This document shows positions 1 through 64,000 of a stretch of 64,000 bases of DNA, one piece after another. Made by a program: the position numbers and the translations under genes. Origin of the DNA: Onthophagus taurus (taxonomy: Eukaryota; Arthropoda; Insecta; Coleoptera; Scarabaeidae); contig NC_091966.1 in assembly GCF_036711975.1 (NCBI RefSeq), forward strand, positions 10,175,501 through 10,239,500, written 5' to 3'. How positions within the stretch are numbered: position 1 is the stretch's first letter; each line of letters opens with the position of its first letter. Under the pieces are notes generated by a model. It worked only from the letters and a program-made list of their open reading frames with translations. It was not told the origin of the DNA and made no database searches.

Positions 1-1407
1 CGTTGGGATTTTCAGTAGAATTATTATCTAAATAAAAAAACTAACAAGGCTATACGCTTTGTATTATTCATTTTATTATTTATTATAATACAACTATTGT
101 TAATTACAGGTGTGACAAGTAATATTATGTTGTTGGTTTCCTACGAGCTGTGATTTTCAAATAAATGGGTTTTGATGTAGATATATGTAACCTAATGAAG
201 GTCTAGTATTAATCGATTCCTAATAGTCAAAGGTTTGTACAACATTTTTATTTTTGCGTGTTATAGAAACTAATGAAGTAGGTATTAATCGAAAATTTAA
301 GTATGTTCCTTAACGTCTAGATTTAAGCTAAGAATTAGGTGATAATTTGAAGCACATTACATTTATTAACGTTGTACTGTGAAGTTGTAATCTTAAGTTA
401 GTAATTAGTGCTGAAGATGCCATGCATTTATTTATTTCAGAAGATTACAATTCCAACCACACTGCTGCAATAAATAAAACTTGATTAATTTGGAGTGTTC
501 CAAGACAATCGAGAACACCTTCCCATTAACCGGACTTTATATCCAATTAAGAAAAAAGTCCGAAATGATACGGTAAGGTCAAAAGAAGATTAAAAAAGTT
601 ATTATAGAAGAGTGGAACCAAATTGGACACGAACTTTGTTTGAAACTTAGTTGGCGCAAAAATGTTTTTAAGCGTATTCTCAGAAAACAATGTTTTCTTA
701 AAGATTTATCAATATTATGCAAATATGACAGGCGATCATACAGATAATAATAATGTAACATTGCAAAAAATAACTTTATTTACGTGTATGGTTCCCAGAA
801 TGAGGCACAAATTTTTTGATTCTTTTCTAATGAATCACTAATCTAGTTATATACTCAATCAAGAGAATGATTTCGAAAACAAATTGGCAAATTTAAAATA
901 GAAGTTTCCAAAAGCTTCTATTGCTATATTTGTTTATTCTGCAACATAATTAAACAAATTTTTATTATATTGTGTTTGTTTATTTGTTATGTGATGATAT
1001 CTATTTTAAAATACATTCAATATAAGTTTCAGTATTCATACCAAAACAAAAACAACATCACCGATCCGTGACAGTCCTCAATACACCTATTATGTAATTC
1101 GTCTGACTATATTTGAAAACAAGCTTAGGCGCCCTCAACATTAAATCCGAGCCAGTTAGCGAATACTCTAAAGTGAAACCAGAGTAAGTACAAACTTATT
1201 GATCAATCACGTTTCTAGGTTCTAGTAGTGGCGCACCGCGCTAACCGGCTTTTAAAATACGGAGTTCTCGGCATCACACCGTCTACAATTCAAAACAAAA
1301 CAATTAAAACAAAATTTTAAATGATAACCCACAAAAATCTTTAAATCATGTTTAGGGAACATTTTTCCAACTCAATCAAACACTCAACTTGAAATAAATA
1401 GATTTTA
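1..1407. other. AT-rich stretch, no gene recognised
   Basis: No open frame with recognisable protein similarity and no RNA gene was seen. If the small minus-strand exon at 1415-1429 is real, this stretch is the start of its first intron and the rest of that gene lies left of the window. Confidence 0.4.
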
Positions 1408-1414
1408 CATTTAC

Positions 1415-1429
1415 CTGCGGTTTGTTCAT
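1415..1429 (-). CDS. Possible first coding exon of a gene running off the left edge
   Basis: On the minus strand an ATG at 1429 opens five codons (MNKPQ) ending exactly at a CAG|GTAAAT donor. Upstream on the same strand lies a TCAGT motif of the arthropod initiator type and then a GC-rich block (about 1560-1830) in otherwise AT-rich DNA, which resembles a promoter or 5' untranslated region. No downstream exon is visible, so the product is unknown. The signal is short and could occur by chance. Confidence 0.25.
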
Positions 1430-1559
1430 CGAAGAGGATCGAAGGTTGTCCTTAGTACTGACACTGACCGAAACATAAAACACAACCAAGCACTCAAAAT
1501 TATTTTTAAAAAACCGATTCCGATTTTTTTTTGATTTATATTTTTGTTAATATTGCGAC

Positions 1560-1830
1560 GTTAAAAACTCCGATGCCGGTTGCCGGACGAAATCGGCGAA
1601 CGTGAGTTCGGTTTGTATTGGGTAAGGAATAGTGAATGTGGTAAATCCGACGGCGCGTGCGACGCTTTCAACAGACCGTCTGAACGGCTGATCGTGACGA
1701 CCGGCAGCAGAAACCGTGCACTTCCTCATACCGTCGAGTTGCGCTTGCGCAACTTCTCGCCGGTTCGGGGGATCCTCCTGCTGAGCTACGACTACTGCTG
1801 GCCTAAAGGGATTGCGTCGCGACGCTAATA
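1560..1830. promoter_or_regulatory. GC-rich island, possible promoter or 5' UTR
   Basis: Base composition changes sharply to GC-rich with many CpG dinucleotides. Frames are open on both strands here, but their translations are arginine- and proline-rich and resemble no family I know. The simplest reading is a promoter or leader region for the possible leftward gene. A foreign fragment cannot be excluded. Confidence 0.3.
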
Positions 1831-1936
1831 CATATCCAAAACGACGCAATAAGTTTTTTTTGCAAAATTTGTTTCTACAAATTGAATTATTTTCTGTGTT
1901 TATTAAATAAAATTGATAAAAATAAAAAAACATATA

Positions 1937-2330
1937 CAGTAAAACCTCGATATAACGGATTAATATGGAACAGGGAGTGTCCGTTATATGAAAAATTTTG
2001 AATTTGCATTTAAATTGAAGAACTGAAGACGCACGGCTAAGCCCGAAACTTTCTAGTTCTAATTCTAGTGTTAGTTGTAGTTTTAATTCAATAATAATAT
2101 AAGATCGAACGTTGAATAGCAACTAAAAGTAGAAGTAACGTAAGTAGTAGTAGTGATAGTGCTAGTGCAATACTAGAACTAACACTAGACCAAGAACTAG
2201 AAACATTCGGATTTAGCCTCACGTCTCTCAAGACAGCTAAATCCGAATGATTCTAGTTCTAGGTCATGTGTTACTTCTAGTGATGGTGTTAGTGTAAAAC
2301 TAGAACTAACACTAGAAACATTTGGGTTTA
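1937..2330. mobile_element. Pogo/Tigger-like terminus with palindromic hairpin repeats (copy 1)
   Basis: It begins at a TA with CAGTAAAACCTCGATATAAC, a terminal sequence typical of pogo/Tigger elements of the Tc1-mariner superfamily. A local inverted repeat TATAACGGA...TCCGTTATA follows at about 1951-1990. After that come arrays of CTAGAACTA/TAGTTCTAG-rich arms around a centre of the type TTTAGCCG...CGGCTAAA. The same arms recur near 4.65-5.05, 7.43-7.68 and 27.60-27.93 kb. No transposase is present, so this is a non-autonomous (MITE-like) copy. Confidence 0.5.
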
Positions 2331-3095
2331 ATTGTTATTCCACTCAGGGCTAAAATAGCTTGTCTACTGTCAGTAAATTGTAAAAGTCTTACCTACCAAG
2401 TTGGATCTGACAATAAAAGCAGCGGCAAGTTGTATGGCGATTAACTCCACCTGTATGGCGGTGCTACTTTTACCTAGAGGTTCAGATACGTGGAGTCGGA
2501 GATTGTACGTGAAGACTTCGGCTTCAGCTCCTTCCCGTCTCCTTGAACTACCATTGTAGATTATAATGCAGTTTTTTAGCTCTACTTCTGTGGAACTTGG
2601 ATGGGTGAGATATTTCTTCGTAAAAACGTGTTGAAGGGGTGTGAAGTCCGTTATACATTCCAGAATTGGTGAGTAGTCTACCATTTCATTCCAGAGAATA
2701 GCACTTTTACTATATCTCTCACCCATTAGAATTCCTGCTGGTCGCAGTCGAATCATGGTCACCAATGCTACCTCTTGAATGAACAAATGAAGTGGGGTTA
2801 GGTTCAACATGTTTTCCATGGCTGCAGTGGGGGTAGTCCACCTGTAACATACAAACACGCAAGTCTCTGTACTTTATTAAGTGCAGCAGCGGATGTAGAC
2901 TGTAAGGTCTTTGACCACCATACTACTGCACCATATGTAAGCATAGGTCGGATTACAGCCGTGTAAATACAGAGGGCATTTTTGGGTGACAAACCCCATG
3001 TCTTACCTATAGCCCTCCGGCGTTGACCGAATGCAACGTACGCTTTTTTTAGTCTATTACCTAGGTGGGCTCTCCATGTCATTTTATTGCCAAGT
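2331..3095 (-). mobile_element. LINE fragment, Jockey-like (truncated second copy)
   Basis: The minus strand encodes the C-terminal part of a non-LTR reverse transcriptase (LSPKNALCIYTAVIRPMLTYG) followed by the start of an RNase H domain. It matches the neighbouring copy at 3096-4645 closely. It stops abruptly at 2331 inside RNase H, where the palindromic repeat begins. Several frame breaks make it a pseudogene. Confidence 0.75.
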
Positions 3096-4645
3096 GTGAT
3101 GTATGTAGGAAAGCGGAGGGTATGCTTACGCATACAGCACCTAAGCCCCAACGGGCCCCTTGTACGTCCTCCTACACTCTCTCCGGCTACATCAACCAGC
3201 CTAAGGAATTTCCGAAGGCTAGGATACAGCTCAGAGGTGTGTTCCTGATGCCATCTGTGGTCGGCCATTCCTCTCCGAAGTCTCTCATTCTGAGGTCTTG
3301 CAGAGTGGGGCATTCACACAAGATGTGTCGGACCGTCTCCTCGCTCTCTTTACAGAGGCGACAGAGAGGGCTAACAGCAAGCTTAAGGTTATAAAGATGC
3401 TTGTTTATCTTACAGTGACCCGTGACGAGTCCTGTTACAGTTCGTAGAGCGTTCCTACCAAGCCTTACGAAAGACAAGGCTGCCTCTGCTGAAGGATAAT
3501 GTAATACTTCCTTAGACAGATAGCAGCCTTTAACCATATCCCACCAGTTCATAAACTTTTTGTGAGTAAAATCTTTAATTATCTCAATCTGAGTTGATAA
3601 GGACGGAGCGATTATCGGTTCAGGCGAACATGGCAAGCCTATCAGCGTGCTTGTTACCTGAACAAGTCGAGTGTCCTTTTATCCATTGAAGTATAACACA
3701 GTTATGCACTGCGGCCTTCTCCAATGTCAGATGACAACCCATAACAAGTCCTGAAGTAATTGTTATTCTACTCAGGGCCAAAATGGCTTGTCTACTATCA
3801 GTATAAATTGTAAAAGTCTTACCTACCAAGTTGGATCTGACAATAACGTCAGCGGCAAGTTGTATGGCGATTAATTCCGCCTGTATGACGGTGGTACTTT
3901 TACCTAGAGGTTCGGATACGTGGAGTCGGAGATCGTACGAGAAGACTCCGGCTCCAGCTCCTTCCCGTCTCCTTAAACTATCAGTGTAGATTTTAAGGCA
4001 GTTTTTTAGCTCTACTTCTGTGTAACTTGGGTGGGTGAGATATTTCTTCGTAAAAACGTGTTGAAGGGGTGTGAAGTCCGTTATACATTCCAGAATTGGT
4101 GAGTAGTCTACCATTTCATTCCAGAGAATGGCACTTTTACTATATCTCTCACCCATTAGAATTCCTGCTGGTCGTAGTCGAATCATGGTCACCAATGCTA
4201 CCTCTTGAATGAACAAATGAAGTGGGGTTAGGTTCAACATGTTTTCCATGGCTGCAGTGGGGGTAGTCCACCTGTAACATACAAACACGCAAGTCTCTGT
4301 ACTTTATTAAGTGCAGCAGTGGATGTAGACTCTAAGGTCTTTGACCACCATACTACTGCACCATATGTAAGCATAGGTCGGATTATAGCCGTGTAAATCC
4401 AGAGGGCATTTTTGGGTGACAAACCCCATGTCTTACCTATATCCCTCCGGCATTGACCGAATGCAACGTACGCTTTTTTTACTCTATTACCTAGGTGGGA
4501 CCTCCATGTCATTTTATTGTCAAGTGTGATGCCCAGATATTTGACTTCTTTTGACAACACCAATGGAGTATTAGCAAGGGATAGCATTCTGGGCTTGCCA
4601 AACTCCTCATCTGTGTGAAAAGAATCAACTCTGTCTTCTTAGGAT
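3096..4645 (-). mobile_element. LINE fragment, Jockey-like: RT end, RNase H, C-terminal zinc motif
   Basis: On the minus strand, in order: the reverse transcriptase C-terminus (4587-4234, with YLGITLDNKMTW), RNase H (4288-3620, with YTDSRQAILAL and WIKGHSTCSGNKHAD), and a C-terminal zinc-knuckle region (3636-3187, with CRLCKESEETVRHILCECP). The frames overlap rather than join, so at least two frameshifts have occurred. The 5' half (endonuclease, RT palm) is missing, as is usual for a truncated LINE. The 3' end abuts the second copy head to tail. Confidence 0.8.
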
Positions 4646-5050
4646 TCAACACAGCACTAGCACTATCATTAGAACTAATACAAGACCTAGAACTAGAATC
4701 GTTCGGGTTTAGCCGTCTTGAAAGACGTGCGGCTAAACTCGAATGTTTCTAGTTCTTGGTCTAGCGTTAGTTCTAGTTTTACACTATCACTGAATTAACA
4801 CAAGACCTAGAACTAGAATCATTCGGATTTAGCCGCACATCTCTCAAGACGGCTTCTAGTTCTTGGGCTAGTGTTAGTTCTGGTATAGCACTAGCACTAT
4901 CAATTTTTTTTTTAATTTTGTTTTAATTCAATACAAATTATACAACATAGTGTTATTTTACGGTATCTAGCGCTACCTACCACTGTCACTAGAATTAACA
5001 CTAAATCTAGAACTAGAAACATTTAGACATGTTGCATTCTAAAAATACAT
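4646..5050. repeat. Palindromic TAGTTCTAG hairpin repeats (copy 2)
   Basis: At least two hairpin units built from arms of the type CTAGAACTAGAATCATTCGG, with their complement across a short centre (GTCTTGAAAGACG). The same family flanks the other side of the LINE pair at about 2.02-2.33 kb, so the LINEs appear to have inserted into, or between, these repeats. Confidence 0.55.
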
Positions 5051-6019
5051 TGCTAACTTTAAAAACACATAACCCGAAACTTTCTAGTTCTAGCGAAATT
5101 CTTTCCATTCATTCTATTTATAGAAATAATTTTTTTGTTCCCATACAAAATATGTTCGCTATTTTTAATTTAAATTTCGACCCTTCATAATTTAAATAAG
5201 CTCCCTTCTTCGTACCTACCACCTTTTCACTACGCACTCTGGGGTCACATTGCGCGCGTTCCCCACGGGTGCATTGCAGGAGCGAGCGTGACGCCTTTTA
5301 TTATGCAGGGGGATATCATCCCGACCAGATGGCCGGACCATGGTTTTGTTTGATATCCTCTTGCGTCCGCATTTTACGTGCTTTTACAGTCTTGCAAAAG
5401 TTCCCCCTCTTTCTTACATTTACCTTCAGGGGATTTACTCCCTTTTAAGATTGTTTCGTCGTAAGATTAAACGACGAACAACCCTTGTTAGGGTAGTTTT
5501 TGCGTAGATCGATACTTGAACGTGTTTGTGTTCAGAAGAAAAAAATAAATATGAACAAGGAAAGAGGAAAAGACTTTCCGAGAGGGAATAATTAAATTTT
5601 TTGGATCTGAAATGAATTGATGATCAGTCAAATGAAAGGTTTTTTTGGTTTTTAATTTATCATTTCTCATTCAAACTTGTTATATACCTTTTTAACACAA
5701 CAAAGGAAGAACTTTCAATCAATCATTGTAATTGTCGAATAAGAATAATAAATATATAGCATAAGTAATAATATCCTGTTTGAGAAATAACCACAATAAT
5801 ATACTGCAATGACTATCTCTAGTCATTTTATTACAACCGGCACCTCCACCAAGAAATAAAATAAGCAAAAGAAATACCGCTTTTAACTTGTGAAATTTCG
5901 CTTTAGCACAAATTTGTAAATAAATATGGAAAGGTAATAAGACTATAATTTTAGGTAAAATTAATGGAACACTAACATGATGTATGGGCCAATCAGAAAG
6001 TGTTAATACTAGAATAACG
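5051..6019. other. No gene recognised; moderately GC-rich patch near 5.22-5.42 kb
   Basis: Mostly AT-rich with no supported coding region. The patch at about 5220-5420 is richer in GC and has no frame that I can assign. It may be a decayed transposon fragment. Confidence 0.35.
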
Positions 6020-6570
6020 TTGCGTTAAACACGGATTATCTTGATGATTATGAAAAAGAAACTGAAAAGAATCTCAGTCACGAAATTAGATGGATATCGA
6101 TATTGGTAAGCTACTGTCTGCTCATTGTCAATACGTCCTACCCGGACGATGATGTCCAACATTCTCGCAATCGTTTTGGTGGTTTTCCCTGTGATCTTTT
6201 TTCTTGGGTTATTCATTTTTGCGTTTTAAACGAGTCTGGCGTTTATGAGGAAGTCTTGGATTCGATCTTCAGGTTACATCTTATCGGTTCCTTGGATATT
6301 ACTAAACATTTTGTCTTCTCGGTGTTGATGAACATATTTACTTCTTTTGTTTTAATGTTAAAAGAATGTAGTAACCTTTGGAGGTTGTCCTCAGAATCTG
6401 CAATAAGGGCAGCATCGTCAGCATCGCAGACTGCATGGAAGAACGTGTTTCTCATTTTGAATCCAGCTGTTCTGAAAAGGTTTTATATTATTTTATCTAT
6501 TGTCAGATTAAATGTGAAGAGGCCGAGTGAGACCTGCCTTGTTATAGTTTACTTGATAATTTATGGTTTT
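6020..6570 (-). mobile_element. LINE reverse transcriptase fragment
   Basis: Minus-strand translation at 6455-6243 contains DADDAALIADSEDNLQRLLH followed by a residue pattern (INTEKTKCLVISKEP) characteristic of the RT catalytic region. A second frame at 6216-6025 continues the element with an internal break. It is a short inactive relic. Confidence 0.7.
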
Positions 6571-7357
6571 CGCGAAAAGAAGATATTTATGAGAATATTA
6601 ATGTAGTTTTATTCTTCTTGGCAAATAATCATAATATTTGGTCCACAATAATTATATAATCTCTAAATTTACAAAAACCTACAACATGGAACTAAAAAGC
6701 TATTGCAACACCTCAAAATAGAATAGATTCCAGAAAAGATAAAACAAAAATTAAAAAATACATGTCCTTAGAACATCAAAAAAGAAAAAATTATAAATGA
6801 AGGTGAAAGGCAAGACAAAGGTAATGCCACCGTGGTGATGGACAAAAAGAAGAACGAGGATTTACGGAGGACTTAGGAAATATTTTGTCAATATGCATTG
6901 TTGGGTTATAATTGAATGTTTTGAAAAATGCTAGAAGAATCGATGTAAATCGCCCAAATCTGGCAACAATTGTGAAAATGAGATGTTGAGGTTGATGTCA
7001 AAGGTTGATAAACTTATGATGTTGTATGTTTACAATTTGACAATTTATATTTCTTAAATTTGACATCCTCTTTCTTGAAATTGAGCTTGAATTTGTTCAC
7101 GTAGGCAAGGTGGTTGTCGGGTTGCTACTGGTTCATGGAAGATGGGCCTGCTGCGATTGCATTGGCAACTTCACTTAATGAAACTGATCAACTTACTTTG
7201 AATATCAACTTGATTTTACACTTTGTGATATACAGTGAATTTCCCTTAACATGCATTATACAAAAATATATTTCCATAGAAACCAGGGCGTACCTACTTG
7301 CTTTGCCCCACATAAAATGCAAGATATATTGCCACATATCAATATAATTTGACATTA
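6571..7357. other. No gene recognised
   Basis: Short open frames here show no family signature, codon regularity or splice context. I see nothing that can be annotated. Confidence 0.4.
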
Positions 7358-7690
7358 CAGTAAAACTTCGATATAACGGATCAATACGGGGAACCCAATG
7401 TCCGTTATAGCTAAAAATAATACAACAATCTAGCGCTGAATAACAAATAAAACTAGTCTAGCACTAGCACTAGAACTAATACTAGACCTAGAACCAGAAA
7501 CATTACAAAATATCACTATGTTGCATATTTTTATTGAACTAAAACTGGAACTAACAACAGACGCAGAACTAGAATCATTCGGGTTTAGCCGTCTTAAGAG
7601 ACGTACGGCTAAACCCAAATGTTTCTAGTTCTAGGAATGCTTAACGTGCTTAATAACAATTAAAACTAGAACTAACCTAGAAAGTTTGTC
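7358..7690. mobile_element. Pogo/Tigger-like terminus with palindromic hairpin repeats (copy 3)
   Basis: Starts with CAGTAAAACTTCGATATAAC next to a TA, followed by TATAACGGA...TCCGTTATA and then the CTAGAACTA/TAGTTCTAG hairpin block (about 7440-7680). It is closely similar in order and sequence to the copy at 1937-2330, so the pogo-like end and the hairpins appear to travel as one non-autonomous unit. Confidence 0.5.
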
Positions 7691-8235
7691 AAATAGTTTT
7701 CTTTGCTACAGCTAGTAATACAATACTATAATAATTACTATAAAAAGAAATGTCTTCTATCACCTTTGGTATTAGCAAATGGAATTCAGATCATAACTAA
7801 TTATATGCTATTGTTAGACATATTTAGAAAGTCGTTTTTTCACTTTTCTTGGGATGGAGAACATTTCGAAATTAAAGTCCAACCTTAGTTAGTTGCAACA
7901 AATGAATTTCTGATGAAAATTTTCAATTTTGTACAGGTCATAAGATTAGCTTCGTTTACAACTAAGGGTTGTTAGGTAAGGTTAGTTTTATTTACAACGT
8001 GTCAATCATCAGGGGGAAAGAATGGTGAGTATGGTCAGTTTTTTTGAACCGTCAATCGTTCCGGGAAAGAATGTTGGCTTACCCTTTATTTTGTAACGTC
8101 AATCATCAAGTTTTTTCTCATTTTTTAAATTGGGATGAGTCTTTTATGATTCACTTTTCTAAACTTATGAATTACACTAGAATGAGAGAAAGTCGAGTAT
8201 TTGACGACTTTTGCGGGAATATTAAATTATAACAT
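7691..8235. other. No gene recognised upstream of tRNA
   Basis: AT-rich spacer. Short open frames without family features. Nothing supported. Confidence 0.4.
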
Positions 8236-8326
8236 CCTTCGATAGCTCAGTTGGTAGAGCGGTGGACTGTAGAAGATACGATTAGTTGATATCCATAGGT
8301 CGCTGGTTCAAATCCGGCTCGAAGGA
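8236..8326 (+). tRNA. tRNA-Tyr (GTA) with an 18 nt intron
   Basis: The acceptor stem CCTTCGA (8236-8242) pairs with TCGAAGG (8319-8325) and is followed by discriminator A. The A box TAGCTCAGTTGGTAGAGC and B box GGTTCAAATCC are both present. The anticodon GTA is at 8269-8271 in the loop CTGTAGA. The intron interrupts the loop one base 3' of the anticodon (8273-8290) and leaves a mature RNA of 73 nt plus CCA. Introns in tRNA-Tyr(GUA) are normal in eukaryotes. No base is missing from the cloverleaf, so the gene should be functional. Confidence 0.95.
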
Positions 8327-8327
8327 G

Positions 8328-8336
8328 TTTCTTTTT
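8328..8336 (+). terminator. RNA polymerase III T-run terminator of tRNA-Tyr
   Basis: Just after the tRNA the sequence is TTTCTTTTT. A run of at least four T residues is the normal pol III stop signal. Confidence 0.75.
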
Positions 8337-8339
8337 AAT

Positions 8340-9002
8340 ACTTCTAATGATTTTTATTAAATGTACATTTCTGTACAAATTTATATAAAGAAAACTAATC
8401 CCAAAAATCATTAATCTAAAAAAATAAAATATGTTTTATTTTCATCAAACATATATTTTCAACCAAACTTTTTGTATAAAACAAGACTACCCCGAAAACA
8501 ACTAATTATTAAATGCTAAATGTTTCATTTCGTATGGAACGAGTGTTTCCAAATTCGTATTGCCCGAGGATCAAGCTTTCAAATGAAATATTGTTCTCTT
8601 GTTATAATTAAAGTAATATACATATAAAATCCTATGATGTATGTCAAGGCAAAATTATTGATCAGTATTGATAAACAAAAGTTGTAACACTTCAATATTG
8701 GAATTCTGCAAATCACCTTAATACAAAAAATAACTAAGGTTTAATAACTTTTTTTGGGAATAATGTATGCTAATTTTCTGTTCCAAAAACATACAACTTA
8801 TGCACAAACAGATTTTTTAAATTTTGCGATGGTATTAAGTTTATTAATAAGGATGTACAAGATTATTGGTTTCTTATAGGATTTTCGAAAACAACAAGGC
8901 TATTGAAGGTTCATGATATAAATCCGGATCATGCTGGAACTAAATTTACAAGGATATGTTTAATTCATAACGTATGTTTTTAAATTTCACGTTCCTAAGA
9001 AG
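8340..9002. other. Spacer between tRNA-Tyr and the UBE4A 3' end; nothing recognised
   Basis: AT-rich, no supported coding region on either strand. Confidence 0.4.
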
Positions 9003-9008
9003 TTTATT
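9003..9008 (-). promoter_or_regulatory. AATAAA polyadenylation signal of UBE4A
   Basis: AATAAA on the minus strand, about 50 bp downstream of the UBE4A stop codon. This is a suitable position for the transcript end. Confidence 0.5.
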
Positions 9009-9054
9009 AAAATAAAAACGATATAACAATGTATAAACATCTACCTATAAAAAA

Positions 9055-12000
9055 TTAACTACTTGTGCCAGCTTTTCTTTCATTAACCCATTGTGTTATT
9101 TCCTGTTGCAATTCTTTATTGGGAATAACTTGGTCAAGAGTCAATGGCGATCGATTGAAAGGATCGGTTTGATCGCTCAAAAGATGTCTAAAAAGGATTT
9201 TTTGTTTTAAAGTTATCAAAATTTATAATTTTTTAATCTCTTCACCTAGCAATAGTGGTCCTATCAACAATTTGTTTTGAACTTGGAAGTATTACAGGAT
9301 CAGTCATAAGAGTAGACATAATTGGATCTAAGAAATGTTCAGGTGCCTCAGCTACCAAGTCTTCATTAGCTTGATATTCCGCAGATTTCTTCGCAACTTT
9401 TGCCGCGACATCTTGAAGTTCGCCCACTAAAACTCCGCCACCTATTCTTACCAATACGTCTTCAGTTTGTTTAAATAATTGCGGACTGTAGGAACGCCCA
9501 TCTTGGGATACCGCCAAACAAAACGCTTCGCTTTCTTTCAAGTGGACATAAATTTTGCATATATCCAAAACTGTTGCAGCTGGTTCAAAACTATATTCTT
9601 TATTATCTCTAACCTAATAAAAATTATATCAAATTAAAGTGATTTTTTTATGATTTTTAGATTATACTTTAAAATTTTTTTGATTTGGCCCAACTAATTT
9701 TAATAGGAAATAATTTAACATAGCTGCAATACGATCGACCATTGTGGAATGTGTAAAAACAATCGTTATTTTCGATGTTAAATTAACTAATGTGCGAATT
9801 GTGTCTTTTCCTAAAATGTTATCAAAACGAGCTATCATTCCTATATGATGAAGGTAACCCATATTTTGACTACGCTCCATTGCTGATAAACTATTCCATT
9901 CGCCAGTTTCCCTAAAATAAAAATCTTTCAGTAAGACAAAAATAATTATTTTTGGGAAAATTTACCTTGCAGCTTGTAACTCTTTTAATTTGGCCATATT
10001 AGCCAATGCTTCATCCAACAAAAATACAGCGTCGTTCATGAGCAAATTGACAAATCTTAAAAACAAAGGTGGGGTTACAGCATCCATATTCTTTTCAGCA
10101 TATTCAGCTAATTGCCTAAAATCAATTGTAATTAGAGATTCAAATCAATTCAAAAATACCAAATTTAAGAAAATAGAATCTTTTTTATTGTACTTGCCTA
10201 AAATATGATTGATGCTCAGGTAGTTCCCATAAATAATCCATAACTAAATACATTGGACGTCGATAATTAAATTTCTGTTCAAATTGCACACTTTGCCCTG
10301 TCATTTCAATCCCAACAAAAACCTCCAATAAACTACCAACAATTTGTTGTCGATGTTCGTGCGTTTTGAAAAGTAACTCCCGTTGAAATCCACCTAAAGT
10401 ATTCAAACCGACCGGCTCATCTTTATGAAACGGTAACAAAGCTTCTAAAGCTTCCGCCAAACGAGCCCTCATGTGAGGATTTTTCATACGTTCCGGAGAA
10501 CTCATGTATATTAAAATAAACGTTAAAATCGGTTTCATCCGACCGTAACCTTGGATTTCAAATATTTTCGGATTGAATCTGCGTAAAAATACTAAGAAAC
10601 AAACCACATTTTCTACTACAAATTCTGGAATGCACCTAAAGATAAAAATTGCATTAATGGTTTTTTATGTCTTATAATAATTCTTACTTTAATGTATCTG
10701 GAATCGGTTCTGGTAGAGGAAATTTTAATTGAACCTCTTTTAATGGGGCGTAGTGCTCTTCAAAGTTGTTGTTAACTGCTACTTGATTAAACCACATTGA
10801 TGTCGCTGATGTAAAATAAAATAACATATCTACTAACGTAGGTTCGGATAATGTGGTTTTTATGGAAAAGAATCTGAAAAAAACAATTTTTTTGTAATAA
10901 AAATGTTTTAGAATATAAAATATAGTATAATTTTGATAGTCTTAATACAAACTTGTTGGTGCAAGATTTGATCAAACGTTGGAGAGTTTTAAATTCATTG
11001 AAACAATTATAATAATTAATAATAGATATAACTGAACATTCTTAAGAAAGATATTAAGAGCTATTAAGCTATATTAAGATTTTATCATTTAAAACCAACG
11101 TAATCATCGTACTATATCGCTGAAAGAGAAATATGGTCGATCACAAACTGTGAAACATGTTACTTCAGAAGTTACTTCAAGTTTACCATCTACTTCTCAG
11201 GGATTACTAACTAATAAACAACACCAGCAAACAATAACAGGATATTCACCGGCGAGGGTAAATACTTTCACATCAAAATCCATTGGCGATAATTTACTAT
11301 GATTATTTACCGACGATTTTCAACCATTTAGTGTAGTTAAAGACAAAGGATTAATAAATAAATCATATGAGATACCTTTTATTCGAAAAATGCTACTTAA
11401 AATACCAAGAAATGGTAAGAGGCTGTAGATACTTATGTCTGACAACCGACTGTTGGACTTCCATAAACACCAAAAGTTATATAGCTTTAACAGCGCATAA
11501 ATGAAAACTTTGAATTAAAAACGATTTTACTACATTCTAAAATAATGGAAGAACACCATACAGGTAAAAACTTAGCTATTGAAATTAGAAACATAATTTC
11601 AGATTGGAATAGCAGATAAAGTTATATTAGTTGTTTCTGATAATGCATCGAATATTAAAAATGCTATCACAGCTAAACTAAAACTGAACCATTTTGAATG
11701 TTTTGCTCATTCAATAAATTTAGTATTGTAAATTGTTTGGAAACATCTCATATTTCCCTACTGATATCAAAAATAAAAAGGATCGTCTCTCACTTTAAAA
11801 GGAGCAGTATTATAAAATGAAAAATCATCAAATTATCAAGAAAATTCCGGAAAAACGCTATTAAAATTGTTGCAAGATGTTTCCACCCGCTGGAATTCGA
11901 CTTATTATATGTTGAGTGATTTGTCGAATTAGAAACTGCCATTAGAACTACCATAGCAATATTTAATGCAGATATTTCTCTATTAAGTTCAGATGAATGA

Positions 12001-15000
12001 AAAATGTGCCAGAAATTATGCGAGAACAGAAACCACAAAAACCATTCGAAAAAATTACTAAAATTATAAGTGCAGAAAACTATGCCACAGGTTCTTTTGT
12101 AATCCCTTTAGCGAATGGACTTGTTGATATTTGTGAAAAACTTTCAAAAAAATGTATCGAGGATGATTTTACAAGAAATAATCATAAAAATAAAACCTCA
12201 GCTGATTAGTCGATTTGATAATATAGAAATGTGCAATACATTAGCTGTTTCGACATTTATTGAAGAAAATTATTGTAGAATTATGCCGAAAGTGAAGTCA
12301 TCCATCTTGGGACAATTATTCCAATAGGTGCGTGAATATCCGGTATTCAAGATTGATGATAAGGTACTTTTTTGCAAAGTGTGCAACAAATCTGTGTCAG
12401 CCGTGAAAATATTGTTGGTAAAACAGCGTCTAGCAAGTTTAAACCACATAAAACTGGAGAAAACCAATAATGAGTTTATGTTTATGAATAATGTTTTCCA
12501 CATATAAATCAAAAGATGTTTAATTTGCAGAAGCTGTAGCGCATTAATTTCCGTTGATATACCCCTATATAAAATGCGCAACAAAAAAATTAGTATCGTT
12601 CCTAGAATCATACACAGAGTATCTACAAAGTATAATTGAAAAATACCCTTCGCACAAAATATGAAGGAACTTCACAAAAATACCACAGACCACATACAAT
12701 GCATCAATAGTCCCTTTTTGTGGATTTCAATCGACAGCAAGATGCAACAGGAAGATATGTGGTAAATGTCATTATTGGTATTTTGGATCATGATGAGTTA
12801 ATCGCTAAACAACAATTTTTGTTTGGTACTTGATAAAGCGAATCATAGCACTATTGCAAGGCTTTTCGATAATTCTACTAAGATTTTTGGTGAGAGTTTC
12901 AATAGAGACATGATTTTACTCTTTCTATCAGATGCTACGCCCTATATGGTAAAAACAGCTCAGACCATAGATACTTTTTATCTAAAAGTGACACACTTAA
13001 CTTGTCTTGCACACAACCTTCATTACGTCCTTAATTACCCTTAATCAACCCTTTGAAATGCCTCAATTGGTCTCAACTTGCTACCAATTAATATCCTCGG
13101 TATACTCATAACGTCTACCAAATTTGGTTTTTCTAGATTAATGTATTACGAAGATATTGAATGTTTTAAAAATTTAAGAGCCAACATTGAAGGCCTATAA
13201 CTCTTCAGGGGTAAAACTTAGTATAGAGATAAGTTGTGTTAAATCATTTTAATTTATTGTCCTCTACATGTCCGTGTTCTGTGTCAGTTCTTATGTGAAT
13301 CATCCTGTATATTGGAAACAGCTGGGCTTCCGCTCTCTACACAGGTTGATGTAGTGACATAAGCTCAGGACTTAATTAATAGCATAAACAGTGAAGCTGC
13401 TAAGTTAGTAATGAAAAAATGGTTATGGTTATTTCAAGGAGTCGTGGTTTTTCTATTTTGAAAGAAATGTCTACATGTTTGAGTAAAGGATCCACAGAAA
13501 TAACCTCAGTGAAGCACTAGCATTTAAATTTGCACCTATAACTTCAGTGGAAGTGGAATGAAGTTCTTCAATGTATAAGAATGTTTTACATGCATTCAGA
13601 CAAAGTTTCCTATTTGATCATTTAAGTGAGATATTTGTCATTTATTGTAATCACAATTTTAGGTAAATCTGTTTTAGTTTTTAATTTGTCTTTTGTATAT
13701 TGCTCAATATTTTCTGTCTTTTAGCTTTTTTAAGTCAAACTAATAAATATTATAAACCCTCTAAAATTAGGGGAAAAAATTGTTTTTCTTTAATAAATCC
13801 ACTATGGAAGAATTTGGAAGGATGAAATTTGCCAGATAACTATTACTAATAAGGTAACATTTTTTGACGATTTTTATAACCCTAATATGTTTTTACAGGA
13901 GACTGAAAAAATCAACCCCATAATACTTTGCATTAGAACTTTTTAATATATCTACATTTTTCTACTTAAAAACTTGATTTAAATAGTGGGATTCAATACG
14001 CATCTTTTTTGTCTCTTGACATTTTCTCCTAAAATTGTTAGTTTGATCACAAAAAAAATAAAATAATACAAAGGCTCAGGTGAATTTTAATTCAGATATT
14101 GGTTATTATTAGTCAAAGAAATAAAGTTATGTGAAATTGGTCACAGCATTATTGTATTTTTTGTGATCAAACTAACAGTTTGTTAGTTGTAAAATGTCAA
14201 GAGATAAAAAAGTTGCAGATTTGTACCCTTAACTGTAGAGGACTATAACTTGGAGGAGAAGAGGTTTTGACCAAAAAGGAATATGAAAGACCCCACTTAA
14301 TTTTCGTCGAAAAATCACCCCTTAAAAACTTTCGCATCAATTTAGACACACCTGTATAGTTTTAAAAACTTACTTTTGCATTTCAGTTTTCATTCGTTCC
14401 TTAATAACATCCATAGTTTCATTTGTACCATGACTTTGGTTAACAGCTTCATTATATAAGCGTTCTATTCGGACCATTTCCTACAAAAAAAAAGTAATCA
14501 GAACATTATAATAACATTATAATACTGGGAATAACAAAGAGTTTTTGATTTAAGTACCTGATTTAATTTAACTAATTTATCAACTACCACCCTAAAACCT
14601 AAATCAAAAGCTTTATGTCCCAAGAAGAAACATTCGGTAACAAAATTATAACTGGAAGCGGTCAATCGATGTTGAACTTCTTGTGAGTTTTCGGTTTCAA
14701 TTGGAACTAAACAAGTTTCTTTGGATAAATTTGTTAGATGTACCCCTTTGGTTGCGCAATGTTCCTCCTAAAATAACAAAAACAATTAATTTTTTAAACC
14801 TCTACTTTATAATTATTATTACCTCTACTGCACAATAAGTGGGGTCTACTTTTAATATTTTTGCCTCATTACCAGGTGAACAAAATGGTTGGCAAAGCCT
14901 TATAATCACCATCAACATATTTAACATATATCCATCACTAACATTATTAAAAGCAGTGGGATTTGGAAAATCAGCTGCTTGGCTGGCCCAAATTTTACCA

Positions 15001-16085
15001 CGATCTGCATTCGATTTCAAACAATCACCAAGCCATTGGAGAGTGCCTGATTTTACATTTGGACTACGTTTTAGAAGATTTAAAAAAAAGGAATGGATGT
15101 GTTGGGTGATTGTTGCCATATTAGATTGAAGAGCTCCTTCCTGGGCAGTAGTGCTTGGCTAAAACAAAAAAAGATTAAAAAATGATTTTTTTTAATAAAG
15201 AGAATCAAGTCTTTAATTCAATACCTGGTCTAAAGGGTTTTGAAAATATTCAAATTCGGAATGACCAGTTTTTGGCAGTATTGATACACAAAATAATGCA
15301 CCTAAAAGAGTATTTGCATACTCAGCCCCGGTTTTTTCTATTCTTGGCTTAGAGTATTCTAAAAGAGTTAGTGCCAAGTGTTCATGATTTGTGTACAACA
15401 TCAATATGTTAAAAACACTAAAGTTAAAGGACATTAATGTGGATTTGGCAATATCAACATGGATGCGTTTTAAAAAGGCTATGTAAGCCTCTTTCATTCC
15501 CTCAAAGCCATCTAGAAATAAATAAAAAAATAAATTATTATAAGTTTTTGATATTAATGTAACATTACCTTCATCTTTTAAAGCAGCTTGATAAACATCT
15601 TGAAAGAATACTTCGGAATTTGGTTCAGCATTTCTCATAATATCATATAATTGAGCAAAAACGTTTTGTACATGGTACAGTTCCGGTTGTTTTAAAGATG
15701 TTAGAACATTACGAAGGATTAACATTTTTATTACTTCTTGTACTGAACTATCCTTGACATCCAGATTATTGTTATAACATCTAAACAGATAAATAAAAAC
15801 CTTCGTTTCGTATTTATCCTTTTCATTTCCAATCAGGTACTGTTCAAAATCGTCTATAAGTAGCCTTTCAAACAGTGCATGCTCTAATATTTCAAGTGTA
15901 ATCACTTCGGTATTAAATGAAACAGACAAATCACTCATGTACAAAAGGTTCCTTTCAATCGCCCTAGATCTATTCAACGTAAATCCAAACACAGTTTCTA
16001 TTGTATCACATATTACGTTTGCTCTAGTAGAATCTGTACTACTTCTACTGTTTTCACCGAAAAGTGCAGCAAACGGATTCGACAT
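9055..16085 (-). CDS. UBE4A: Ubiquitin conjugation factor E4 A (UBE4A)
   Basis: U-box ubiquitin ligase that lengthens ubiquitin chains on substrates already tagged by E1-E2-E3. It is the Ufd2 family member of the UBE4A branch. Eleven exons on the minus strand: 16085-15569, 15511-15225, 15158-14823, 14767-14558, 14480-14374, 10873-10688, 10635-10198, 10115-9966, 9911-9668, 9613-9246, 9187-9055. They sum to 2976 nt, or 991 residues plus stop, close to the vertebrate protein. The N-terminus carries the UBE4A-type NPFAALFG. The Ufd2 core includes [20 protein letters not shown] and [12 protein letters not shown]. The C-terminal U-box (about 918-985) has [17 protein letters not shown] and [10 protein letters not shown]. 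The exon 7 donor is AG|GCAAGT, a GC-AG intron. Intron 1 (15512-15568) is 57 nt and has no in-frame stop. Intron 5 (10874-14373) is swollen by hAT relics. UBE4B is less likely because the N-terminus and core fit UBE4A better. Confidence 0.95.
11090..12325 (+). mobile_element. hAT (ZBED-type) transposase relic in UBE4A intron 5
   Basis: Plus-strand translations in several frames give pieces of a hAT transposase: CLTTDCWTS near 11430, a [12 protein letters not shown]...[13 protein letters not shown] stretch near 11630-11730, and a partial open frame at 11997-12209. Stops and frameshifts are frequent. It lies opposite to the host gene and inside its largest intron. Confidence 0.6.
12326..13700 (+). 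mobile_element. Second hAT-like relic in UBE4A intron 5
   Basis: A BED-finger-like start ([13 protein letters not shown], near 12365-12400) is followed after a gap by an open frame at 12823-13044 containing [15 protein letters not shown] and [13 protein letters not shown]. This pattern is known from insect hAT-like proteins. The central part is disrupted. It appears to be a different subfamily from the relic just before it, so two insertions are likely. Confidence 0.6.
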
Positions 16086-16464
16086 GTTTTCTTACTTTTA
16101 ATTTTCACTCATTTAACTTTAATAACTCATTATACTCTCACAAGTGCGTGTCGAATTCTTCAATCTACGAATTTGTTATGAAAAATTAAATGTAATAATG
16201 ATTTGACATATTGACGAGCTGTGTACGAATTTGACGTTTGTATTTCATTGCTACCAACTGTTTAATACGTAATAACACTAAATATAGGTTAAAAAAAATT
16301 ATTAACTTAATGATTTTTTATAATTATCTTATTATGAGGATGTTTTGATAATGAGTTATTATTGTTATAAGCAGTATAACAATATTTTTAGTAAAAAGTT
16401 TGGAATGCAAAAGCGCCATCTTTTGAAAATGTTTAAAAAAAAATTAGGAAATTTATTTAACATT

Positions 16465-17656
16465 TTAACTAAATATAATATAATCTTTTCCTTCTTGTAA
16501 GTTCAATGAATTTAAATTGTCCTCAAATACTCCATTGGTCATATCCTAGAAAAAAAAAATATAACAATAAATTAGTTAATAAGTTTTATAGGTACCATTT
16601 TAACACATATAATAATCGGTGCCTTTGCTTTTGAAAAATGAATAATTTCAATAGGTTTTTTACTTATTCTAAGGTTTAAATCAAAAGGAGTATAATATTT
16701 TCCAACTTTGTTGCTATCAACATCACATAATGCAATAACTTTCTTTTGATTCTCTTCTGATAATGACTTAAATAACTTTCGTCCTTGTTTCCCAGCATTC
16801 CATATAGTAAATTCTTTCCAATCAATTAATATTTTTTCTTGTAATCGTTTTATTCTTACATCCCAAATAATGTCTCTGAAAATATTGGAAATAAATACAA
16901 CTGGTGTATTATTTTAAAATACTTACTCATGAATAGAATGAGTTGTACAATTTGTATGATAAGTATAAGAAACTAAAACTTGATTAACCCTATGTAATTT
17001 TCCCCCTAAATCCAAGTGGTTATAAAAGAATATCAAATCTTCAGGTTCTCCTTTTACCTTTTCAGAAAAACCACCAATTTTGTGAAATATACTTCTATGC
17101 ATAAACCACGTTGGCATAATTATTGTTGGTCCATTAGAAGTAAATATTTGTACATCCAATTTATTATCATCTAAGTTGTTAGCCCAATTTGTATACCTTA
17201 CAGTTGAATTTTTGGGTTCTCTTACAATTCGTGACCCAACAATATAATTATTTGTTAATTCACTTGCTGCATTGTATTGTTCTATTAATCTATGAGGAAA
17301 CATTAAATCATCCACATCTTGAAAACACAGATATTTTCCAGTGCTTATTGAAACAGCTGAATTTTTTGATTTTCCACAACCCAAAGGTTGACCAAATGGG
17401 TGGTTAATTAGTTTAAAAGTGAAGTTATGAGATTTGAGTATGTTTTCCCAATTTGATAATAAATTTGGGGTATTATCTATACTTCCATCATTGCAAACAC
17501 ATATTTCAACATTAAGATTTGCAATTTCTTGGTATAATATACTATTAAAACATGAATCAATAAACTTTTCGCCGTTATAAATTGGAATTATTATGGACTA
17601 AAAGAGACTATTATTAATTTAAAAACTTCTTGTTAATGTTTACTTACTATATCCAT
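16465..17656 (-). CDS. B3GNTL1: B3GNTL1-like family 2 glycosyltransferase
   Basis: Probable ortholog of UDP-GlcNAc:betaGal beta-1,3-N-acetylglucosaminyltransferase-like protein 1, a GT2-fold protein whose true substrate is not settled. Four exons: 17656-17648 (only MDI), 17597-16927, 16875-16596, 16545-16465. They total 1041 nt, or 346 residues plus stop, near the vertebrate length. The GT2 domain starts at SIIIPIYNGEKF. A DVDD metal-binding motif lies near residue 93 and an acidic GEPEDL segment further on. The C-terminus holds the family-specific WNAGKQGRKL and ends in VFEDNLNSLNLQEGKDY. No signal peptide is visible, so cytosolic location is possible. It lies 380 bp upstream of UBE4A on the same strand. 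A broken copy of part of exon 2 sits at 21.56-21.78 kb. Confidence 0.92.
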
Positions 17657-17659
17657 TGA

Positions 17660-18179
17660 ATATACATTAAAATAGTCTGTTTAAAGATTAATCCTCTCAA
17701 ACAGCTGACTTTTTAGACCTAACCTCATTAACAAATAAATCAAGTATTTCTGCAAAATAACCATTTATAGATAAAATTAGTATAAAAGGTTACGAAATTA
17801 ACTGGAGTGGTAGATTCTTAGTGAGAATACACCACAAAAAAATGTGAGAATTTCTCACATTTTTGTATGGATATTGCCACTATAAAATTAGTTAATTAAA
17901 AAAAAGAAGGTGGAGGCTCTTTAATTAACTTGCCAGGAAGTATTGAAGACTTTTAATTTGTTTGTAATTTAATTACTTGTTTTATTATAGTATGTAGGAG
18001 CTTTATTCCAAATTCTCTATTCTAACCTCAAAAAGAAACATGACATGTTCATTGTGAATCCTCATGTAATTTAATTAAAGGGGCCTCATGCACAAAATTC
18101 AATAATGAAAAAGCCTAAAAATAATATTCATTATCAAAAGTTTTCAAAACAGATTAACTACAAAAATGTATGAACCATT
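17660..18179. other. Spacer upstream of B3GNTL1; nothing recognised
   Basis: No supported coding region. Presumably includes the promoter of the leftward B3GNTL1 gene. Confidence 0.4.
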
Positions 18180-19300
18180 ATTGTTGCCAGGCTGAGGGGA
18201 GCAGCTCAGCAACCCCTCTCATCACCGCGACCTATAAGATCTATTGTAACTTAAGCCCTCTAAAAGTTTAGATGCAGATCCTTTGTGAACCTTAGTATTG
18301 CCCTAAGGCCTTGTTCCTTTATGTCGGTAGGTGTCAGGCGAACTTTACCGAAAATTTTGTGTTTAAGGCAGCCTCTGACGACACATTCACACAGTATATG
18401 TTCAGCAGTCTCTAACTCGTCGTTGCTAAGTCGACAAGTTTGATCCTCAGCTTGTCCAATATGGAAGAGGTAGTATTTTAGAAGTTCTTTCCAGCGGAAG
18501 GCTACCTTTGAGACTTCCAAACAATTAATTACCTGTTTTAAGTGGCTTTTTTGTAGTCCACAGCCGGGTTGGGTGTAATGTAGGGCGTTCGCGCTGCAAT
18601 TTTGGCCAGCTTGTCCGCCCTTTCATTGCTCTCAATGTCTTTGTGACCTGGAATCCATCATAGAGTAACATCATTACCCCCTATCGAGTTCTCTCAGGTT
18701 ACTGCTAGGCCTGACTTACTTTTAGGGCGACCCGACTGTCCGTAAAAATATTTATCGATGCACCTTATTGTCTCTTTTCTAGATTCAAAACGATGCAGAA
18801 GTTTATAGCAAGTACTTCTGCTTGAAAATGGTTATGTCGGAGCTGAGGATTTTTGGTCCACTAATGCCATTACCTACTCCGGATCCCACTGTCTTTGAAG
18901 CATCAGTGTACCAGGCAACGGCTCCACTTGTAAGTTGAGGCTCACCCTTCGCCCAAACATCCCTGCTCCTTCTAAATATGACCTTATACGGCTGGTCGAA
19001 ATTATATTCTTCTTTTCTTTCAATCAAGTGGTTTAGACTTGGGTCCTTGAGGATTTCGAGGTGTCCTGTGATGTTACCCTGCATCAACTTAAGTGAAGAG
19101 CATACCATTCGTGGTTTAAGACCCCAGTGCCTTCCAAGGAGATTGCGGCAGATGTTAGGTTAGCCATGATGGCCTTTTTCCTCATCTTGACTAAGTGGAA
19201 GTTCCAGTTTTGTTTACTGTCTAGTATTACCCCTAGGTATTTGACTTCGGTTTTGAGGTTAATAGATCTACCTTCAATGGAGGGTGCTCTCAATTGAATG
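18180..19300 (-). mobile_element. LINE fragment, Jockey-like 3' half
   Basis: Minus strand, in order: RT C-terminus (19293-19084, with VKYLGVILDSKQNW), RNase H start (19108-18803, with AWYTDASKTVGSGVG), then a C-terminal zinc-knuckle segment (18520-18260, with CRLSNDELETAEHILCEC). Frames are shifted and stops occur between them. A closely related short piece sits on the plus strand at 37.33-37.57 kb. Confidence 0.75.
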
Positions 19301-19718
19301 TGTGAACCATGCCAGTAATGACAATGGTCTAAAATTTTCGATAAAAAGCATTTTTCTCTCTATAAGACTATGCACAGCATCTACTGCTTCTTGGATGTTA
19401 CTTTGTCCAGGTTCAGAAAATTTTTGGTCTACAAGATATCGCCTAAAATGATCAACCTTAAGTACTGCTAATAATTCCTTTTCTGTTAATAATGATTAAT
19501 AATGAGAATGAGGTGATTTGTGACAACATCACTCCAATGGCATTATTAGAGACATTTGTAAAATAATATTGTTAATATCTTGATGATTGAAGCACAAACC
19601 GCGAAAATTCAATGAACAAAGATCACATTCTCAAAAAAAAAAATTAATTCATAATAACATAATGCAAAATACTTGACTAATATTATTTATTAATATTAAA
19701 ACCATATTAAATCTTATT
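19301..19718. other. Spacer and RBM19 3' flank; nothing else recognised
   Basis: AT-rich, contains the presumed 3' untranslated region of RBM19. Nothing else supported. Confidence 0.4.
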
Positions 19719-22700
19719 TTAATCAATATTAAAAACACTCTTCTTTGATTTTGGAGCTTCTTCATTGTGGAAGTGAGATGCTGTTCTTTTTCTAAGATCA
19801 TCAATTCCTTCTTCAGTTGTAGCCCATTCCAAAACAAGTCTTCGACCGTACAAATGAGTACTTTGTGATAAAGCTTCAAATGCTTTCTAATATAAAATAG
19901 AAATATTAAAATATAAAAAGGAGTTTTTAAATTATTTTTCTTACCTTAGCATCACTTGAAGTGAAATAATCGACAAAAGCGAATCCTCTATGAGTTGTTT
20001 CACCCACGGTCATTTTTTTGGGTAATCTTAACGCCTTTATCTCGCCAAATGTTCTTTAAAAAATGGTAAAAATTAGTATCAATTTAAAAAGTCGGAAAAT
20101 AAAAAAGAATAATTACTTGAATAATTCAAAAAGTTCTTCTTTTTTGGCTTGGAAAGGAACGTTACGAACTAACAGCTTCGAACCCGTTGGTTTTCCTTTT
20201 TTCGTTACTTTACGAGTAGTTATAACGTCATTCCTAATGTAGAGAAATAAATAAGTGAAGAGAAATGATTGATGTTATTATCTTACGCTAAAGTTCTTTC
20301 CGATCGTTTTAACTCTAAAGTTTTTCCGTCTAATGAACTTCCTTGTAATTCTTTTAAAGCTTTGTTAGTACTTGATTTAAGAAAATATCGAACAAAACCA
20401 TAACCCATTGATAACTTATTTCCGGGATTATTCATATCTTTTTTCATTGTGACCATTGCAGAATACAATTTACCACAAGTTTCGAAATGCCTTTTTAGGT
20501 CCTCATCAGTTGTTTTAAAATTCAAATTTTTAACAAACAAAGTTGTATCTGGTTCAGGTTCAATAATTTCTTCTTCTTCCACTTCATTTTCTTCTTGTTT
20601 TGATTCAGAAACGTTTTCCGTTTCGCTTTGTACATTAGAATTCTCATTGTTCACATTTGTTATAGATTGATTTTTATTATTTTTGCTTAAAGATTTCGCC
20701 TGTAAACTATTTTCGGGGGCCCATTCAAGAAGAAGTGGTACACTTTTAAATTGTGAATAAGCTAACGATGAAAACGCTTTTCTAGCTTCAGTTGGTTCAA
20801 TAAATTCCACTATTGCTAAAATTAAAAAAACAAAATTAACGTATATTCTATTTTGTAAATAACATATAAAAAACTGTACCAGTTATTCCCTTTGGAGGCA
20901 AAACCACTCTACCTACAATACCATACTTTTCAAAAACTCTTCTTAATTCCACTATTTCAGTATTAGCTGGAAGATTTTTTACTAAAATAATAGTTTTTGA
21001 GCGTTTAATTGACCCCTAAAAATACAATGTTTTTTTTATTATTCATAAAACCACATTTTTTAAGTCAACAGTGATATTATTACCCCACTAAAAGCATCTA
21101 AAATAACTCCTTCAGCTTCCAAATATTTTCTGGTTTCTGTTACGATTTGTGTTTCTCCAAGGGCTAATCTAACAGCTACGTTACTTTGTCCGTGAGGATC
21201 TAAAACCGCTTTTTTACTCGTTCCATAACTTCCTGCCATTGCTTCAGCAACTGCATCATGGCCCATAAACAATGAATTCCAATTGTGTGATGATCCGGCT
21301 TGAGCTTTTTGCTTTTTTTCTTTCTGCTTTTTATAATTTATGTTTCCTAAAAATGAAAAATACAGAAGATAGGTTGAGTGATATTTACAGTCTATATTTT
21401 AAAGAACATATTATTTAACTTAATTATATTATTTAGATTATTTGGTCTGTATTATGTATAGTTAAATACTCAACGTTCTGTTACTTGCAATTTTGTTCAG
21501 CTTCATTTATGACAATACTGTCATAGAGTACTATCAGTAGATAAAGTGACCCACCAACAATATAATTATTTGCTAATTCACTTGCTGCTTTGTATTGTTC
21601 TATTAATCTATGAGGAAACATTAAATCATCCACATCTTGAAAACATAGATATTTTCCAGTGCTTATTGAAACAGCTGAATTTTTTGATTTTCCACAACCC
21701 AAAGGTTGACCAAACGGGTGATTAACTAATTTAAAAGTAATATTATGATATTTGAATACATTTTCCCAATTAAAATGTTGGGTGTTACACCTAGGTACTG
21801 AAAAATAGATGTACTTATATAATAACTTCTGTTCTAAGGTTTGAAAAGCTTAACAAGTGACTATATAAACAAATTTTATTCAAATAACAATGTACAATAG
21901 AACACAGCCACCATAGCGAAAAGGTACCCATTGTGGAGATCGTCCCATCTTTGCTGATGGGCTCACTTCAGACTGTCGAGATTCTTGTGGAGAATAGCAC
22001 TTCCTCCATTAGAATTTCATCAAGGTAGTTCTAGCCACAATAATCAATGATGATAAACGAAACCACCAACTATTTCCGAAAGCGTAATATTTCAATTAAA
22101 AAATTAATGAGATAACAAAGAACTCTGGAGAAAATGTTTCTCATTGTAGGTTTAATAACTAGATATTACTATAAAAACAATCTAGATATAATTTATAGAC
22201 AGGTACACTAACAACAGTTATTATAAAATTTCTAAATATTTATAATAAAAATCAAAAATAAATTATACTTTACCTTCTTCTTCATTTTCTTGAACGTCCT
22301 TTGCTTTTCCAGGAAGTAAATGAAGCATTCGCCCATGCAAAATTGAACCATCCAATTCAGAATACGCTTTTACAGCATGTTCTGGCAACAGAAAAGTTAC
22401 AATACCAAAACCTTTCATTTTGCGTGATGTGGAATCAATTGGCAAGTTTACTTCTGTTATAGGACCTAAAATAAGTAAGATAAATTAGATAATACAGCAT
22501 TTTAATAGTAACATCTCACCATAAGCTGCAAATAGATTTTGAACATCATCTTCTGTTGTAATATACGCTAAATTTCGAATAAATATCCTCCCAGATTCTC
22601 CAATATCTTCCTCATTTTTTAATTTTTCTTCTTGGGATTTCCATTTGACTTTCTTAGGATCTTGTGCGTCATCTCCTTTATTTGTTGGATCTATATGCTT

Positions 22701-23762
22701 AGTTACAGATATGCTTTTCCCGGATAATATACTACGATCTTTCATTAAACCTTTCTTCATTTGCCTCTCATTTTTAAATCCAACAAAAGCTATACCTTTA
22801 ATATTTCGTGGGATTCTTATAGAAAACGGAATATTTGGTTTAAAAAATTCTTTTATGTCTTTCTTTTTACATTTATAGGGTAAGTCTTTCAGCTACAAAT
22901 AAAAAAATTTAAATTGTATCTAAAGATAGGAATTAAATCACCTTTAAATTGAATAATTTTAAATCTTTTTTTTGTTTTTGTTTCTTTTCTTGTTTAATCT
23001 TAGATGTATCCACTTTCTCTTCATTTTCATTTATATCATTAGTTGGTTCAGAAACTCCTGAATCAGATGAATCGTCACTTTCATCATCACTATCTTTTTT
23101 TGTCCTTAAATTATTTAATAATTCAATTTCATGGGGTGCATGAACTTGAAGGTATTCTTCAAATTGGGGATCATCTTTATACTATAATATAAATATTAAG
23201 ACTTAAATCACCACTTAATAACTAAGTAATTAAAATAACCTTTTTTAAAATTTCAGCTTTTTTATCATCCTTGTTCAATTTCTTTTCACTTTTTTTATTA
23301 TCCTCTTTCTTTTTCTTTAATTCATCTTGAATTGTTTCAGGATGTAATTTCTTATAAGCTGAACTATCAGCAGAATATTTACTCCAAGATTTTGGTTTAG
23401 CAACATCACCTTAATTAATCGAAAATGAAATTTAAAAAAATAAGATAAAAGATTAAAAGGAAATTACCTAAAGCTGCGCAAGCTTCAACAACAATTGTAT
23501 TAGTTTGTATACAGGTATTATTAAAATGCTTAATAGCTTCTTGTGCTTCTTTTTCAGTTTGATACCCCAAAAAAGCAAATCGTCTAAATGTTCCTTCAGA
23601 TGTATATTTTAATTGAACATCGGTTAATAAACCTCTTTCTCCAAAAATTTTGCGAATTTTTTCTTCGGTAATCTAAAACATTCATTCTGTTTATATTAAT
23701 ATTATTAAAATTATTGAATAAGTTACCTTTTTAGGTAGATTTTTAACAATTATACGTGACAT
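19719..23762 (-). CDS. RBM19: RNA-binding protein 19 (RBM19 / Mrd1), ribosome biogenesis
   Basis: Nucleolar protein with six RRMs, the homolog of yeast Mrd1, which is needed for pre-rRNA processing in the small-subunit processome. Twelve exons: 23762-23727, 23672-23468, 23409-23240, 23181-22942, 22892-22520, 22465-22274, 21346-21084, 21015-20880, 20815-20287, 20233-20117, 20053-19945, 19886-19719. Sum 2538 nt, or 845 residues plus stop. RRM1 is near residues 2-76, RRM2 near 218-285, RRM3 near 320-395 (RNP1 KGFGIVTF), RRM4 near 503-575 ([11 protein letters not shown]), RRM5 near 625-705 (GYGFVRYF) and RRM6 near 735-815 ([10 protein letters not shown]). The linker before RRM4 has the family signature [13 protein letters not shown]. 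The C-terminus [14 protein letters not shown] is typical. Intron 6 (21347-22273) carries a B3GNTL1 exon fragment. Exons 1-2 are duplicated at 28.0-28.28 kb. Confidence 0.95.
21556..21780 (-). pseudogene. B3GNTL1 exon 2 fragment inside RBM19 intron 6
   Basis: Minus strand matches 17239-17460 of B3GNTL1 almost base for base, including the residues [18 protein letters not shown], with a few substitutions (for example N to K and T to A). Similarity ends abruptly on both sides. There are no flanking exons, and it lies within an intron of a gene on the same strand, so it should be spliced out as a dead duplicate. It carries no intron sequence or poly-A tract that would show how it moved. Confidence 0.85.
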
Positions 23763-23929
23763 CTTAGAAAGGTTTTAAATTTGAGGTTAGGTTTAAAACT
23801 CACATGTCAGTAATGTCAAAACAAACTTAATTTGAAACTACCTTCAGATTGTTTGAGAAAATTTTATAGGAAAATATTTTAATTATTTACATTATAAAAT
23901 AAACTACACAAATGCCGAAATGGCAGACA

Positions 23930-24490
23930 TGAATTTTGTATATGAACGTGCTAATGGAAATACGTTAGAAGCTTGATGGCTTTATGCTGAGTTATATCCA
24001 GAAAGTACAGTACCCCATCACAGCATATTTGCAACATTTTTTAAGAAGCACTGCCGATTGCGGACGTTTACAAGAAGTGCGAACTGTAGCACTAGAGGAA
24101 GAAGTTCTTAATTTAATTGAGGAATCTTTCAGAACTAGTAACAAAAAAAATTGCCCAAGAATTAAATGTAAGCTATTCCAGCATATTTTTCAGGATTTAA
24201 AACAACAACTGTTGTCCTTATAATTTGTAACAAGTTTTTTGCCAATGGATTCTTCAAATGGTTACACAAACCCCACAATTTTTATGTCCTGTTTTCTTTA
24301 CTGATGAGGCGCATTTTTCAAAAGAATCTATTAGAAATTTCCAAACAATCACATATGGGTAGAAGAAAATCCACATAAAATTGTTGAATCCAATTTTTAA
24401 CACTAATTTTCATTATGTGTGTCTTGGTGTCATTGACAATTATTTAATTAGAAGAGGAGTTACCCCAGCTTCTTGATGATGTATGTAGTT
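23930..24490 (+). mobile_element. Transposon relic with DUF4817-like N-terminus
   Basis: Plus-strand translation gives a helix-turn-helix-like start (MADMNFVYERANGNTLEA, stop, WLYAELYPES) and later a DDE-like stretch (FFTDEAHFSKESIRNF) with stops between. This layout is common in insect transposons with a DUF4817-type N-terminus. It lies between RBM19 and the proximal Spd-2 copy, and the duplicate intergenic region at 28.29-28.75 kb lacks it, so insertion probably followed the tandem duplication. Confidence 0.5.
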
Positions 24491-24878
24491 TCGTGTGGGG
24501 GTGACTTCCTTCATAGTACTTAGGCCCAGGGAGCCGTAACAGCCTCACTTCAGAGTTCGCTCCAGACTACTCCCATTTAAGAGACAAAAAAAATTTCAGA
24601 TTGAATCCCTCTACTTTAATCAAGTTTTTAAATGAAGAAATATAGGTGCATTAAAAAGTTCTGATGCAAAGTATTATAGGGGTTGATTTTTCACCCCCTT
24701 GTAATAATATTTTAAGGTTACAAAAATCGTGTATAATAATTATATATGAATTAATCAAAAACTCATTCAAAAATGTATAAACTTCATGTATTGAAAAAAG
24801 TACATACAAAAATAGAATTAGAACTATTGAGTGTATTAACAATATTAATAAATAAACAGATTATAAAAATGAAACTCT

Positions 24879-27487
24879 TCAATTTCTAGATACAATAGCT
24901 TTTAAATCCACATCAGAAGTTTCATTTTTAATGCAAACTTGCAGCTTACCTACTTCATCTTGCATTCTCGTACATCTAACTATTATTACAGCAAATTTAT
25001 CGCTAGATACAACACCATTGGGCGGAGACACTGTAAAACCTTCAGTTGCAATAACTTTAAACCTTTCAGGAGTTTTACTTTTTGATTGGATGATAATTCT
25101 ATCATGTATTTTAGATGGTAAGGAAAATAGGATACGGTTCGGATCGACTGTAAATAATCTATTAGATTTATTAAATTCATTTTCATCCTGTATTGTCGTA
25201 CTATCTTGATAAAGAGTTTTAAACATAGTAGAATCATTAAAGAAACTGCTGTGCATTTCCATAGTAACATTTGGATTCTTTTCAATATTTACATGTATTT
25301 GTTTCACTGTTATGCATTTCAAAAGATCATAAATTGAAGTTGATGTTTCTTCAATCAGTATACCCAAATCTCTTGGAGTATCTTCACCAGGAAGCTGTTT
25401 AGATAGACTTTTAATTGTTTTATTAATGTTTTCATTTTTTTGTGATAGTATACTGCACAATCTTCTTATTCTTGCACGATCTACTTCTGCTCCCGATATA
25501 AACTTAAATGATCCTACATTGATAATATCATTTTGTGATTTATAATCTTCTGTTTTTGGACTATACATTATTGTTACTTTAACTTCTTGTTGTGGTTTTA
25601 AAACCATTTCCATTGGATTAATTTTCACATTAGTTGATTTTGGCATTAATCCATTGTTTTCTAATTCTATTATAGCGAACGCAGACAAAACACCAGTATT
25701 CTTTATGGAAAATTTTTGGATTATTGGTGCGCGATCAAAAACACCCATTGACAACCAAAAATGACCATTAGAGACTTTAAACATTTTAGTTAAATCTACG
25801 GAAATATGTCCACCATATCCAAATAATCTTATTGTTTGTTTTAATTTTTTACTATCTGAATTAGAACAGGGATAGAAAACCACTTTGTCTGATATCGCTC
25901 CAATTTTAGATGGTTGAAAAATAACCGTTAAAGTTTTAGTTTCATATGCATGAAGAGTAAAATCCAGTGTTGTTAATACTTGAGATGCATTGCCTTCTTT
26001 AATAAGTTTAAAATTTGATCCAACCACCGAAACTTCTATGGGTATCTTTTGATGCAATTGATTTTGGATTTGAAACGATTGGGATTGAGTACGTCCCATT
26101 TTGACACAGCCCCAAACAATTTCTACTTTACTTCCTTTAATTGGTAATTGTCCATCGGGTAGAGAATTCAGATAACTTGGATATCTTGAACCCATTGATG
26201 AATCACATCTTCCATTTACATATTCATCTTGAAGCGAAGAATCTTCACTTTCCATACTACTTACACCAGAATCTCTTAGTTTAAATGGTTCGACTGTCAA
26301 AGTCCGTACGGTACTTCTAGAACTATGACCCATTTGGGATGAAGAACATTGTTGGAAAGGTGTTGACGTAAAAATGATGTCATCGTATGACGAACTTTTG
26401 CTTCTTCCGCGTGCTGTTGGAATTTGGAGACTTTGTTGTGTTTGAGCTGCTAAAGAGTTTTGAGATATACTCTGTGCTTGATATTCATTGCAATCGTATT
26501 GTGTTGATGATGAACCACGACTTCCGCTAATATTTTCCTTATCTTTAACTGAAGAAGCTGTAGACAGTTTTGAGCAGTATCCTAAATTTGAATTAGCTTC
26601 ACTTCGCACACTTCTAACATTAAAATCTTTAAAATGGTATGGTTCAACTGTCAAAGTTGATATACGAGATGATGAATAACGCGGATCATCACATGGGCTT
26701 GTACTTTTTCTACGGGTGGTTGGTACGTGGAGAGCCCGTTCTGTATTTCTAGAGCTATGCCCCATTTGAACTGAAGAACTTTGTTGGAAAGGTGTTGATG
26801 TAAAACGAATATCATCGTATGACGAACTTTTGCTTCTTCCACGTTCTGTTGGAACTTGCAGACTTTGTTGTGAAAGCTTGGAAGCATGCTGTGCTTCGAC
26901 TGTAGAATATGTTTGAGCTGCTGAAGAATTTTTAGATAAACTCGGTGTTAGATATGCATTGCAATCGTATTGTGTCGATGATGAACCTCGTCTTCCGCTA
27001 ACATTTTCCTTCTTATCTTTAACTGAGGAAGCTGTAGACAATTCTGAGCAGTATTCCAAATTTGAATTAGTTTCAAATCGCACACTTCTTACATTAGAAT
27101 CTCTGGACTTATACGGTTCAACTGTCAAAGTTGATATACGAGATGATGAATAACGAGGATCATCACATGGGCTTGTACTTTTTCTACGGGTTGTTGGTAC
27201 GTGGAGAGCCCGTTCTGTATTTCTAGAACTATGCCCCATTTGGATGGAAGAACTTTGTTGGAAAGGTGTTGATGTAAAACGAATATCATCGTATGACAAA
27301 CTTGTGCTTCTTTCACGTTCTGTTGGAACTTGCAGACTTTGTTGTGAACGCCTGGAAGTATGGTGTGCTTGGGCAGTGGAATGTGTTTGAAATGTTACAG
27401 ATTTTTTAGGAAAACTCTGTGCCATGTAATCATTGCAGTCGTTCTCTTTCGATGGTGGGTTTGCCGATTTTGAACGTCTTTGATCGG
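24879..27487 (-). CDS. Spd-2/Cep192-like terminal exon, proximal copy A
   Basis: Encodes 869 codons from the splice acceptor TTTTCAG|CCGATCAAAG to the stop. The apparent ATG at 27506 lies in the intron, and MLLIFS is an artefact of reading through the acceptor. The N-terminal half is Ser/Thr-rich and holds two full and one partial copy of a ~157-residue repeat (for example SYDDIRFTSTPFQQ and DDPRYSSSRISTLTVEP). The C-terminal half is the SPD-2/ASH region (EIVWGCVKMGRTQSQSFQIQ, LFGYGGHISVDLTKMF). The exon has no stop or frameshift and is the paralog of the exon at 28753-30584. No spd-2 5' exon lies between the two copies. The nearest upstream exons on this strand are the duplicated RBM19 exons 1-2 (28283-28001), whose phase fits. 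Joined, they total 2838 nt, or 945 residues plus stop. It may instead be spliced to the spd-2 exon at 34399-35434, or be untranscribed. Confidence 0.8.
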
Positions 27488-27589
27488 CTGAAAAGATCAA
27501 CAACATTAATAATAGAAAAAACTACATTGCAAGAGGTTGAAGACGAATTAGCGGCGAATGCGCAAAGAGAAGTCTGAAGACGAATATCT

Positions 27590-27935
27590 AGACGAAATTT
27601 TAGTGACACTATCACTAGAACTAACACTAGAACTAGGATCATTCGGATTAGCCGTCTTGAGAGACATGTGGCTAAACCCGAATGTTTCTAGGTCTAGTGT
27701 CAGTTCTAGTTTTACACTAGCACTATCACTAGAACTAACACAAGACCTAGAACTAGAATCATTCTGGTTTAGCCGTGCGTCTCTTAAGACGGCTAAACCT
27801 GAATGTTTCTAGTTTTACGTCTAATGTTAGTTCTAGTTTTAGTTCAATAAAACTATGTTGCAGCTAGACCTAGTCTTGAGAGACGTATGGATAAATCCAA
27901 ATGTTTTTAGTTCTAGGTCTTGTGTTAGTTCTAGT
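27590..27935. repeat. Palindromic TAGTTCTAG hairpin repeats (copy 4)
   Basis: Three or more hairpin arms of the CTAGAACTA/TAGTTCTAG family with ATTCGG...GGCTAAA centres, the same family as at 2.0, 4.7 and 7.4 kb. They lie exactly at the junction between the two tandem copies of the RBM19-spd-2 segment, inside the intron of the proposed chimeric gene. Confidence 0.6.
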
Positions 27936-28000
27936 ATTTCATTGCCCACTGCCTGTAAGGGAAATAGAAGAAATTACGAGAGAAAGAAAGAAGAAATTAC

Positions 28001-28283
28001 CTAAAGCTTCCACAACAATTGTATTAGATAGTATACTGGTATTATTAAAATCCTTAACAGCTTGTTTTGCCTCTCTCTCGGATTGATACACCAAAAAAGC
28101 AAATACAAATGTTCCTTCAGATGTATGTTTTAATTTAACATCCGCTAATAAACCTCTTTTTCCAAAAATTTTGCGTATGTTCTCTTCGGTAATCTAAAAG
28201 ATTGATTCTATTTATATTAATATCACTAATATTTTTGAATAACTTACCTTTTTAGGTAGATTTTTAACAATTACACTCGACAT
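28001..28283 (-). CDS. Duplicated RBM19 exons 1-2 (first RRM), possible 5' end of an RRM-Spd-2 chimera
   Basis: Exon 1' is 28283-28248 (ATG, 12 codons, [12 protein letters not shown], then GTAAGT). Exon 2' is 28193-28001 (64 codons plus one base, ending TTTAG|GTAATT). Compared with the parent at 23468-23762, exon 2' has lost 12 nt in two places (3 and 9 nt), so the frame is kept. The parent upstream sequence (GTTAGGT...) is copied as well, so a promoter may be present. There is no RBM19 exon 3 downstream. The next acceptor on the strand is that of the Spd-2-like exon at 27487, and phase 1 matches. The RNP1 core has changed (parent RRFAFLGY, here FVFAFLVY), losing both arginines, so RNA binding may be weakened. 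If untranscribed, this is simply a pseudogene fragment. Confidence 0.6.
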
Positions 28284-28752
28284 CTTAGAAAAGCTTTAAG
28301 TTGAAGGTTAGGTGGAAGACTGGCATGTGAAAAATGTGGGAACAAACTGGTTTCAAACTAGTTTTAGATTATTTGTGTTCTCTTAAAAGAAAACATTTTA
28401 TAGGGAAATATTATTATAAGTGTATCTAGGGATTAAAACCAAGTTAAATAAATTTAAAAAGCCAAGTTTTTGATCTCTACACACTTCACATTCACTTTAG
28501 GACAGTTTCTCCTACAGTTCAGTTTTTCACAATACATAAATCAAAAAAAATGTGAAATTAAACAATAAATACAAGTTTTATGACAGTACTTCTCTTTTAA
28601 ATGGGTTACACTATCCATGAATTAAACAACAACTCATTATAAAATATAAAAACATCATGTATTGAAAAAATAGTACAAAATACAAAAATATAATTAGAAC
28701 TAATGAGTGTAATAATATTAATAAATAGACATATTATAAAAATTTAAGAAAC

Positions 28753-31700
28753 TCAATTTCTAAGTACAATAGCCTTTAAATCCACATCAACAGTTTCATT
28801 CTTAATGTAAACTTGCAGCTTACCTACGTCATTTCGCATTTTCGTACATGTAACTGTTATTACAACAAATTCATCGCTAGATACAACACCATTGGACGGA
28901 GACACTTTAAAACCTTCAGTTACTGTAACTTTAAACTTTTCAGGAGTTTTACTTTTTGATTGGATGAAAATAGTATCACTTTTTTTAGATGGTAACGAAA
29001 ATACGATACGGTTCGGATCGACTGTAAATAATTTATTAGGTTTATTAAAGTCATTTTCATCTTGTATTGTCGTACTGTCTTGATAAAGAGTTTTAAACAT
29101 GGTAGAATCATTGAAGAAACTGTTGGAGATTTCTAAAGTAACATTTGGATTCTTTTCAATGTTTAAACGAATTTGTTTTGCAGTAATGCATTTCAAGAGA
29201 TCGGCAATAGAAGATGTTCCTTCATTTAGTAGACCCAAATCACTTGGAATATCTTCACCAGGAAGCTGTTTAGATAATCTTTTAATTGTTTTATCAATGT
29301 TTTCATTTTTTTGTGGTAGCATACTGCATAATCTTCTTATTCTTGCTCGAACAACTTCAGCTCCTGATACTAATTTAAAAGATCCTACATCGATAATTTC
29401 ATTTTGAGATTTAAAATCCTCTTTTTTTGGGGTATACATTAATGTTACTTTAATTTCTTGCTGTGGTTTTAAAACCATTTCAATTGGATTAATTTTCACA
29501 TTAACTGATTTTGACATTAACCCATTGTTTTCTAATTCTATTATAGCAAACGCTGACAAAACACCAGTATTCTTAATAGAAAAATTTTGGATTATTGGTT
29601 TATGATCCAAAGCACCCATTGAAAACCAAAAATTTCCATTAGAATCCTTAAACATTTTAGTTAAATCAACCGAAATATGTCCACCATACCCAAATAATTT
29701 TATTGTTTGTTTTAAACTTTTGATAACATCTGAATTAGAACAGGGATAGAAAACCAGCTTGTCCGATATAGCTCCTATTCTAGTTGGTCGAAAAATAACC
29801 GATAATGTTTTAGTTTCAAATGCATGTAGAGTAAAAACCATTGTTGTTAACATTTCGGATATGTTGCCTTCTTTAATAAGTTGAAAATTCGAGCCACCCA
29901 CCGAAACTTCTATGCGCACCTTTTGGTTTAATTGATTTTGAATTTGAAACGATTGCGACTGACTCCGTCCCACTTTGATACAGCCCCACACAATTTCTAC
30001 TTTATTTCCTTTAATCGGTAATTTCCCTTCAGGTATAGAATCCAAGCTACTTGGACATCTAGAACCCATTGACGAACCACATCCTCCGTTAACATTTTCT
30101 TTGCTACCTTTAATTGAAGAAGCTGTAGACACTTTAGAGCTGTATCGTAAATTTGAATTAGCTTCACTTTCCATAGTTCTTACACCAGAATCTCTGGAGT
30201 TATGAGAGTCTACTGTTATAGTTGGTATGTGAGATGTTGAACATCGCGGATCATCATATGGACTAGTACTTTTTCTATGGGCATTTGATACGTGGAGAGT
30301 TCGTTCTGTATTTCTGGAACTATGCTCCATTTGGATTGAAGAACTTTGTGAAAAAGGTGTTGACGAAAAACAAATGGCATCATGTGATGGACTTTTGCTT
30401 TTTCCACGTACGGTTGAAACTTGGAGATGTTGTGGTGAACGTCTAGAAACGTGATGTACTGGGACTGTAGAATGTGTTTGAACTGCTAAAGAATTTCTGG
30501 ATAAATTCTGTGCTAGATATTCATCGCAATCGTATTCTTTTGATGGTGCGTTTGGTGATTTTGATTTCGGGCGTCTTTGATCGGCTGAAAAGATCAATAA
30601 CATTAATAATAGGAAAAAACTGTGAACAGTACAATATTTTTGATATTGATAACATAAACATACTAATAATATACATCGTACACGCGATTTATAACAATAA
30701 ATAACAATTCGGCAATTCCTTAATTCAGCAATAATTACTTAAAAGCGTAATTAAAGATGGATTTTAACACCTGCGCTAAATAACGGCACAGTAAAACTGA
30801 ATCTTACTTCGGAACAAAAGTACAGAGAAGCATCAAAGATACTGAAAAGAATTTGACCTGGTCCACTTATGAAAATAAGTAAACCAGAAATCTGAAAGTG
30901 GTAGCTAAAAAGATGCATAAAAGCTGTGATATTAATGATATCAAAGATGAACTATTGGAGCCCAATTGTTAACATACAAAACAAAAAAGCCTCTTCTTTT
31001 ATACATCTTGGATTTTGCACCATCAGAAGATGTAAAAAGAATCCATGAATTAACAAACATATAAGGATTGCTTGTTAAAATCGAAGAGTACAGATAGCCA
31101 AAACAAATGCCCCAGTGCAAAAGGTGTCAGCTTACTGCCTCAAAAATCCGAGGTGTGGTAAATGCGCTGGTGAACACTGGACCAGCTTATGTACTAAAGC
31201 CATAGAAATCCCGGCTAAATGTTTCAACTGTGGAGAAAATCATCCAGCGAACTGCCAAGGATGCATTGTGATTAAGGAACTACAAGCCATCAGGAATAAG
31301 AAAAAAGTAAATTCAAATAAAAGAAAGTCCGGCGTCTCGTATGCCGAAAAAGCGAGTGATGCAGCTGTATATAAAACTGTAAGTACATTAGTCGATAAAA
31401 AGGCTGACAATGAATACTAGAAAAAATATTTCAACAAGAAGAAACTGAAATCAAAAGAAATCAAAATATCCAAAAAGCAGCAACCACAACTATTAGTACT
31501 GAAGAACATCAAACTACAGTGGTAATAGTTCAAACCGCTAATGGCTTAATATCTGTAGCAGCAACGTACATACCGCCGAGACAAAATCTCAAAAGAAAAG
31601 ATTATCAGGAAATTCTACTGCATCTTGAAAACAAATTTATACTTGGAGGAGGCCTTAATGCAAAATATATGTCTTGAGATTCTTGCTTGACAAATACAAA

Positions 31701-34700
31701 AGGAAGAGAACTGAAACATGCAATAGAGGCCCTAAATTGTGAGGTGCTCTCCACTGGTAAGCCAACTTACTAGCCAACAGATAGAAGTAAAATTCCGAAA
31801 CTGCTTGATTTTTTTTTTTACAAAAATATATCGCTTAACTTCGTAAACATAGAAGAAGAGTTAGGGCTGAACTCAGATCACTCACCAGTAATTATTACTT
31901 TAAATAACAAAGTATGTAACAAAGAACCCTTTTTACCAGTAACCGATATATTTACTAACTGAAATCTATTTCAACAAACATTAGATAATAAAATTTATCT
32001 TAATGCTTTATGAAAACAAACAACAAGACATTGACAGGGAAGTAGAAAAGTTCTTAAAAGACATACTAAAGTCAGCCTCGGCCTCAATACCTATTTTAAC
32101 CCAAAACCTAAATCTAACATTTATCCTAAATTCATTACAGATAAAATTGCAGAAAAACGGAAAGCAAGAAAGAAATGGCAATCCAACGGAATTCCTAGTG
32201 ATAAAACTAAATTAAATAAAATAACAACCGAATTAAGAACATTAACAGACAGCCACGAATAAAATAATATTCAAAAAGATCTTACTGACGGTGCCAATAC
32301 TGATTGTTCTCTGTGGAAGCCAACAAGAAAGTTTAAAGTTCCCAAAACACATACACCTCCAATTCGAAATAGTAATGGAAATTGGACTAAGAGCTATCAA
32401 GAAAAAATTAATTTGTTTGCTGAACATCTGAAAGAAACAACTACATCAGACAGTCCAACAACTATGTTAGTGTTTCTAGCATAATTCAAAGTGATCAGCA
32501 GAGTAATATACCATGTGTAAGAATGAAAGAACTGTATTATAAAATACAAAAACTAAATATAAAGAAATCAGTAGGCTATGACCTAGTTAATGGAGAAACA
32601 TTTACCAAAACGGCCGATTACAAAACTATTACACATATATAATTTTTAGTTTATGGAGGCTTTGGTATATTTTATTATAAAAATTGTGACATCATTCCCT
32701 CCTTTATTTCTAAAACTCCAATTATAACGACGTTTCGGGAAATGTTCCCATCATCAGGTTAATAATACTCTTATATTAAACTTAAAACTATCCATTAATT
32801 CCTGTTTCACCAGATTGAACATCATTACATCTTTATTCCTCATCTCTATCCTCTTTATTTCATGGATTCTTGTGAAATCGTATTTAAGTTACTTCGTTTT
32901 TAAGTTTAATATAAGAGTATTATTAACCTGATGATGGGAACATTTCCCGAAACGTCGTTATAATTGGAGTTTTAGAAATAAAGGAGGGAATGATGTCACA
33001 ATTTTTATAATAAAATATACCAAAACCTCCATAAACTAAAAATTATAGATTAAAATATGGAAGACACAAGAATCCATGAAATAAAGAGGATAGAGATGAG
33101 GAATAAAGATGTAATGATGTTCAATCTGGTGAAACAGGAATTAATGGATAGTTTTAAGTTTAATATAAGAGTATTATTAACCTGATGATGGGAACATTTC
33201 CTGAAACGTCGTTATAATTGGAGTTTTAGAAATAAAGGAGGGAATGATGTCACAATTTTTATAATAAAATATTACACATAATTAATGCTGCTTTTAAACA
33301 CAAATGCTTTCCAAGTATATAGAAAGTTGCTGAAATAATAATGATACCAAAACATGATTATTACGCTTATTATCAAAATTACTTGAAAATTAAAAAGACT
33401 AAAACCTGTGATAGAAGAAAAAGCCCTCACATCAACACATCAATTTGTGTTTCAGAATAAACATGGAACAATACACCAAGTGCATAGGCATAGAATAACG
33501 AATACTATCGAAATAGCAATGGAAGAAAATAAAGTCTGCTCTGCCATATTTTTGGCCCATCACTGTAATTACTCTACACATTCGAACTTCCTCAGATACC
33601 AGAAACTTTAACAGTTACATTCGCAATTGACACAGCGATCTTGGCTGTTGCAGAAAATGAAGTAGTTGCAGCAAATAAGTTACAATTGGCCTTAAATTCA
33701 ATAGAAAACTGGACCAAACGATGGCTAATAAAACTAAATACAAATAAATCGACATACATAAACTTTACTTATAAGATAAGAAAGTAAACTATGTCCCAGT
33801 ATACATAAATGGCAATGCAGTCCCGTACGCCGACACCGCAAAATATCTTGGTATGACGCTGGATGCCAAACTCAAATGGAAAGGTCACGTCAAAAAAGAA
33901 AAAAGAACATGAGGAACAAGATCATGTTGCAAACAAGTTGCTAATACACAAGCAAGTATTAAAACCAAAATGGACATACAGAATCCAACTGTGGGGTTGT
34001 ACCTCCAAGTGGATGATATCTTGAAAATATTTTAGATCGAATGTTCCGAATGAACAACCCATGCTACCAAAATTTCAAATCTCTATGAATAGTGGCACCT
34101 GAAAAAGTTCTAACAAACCAGTTATGTGAGACACCTGTATAAGAAACACCGACCTCCATCGCGACTTGGAAATCAGAAATTGCATCATTCGCATCTAAAC
34201 ATGAGAAGAGAATCCCAACATCGACGCCATCCAGCTTCTTGACAACGAGAATGTCCTGCGTCGCCTTCAGAGGATGAAACCATTTGATAATAGAGAGATG
34301 GGACCAACATTTCAATGCTACACAACTTTCTGATAATTAATTACTAAATTAATAATAATAATCAATTAAATTAGTATTATTATTAAGTATTAACTTACAT
34401 TTTTTTAATAATTTATCAACCATTTTGCCTGGGGAATCAACATCAACATCGGCCAACATCTTCTGAATCTTTGTAAGACTTAATACAGAACTATCGTCGA
34501 TTGGTCCTGGTTTCTTAAATGTTTTATTATCTACCTTATAGCTGTCAGAAGGATAAATATTAGAAATACGGGTGCTATCAATTAACGGAGTTGGTGAATG
34601 TGATCGTTCTGGACTTTTTGACCTAAACAAATCACCCAAATCGTTTTTACCACGAGTTTCAAAGAAATTTCCAATTGAATGTTTGCCGGTTACTGTAGAA

Positions 34701-35434
34701 AACGATGAAGTACTGTTCCTTTCAGCTGGAATATCTCTTTGTTTCCTCCAAGAGACTTCGTCCCTCTTTAATTGTTCGCTCATCAATTCTGCTGGTGTAA
34801 AAACTTGACTTTCAAGACCAGACACTTGTTGACCCATCAAAGATTTACAAAGACTAGCTCGATACTGTAATTGAGAGCAAATATCTTGAATATTAATATC
34901 GGAATGTCGTAATTGTTCAGACATTGCTGTTATATTATCAAACATTGAAACTTCTTTTTTGTCTGATTTTTCTACATGTTCTGATGTTCTTGGAGTAGAT
35001 ACGTTCCCCGGGTAAAATGATTGTGAATTAACCGAATCTTTTCTTATTAAATCACTTTCATTTACAGTGCTAAAATCTTTAACATAATTACGGGAGCTTT
35101 CTTGCAATACGGAATTTTGTTGAAAATATTTTGATGGTAATCCAACAGTTTTACTGGCTTTATTCAGCAAACTTTTCGCCAAATTTCTTTGTGTTTGTAA
35201 CCTGTTCATCACATCTTCACCATTACCAGATTCTGAATAAGTTGTTACGTTCATTTCTATTGGATTTAAAATCCCTAAACTAGCTGCCGATTCGTCTAAT
35301 GTCGCAGAATTAAATTCAAGAGGCTTACGGGCAGGAATTTGATTCCCAGTATGCGGTTTTTTGGTTATAGTAGAAGTAGCTGTCGGTTTAGGGGTTGTTG
35401 CTAAACTTTCTTCAAAATAATCTTCGGATTTCAT
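28753..35434 (-). CDS. spd-2: Spd-2 (CEP192 homolog), centrosome assembly protein
   Basis: Centriole and pericentriolar scaffold protein that recruits PCM and mitotic kinases. Two exons: 35434-34399 (345 codons plus one base, ending AAAAAAT|GTAAGT) and 30584-28753 (after TTTTCAG). Together 2868 nt, or 955 residues plus stop, a little shorter than the fly protein. The first exon is Ser/Thr-rich with no clear fold and is assigned by adjacency and phase match, so it is less certain than the second. The second exon has one copy of the ~157-residue low-complexity unit, then the SPD-2 ASH region from EIVWGCIKVGRSQ (about residue 545) through LFGYGGHISVDLTKMF (about 650) to the C-terminus. The 3.8 kb intron is filled by a broken LINE and a Penelope-like insertion. 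The same first exon could also splice to the proximal exon at 27487. Confidence 0.85.
32729..32757 (-). ncRNA. Candidate hammerhead ribozyme core 1
   Basis: Minus strand carries CTGATGA, stem II GGGAA/TTCCC with a three-base loop, GAAA, then CGTC. Flanking TAAC and GTTA can form stem I. Stem III would be only ACGT, which is self-complementary, as expected of hammerheads that work as dimers. Confidence 0.5.
32928..32956 (+). ncRNA. Candidate hammerhead ribozyme core 2
   Basis: Same core as the minus-strand copy at 32729-32757: CTGATGA, stem II GGGAA/TTCCC, GAAA, CGTC, with TAAC/GTTA for stem I. A single unpaired T between CTGATGA and stem II departs from the ideal G-C closing pair. Confidence 0.5.
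33182..33210 (+). ncRNA. Candidate hammerhead ribozyme core 3
   Basis: Third copy of the same core. One C to T change in the 3' side of stem II leaves a G-U pair, so the fold is still possible. Confidence 0.45.
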
Positions 35435-36479
35435 CGTACAACAAATATACTTATACAGTTTAACACTTTAAAGATTAGTTTTAAAATTGATAAATACTGG
35501 TATGTTATAGTTTAAAAAACGGCGTTATATTATCGTTAAAATGTATGGCATTTAACATTAAAAAAATAGGAACTGGAAACAGAAGAATGTAGTGCCAACT
35601 TAAAAATTTCAATAAAGGTTTCAAAAATTTATTGGAAAGAAAATTATAATCTTTTTAAAACTATTTACATTTTGTTTATTTATTAAATTACTTATTTTTG
35701 TGTTTACTAATTGAATCATAAATATATACCTTGATATAAAATTATTGTAGGAAATATTATTTATATTGCCAACATTAAAAAATCAAAATACGATTTAAAT
35801 TCCTTAGCAAAATCTTAATTAAAGATTTATAACCACCTATTTTTGAATCTGATTCTTGTATACAGAAGAGATTATGAACTATTAATGCGGTGTTAATGTT
35901 CAAATAAAGGAACCTCTAGTTGGTAAGTCTGAAATTTGACAATTAACTTTTAACCGCCTTTTTGCCTTTATGTCAATCCGCAAGTTTTAGAGGTTAGAGT
36001 AAAAATAATACCTTTTTTCTGTTTTGATATTTCAATTTTGTGTATATTAAATCATTCCTTTTAGAAGCAACACTCGAAATGAGATTAAAGATTGCGGGAT
36101 TCAATTATATTCGCACGGATTATTTATGCCTAATTTAAAATTTTCTATAAACTATTCCATTTCAAGTTCAAATTGAGTTTCAAAAGGACTTGGCAAATGC
36201 AATTACAAATATTTTGCAAGGAAATAACTGAGAAAATTTGTCTGAAACAGAGTACAGAATTCAAAACTTAGAAAATATAACTGAACAATATTCTAAAAAT
36301 GAATATAACTAACTGTAAAAGGTTAATAGCTGCAATTCAAAAGCTCAACACCTCTATTTTAAACATGGAGAATCACCTTTTCAGTTTACAATATTGCTTA
36401 TTACCAAGTATTAAAGATTGTTTTGTTATATTATTGAATGAAAATTTGATGTTGTAAATTTGATTAGTACCAATTTAAA
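35435..36479. other. Upstream flank of spd-2; nothing recognised
   Basis: AT-rich with no supported gene. It presumably includes the promoter of the leftward spd-2 gene. Confidence 0.4.
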
Positions 36480-36930
36480 CTTGAAAAGGTATACAAAGGA
36501 ATAGATTGGCTAAACAAGCTGAAAATGTTAACACAGCCCAATATTTTTTGGCTGATAAATCTATGAATTCTCTTTGTTGTTTATCATAGTAGATTAATGT
36601 AGCAGTAGGAATATGCAACAAGCTTTTACACAAAAATTTAGATTAGTTTTCTTTGTAAGCTAGGTTGACAAAGAAGTGTTAATATATGAAATATAGGATA
36701 ATATAGAAAAACAAAACTTAATATTGGAATTTAACACAAACTTGCTATATCATCAGACTACAGGTGGTGGATATATTTGTCCCTATCATATAAATCTGAT
36801 AATATTTTAAAATCTGATGATCCAGATGATTATAAGAACTATCGGCCTATTTCCATATTGCCAGTGCTTTGTTTGTTCTACTTATTTAATAAAAGATTTG
36901 AAAGCTTAATAAATCTATTATTATTATAAC
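36480..36930 (+). mobile_element. LINE reverse transcriptase relic
   Basis: Near 36800-36910 the plus strand reads SDDPDDYKNYRPISILPVL, the conserved RT entry motif of CR1/Jockey-type LINEs. It is followed by a partly shifted LFNKRFESLINLL. Very short and broken. Confidence 0.55.
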
Positions 36931-37329
36931 TGGAATTTTGTTAATAATTTTCACAAAATTTAAAAATAGATGTTTTCACAAATCAGCTTCTTACTGCTGG
37001 GTTTGACTCACAAGAAAGGACAGTTAATTCTTAAATTATAGGAATTTGGACTTGGTTTTTTTAGGCTACATGAAGGATAAGAATGACATTAATGGTTCAA
37101 TAATAACTGAACAAGTCAAAAACAATATCAAAACAGAAATTCTTGAATAACCATTTGCAAAGTACAATCAAGACGGGCGTTTATTAGATATATTTTATAA
37201 TCAGTGGTAGAGTATGGCTGTATATTGCAATAAGAATATGACTAGTCTTTGCAAAAAATCGTTTTAAAGTTATTTACGATAACGATTCTTAATGGAAAAC
37301 CTTTATAATATGAATATCCAACATGAATA

Positions 37330-37575
37330 ATTTGTAGTTGCTAGTATACAGCTCAGCTGTAGCATCAACAGTTGGGAGGCCTCAAAGGTAGCCTTATGCT
37401 GGAAAGAACTTCCAGGTCATATACAAGCGAAGAGTATGATATCTCAGGAAAGCCTCTTCCACATTGGACATGCTGAGGATCAAACTTGTCGACTTTGCAA
37501 ACGACGAGTCAGAAACGGCTGAACATATAGTGTGTAATTGCGTTGCCAGAGGCCACCTAAAACAAAATTTCCGGT
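37330..37575 (+). mobile_element. Short LINE 3' fragment
   Basis: Plus-strand counterpart of the zinc-knuckle end at 18260-18520 (FHIGHAEDQTCRLCKR), frameshifted. Only this fragment of the element remains. Confidence 0.6.
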
Positions 37576-38640
37576 AAAGCTCTTTTGTTCTTCCTATCAG
37601 TCTCATCATTTCTGAGGAATTATGACTATTTCTTTCCACCTGAATGAGTCTTCTTTCAGTGTTGTTTGTGGAGGCTTCTCGGTGATGCTTTTAATTTGAT
37701 CTAATCATCTAGAGGACAATCTGCCTCTAGGGCGTTTTCCCTCTACCTTGCCCTAAGCCGCAAAATTTTCCAGGTTGTTTCATCCCGTCATACCACATGG
37801 CCAAAATATTGGACAATTCTGCGTTGGCACATAGTTGAAAATTGGAAGTTCTGATGGTCCATGACTGCTGCGTATAGAAATATCGGTAAAACCAGAACCT
37901 TCATAAGCTGCACCTTTATGTTCTTTATTTGTCTAACCATATTTTCGTCAATTTCTGACTCACAAGTCTCCTTACTGAAGATTGAAGATCCGAGATACAC
38001 AAACTCAGGGACTGTTTGGAGTTGTGGAGGGAGCTGCTGTATTTGGTTATGTAAACATTATATTATATTAATTATGTAAATAAATACAGATCCAGTGCTT
38101 ATGTTGTTTATTGCTTTGTCTCTTTTCATAGATCTCTGTAGTTGCTTTTTGTATAATATGTTTGAAGCTGCTCCATTTCTGCTCTACATTTTTACTTATG
38201 GCGTTTTTCTTAATGTTATTTAATCGAGGTTGGGTTTCCGCCTTGAAGAGTTTTGAAGAGAGGATTTCTTCCGGAGAAATATTATTGGCTTTAGGCGTTT
38301 TTTGTATGGTTCTTGTTTCAATCTATATTCCATTACTACTAGTTGGTGGTCGGATCCCCAATCGGCACCAGGGAAGGTTTTGCAGTTTGTTACTGATGTT
38401 TTCCAGCCTGAGTCTATCTATCTCCCCGGTGTTTTCCTAGTCATTAGCTATAGTCATTATGGATGGGGTTGGAATAGCGTGTTCATTTCTCATGTCCAGT
38501 GCAAACTTTCATGCAATTTATATTTGCATTCCAGTGATTTTCGGAAACGCCCAAGTCATACAAGCGTCACCTATTCTACCTTTCAAGCAGATACTACAAG
38601 TGCTAGAAATGGTAATACCAGAAACGAATGAAAACGAGAA
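37576..38640 (-). mobile_element. LINE fragment, RTE-like: endonuclease and RT 3' part
   Basis: Minus strand: an endonuclease remnant at about 38480-38180 (LQNLPGADWGSDHQLVVMEY), then an RT end at 38000-37788 (KVLVLPIFLYAA, CQRRIVQYFGHVV), then a Lys/Arg-rich tail near 37600-37750. Gaps and frameshifts throughout. Confidence 0.65.
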
Positions 38641-39076
38641 ACGCATGAATTTATTACAATCACATTTGTTTTAGACACTTATTTGTATGTTATTCTAATT
38701 ATGAATAACTGTTAGATATTAATTCATCTCAGTCACATCATATATCATTGAGTTTTATTTAATTTATTTTTTGTTGATAGATGTTAGACGTTTATCTAAT
38801 AGTGTCATGAAGTTGAGTGGAGGCCACCTCATTTTATTTTTGTAAATCAAGTATGTATTGTTCATAATAATAACACATAATTCGTTGACATTAGCACGTA
38901 CACATCAAAATTATGAAGTGTTCTTCTGTGTAAGTGTTTTTCTTGTAGCTTCTATGTAAATGTAAGTATCATTTCTAAAATATATAAAAGCATAAATCCG
39001 TACGATTCCTAAAATAAATTCGTTTTTAGTTTCATAATTTTAGTCGGTTCTCCAAAAAGAACAAAAAAATTCAATA
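38641..39076. other. Upstream flank of the coiled-coil gene; nothing recognised
   Basis: AT-rich spacer. Likely promoter and 5' leader of the gene starting at 39077. Confidence 0.4.
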
Positions 39077-40969
39077 ATGAGTGATATAGCAAGCATCCCA
39101 GTGGCTCTCCCCGCATTGGAATTCATCATGACTACTCAACATCAACCTCGGCATTTAACAAACACTATGAGCGCTCCACTGCCAACTTTGCTTCCACGTC
39201 CGGCTATCGTAAGTGGTGATGGTTTACTGCCACATGATAGATGTGGATTAATGAGTAAATTGGATACGGATTCCGAAGAAGATTCGATAAGTGAAACAGG
39301 AAATAAGGTAATGAAGAACGAAATAAATATGTCGAGAACTTTGGGATTGAAAAAACGAATTAATAACGAAGATATTAAACAGAAATTCCTTAATTTGGAG
39401 AACGAACACAAAAAAATTCACACCCAAATCAAATCACTACAAAATAATTTAATGAAACGAGATCAGGCGGTTAATGAATTATCATTGGAAAATACGGAAT
39501 TAAATAAAAAATATGAATCTTTAATCGTTGATATAAATCAGAAAAATTGTCACCTTATTGAATATGCTACCATCAATAAAACCTTAGAAAAACAGTTGGA
39601 AAAGAAAAATGTAGAACTCAATCAATTACACGTAAAATGTGATAAATCTGAACAAATAAAATCAAACCTAATTAAAGATATTGAATACTATAAAACAGAA
39701 CTTCATCATTTAAAAGGACAAAAAGATCATCTTAGAGATTTTGAAGAATTGAGAAAAAAGTACAATGAAATTAAACGAGACAACATTAAATTAGGCCAAA
39801 AGTTTCGTGAATTAAAGAACAGCGACGCCGAACATCAACAAAAAGCTTTAAGTTATAGTGTTCTTTCAAAAAAATTTGAATTACTTCAAGCTGATATCAT
39901 TAAGTTTCGAATGGAAAATAAACGTTTAAAATGTAAACAATTTTCAATCGAGCAAGATTTAATTTCTCACCAACAATTACATAGTTCTTATAAATCAATA
40001 GAAAACGAAAATGCCGCTTTAAAAGAAAGCATAGCAAACGGGCAATCAATTGACGCTCAACTTCAAGCCGAATTAAGTAATTTACGTAAAGGTAAAGAAC
40101 AGTTAGAAAAAGAAATTAAAATTAAAGATGAAATTATTAATGAATTAAAAGATAAAGTTGGTACAACTACAGATGCGGTTGAAAGTTTAAAAAATACTTG
40201 TTCTTCCACCGAAAAGTATGCCGAACTTTTATCCGAACAAATTAATACTTATAAATTAAAATGTGAAGCTTTAGAAGCGGAATTAATTAAATTCCAAGAA
40301 AGTAAAAACGATTCATCTGCCGAGGTTCAAGCTTTAAAAGAGGAAGTGAAAAAATTAAAAATACGATTAGGACAAATGTTGATTGATAAAGATGATCCAG
40401 GAATTCGAACAGTATCGCAATCCCAAACTTCTCAAACCGAGGACGAAGATGATTGTATAAATTGTCACTTTTTACGACAAGAAATTGAAAAACTAGGATA
40501 CGCCAATTTACGTTTACATAAGGAAAAACTGAATTTAAAAGCGAACTTTCAAAAACTAAGCGTTAAAACATCCAAGTTGGAAATAAAAATGGAAGAACTT
40601 TCTGCGGATAAAAAGCTTCCAAGTACAGTTTCCGTAGTTAATAGAAATAACGCTAAAGAAGTTGTTCAAAAAGAAGTTATTATACAACAAAACTTAATGT
40701 TAACGAAAAAATTAAAAGATGTAATCGAAAATTATGATAAACTTCTGAAAGAGTATATTTTATTGCAACAAGACAAGATTCCTACGGCTTCACAGGTTGA
40801 ATCTAGCAGTATTTTTCAAGAACTTCAAGAACGGATTAGTAGTTCGCAAATTGCCATCACATCTATCGAACATAAATTAAATGAGGAGGAAGGGAAATTA
40901 CACGCCTCTATGTACCATCTACGGTCGGTTAAAAATAAACTAAGTGAACGTAAAATGACTTTAAAGTAA
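39077..40969 (+). CDS. Single-exon coiled-coil protein of unknown identity, 630 residues
   Basis: I do not recognise this gene. The first ~85 residues are Pro/Ser-rich and then acidic (DTDSEEDSISETGN). From about residue 90 nearly to the end the protein is a long, Lys/Glu-rich coiled coil with heptad leucines, broken by an acidic Ser/Thr/Gln patch and a CxxC pair (QTSQTEDEDDCINCHF, about residues 450-465). There is no signal peptide or membrane segment. Start: the upstream sequence ATTCAATAATGAG gives a plain Met-Ser start with no earlier in-frame candidate noticed. Such proteins are often centrosomal, Golgi or motor adaptors. The neighbours spd-2 and asp make a centrosome or spindle role an attractive guess only. 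An AATAAA lies 63 bp past the stop. Confidence 0.85.
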   Translation: MSDIASIPVALPALEFIMTTQHQPRHLTNTMSAPLPTLLPRPAIVSGDGLLPHDRCGLMSKLDTDSEEDSISETGNKVMKNEINMSRTLGLKKRINNEDIKQKFLNLENEHKKIHTQIKSLQNNLMKRDQAVNELSLENTELNKKYESLIVDINQKNCHLIEYATINKTLEKQLEKKNVELNQLHVKCDKSEQIKSNLIKDIEYYKTELHHLKGQKDHLRDFEELRKKYNEIKRDNIKLGQKFRELKNSDAEHQQKALSYSVLSKKFELLQADIIKFRMENKRLKCKQFSIEQDLISHQQLHSSYKSIENENAALKESIANGQSIDAQLQAELSNLRKGKEQLEKEIKIKDEIINELKDKVGTTTDAVESLKNTCSSTEKYAELLSEQINTYKLKCEALEAELIKFQESKNDSSAEVQALKEEVKKLKIRLGQMLIDKDDPGIRTVSQSQTSQTEDEDDCINCHFLRQEIEKLGYANLRLHKEKLNLKANFQKLSVKTSKLEIKMEELSADKKLPSTVSVVNRNNAKEVVQKEVIIQQNLMLTKKLKDVIENYDKLLKEYILLQQDKIPTASQVESSSIFQELQERISSSQIAITSIEHKLNEEEGKLHASMYHLRSVKNKLSERKMTLK

Positions 40970-41031
40970 AAAAACGAGATTGTGTTTTATTTTCTTTTTC
41001 ATATTTGTGTTGTTTAATCATTTCCATTCAT

Positions 41032-41037
41032 AATAAA
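41032..41037 (+). promoter_or_regulatory. AATAAA polyadenylation signal of the coiled-coil gene
   Basis: AATAAA about 60 bp downstream of the stop codon at 40969, on the same strand. Confidence 0.6.
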
Positions 41038-41094
41038 GAAAATGTCATTGAATTTTTAGTACTGTTATTTAAGAAAATTAGTTAAGTAACTTAA

Positions 41095-42210
41095 ATGTAG
41101 CTATTTAACCGCGGCATACCAAGCGTTCCTCGTTCTAAATATGCACTTTTGTAGAGTAGTGGTAAGTTATCGCGTTGAATCGAAGTTGTATCATCAAGTC
41201 TAATCAAATTGTGTCGTATGGCTCCGTCGAAAGAATATCTGGTGTCTTTGATGTCAGCATCTAATTCCTCGTCCTCGGCACATAGTCGGCATTCAACATC
41301 GTCTGCTAGACCCAACAAGTTGAGGTGTGTCTTTAATTGGCAGTGCCCAATTACCATTAGAACTTTAATGTTGCTATGAGCAAGCCCTAACATATTGCCG
41401 GGTTTGACAGTGGCGATGTTAATAAACAACTTAGCGTGTCTCATTCCAGGAGAACTGGTCCACAGTAGGCGAAGTCTCTCTTCAGCCCACAGTCCAATTC
41501 TATGTTTGACCATTGCAAATGATCAACGACTTGCTCTGGCCCAACAAACGCTTTGGAGCTGCCCTCTTGTGCTAGCTCATCTGTCGCTTCATTTCCAGCA
41601 ATACCAGCATGACCTGGAAGCCAGATCAGAGAAACTCTGTTATCATAACTCAGTGTGTTTAATGTTCTTTTACAGTCATTAACCAGAACTGACACCGTTT
41701 TCACGGCCTGCAGCGCCTGTCTGAGAAAAATCGTACTGTCATGTCCTTCACCCCTCTCTCAAGAAGGATTTTAGCATCCATGTCAATAGCAAATACTTCC
41801 GCCTGAATATACTGTACTGCCAGAGTATACTGTACTGTATACAGTATACTCCCGCCCCGACCCCTTCAGACTTAATCTGTGTTTCATTCCCATCTGTGAA
41901 CATGCAAATATCTGCCTGAACTAGAGAATTTTCGTTTTCGATCCAGGACTGTCGTTCAGGCAGTACAAGTTGCTTCAACTCCCCTGTCGAGAGCAGCTCT
42001 TTCAAGAGATTGTGGTATTGCGTTGTTGAACGCGCCTTCTATATCCAGAAACGCACAAGCCAAGATCTTTTTATCCTGGAGCGTGCTGGATACTCTACCA
42101 ACCAAGTTGTGTAGAGCCAATTCTGCTGATTTTCCCGCTTGATAAGCGTACTGGTGGCGACTCTGTGGCACTGTACGGATATATATACCGTTCCAGAACT
42201 TTTTCAAGGA
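41095..42210 (-). mobile_element. LINE fragment, R1/Jockey-like: RT, RNase H, zinc-knuckle end
   Basis: Minus strand: RT piece 42207-41956 (YQAGKSAELALHNLV, ACAFLDIEGAFNN), RNase H pieces 42005-41748 (DICMFTDGNETQ) and 41704-41441 (IWLPGHAGIAGNEATDELA), then a C-terminal piece 41513-41091 (CRLCAEDEELD, LLYKSAYLERG). There are deletions and frameshifts between the pieces. Confidence 0.75.
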
Positions 42211-42406
42211 TTTTTAACAGAAATGACGTCAAGCTGATGGCGGTTCATGGGGGAACATCTTGTAATCAGAAGCAGAATTCAATTGAAGAAAATAAACATA
42301 ACGTTTTATTGAGTATAGTCACTGTAGAGATAAATTCGGCAGATTGCATTTAAAAGATTAAACAAAATTGTTTGTGGTTCTGTAGAAGTGAAAAAATATA
42401 CAAATA

Positions 42407-42636
42407 ATGGATGAAGAACAACTTGAGTTTACACAAGAATTCAAAGGTAAGCTCTGGTATATGCGACGTGTAAATAAACAATAAACCAAATCCAGAAGAA
42501 ACTTACTTTTTTTTTAGATGTAGTATTCAGTCATAAAAGAAACAAACATATTAACCCTATTGATTTTCTTTTTAAATTTATGGAAATTTGGACCTCAACG
42601 GAAAATAATAAAAATCTGCATTACCGGATAACCTAA
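42407..42636 (+). CDS. Possible small two-exon gene, 52 residues
   Basis: Exon 1 is 42407-42446 (ATG, 13 codons plus one base, then G|GTAAGC). Exon 2 is 42518-42636 after a pyrimidine-rich TTTTTTAG and ends at TAA. Joined length is 159 nt. The product (starts MDEEQLEFTQEFKDVVFSHK, contains NKHINPIDFLFKFMEIW) has no family I recognise, no signal peptide and no membrane span. Splice sites are strong and the intron is 71 nt, normal for this genome. It could be a real micropeptide gene, the 5' remnant of a longer gene broken downstream, or coincidence. The gene asp begins 650 bp downstream on the same strand. Confidence 0.4.
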
Positions 42637-42639
42637 CAT

Positions 42640-43292
42640 AACCTAAAACATTGTTTTGACGTTTATTTTAAAATTTCATAATCTTACAAGTATGCTTACT
42701 TAAATCCAACAGATGGCGATTACACTTTTGTCAGTATTTACATATGCTCTAAATCACATATATTTCGGAAATATATCATTAGTTTTTATAAATCACATCA
42801 AAATAAAAATTAACACTATAACAAGTCAATTAAATTAGTTAAAAAGAGAGATTTTATATGATTAAGAGTGATTTTTACAAACTCATTGGTACATATGTAT
42901 ATATCAAATAATCCTTTTTACTAAATTTATTATTGTTTTAATTTATAAATAACTTAAATGTCCAGTCCAATATTGCAAAAAGATATTCAATTATATATGA
43001 TGTATGTTAAGAATAAATTTAAGAATCTGTTTAATCATTAGTACCAATTTTCAATTGAGCTAAATGTGTATTGCGCATTTTGAATGTTTGATTGTACAAA
43101 AACTGTCAAACCGAATTTGAAACTTAACGTACTACAACGGTCAGTTGGCTTTTAAATTTATTATAAACACGACGTTTATTGCAGGCAGAATTGATTGATA
43201 TTTTTAAAGGTGTTTTAACGATTTGAAATAGCTATATTAAATCGAGTGATTTTGTGTAATTATATTTGACTAATGTGTGTCTCACGGTAAAA
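42640..43292. other. Upstream flank of asp; nothing recognised
   Basis: AT-rich, presumably the asp promoter and 5' leader. Confidence 0.4.
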
Positions 43293-46200
43293 ATGTTTTC
43301 ACAGGTAAAACGGGTTCTATATTTTTATAGTTCTTAAAAAAATCAATTACGACATAATTCTTTTCAGTTTGTATCGTCGGCAAAGGTTTCCAAGCAGAGT
43401 CCAAACCAACTTTCAACAGATAACATGGAAGAAGAAAAGTACATTTTATCCTTAGCTCCTTTTACACCGTTACCAAAGATTACTTTTGAAAATGTTCTTT
43501 TGGGAAGTATTGCTACAAAAACTTTAATTGTTCGAAATCCTGGTTGCCATCAGATCGAGGTATGAATTATTATTATATTTGTTTTATAATTAATATGATT
43601 GATTTGAAGATTTGAATGGGAGGTTAAAAATTTTTTGTTTGAAACAATTTCTTTGTTTAGATATGTATTACAAGAGTGCCAACTGATCAAAGAATAGAGC
43701 TCACTTGGTATCAGGAAGTTATCGGACCTCAGGAGGATGTTTTATTAGAGATAAGATGGTATCCAGAAAATGAAGGCAGTTCGAGAAATACCATAACCTT
43801 CACTGATGGTGGTCGTCTAAAAAAAGATGTTCCAGTAATTTTTAATTGCATCATTGCTAAAAAGGTGAGCAAAAAATTTTAAATCATATTGTTTATTTTT
43901 TTATTTCATACTGTACGGTGTATTGATGTTTACATCATTAATTTGAGTCTGGTGAGTGAGCTATAACATCAGAAGGCCTGTAAGTGTTACTAATCTACTA
44001 AAGAATACTAGTAGATTCTGACAAAGTGGAAATATTATGAGATGTTTCTTTTTGTTGTAAAATTTCAAAATTTTCTACTCAAATTTTAAATCAATAAAAA
44101 TTCTTAGACATACCTTTGCCAAAAGATATTCTTTGTCAGGTGCATCCTTCAAAAAGCGTATCATTTCTTCCTTGATGAGTACTTTTGACTGTTTTGGTTT
44201 GTATCCAATATTACTTTTCTTCAAAAACGCCACAGCTTATTAAATTTACCTATGTTTATATCCCCTTTAACAAGTAGCATCAATTTTACCATGGAATATT
44301 TGGCCCATAATGACCCACTACTACTGTTTTTCGAATCACAAATCAAATTTCAAATTTATTTAAAAATAATAATAATCTTTATTGTTCAATAAAAATTGTC
44401 GCAGGACGTCGAAAAAATACAATACAATCTTAAAATGTCTACTATACATCAGCTAAGATTAAACACATTTCAAAACACAAAGAGACACAAGTTATGGAAC
44501 AGACAGCTTACCAGTTTCGCCTTGTGTTGTTTGATTTGCGTTGGGTAACGCTTAAACGATGTAAAGGTATTTCTAGAGTTTTCCTATTTGTAGTATTATA
44601 ATAAATTGTGATTATTAATTGTGAGTTCATTCAACCTACTTTACTTCGGTTTTTATGGACATATTTTACACAATTGAACACATAAAGACTGGATAACGTC
44701 AAACTTTTTAATTATTTAAACGCGGGTTTGCAATATTCACCTGGTTTTAAATTCTCCAAAGCACGAACACAAAGTTTCTGCAGTATAAACACTCAGGTTG
44801 CTGCAGATAATGATCCCCACATAGCGAGTTCATATGTCGCAATACCTTAAAAACAGGCATTCCTTGCCGCTTCCTGGCCGGTACTTAACGTCAACAAGTT
44901 TTGAATATGACTACACCATTTCAATGTTGAATCCAGATTCATTCCAAGGAACTCACTATTCTTGTTGAAGAAACTCAACATCTGCGTTTTGTTCTTATTT
45001 ATATTTAATCCATTTGATAACATCCATTCCTCAGAGTCGTCAACAACACTGTCAAGCTTGGCACTGACTCGATCGTGAGTACTTCCCCTTGCAACAAACG
45101 TTGTATCATCCGCGTAGAGAATCGTTGTGACATCGTCAACACAAAAAGGTAGATCATTTATATCTACAACAAACGGTGTAAGTCCCAGAATGGAACCCTG
45201 TGGTATTCCATATTTACAGGTCTACATGTTGGATTTTGTTTCAGACCAGCTTTCAAACGAGCGTTTCTTGTTTCAGAACAACCTGTTTTTGGTTTGAAAG
45301 GTATGAAGCCAATAGAGCATGTGGTAAACGTGTTACGCCATAAAAATGCAGTTTGCGCATTAGTATACAGTGGTTAACAGTATTGAAAGCACGATTTAAG
45401 TCGCAGCAAGCTATTTTAATCTTTTCATTGTTATCATGTTTCTCAACTATTTCTTGTACCAGGTTAATAATTGCAGTAGTTGTTTATTTACCACTTCTGT
45501 AACCATGCTGGACTGTTATGCAGAATCAGTTTGTTTTCAAGATAGTTTACCAAACGCTTATTAATCAATTCTTCTAGTATTTTGGAGAAAACAGGTAGCA
45601 CCGACATAGCCCTAAAGTTTTCATGTTTTATTTCGTTCCTGTTGTGTATTGGAACCACTTTTCCAATTTTTAATTTATTGAGAAATACGCCGTCCTCAAT
45701 ACATTTTTTAAATACCAGAGCTAAAACCTCAGATATTTCCTTCACTTCTTTTATTACACGAGCTGTAAGGCTAAATCTACGGTTTTTTTAATTTTTCATT
45801 TTCTTTATAATTTTTTGTATTTCAATTGCATTTGTTTTGTTAAAATAGCATGAGTTAATGTAACTTGTTTTTATGTTGTTTAAATACTCATCAGGTTGCT
45901 TTGTAGTTTGTGGCATATTTGAAAGAAGTTTTTCTACTTCATGCATTTAATTCCATTCCATCATGATTATTCTTCGTCTTCTTATTAATTATTGACCACA
46001 TTGCTTTTTGTTTGTCAGCTTCTTTTATCATTATGATGTTAGGCGACTTTTTCTCCTGTTCTATAAGTAAGATGTATTATTGTTTATAATTTTTATATAT
46101 TGTATATGAGTGAGAATCTTTGCTATGTAACGCTATCATTCCTAAAACATCCAAATAATTTTCATTAATTTGTAAGTCTTTTGATAGTTATCAGAAATTT

Positions 46201-49200
46201 TCTTTCTTTCTCTTATATGTTTGGTTTTGTTGGGGAAAGCTTTGTTATATAGCCTTTCAAATTCACTATGAAAAGCATTCTTTAAGCATTCTTCAGCCCC
46301 TTCATTACGAGTATACATTCCTAGTTTACGTTCTTAATATCTGATTTAAACAGGTCGATGCTGCTTTTCGTGTATTTCTCTATACGTTATAATTTTCATT
46401 TTTAACTTACTATCCGGGCTCTGTTCTTTTATTTCCAGGGAAAGTTCTATGTATGAAAATTTAATACATCTCCAAGACTTTCTATAAATACAGTAAAGTT
46501 TACCCTATACAACGAAACTATAATAAGCCGCCTGTGAAATCATTATACAAAGATTACATTAAGAAACTTACCGAGTCCAAAAAATATGCCAGCATAACCT
46601 CTTATTCTACTTTTTGTACACCATTGTGCCTTTTCCAGTGGCAAAACTGTTGATACTCCTTTTCATACCTGTTTGCCGACTTCGTAGGAACCAATTTTCA
46701 AATCGCTTCAGCAGAAAAAAATTTTATTTAATTTTCATAAAATATAATGTTATTTTTAACTTTTGAAATCAGTAAATGTTTTACACCGTAACTGTTGTTT
46801 AACCGGACTAGACAGTATGAAATAAAATGTTATATGATGCATGTCTGGTATGTCTTGCTTGTAACAGTACGAGTCCGACGAGTATCTAGGCGAGTTGTTA
46901 GAAGTCACCTACCGGACTTAAAATGTAAATGATTATTGTTTTTTTTAGTTTAAAAGTTTTTTAGCAATTATCACTATGTTTTTTATCAGTTATAAATGCT
47001 GTGAACTCATAGATATTGCTTAGCCAAACATTACCAACGTGCTGTATGGAACAAAACTGTAAAAAAAGTTCCTATAAACATGTATCTAAAAATTCTTCCT
47101 AAAGGTACTCGCGAATTTAAAAATTAATAAAAGCTAATAATTGGTTTATTTCAACCATTCATTCGAGTTAATTAAGTTCGTTGTTGACGAATTAGATATT
47201 ATTCTCTTCTTAACAAATAATTGTCATACAAAAACAGCGTTACATTTTGAAAACTAGATATGAATTTTACTAACGAAGAAATGGCACACATAATTCATGT
47301 ATGGCCAAGTAAATAAAGTAACAGTAATTTGGCCGACGGCTTTGTGCCGAAAGATTTCCGAATCAAAGATGTCCAGCTAAACGGATTTTTGTGGTAATCC
47401 ATCAACGTCTTCGTGAAACAGCATATTTTAAATAGAATATTTTAGATTGTGGGATTCTAAGAAGCACCAGAATAGATGATGTGAAATTTGTTTTTTTGTT
47501 TTAAAATTTGTGAAGCATTTCTAAACACATGTTTATAAAATCTTTTTTACAGTTTTGTTTGATACAAATCGTTGGTGAAGTTTGGTCAAGCAATTTAGAG
47601 ACACCATATATATTTTATTGCATAAACTAATATTAAAAAATAAATTTGAATTAAATATTGAATAATGATTTTGAACATAATTTTCAGAAACTAAAGAAGA
47701 TTGTTAAAGTAAAAGTTAAACCAAAACCGGCGGTTATTTCAACAAAAATAAGATCCCCATTACGGAGACATTTTTCTCCTACGAAAAAATCACCGACAAA
47801 AAAGTTTTTATCACCCACAATACTTCGAAAACCACTACCAGATATAACTAATCAACTCTATGCAACATCTTCATTCTTCGATGTAACTCCAGCAACAAGT
47901 TCGCAAGGTTCCTCAACAAACCGTACATACACAGCAAGAGAAAACAAAGAAAACGTTTTTGAATCGGCTCCTTCAACTATAACATCATCGTCTAACAAAA
48001 GTTGTATGAAGAATCCAAATATTACTTTTGGTTTGTCTGACTCTCAATTGAAATCACCTTTGAAGAACGTAAGACAGGAATTTAATGATAGTTTAGAAAA
48101 TGTATTAAATGTTTCTGAAACTATCGAAGAAAAATTAAACAGAATGGCAATGACGCCAAATTTTAAAATTCCACAAATTATTGTTCCACAATATAATTTA
48201 GAAAATAGTGTTAATTGCAACACAAAATTTAACATTAGTTCTAGTACCCAAATTAAAGATGCAACCATTGATATTTCACCCAAAAATTCGATGACAAACT
48301 GTACTATATCTCCAATCAAAATGTTTGAAAATCATAGTGAAACATTCGAAATTAGTTATTCTAATAAACATAAATCTGGTTTAGGATTAATTGTAGAAGA
48401 AACTTCGAAAGAATGTTATTCCGCAAAAACTTTTACAAGCAATACAACTTCGAAAGGAATCAACAAAAATAACGAAACAAAACCTGTTGAATTAAAATCA
48501 AAATTTACCAAATCGACCTCTTTGAATTTAAAATCATTTTTCGAAAAAACCAATGTTCAACTTGAAACTTCAACATTCAAAGTCCCTAAAGATGAAGTAA
48601 CCGGTAAAATATATAATTCTTCGAAATTATTTCGAGTAGACAATCCTTTACTATTAACAGCAACGAAAGACATTGACCCATTTATGTCAAGTTCGCTTTA
48701 TTTTGATACTAAATGGGTGGATGAACAAGAAAACGGATTCAAAAAATGGTTAAACGCCCTTGTGACTCCTCCAAGTGAATTAAATTCAGATGTTAATATT
48801 AAAATTGATGTTTCAAAACTTTGGAAAGATTGTGCTAAGCGTGAAGTAAATAAAGCTCCAACCAAAGAAGTTGTTTCAAATAAATATCATGTGAATAGTC
48901 GATTAGAATCTTTAAGAAGATCTGCTGGAAATTTATTTACATCACCAGATATCAATGAAGTTTTATGTAACGTTTATGCAAAAATCGAAACTGAACGGTT
49001 ACAAATAAGAACTGACAGAGATATTCATTTGGATATAAGTCTACAAGCCGAAATAATGATTTTATTCGTCAGTTATAACCCGTTATGGTTAAGAATTGGA
49101 TTAGAAACAATTTACAACATAAGAATTCCGTTACATTCGAATTCTGATATTATGGGATTATCCGTTTTTATTTCACAACATTATTTTAAAGATTCTTATT

Positions 49201-52200
49201 TATTAAAAAAATATAAAACTCCTCATTCTCCGAAATATAGTATTGAATTAAAAAAACTAGTGCTCAAAAAATTTTTATCTTTGGTTTATTTTCTGGACCA
49301 AGCAAAACAAAAACAATTAATTCCACATGATCCTTGTTTATTTTCAAAAAATGCGCCGTTCAAAGAAAGTCGTGAGATCGTTTTAAAATTTTCGAGAGAT
49401 CTTGTATCTGGCATTGGGGATATCACAAAATATTTAAAACAATTTGGTTATGTCTTGAATCATAAACAAACATACATTCACGAATTTGATTATGCAATTA
49501 CGGATTTAGGCGTTGATTTAAGAGATGGCGTACGATTAACTAAAGTTATGGAAATTATTTTATTAAGGGATAATTTGTTGGAAAATATGAGGGTTCCCGC
49601 GATTTCTCGATTACAAAAGATTCATAATGTTAAAATTGCTTTTGAAGCGCTAACCGAAGCAAATTTTATAATTTTGCACGATATTCAACCCAAAGATATC
49701 GTGGATGGTCATAAAGAAAAAACTTTATCGTTTTTATGGCAAATTATTTATAAATTTGAAGCCCCCAGGCTTAAAAAGGCCGCTTTAACAATACAAAGAT
49801 GGTGGAAAAGCTTATTTATAACTATTAAGAGGAGATATTTAGTAAGGTTGAGACAAAAAAGGATTGAAGCAGCTATTAAAATACAAATTTGGTTTAGAAG
49901 GATTCGTTTAGCTAAAATTTATGAGAATTTAATTCCAATTGTTAAAGAAATAATGGTTCAACGTCGAATAAAAATTGCAGCAAACAAAATTAAATCTTTC
50001 TTTCAAATGGTTATAACTCGAAAAAGATATTTGTGTTTAAAATCAAAAATTATTGCAATCCAAGCTTATTCGAGGCGATTTTTAATATTAAGAGATCTTG
50101 AAAGAAAACGAAAAGCAATTATAAAGATTCAATCATTTTGTAAAATGTATATACAACGAAAAGAGTTTAAAGCATTGAAATCGACGGTTTTAAAAATAGA
50201 AAATATTTATGTCGCAAAGAAATTAATGAGAGATGAAAGAAGAAAATATTTAGAATTAAAATTAACTGTTGTTGCGATTGAAGAAAAATATATCGCAAAT
50301 AAAGCTATGCGAGCTCAAAGAGAATATTATTTAAACTTGATACATTCAATATTGTTGGTTCAACAAAGATTTCGCGCCAATAAGCTAATGTTGGAGAATC
50401 GTAATCGGTTTTTAACGCTTAAAAAAGCTGCAATTACGATTCAAAATTATTATAGGGCGAATAAATTGATGAAATTGACACGAAACGAATATTTGGAGAG
50501 ATTGGATGTAGTGAAAAAATCTGTGAAATGTATCGAAGAAAAATATTTAGCGAAAAAATTAATGATTCAAACTAGATATCAGTACAAAATATTAAAAAAT
50601 GCCACCATTTTGATACAAAGAAAGTTCCGTGCAAATCAATTAATGAAAAAACATCAAACCGAATACAACGACTTTAAAAATAAAGTGATTAAGATTCAAC
50701 GTTGGTTTAAAAATCAAATTTTATTAAAAATTAAAAGAGATAATTATAAAAAATTAATTAATGCCACAATTGTAATTCAAACTAAATACAGAGCGAAATT
50801 AGCGATGAGAAATGAAGTTGAAACGTTTAATCGGTTAAAAACAACTACAATTTTCATTCAAAATCGATTTAGAGGGAAACAAGAACGGAAGAAGTTTAAA
50901 AAAATTAAAGGAAGTGCCATAAAAATACAACTTTGGTTTAGATCTTTAAAGAAAATGTGGGAAGAAAGGAATTACTATCGCAAATTAATTATTTGTAGTA
51001 ATATGATACAAAGAAAATATAAAGCCAAATTAGCTATGAAACAACAACTTGAAGCTTATAATAGATTAAAAACAGCAACAATTTTGATTCAAAGCCGATT
51101 TAGAGGGAATCAAGAACGAAAAAAGATTAAAAAGCTTAAGGAAAGTGCCATAAAAATACAACTTTGGTTTAGATCTTTAAAGAAAATGCGGGAAGAAAGG
51201 AATTATTATCGCAAATTAATTATTGCTGCTAATGTGATTCAAGGAAAATATAAAGCTAAATTAGCTATGAAACAACAACTTGAAGCTTATAATAGATTAA
51301 AAACAGCAACCATTTTGATTCAAAGCCGATTTAGAGGGAATCAAGAACGAAAAGAGTTTAAAAAGCTTAAAGGAAGTGCCATAAAAATACAACTTTGGTT
51401 TAGATCTTTAAAGAAAATGTGGGAGGAAAGGAATTATTATAGCAAATTAATTATTTCTACTAATATGATTCAAAGAAAATATAAAGCTAAATTAGCTATG
51501 AAACAACAACTTGAAGCTTATAATAGATTAAAAACAGCAACCATTTTGATTCAAAGCCGATTTAGAGGGAATCAAGAACGAAACAAGTTCAAAAAGGTCA
51601 AAGAAAGTGCCATAAAAATACAACTTTGGTTTAGATCTTTAAAGAAAATGCGGGAAGAAAGGAATTATTATCGTAAATTAATTACTTCTGCTAACGTGAT
51701 TCAAAGAAAATATAAAGCTAAATTATTAATGAAACAACAACTACAAGAATATAAAACTTTAAGATTATCCACTATTAAAATACAACGATGGTACAGAGCT
51801 TCATTCCTAATGAAAATCGAAAGCAATCGTTATTTAAAACTTAAACAAGCGGTAAATTCAATTGAAACTCGTTATAAGGCTAATTTAGAAATGACACAAC
51901 AAAAAGTTAAATACCAACATTTGAAATTAACGGTAATTTTAGTTCAAAGAAAAATTCGGGCAAATAAGGCAATGTTACAATGTAAACATGATTTTAATAA
52001 TCTTAAGAATGCCTCAATTTGCGTACAAAAACATTGGAGAATGCTCCAATTAATGCGTTCCGTTCGACACGATTTTATTAAATTAAAAAATACGACGATT
52101 TTTATCCAAAAGAAATACAGGGCAAAAAAATTAATGGTCCATTCTAGAATGGAGTATCAAAAATTAAAACAAACCACGATTGTGATTCAAAATAAGTTTA

Positions 52201-55200
52201 GGGCTAATAAATTGATGAAAAAACAACAATTTTATTTTAAACGGTTAAAAGAAGCTGCGATTTTCATTCAAAGAAAATTTCGAGCTAATTTATTAATGAA
52301 AAAGCAGCGAAACGATTTTTTGGTTTTAAAACGAGCTGTTTGTATTATAAAAGATCGATATATGGCTAAAAAATTAATGGTAAAAGAAATTCGAAGATTG
52401 ATGATTGTAAAAACGGCTGTAAAATGTATTCAAGACCGGCTTAGAGCTACGGTGTTGATGAGACAAAAAGTAAAAGAATTTGAAATGATGAAAGAAAGTG
52501 CTAAAGTGATACAGAAAGCATTTAGAGGGTGGAGAAAAATGAAAATAGAGAGAGAAAAGTTTTTGAGAGTGTGTTATGCTTGTGTTGTGATTCAAAGGGC
52601 GTATAGAAGTTTTGTAGAAAGAAAGAATCTTAATGTTTTGATAATTTCGTTACAAGCTCGTGTCAGGGGATTTTTATTTAGGCAGAGATTCCTAGACGAA
52701 TTTAGTCCTGAAAAGATTGCTGAAAGAAGGAGGGAACTTTTAGAGGAAAAATCTGCTATTAAGATACAGGTAAGAGTTTTTTTTATTTATAAATTTTTAT
52801 TGTCACACTTTTACCACTTCTTTATAAATACAGCTATTAACCAATAATAGATTATCCCTTAAGCCGGGTTTTCATATCTTGTGAACTCGCCTGATGAAAA
52901 CGTAAGTTGTAGAATACAGCACTTAATTGTAGCAGAGTAGAGTGGTAAATGCCCATGGTAAAGTTACTCTACCACTTGTCGCCCCCTTAAAAGTACGGTA
53001 GTTACTCTACCATTAATTCTAATAATGAAAACTCGGCATTAAATAGTTTATCAAGAGGACGGTAAAAGTGGTCCTTTTACTATTAAAGAAAATACAATGT
53101 TTCTAAAAAGATGTTCTTATTTTTTAAGCAAATTTTGATGAATTATTCAACAACAAAGCACTTTTTTTGAAATAATTTATATATTTTTTTAGGTCCAAAT
53201 AGAAAATAACATCACTATTTATATCTGTAACAAATTGCAGGAATATTGGTCGAGTAGTTTTTGAGATGTTGTGTCCAAGAGTTGTAGAAACGTTGTTTTG
53301 AGAAGTTGCGTTCCAATGACTAGCTTGGTAGTCTGCAAATCCAGTACCATACAATAAACCTTCCTTTTCTTCATAAAATGAACTTTCCATCGGCAGCTGT
53401 TCTTTCCGTGCTTTCTGTGCCGAATTATTCGGTGTTCACCCATTTTATCGGCGTCTATTAAATTGTTGCGACGATTGACATTACAACAGAAAACTAACCT
53501 TACTCAACATTCTTTCACGATTTAATTGCCGTTTCAAAAGAAAACTGACCTTACTCAATATTCCTTCACGGTATAATTGATATTGTTTTGGGCATTGATA
53601 TGTTATCATTAACTTTATTTATAGTTTAACTCTATCTAACAAATTAAACTTTAAGCAATCTTGCAAACTTAAGAGTGCTTCAGTTTTTATATCAATTATT
53701 ATAAAAGTAATAATTTTAGATAAGTTTTTATAAACACAATTTAAATTTATCTTTCTAATTGATTTCAATCCGTTATTACCTATTGGCAAAATGCTTACGT
53801 CAGAATCTGTATCTAACTTAAATTTAATAACTTTGTCCAAAATTTTAATATTTTCAAACCAATCATTTTCTTTCTTGTCTGCTACAGAGTAAATAAATAT
53901 CTCTTCTTCTAACAATTTTCTTTCCTTACTTCTAATTATAGAAATCTGTTCTTCATTGCTTCTTTCTTCCTGAATTTCATTTAGTTTTTCTTTTTTTATT
54001 TCATTTGCTGGTCTAAAATGCTTGTTAATTTTGTTACCTTGGGATTGCTTGTCTTTTTTGCAAACTTTGGCAAAATGTTTGCGTCCTTGAAAATTTGCAC
54101 ATATCTTGCCGAATGCGGGACATTTCCTTGGTGCATGTTGGAATCCATAAAATTTACATTCTATTTTGTTTATTTCCATCGAAGGATTTAAGACTTGTCC
54201 GTGATATTTTCCTAACTCTATAGGGTAATTCAAATTCGATCCCTACCATTGGGATTTCAGAAACCATAAGAGTTTTGGAATAAAATATTCTTCAAATTTT
54301 GTTAACACACTTGTTAGAGTCCCCTCTTCATCTTTCTTGAACGAATTATATATTCTGAGGCCCTCATCACCAATCATGTTTAGTAAAATGGTTATTTTTA
54401 CCTCTTCTTCTTTTATTTTATCTTTTTGTGAAGCTAACATGTAGATATTAAATTTTTGTTTTCAATTGCCTAACATTCATTAGCTGTAAACTAAACTAAC
54501 CTTACACAATATGTGTTTCAATTAATTTTCTATTAATTTTCTTTATGTCCAGTCAGGCGATTTTTGCCTACTTATGGACTAGTTTTTAGGGCGTAATTCA
54601 GCGTAGTGCATTTTTATTCTGGCATTTTCTAAAATTTTCAAAATGTCCACAGAGAAGCTGTTGAATATTTTTCTGATTTTTCTAAAAAATAGGCAAGGAG
54701 AATATCTTTGGAACATTTGCTTGTGATTTTCTTAGTTTGAGACTAGTCCATAACATTTCTGTATTCTTTTTCATACTTGTCCCACGATTTTGATGGAAGA
54801 AGAGTTTTTGGCTGCTTGAGCTATTTCTTCTGAAACGACCACTTCTCCTTCGTCGTCAACAGAAAATATCTCTGTTATTAAAAATTTTCTAGAATACCGA
54901 GAGGCCATAATATGTAGTCAGTTTTCTTATTACATCATCTGTCAATTTTCCTTTTCTTCCATGTTTGACTTTCTCTTATGTTTCAGACTCGAGAGCCCAT
55001 TCTCTTTTCAACATGTGCAATACATTCATTTTTGCTGCCATCCCTTTTCAAGTCCATTCCAAGATACACGAATTGCAACACCATCTCTATGTTATCATCC
55101 GTGACATCTCCCATGACTCTGTCTGACCTAATCTGCAACATTATTTTCATTTTCTCTATATTTGTTCTCAGCCCCACCAACTTCACCACGTCCTTTATTT

Positions 55201-56328
55201 GTCTGTAGGTTTCTTTGGTATTCATTCTGTTCGGCTTAAGATGTTAAGTACACATAGGCCACCAGATGTATTGAAATGTTTATTACTAGACTCAATCTTC
55301 CTATTTTCGTTTGACATGTTATTATGAATCTGTTTGGTTGCCACCAGTCTAAAAGATTTTTAGCAATACATATTACAAAATATTTAGATGAGTCTTACAC
55401 ATATAACAATTATTAACATATGAGTTACTCCAGAGAGATTTTTTATTTATTTATGACAGACTTGACATTATTAATAATAAACATTATTTTTTTAAGGCTT
55501 ATTATCGCGGTTATTCAATAAGAAAACGAAATAAGAAGTTAGCTCCAACCAGAGAAAAACTAAGATCAGTTTCTTCTTTATGGAAAGCACAAAACACAAT
55601 ATCAACAAGAAAAGAAAGAGCCCTTTTGGTTCTAGCTCAAGTGGAAAGTTGTACTACATCCGAATTAAATCGGGCGCTTAAAGTTTTAGGTAAGTTAAAA
55701 AGTACTGCGACTGTTATAAATGAAATGTTAAATTAATTGGTTACTATATGTTTGTAATAAATTGTTTTTACTCTTGTTTATAGATTATGTCAGCAGAATG
55801 TCAAAAGAAGACTGTATAGAATTAAGTAAAGCCATCCCCGATTATCTATACGATAGTATATCAGTAACAACGCGATCTGAACCGGAAAGAGAAACAATAA
55901 CTCTTAGCACAAGTATTTTAATAAATTTTTGGAAAATTGAAGAATCAAGAGAGCAGTCTTGGAATGCGGACTATATAGATATAATAATAACAAAAATGAC
56001 ACATTGGTGTGATAAAGACCATTCGTTATTTGTTTACCTTTGTACATTATTATGGCTTTTCGCTCATAGTAACAAATATAAAAGAATTATTAAATCAACG
56101 GCTCATTGTCAACGAAAACTATACAAAATTAAAACGGCTTGTGAACGTAAGCAACGTATGATGTTAAGGGCCAGCACTCGAGCTGTTGTTTCATATTTTG
56201 GCCCATATAATGGATTCCCATTGCCATCATTAGAACCAGACTGGGGTATAAATTACGAAGCAAGACCGAAATTTTTCAAAAATGCAATGCATGCTATAGA
56301 GAGTCTTATTAACAAATTAGATTTATAA
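43293..56328 (+). CDS. asp: Abnormal spindle (Asp/ASPM), spindle-pole microtubule protein
   Basis: Microtubule minus-end and calmodulin-binding protein that focuses spindle poles. Vertebrate ASPM is a microcephaly gene. Six exons: 43293-43304 (four codons), 43368-43559, 43661-43864, 47688-52769, 55497-55689, 55784-56328. Sum 6228 nt, or 2075 residues plus stop, near the fly length. An ASH domain is at about residues 30-135 (LAPFTPLPKITFENVLLGS, VPVIFNC). A Ser/Thr-rich, basic microtubule-binding region follows (SPLRRHFSPTKKSPTKKF). The calponin-homology region is near 690-830 (DLGVDLRDGVRLTKVMEII). More than 30 IQ motifs run from about 834 to 1830, four of them in a recent 77-residue array. 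A C-terminal helical domain ends the protein. The in-frame ATG at 47658 is intronic. Introns 3 and 4 hold LINE, DUF4817-like and gypsy relics. Confidence 0.95.
44380..46480 (-). mobile_element. LINE relic (CR1/Jockey-like) in asp intron 3
   Basis: Minus strand: RT entry at 45745-45488 (KIGKVVPIHNRNE, FRAMSVLPVFSKILEELI), then LNRAFNTVNHCIL and a YADDTT-type catalytic box near 45120, and LNINKNKTQMLSFF near 44990, with many frame breaks. Upstream remnants reach about 46480. Confidence 0.65.
47270..47470 (+). mobile_element. DUF4817-like transposon relic in asp intron 3
   Basis: Plus strand begins MNFTNEEMAHIIHVYG and continues with frame-shifted pieces resembling RRCPAKRIFV and HQRLRET. It is the same family as the relic at 23.93-24.49 kb but only the N-terminal part. 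Confidence 0.5.
50810..51730 (+). repeat. Four near-identical 231 bp coding repeats in asp (IQ array)
   Basis: The block AGTGCCATAAAAATACAACT recurs at 50914, 51145, 51376 and 51607, a spacing of exactly 231 bp (77 codons). Each unit carries three IQ motifs (for example IKIQLWFRSLKK, MIQRKYKAKLAMK, ILIQSRFRGNQER). Similarity between units is far higher than between other IQ repeats in the gene, and the frame is fully preserved, which indicates recent expansion. Confidence 0.9.
53124..53480 (-). other. Unassigned open stretch in asp intron 4
   Basis: Minus-strand frames at 53390-53124 and 53443-53219 are both open but resemble no family I can name. It lies downstream of the gypsy gag-protease relic and may be part of that insertion. 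Confidence 0.3.
53600..54460 (-). mobile_element. Gypsy-type LTR retrotransposon relic (gag, zinc knuckle, protease) in asp intron 4
   Basis: Minus strand: a gag piece at 54440-54243, then 54233-53619 with a CxxC-type knuckle (CKFYGFQHAPRKCPAFGKIC) and a retropepsin-like segment (FKLDTDSDVSILPIG) in which the usual D-T/S-G active site reads D-T-D. No RT, integrase or LTR was found nearby. It is an inactive fragment antisense to asp. Confidence 0.65.
54760..55230 (-). mobile_element. LINE RT C-terminal relic in asp intron 4
   Basis: Minus strand 55225-54983 contains LRTNIEKMKIMLQI and FVYLGMDLKRDGSKN, the segment after the RT catalytic box in RTE-like LINEs. It is followed by broken sequence to about 54760. 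Confidence 0.6.
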
Positions 56329-56690
56329 TTAAAACGTTTACTATTATGTACATCGATGCAATTATGTTTTAAGTATCTTGTATATTGGTGTTTAGTGTAC
56401 AGAATATTTTAACACTTAAATTTCATCAGAACTTTGCCGGCGAACAATGTTGTTAGTGTTTAAGTAAGTTAAAAATGTCTTTGATGATTGTTTATGTATT
56501 TTATTTTAATAATTAAAGTATAAATTGCTATTGTATTTACGGTTCGTTTTGGAAGCACATGAATAAATTATTATTTTTCTTTACGTTTTATATTTTCTTT
56601 TGCTATGGTTCTATAGTTTCAGAGCTTTCAAAGCGTTGTAATAGCCTCAAACTGTTACCTGCAACTACAAGAAGTATATAATGGTGCTTT
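56329..56690. other. asp 3' flank; nothing else recognised
   Basis: Likely asp 3' untranslated region and spacer. Confidence 0.4.
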
Positions 56691-56949
56691 AAACTAGGCT
56701 TGTAACCAATGTTTGCATTTGCTTTCGCCAATATCAAGCTTTCGCATTCGCAACTTTTAATGCGAAAGATTTGGTGAGATATAAAAGTTCACACATGTTC
56801 ATGCGACTAAGAGATGCCACCGTCCGAACGATCGTCTTAAGTATGTAGTAGAGATTCGAGAGATACCAGGACTATACAGTTCGTGCTTACTGCTAGTTTA
56901 CGAATTTGTATTTAGTATTTTGAGTGTTTTCTATTGCTTCTATACGTTT

Positions 56950-59900
56950 GGAGATTAATTGTACGACAATTTGATCAAATTGTGATAAAGATGAGATCAA
57001 GGTCGAGTGGTATATCGAACTACTTTAATGAAAAAGCTGATGAAAAAGCAAAATCAAATAACGGTATCGAAAACGCTTCAGTTAAGACAATTTTAGGATT
57101 CGTCTGATAAAAAATGATGATTGTTGGTCAAAATGTATCCTTTAATTTTGTGGAAGGTGTCTTTTTGAAACGTTTACTGCAGGCAACGTCATCCAAATAT
57201 AAATTAAGAGGTAAAATGGTGTTTAAAGTGAAACAATCGCTTAACGAACTTGAAAAGCTAACATTCACTACAGATATTTGGTATGATCCCAGTGCAGGCG
57301 TGTCACTTCTAAGCCTAACAGACTTAACTTATGGAATAACAGACGATTTAAAAAAAGTTAATATGGTTTTAAAATGTGAACCAATTCACGGCAGTCACAC
57401 AGATCATGTCATATTTGAAAAACTAAGCTTAATGCTTAAAGAGTGGAACATAAGTGAAAAGAAAAGGTTCACTGTTTTATTCACGATAGAGGATCAAACA
57501 TGATTGAACCATTTTTAGTTGTTTATTCTGAAGTGTAGTACATTGTGATCAATAAATATTATTATTATTAGTGCTATAAACCTGTCTCACTTTGGTCATG
57601 CTAATTACTCAATTCACCAACTTCAATTATGCATCAAATCAGGTTTATTCGAAAATTAAGACCGTAAAAATCGTGGAAAAATACAAAAAAATTGCAACCA
57701 ATTTTAATTATTCCACACGAAAGACGATCTATATAAAATTTAAACCGAAAGACTTGGCCAATCTATCCATCACTTAAATTTCATCAGAAAATTTAATTCA
57801 AGACTGTCCAACAAGGTTCCACTGGTTTTTTGTTTTTTAATCATTAAACGATTTTTATTAGTTATTAGTTAGAATTAGTGATGGAACGGATAGTGATTTT
57901 GCCAAAATCCGAATACCGGATATATTTTGCCATTACGGTTATAATTTCTGGTGCATTTCTGAAGATACCCTATATTGCCACATTATTGCGATACTTGAAT
58001 TAAAATGAAATTAATAAAAAAGCTGATAAGATATGTCAACTTATTGGGATCCAAGATACAAAATGAACTTTTTTGATGCTGTTTTAACTAACGAAGCAAA
58101 AAAGAGGATACTTTAATTAATAATTTGCGATATTTCCACAAAGATCCTTCAAGAAATGAATTTTATAGCGAATTTTGCAAGTTATCGATGAAAATTGCAA
58201 CATCGAAAATTTTATCATAACTTCAAATATTGTTTTCTCAAAAACTAAAAGTTATTTTTCAAAACGTGTTGGTTCATTGGAAAGAGGACATTCTTATTAA
58301 CACTTTCGGAAATTTTCAAACTCATATTCCAAGAAATGGATTTTATACGAATTTTTAAAACTTAATCGGCGAAAATTGTAAAATTCGAAAAAATTATCGA
58401 TCATTTCAAAAATTTATTTCTCAAGAAGTGAAAGTGATTTTTCAAAACGGCTTTTTGCATTAAAAAGAGGATACTTTAATTAATAATTGGTGATATTTCC
58501 ACAAGGATCCTTCAAAAAATGAATTTTATAGCGAATTTTGCAAGTTATCGATGAAAATTGCAACATCGAAAATTTTATCAAAACTTCAAATATTGTTTTC
58601 TCAAAAACTAAAAGTTATTTTTCAAAACGTGTTGGTTCATTGGAAAGAAGACATTCTTATTAACACATTGGGAAATTTTCGAACTCATATTCCAAGAAAT
58701 GGATTTTATACGAATTTTTAAAACTTAATCGGCGAAAATTGCAAAATTCGATAAAATTGTCGATCATTTCAAAAATTTATTTCTCAAGAATTAAAAGTGA
58801 TTTTTCAAAACGGCTTGCTGCATTAAAAAGAGGATACTTTAATTAATAATTGGTGATATTTCCACAAGGATCCTTCAAAAAATGAATTTTATAGCGAATT
58901 TTGAAAGTTATCGATGAAAATTGCAACATCGAAAATGTTACCAAAACTTCAAATATTGTTTTCTCAAAAACTAAAAGTTATTTTTCAAAACGTGTTGGTT
59001 CATTGGAAGAGGACTTTCTTATTAACACTGGGAATTTTTCAAACTCATATATGCTCTATATTTCCAGAAATGATTTTAAAAAATGGCCGGATACCGGATA
59101 TTTGCCGGATACTATATGATAGAACGTTCCTTAAAAATAAAAGATTCTATTGATCTTTATTTAAGTACTACCAATCGAATATCAGTATTAGTATCTTCTG
59201 AAGACTGGAAAATTATGAAAAAATGTATGAACATATTGAAACCATTTGAAGAACGAACTAAAGAATTAAGTAATGCCAATTTCAATATTTCATCCGTCAG
59301 CCTTCTAATACACGTAATTAAATCATCACTAGAAGAGGAAAAACAAAGACACGAAGTTACTCAAATCAAGGGTATCGTCAGAAAGTTAATTTCAGAAATA
59401 AACTTAAAGTTTGGGCATTAGAAAATAATAACTTATTCTCAGTTGCTACGTATTTGGACCCTTGTTACAAACATAAATTTTTTAATGAAATAGTTCAGGA
59501 ATAAATCGAAATCGAAATTATTACTATTTTAACCAATTACTATGACTTACGTTCATCAGAATTTAGTACCTAATGAGAACTGCCACTTCAAAATCAGATC
59601 ATTCCCATATCAAGAATGTTTTGAAAAATGTATTGGGCTTAAAAAGTAATGAGGAAGACGATGTGGAATGTGGATGAAGAGGAAATGATTATAAATGACA
59701 CACGTCCCAATGCTAGAAAGTTGCAGTTTCTTTTAGTCGACTATAATAAGCACAAAAAATTACCGCTGTCAGAAAATCCCTTATGATGGTACAACAATAG
59801 ATTAAAGTACAAAGAGCTCATTCCTACAGTTCGCTTTTGCTATAAGTACATTCGTAACAACCCTACTTTAAACTACTTAAAAGAGTGTCGAAAGGCACTA

Positions 59901-60000
59901 CATCGGACATCCTGTAATTTAACCAGGATGGAAGCAGCAAATAAGGATCAAGAGCAGATTTGAAGAATAAGAAATGACAATAGCTGCTTTAGCAATAATT
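56950..60000 (+). mobile_element. hAT (ZBED-type) transposon relic split by satellite DNA
   Basis: Plus strand: the catalytic half at 57114-57503 (KLTFTTDIWYDPSAGVSLLS), a gap, then 59083-59421 (SSEDWKIMKKCMNILKPFEE), then ATYLDPCYKHKFF near 59450 and a dimerisation-like end near 59780-59950 with stops. The middle is replaced by spacer and tandem repeats (58103-59060). Non-functional. Confidence 0.7.
58103..59060 (+). repeat. Satellite array: 363 bp units, each two ~181 bp monomers
   Basis: AGAGGATACTTTAATTAATA recurs at 58103, 58466 and 58829, a spacing of exactly 363 bp. Within each unit the two halves are diverged versions of one another about 181 bp apart (ATGAAAATTGC versus GGCGAAAATTG; TTTTTCAAAACGTGTTGG versus TTTTTCAAAACGGCTT). 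The third unit is incomplete and ends near 59060. This is a higher-order (dimer) organisation. Confidence 0.85.
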
Positions 60001-60372
60001 GAGATTAAACACTCAAGAACCGAGTTTTTTTAATTTTATCATTTTATACATTTGCCATCTATTAAGTAGTTGCTGAACTATTGTAGAAACACTGAATTAG
60101 AAGTGTTTTAGTAAATTAAACTTCTAATAACAATAAATCATTTAATTTCGATCATATTCTTATTTATTTTATTTAAAACTTACTTTTTCAAACTATAATA
60201 AATCATTTACAAACTGTTAAACATTTAATTTTACCGCTACTTATGTTACCCAAGAAGCACAATAGATTTCAAATCTTCGTGTAACGGTCATCTCAGTGTA
60301 GTTGGTGTAGTTCAACCGATCTGAAGCGGCGTCGTTGCTTTAAGAACTTTAATTTAGTATTTTTATATTAAA

Positions 60373-62349
60373 ATGGGTGATTTTCAAGATTTCTTAAAAT
60401 ACGTGACGGATTTTGCAATTAGTTTAAGAGATAACACTTTGGAGGATGAAATCAATGAATATTTTTGCAGAAAAGAAAAGGAACTTGATGCTTTAATAAA
60501 TAGTGGTTCATTTCCAGTGCAGGCGATTATGGTTAAAAAAGAACGAATCACTCATGTAACAAAAGTACTTAATGCTCAACCTAATGACGAGGATTTTAAA
60601 GAAAATAGGGTGGATTTGAAAAAAGAACAATCAACTCGGACTACACGATCTAAAGCCCTTAAAGATGTTCAAAACAATATTAGTATTAAAGTGGACAAAA
60701 TTAAAGAAGAAAGGTTATCTGATGTGGAAATTGCTTCAATGCCTCCTCCTCAACAACCGGTTCGTAAAGGAAAAACAAAAAAGGCTGCTATTATTAAAGT
60801 AAAATCAGAGAGGGAATCAGATGTCCTAATTCAATTACCACATATTAGCATTATTTGTTTAACTGATAGTGATGATGAGCATGAAAAATTACAGGAACCT
60901 GTAAGAACTACTCGCACAAAAACAAGAGCTTTGGCTAAAAAGGAAATGAATTCAGATGAAATAATTATTACAAACACTGTAGAAGAACCAAAAGAGGGAG
61001 ATCTAAAGAAAACGGCCATAAAGAAGAAAAAATCTATTGAAAAACCTGAAATAACAAATAAATCATTTTGTGCAGAAGAATTAGTAAGGGAAGCAGCTTC
61101 AAATCATGTTGAAGAGACATCTGTTAGAAGTACACGTACAAAAACTCGTGCAATGACAGCAAAAGCAACCAAAATAGAACACACAAATGCTCATGAAATA
61201 TCTGAAAGACCTCAAAGTCCTTCAGGAATTACCAATGACAATAATATTAAGCAAGTAATTGAAAATAATGTTGTAAATGAAACATATATAAAACCTCAGG
61301 AAACACCTGTTTCAGTTGTGAATGCCACATATGTAAAATCTCCAGAACAACCTGTACCAAGTGCAAACGAAACAGTGGTAATTCCAAAAGGACAAAGAAT
61401 GTTAGTTACAACTCCATTAAATAAACAAGTACATGTAGATGATTCATTAACAGATGATGAAGATGATAGACCCAATATATACATGAAATCAAAAGGTACT
61501 ACTAGCAAAAAACCTATATTTAGTCAATACGGAACAAGTCCTGTTAAAAAACGCGTTGAAGCTTTTGAAAAATTGGGTGCAGGACAAACACAGACAACAA
61601 CGAAAAAAAAATTAAAAGAAAACTCAATGAAACCATCATATTCTATTAAATCAAAACAAATTACACCTCTTAAAAGTGGTATACCAACTTACACAAACAC
61701 TCCTTTAAGTTCTTCCAAAATGCAGTCTGCTTCAAAATCAACTTTGAAGAAAATTTTACCTCCAAAAACAATCAGCGCTCTAAAAACATCTCAACAGGAA
61801 TATATAGAGAGAGAGGCGAGACGTCGAGCAAAAGAACAAGAAGCATTACGTAAAAAAGAAGCGTTATTACAAGCGAAACAACAAGAAATTAAACGTAAAA
61901 ATGAAGAGAAACAATTAAAAGCTCAATTGAAACGCGCTGAAGAAGTGGATAAGATTCCGCATCAACACAAACTAGCAAAAATGGATTTACTGAATAAAGT
62001 ACCACAAAAGAAAAAAGTGCGACCAATTTATATGGATATGACAGCGCCGTTGTTGCCGCTGGATGATTGCTTTGATAGTGACGATGAAAGACAAGGAAGC
62101 TATGAACGTCCCGATTGGACACGAACACGACAATTACTCCCTTCTTTAATGCGTGTTACTTATGCTGGAATGGATTTTACAAACACATTTTTTATGCGAA
62201 AAGCTACCACTCCGAATTTAGAAGATCTTTTTGGTCCAATGAATAAGAAAAAGTTACAACGTACGTCTAGTGCTGTTTGGACCAAACCGCCAAGATTTAC
62301 ACTTATTCCAATACCACAACAAGATGAAGAAGAGGAGGAGGATATTTAA
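60373..62349 (+). CDS. Incenp: Inner centromere protein (INCENP), chromosomal passenger complex
   Basis: Scaffold of the chromosomal passenger complex that binds and activates Aurora B at centromeres and the midzone. Single exon, 658 residues. The N-terminus (residues 1-45, DFLKYVTDFAISLRDNTLED) fits the centromere-targeting segment that binds Survivin and Borealin. The middle is long, Lys/Glu/Ser/Thr-rich and holds repeated RTTRTKTRA and RSTRTKTRA patches. A charged single-helix or coiled-coil region lies near residues 480-525. The C-terminal IN-box (about 575-645) holds PNLEDLF and the Aurora-activating Thr-Ser-Ser motif (RTSSAVWTKPPRF, TSS at 631-633). The acidic tail ends the protein. The start is the first ATG after a short leader. 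No introns were found in the coding region. Confidence 0.92.
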   Translation: MGDFQDFLKYVTDFAISLRDNTLEDEINEYFCRKEKELDALINSGSFPVQAIMVKKERITHVTKVLNAQPNDEDFKENRVDLKKEQSTRTTRSKALKDVQNNISIKVDKIKEERLSDVEIASMPPPQQPVRKGKTKKAAIIKVKSERESDVLIQLPHISIICLTDSDDEHEKLQEPVRTTRTKTRALAKKEMNSDEIIITNTVEEPKEGDLKKTAIKKKKSIEKPEITNKSFCAEELVREAASNHVEETSVRSTRTKTRAMTAKATKIEHTNAHEISERPQSPSGITNDNNIKQVIENNVVNETYIKPQETPVSVVNATYVKSPEQPVPSANETVVIPKGQRMLVTTPLNKQVHVDDSLTDDEDDRPNIYMKSKGTTSKKPIFSQYGTSPVKKRVEAFEKLGAGQTQTTTKKKLKENSMKPSYSIKSKQITPLKSGIPTYTNTPLSSSKMQSASKSTLKKILPPKTISALKTSQQEYIEREARRRAKEQEALRKKEALLQAKQQEIKRKNEEKQLKAQLKRAEEVDKIPHQHKLAKMDLLNKVPQKKKVRPIYMDMTAPLLPLDDCFDSDDERQGSYERPDWTRTRQLLPSLMRVTYAGMDFTNTFFMRKATTPNLEDLFGPMNKKKLQRTSSAVWTKPPRFTLIPIPQQDEEEEEDI

Positions 62350-62559
62350 AAATTAAATTTATTTCTATTTTATTTGTTTTAAAAAATATTTGTTGTATGT
62401 ATTTGCCACAATTAGCTTTGTAAATCAGCTTATTTTATATGTATTTTTTTTAAATATATTTAGTTGTTCAACTCAAATGGTTTTGTATTTTATTTTTTAT
62501 TGAGTATGTTGGGGAAAAATATCAAAGAATGTTAAGTTTATGTATAGGTTGGGTTAACT
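62350..62559. other. Incenp 3' flank; nothing else recognised
   Basis: AT-rich 3' untranslated region and spacer. Confidence 0.4.
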
Positions 62560-63120
62560 TTTCTTACAAAAGGAATGCTGGTTTAAGGTGGTTGCTGTTA
62601 ACAGTTAATTCCTGATTGTTTTAGAAAATTACAAAATATTTCGGAAATGTTTTTATTACTTTAAATGGGCCTTCATATCTTGGAGTTAAAGGGGGTTGAA
62701 TTCCATTAATTTTGACAAAATCAAATTTTGAAATGAATTTATTTATGGTTTTTGTTTTGAATGAAAAACTATGTTTACTGGTTTCAAGCAAGAGAATGTT
62801 TCTCGTAAACTAGCAGTGGATCAGATTCCACAGGGTCTTGATTATTAATCAAAAATTCTCAGTGGTTGATCGTTTACTAGTTCGGCAGATGAACAACCTA
62901 GGTTTTCCTTAAGAGATGATGTGAGGCCTAGAAGAACCAAGGGAAGATCATTCCACCTCGTGTTTTTAAAGAACGGTGAAATCTTTCTAAAATTCCGTTG
63001 CTTTGGGGATGGAAGCTGGATGTAGGAATTTGATACGTTCCTAAAAGAGTGTGAAATTTTGAAAAAAGGTTTGATAGCGCTAGGAATATCAAATCGGCTG
63101 AAATAATGCCGAAACAAAGT
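62560..63120 (-). mobile_element. Gypsy-type LTR retrotransposon integrase C-terminal relic
   Basis: Minus strand 63117-62845 contains LPLVLLGLTSSLKENLGC and SAELVNDQPLRI, the end of a gypsy integrase core. A further piece near 62690-62570 reads YKGPFKVIKTFPKYFVI and LKPAFLL. There are breaks between the pieces. Confidence 0.7.
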
Positions 63121-63129
63121 ATCCGTAAT

Positions 63130-63235
63130 CAGTGTTGTTAAATACCCGGGTATTTATTTTCAAGGGTAAATATCCTGGATATATACCCAGGGGTATTTAC
63201 CTAAGATGGGTATTTTGAGGTATTTATAAATTTAA
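63130..63235. repeat. Local GGGTATTTA-type repeats
   Basis: Several imperfect direct and inverted copies of TACCC(G/A)GGGTATTTA within about 100 bp. They may be the end of a DNA transposon. Function unknown. Confidence 0.35.
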
Positions 63236-63244
63236 TTTAAATTG

Positions 63245-64000
63245 AGTTGATGGCAGTTTTCCAAGGACTTCAAGAACGCAGAGTCGCTTATCGACATACC
63301 AAACTTATTTATAACATCTACAAGAATGCTACAATGACGGTAAAATTGCTTGAAAGTACTGAAGAGAGTAAAAGTAGTAAAGTACTGATTGTGAGTAAAA
63401 CAAGGCGGGACACTGTTGAACTCAAATTGTTCATCACAGTCCTCAGAGTGCATTTAAACAACTGGATTGGACCATATCGTGGACGATATAGTTCTTATAT
63501 CAGATAGCCTTGGAGAGATTAAACTAATGATGAACGACTTAAAGGAGGTGTGTGCAAGAGTCGTGCTAAATATCAACAAGGAGAAATCAAAATTTATGAT
63601 AAATCTTGTTCCCAGCTCTAACATCAACATTGGGGATAATGAGATTGAGAGGGTTCACAGCTATGTATATCTTGGCTATGAGGTTCGTATATTGAGAGAT
63701 AATCAAACAAGCGAACTAAACAGAAGGATCTTAGAGACATCTTCAAGAGAAAAGGCCAAGAAAGGCTTTCAATCAATGCGTATTTCTGGTTATGACATAA
63801 GGCTCCGAAACTTTAACATTAACGGTAACCACTGCCAGGAGTGTCCAAGTAGCGCAAAGATAGATGGAGAGGTTGATCCTGGGTCTAACTCTGAGGGACT
63901 ACATACGAAATGAAGACCTATGAAGAAGAACTGGCGTAAATAATGTGGTCAACATTGTGGCAAAGCTTAAGTGGAACTGGACGGCTCATGTCGTGCGAAT
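63245..64000 (+). mobile_element. LINE reverse transcriptase relic running off the right edge
   Basis: Plus strand: 63247-63507 (VFQGLQERRVAYRHTKLIYN) continues, after a deletion around the catalytic box, into 63467-63913 (DDIVLISDSLGEIKLMMNDL, INKEKSKFM, HSYVYLGYEVRI), typical of an RTE-like or related LINE. The element probably continues past the window. Confidence 0.7.

Follow-up and report, generated by a model that had tools for sequence, protein, structure and literature searches.

A candidate chimeric gene joining RBM19 and Spd-2 exons after partial tandem duplication in Onthophagus taurus

Introduction

In the genome of the beetle Onthophagus taurus, a copied start of RBM19 stands directly upstream of a second copy of the Spd-2 terminal exon, which raises the question of whether these parts form one fused gene or whether the Spd-2 copy is used in some other way. 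An earlier note on the 64,000 nucleotides of DNA analysed here (hereafter the window; GC content 32%) had read the arrangement as a candidate new gene in which the first RRM of RBM19 is joined to the ASH region of Spd-2/Cep192.

The formation of chimeric genes by tandem duplication is already known, and Sdic is a chimera of neighbouring genes that arose in this way. According to the available part of PMC7475035, Sdic is a tandem gene family in Drosophila melanogaster, and the available part of PMC5460883 reports up-regulation in D. yakuba for 24 of 76 chimeras that had arisen by tandem duplication, as compared with 5 of 66 whole-gene duplicates. Concerning the second parent, the available part of PMC11922060 reports that the N-terminal half of fly Spd-2 targets the centriole while the C-terminal half builds the scaffold, and that the latter, on its own, binds only at a very low level in the pericentriolar material.

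Results

Organization of the locus

On the minus strand the window holds, in this order, an open frame with a donor at 34399, a first Spd-2 terminal exon (exon A), two exons copied from RBM19 (exons 1' and 2'), a second Spd-2 terminal exon (exon B) and the parental RBM19, which begins at 23762. The upstream frame (34399 to 35467) runs from stop to stop, ending at the phase-1 donor at 34399, and was taken as a putative Spd-2 N-terminal exon. This label rests on position and phase since family and structure matches are lacking: the interval 34349-35467 has no Pfam or NCBIfam match, and its sole PDB match (E 0.87) was taken as chance.

Exon A (28753 to 30584) is intact and has a phase-1 acceptor. 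From its stop to the ATG of exon 1', the duplicated interval 28284 to 28752 comprises the 3' flank of exon A and the presumed promoter of the RBM19 copy (RBM19'). Coding exon 1' (28248 to 28283; 36 nt, 12 codons) starts with an ATG at 28283 and ends at a GTAAGT donor, and exon 2' (28001 to 28193; 193 nt) encodes the rest of the RRM and ends in phase 1. The intron of the proposed chimera (27488 to 28000), which has a dispersed repeat in its middle, leads to exon B (24879 to 27487), with 2609 nt encoding 869 residues and a stop. Exons 1 (23727 to 23762, ATG at 23762), 2 (23468 to 23672) and 3 of the parental RBM19 are open, and the remainder of this gene, from exon 3 on, covers 19719 to 23409. 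RRM_1 matches were found in four of the seven open frames tested downstream of exon 3, and one of the three frames that had none is a glycosyltransferase fragment.

Extent and age of the duplication

The duplicated unit comprises one Spd-2 terminal exon and RBM19 exons 1-2, with limits near exon edges, at about 30621 to 28001 for the one copy and 27523 to about 23468 for the other. Two homologous blocks link the units (30621-28617 with 27523-24746, and 28400-28004 with 23881-23480), and the matches between them, 1492 nt at 86% and 402 nt at 82% identity, are far above chance. The second block bears out the proposal that RBM19 exons 1-2 had been copied upstream of a Spd-2 terminal exon. Homology extends about eight bases beyond the exon 2 donor, just inside RBM19 intron 2, and at the other end the unit begins some 37 nt ahead of the Spd-2 acceptor and hence includes the pyrimidine tract; the last 36 nt or so of the intron at 27488 to 28000 (the tract and its CAG) are homologous to the acceptor of exon A. 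Segment copies in tandem, a breakpoint inside each parent gene and the retention of both parents are the marks of a tandem-duplication chimera, and all of them are present at this locus.

The two units have since acquired separate changes. The chimera intron is mostly a dispersed repeat, further copies of which lie at about 2027-2330, 4655-5026 and 7458-7635. Between the matched blocks, the flank of the parental RBM19 (24745-23882) is longer by several hundred bases than that of the copy (28616-28401), and one portion of this longer flank (24579-24691) has a second copy at 13907-14017. A Ser/Arg-rich unit of about 158 codons occurs twice in full and once in part in exon B, as against once in exon A. 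The flanks of the two units are 72-74% identical and the 54-nt intron 1 is 85% identical, while two of the eight gaps in the two aligned flanks, one of the eight standing at an alignment end, are multiples of three. Most of the Spd-2 exon has a dS of 0.385-0.517, and the RRM exons have one of 0.288. This divergence of the copies, in dS and in flank identity, points to an old event, so that the description of the gene as new, as first proposed, is doubtful and not apt.

Reading frame and splice sites

Exons 1', 2' and B (36 + 193 + 2609 nt) join into 2838 nt that encode 945 residues with a single stop at the end. The frame is continuous across the junction and the intron phase is compatible, since exon 2' ends in phase 1 and exon B, with its acceptor at 27487, opens in phase 1, as exon A does after the donor at 34399; the phase match and the length had been predicted in the same terms. 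The claim that the copy had kept the ATG and donors of RBM19 also holds: the ATG stands at 28283 and the donors and acceptors of the chimera exons are GT and AG. The exon 1' donor reads AAG|GTAAGT and the parental one AAG|GTAACT, the former being closer to the usual consensus. In a codon alignment with the parent, the only gaps of the copied exons are those of 3 and 9 nt that had been ascribed to exon 2', both in frame.

Acceptor-like sites in the intron were defined by an AG preceded by at least 10 pyrimidines in 15 positions and lying at least 40 nt from the donor. Only one of ten such sites, that of exon B, yields a long frame (869 codons), and in the other nine the frame closes after 1 to 63 codons. 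One of these nine, ending at 27953, contains 13 pyrimidines in the 15 positions, two more than that of exon B (11); splicing to it would imply a 48-nt intron and stop the frame after four codons, and judged by its sequence it could draw exon 2' into a prematurely ended frame.

Domains encoded by exon B

The Pfam domains Cep192_D4, D5 and D6 are matched above their cut-offs in exon A as well as in exon B. In exon B, two consecutive ASH domains are present, with Cep192_D4 and D5 scoring 94.5 and 48.9 bits (cut-offs 35.5 and 27). Among solved structures, the honeybee Spd-2 domain 9fh8, assigned to A. dorsata in the available part of PMC11922060, was the best match of exon B with 133.9 bits (E 5.8e-38 for the bee SP2D), the other two scoring 51.6 and 33.3 bits. 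Spd-2 motif 1 (LXGYGG) is found as LFGYGG in both exons, and the residues of the self-contact pair (bee F1090 and W1098) are aligned with Phe and Trp in B and likewise in A. Motif 2 (GDEXXR) is altered to GAEVDR in B and GAEVVR in A, with Glu and Arg kept; as its Asp is replaced by Ala in both exons, the loss most likely preceded the duplication. An AlphaFold model of exon B with A as the only partner sequence reached a pLDDT of 38.9 and was not usable for the fold.

The Spd-2 domain of B was also searched for in two non-animal collections. It had no relative in viral_contigs, and genome_contigs gave 33 pattern matches and one weak hit, a match of 41 residues at 43% identity in a bacterial assembly (L001), which was judged irrelevant.

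Selection on exon B

Exon B is clearly under purifying selection and has been kept as protein code. By maximum likelihood, the comparison of A with B yields an omega of 0.295 for 609 codons; the 421 codons that begin at the Spd-2 domain and reach the end of the exon give 0.268, with a dS of 0.385. For the first 298 of these 421 codons omega is 0.197 (dS 0.517) and a value of 0.5 is rejected (2dlnL 19.6); since 0.5 is approximately the mean expected if A were frozen and B neutral, this rejection indicates that B itself is constrained. Substitutions over the 421 codons are distributed 38/45/76 by codon position, with an excess at third positions.

The statement that the 869-codon Spd-2 part carries no disabling change despite its divergence was borne out by the open frame at the dS of 0.385 given above, and simulations of neutral decay indicate how seldom this would occur by chance. 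Exon A decayed at 0.10, 0.15 and 0.20 substitutions per site remained open in none of 4000 runs each, and the 1269-nt domain part alone remained open in 5.2% of runs at 0.05, in 0.4% at 0.10 and in none at 0.15 and 0.20. In addition, when the 58 residues that differ between A and B were polarised with the bee domain, leaving out gapped columns, the bee residue agreed with A in 12 cases, with B in 9 and with neither in 37 (binomial P 0.66). Exon B evolves no faster than A relative to the bee domain.

Constraint is uneven along the exon. The N-terminal 188 aligned codons have an omega of 0.349, for which 0.5 is not rejected (2dlnL 2.5), and a distribution of 48/44/50 by codon position with no excess at the third. 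The last 123 codons have a dS of 0.146 and an omega of 0.745, and possibly represent a gene-conversion tract that has diverged since. The three pairs of repeat units within B gave omega values of 0.55, 0.66 and 0.64 (NG86), which are too noisy to be read alone.

The RRM exons

Against RRM_1, the profile score is 50.6 bits for the copied RRM, or 49.4 if part of exon B is included, and 57.7 for the parent, the cut-off being 20.7. Copy and parent differ over 76 codons with an omega of 0.385 (dN 0.111, dS 0.288), the likelihood differences (2dlnL) being 3.9 against omega 1 and 0.3 against omega 0.5; changes are distributed 14/4/9 by codon position, with no excess at the third. The dN/dS comparison of both halves with their paralogs, proposed in the earlier note as a check, therefore indicated purifying selection for B against A, but did not reject a neutral copy for the RRM exons.

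The profile score was compared with those of neutral variants that had been given the two deletions of the copy. The copy scores above all 19 variants with 18 changes (mean 28.2, maximum 43.0 bits) and above all 20 variants with 14 changes (mean 35.7, maximum 48.2 bits; 1.9 s.d.), the latter set allowing four of the 18 changes to be parental, so that the test assumes at most four of 18 changes on the parental branch. The neutral probability that the ATG, the three splice dinucleotides and the open frame are all kept is 0.17, 0.10, 0.05 and 0.02 at 0.08, 0.11, 0.145 and 0.19 substitutions per site, respectively, gap lengths not being counted. A BLOSUM test of the RRM changes was marginal (P 0.041), and P rises to 0.086 and 0.20 when the one or the two most conservative changes are moved to the parental branch. 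The strongest sign that exons 1'-2' may encode a preserved RRM fold is the profile score, by which such a fold is supported, not settled.

The RNP1 motif has changed from RRFAFLGY in the parent to FVFAFLVY in the copy, with loss of the basic residue at position 1 and of the glycine at position 7, while the aromatic residues at positions 3 and 5 (F, F) and the lysine at RNP2 position 4 (VIVKNL) are kept. In the available part of PMC3440411, the basic residue at RNP1 position 1, the position 7 glycine and the RNP2 lysine are named as features of RBD1, the glycine being described as specific to RBD1 and conserved in it, and replacement of the RNP1 aromatics of RBD1 in yeast Mrd1 is functionally tolerated, which implies that RBD1 may not depend on them. 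The loss of arginines from RNP1, from which a changed role of the RRM had been suggested, is real as a sequence change, and the substitutions would fit a weakened or changed RNA binding rather than a loss of the fold.

Discussion

The structural observation made in the earlier note is confirmed, and its interpretation as a whole is partly supported. We consider it probable that exons 1'-2' and exon B form a fused RRM-Spd-2 gene of 945 residues, which we infer to be transcribed, spliced and functional. A partial tandem duplication of a Spd-2 terminal exon, the intergenic DNA and RBM19 exons 1-2 would have produced the order Spd-2 ending in A, RBM19' (exons 1-2) followed by B, and RBM19. The copied RBM19 start region would drive the transcript, with the exon 2' donor pairing with the acceptor of exon B, a join that needs no exon skipping since no phase-compatible exon upstream lies closer to B than those of RBM19'.

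The main rival reading is that B belongs to Spd-2 as an alternative terminal exon. Splicing from the donor at 34399 either to A (30584) or to B (27487) would then yield two Spd-2 proteins that differ at the C-terminus, with exons 1'-2' left as a relic or a minor alternative start. The phase-1 donor at 34399 does fit B, selection on B is silent on which 5' exon serves it, and omega does not establish constraint on the RRM exons; but such a transcript must skip A, read through its 3' end and skip the start and exons of RBM19', and the in-frame gaps, kept splice sites and RRM score of exons 1'-2' would go unexplained, for which reasons we hold this reading to be unlikely. It is less probable still that B is expressed without the RRM from an ATG of its own (27506 or 27425), under a promoter in the repeat-filled intron, while RBM19' yields an RRM-only product via 27952. 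The frame of B is indeed open upstream to 27521 with both of these ATGs, and the site ending at 27953, with its stop after four codons, surpasses that of B in pyrimidines (13 against 11 of 15); however, the ATG at 27506 sits within the acceptor tract, which A shares, the 48-nt intron implied by the site at 27953 is short, and two unrelated new transcription units would be called for where one ready-made splice suffices.

A duplicate that was recently silenced or never expressed, its exon B being open by chance or only lately dead, could account for the weakly constrained stretch at the 3' end. We regard this as very improbable in view of the neutral runs, none of 4000 of which stayed open, the omega below 0.5 and the equal rates of A and B, which together imply selection over most of the time since the duplication. 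Collapsed or mis-joined haplotypes mimicking a duplication are hardly credible: the window is the whole of the evidence, but its copies differ by about 12-28% depending on the part and have separate insertions and repeat numbers, far beyond what is seen between alleles.

Returning to the fused gene, its presumed origin resembles that of the D. yakuba chimeras, in which a duplication ignoring gene borders joins a 5' end to the 3' end of a neighbour, and which, in the available part of PMC5460883, differ in that they are young, are polymorphic among sampled individuals of a population and were detected at the RNA level; the present case is old by its divergence, shows coding selection and is known from DNA sequence alone. 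Sdic differs in involving other genes and in being species-specific and tandemly repeated. Limited searches of the open-access literature, covering titles and the starts of abstracts, found no RRM-Spd-2 fusion.

Compared with Spd-2/CEP192 as described in the available part of PMC11922060, exon B agrees in encoding the two-ASH Spd-2 domain and an ASH-like third domain and in keeping motif 1 and the F...W residues, whereas the motif 2 Asp is Ala in A and B, and the chimera has an RRM instead of the centriole-targeting N-terminal half, which is absent from it by construction. Its RRM shares with RBD1 of RBM19/Mrd1 the start, the match to the RRM profile, the RNP2 lysine and the RNP1 aromatics, but differs from it, as far as the available part of PMC3440411 goes, in the lost basic position 1 and position 7 glycine of RNP1 and in the lack of further RBDs and linkers.

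The predicted product would consist of one diverged RRM, a Ser/Arg-rich repeat region and the C-terminal ASH domains of Spd-2/CEP192, retaining the scaffold-forming domain of Spd-2 without the half that targets the centriole. With motif 1 and the Phe/Trp pair kept and the N-terminal half lost, it could touch Spd-2 scaffolds and would not find centrioles alone. It may modulate these scaffolds or serve them as an alternative partner, placed or regulated through its RRM end and the presumed RBM19-type promoter. Possible, and on balance doubtful, is the more specific proposal of a long-preserved gene in which the altered RRM replaces the centriole-targeting half and couples scaffold assembly to RNA or to a new partner, perhaps in one particular tissue, for instance the germline.

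For a long time the Spd-2 half of the candidate gene has been retained by selection on its coding sequence. Should the gene be transcribed as proposed, it would represent a natural test of what the Spd-2 domain does without centriole targeting, which the 2025 work in flies (PMC11922060), in its available part, leaves unanswered, and it might connect an RNA-binding fold with the centrosome scaffold.

Divergence and repeats within the Spd-2 terminal exons

The synonymous divergence between the first (exon A, 30584-28753, minus strand) and second (exon B, 27487-24879, minus strand) Spd-2 terminal exons was 0.146 (dS) in the final 123 aligned codons, which occupy 24882-25250 in exon B and 28756-29124 in exon A, versus 0.517 upstream, and omega in these last codons was 0.745. 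The 3' ends of the two exons may represent a gene-conversion tract, after which the protein sequence near the third ASH-like domain would have changed faster. Exon B carries a Ser/Arg-rich unit of approximately 158 codons at 26148-27443, repeated in frame as two complete copies plus a partial one, and exon A contains a single copy only.

Other features of the region

At 32635-33272, the presumed Spd-2 intron contains a perfect inverted repeat of 208 nt, overlapped by a second repeat pair (153 nt, 99%), a structure that resembles a mobile element. Within the RBM19 gene, and flanked on both sides by frames with RBM19 RRMs, a 218-nt fragment (21554-21771) showed 93.6% identity to 17236-17453, part of a family 2 glycosyltransferase frame; we consider this pair a second partial duplication in the region. 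Additionally, a 641-codon open frame (39044-40969) appeared coiled-coil-rich by eye, and its Pfam search returned no matches over the cut-off.

Near Spd-2, domain matching identified a CH+IQ protein (47655-52847), which we take to be probably Asp, and a further protein (60358-62349) that matched the INCENP ARK-binding domain only weakly (E 0.041, below the cut-off). Together with Spd-2, these perhaps constitute three mitosis genes in approximately 38 kb.
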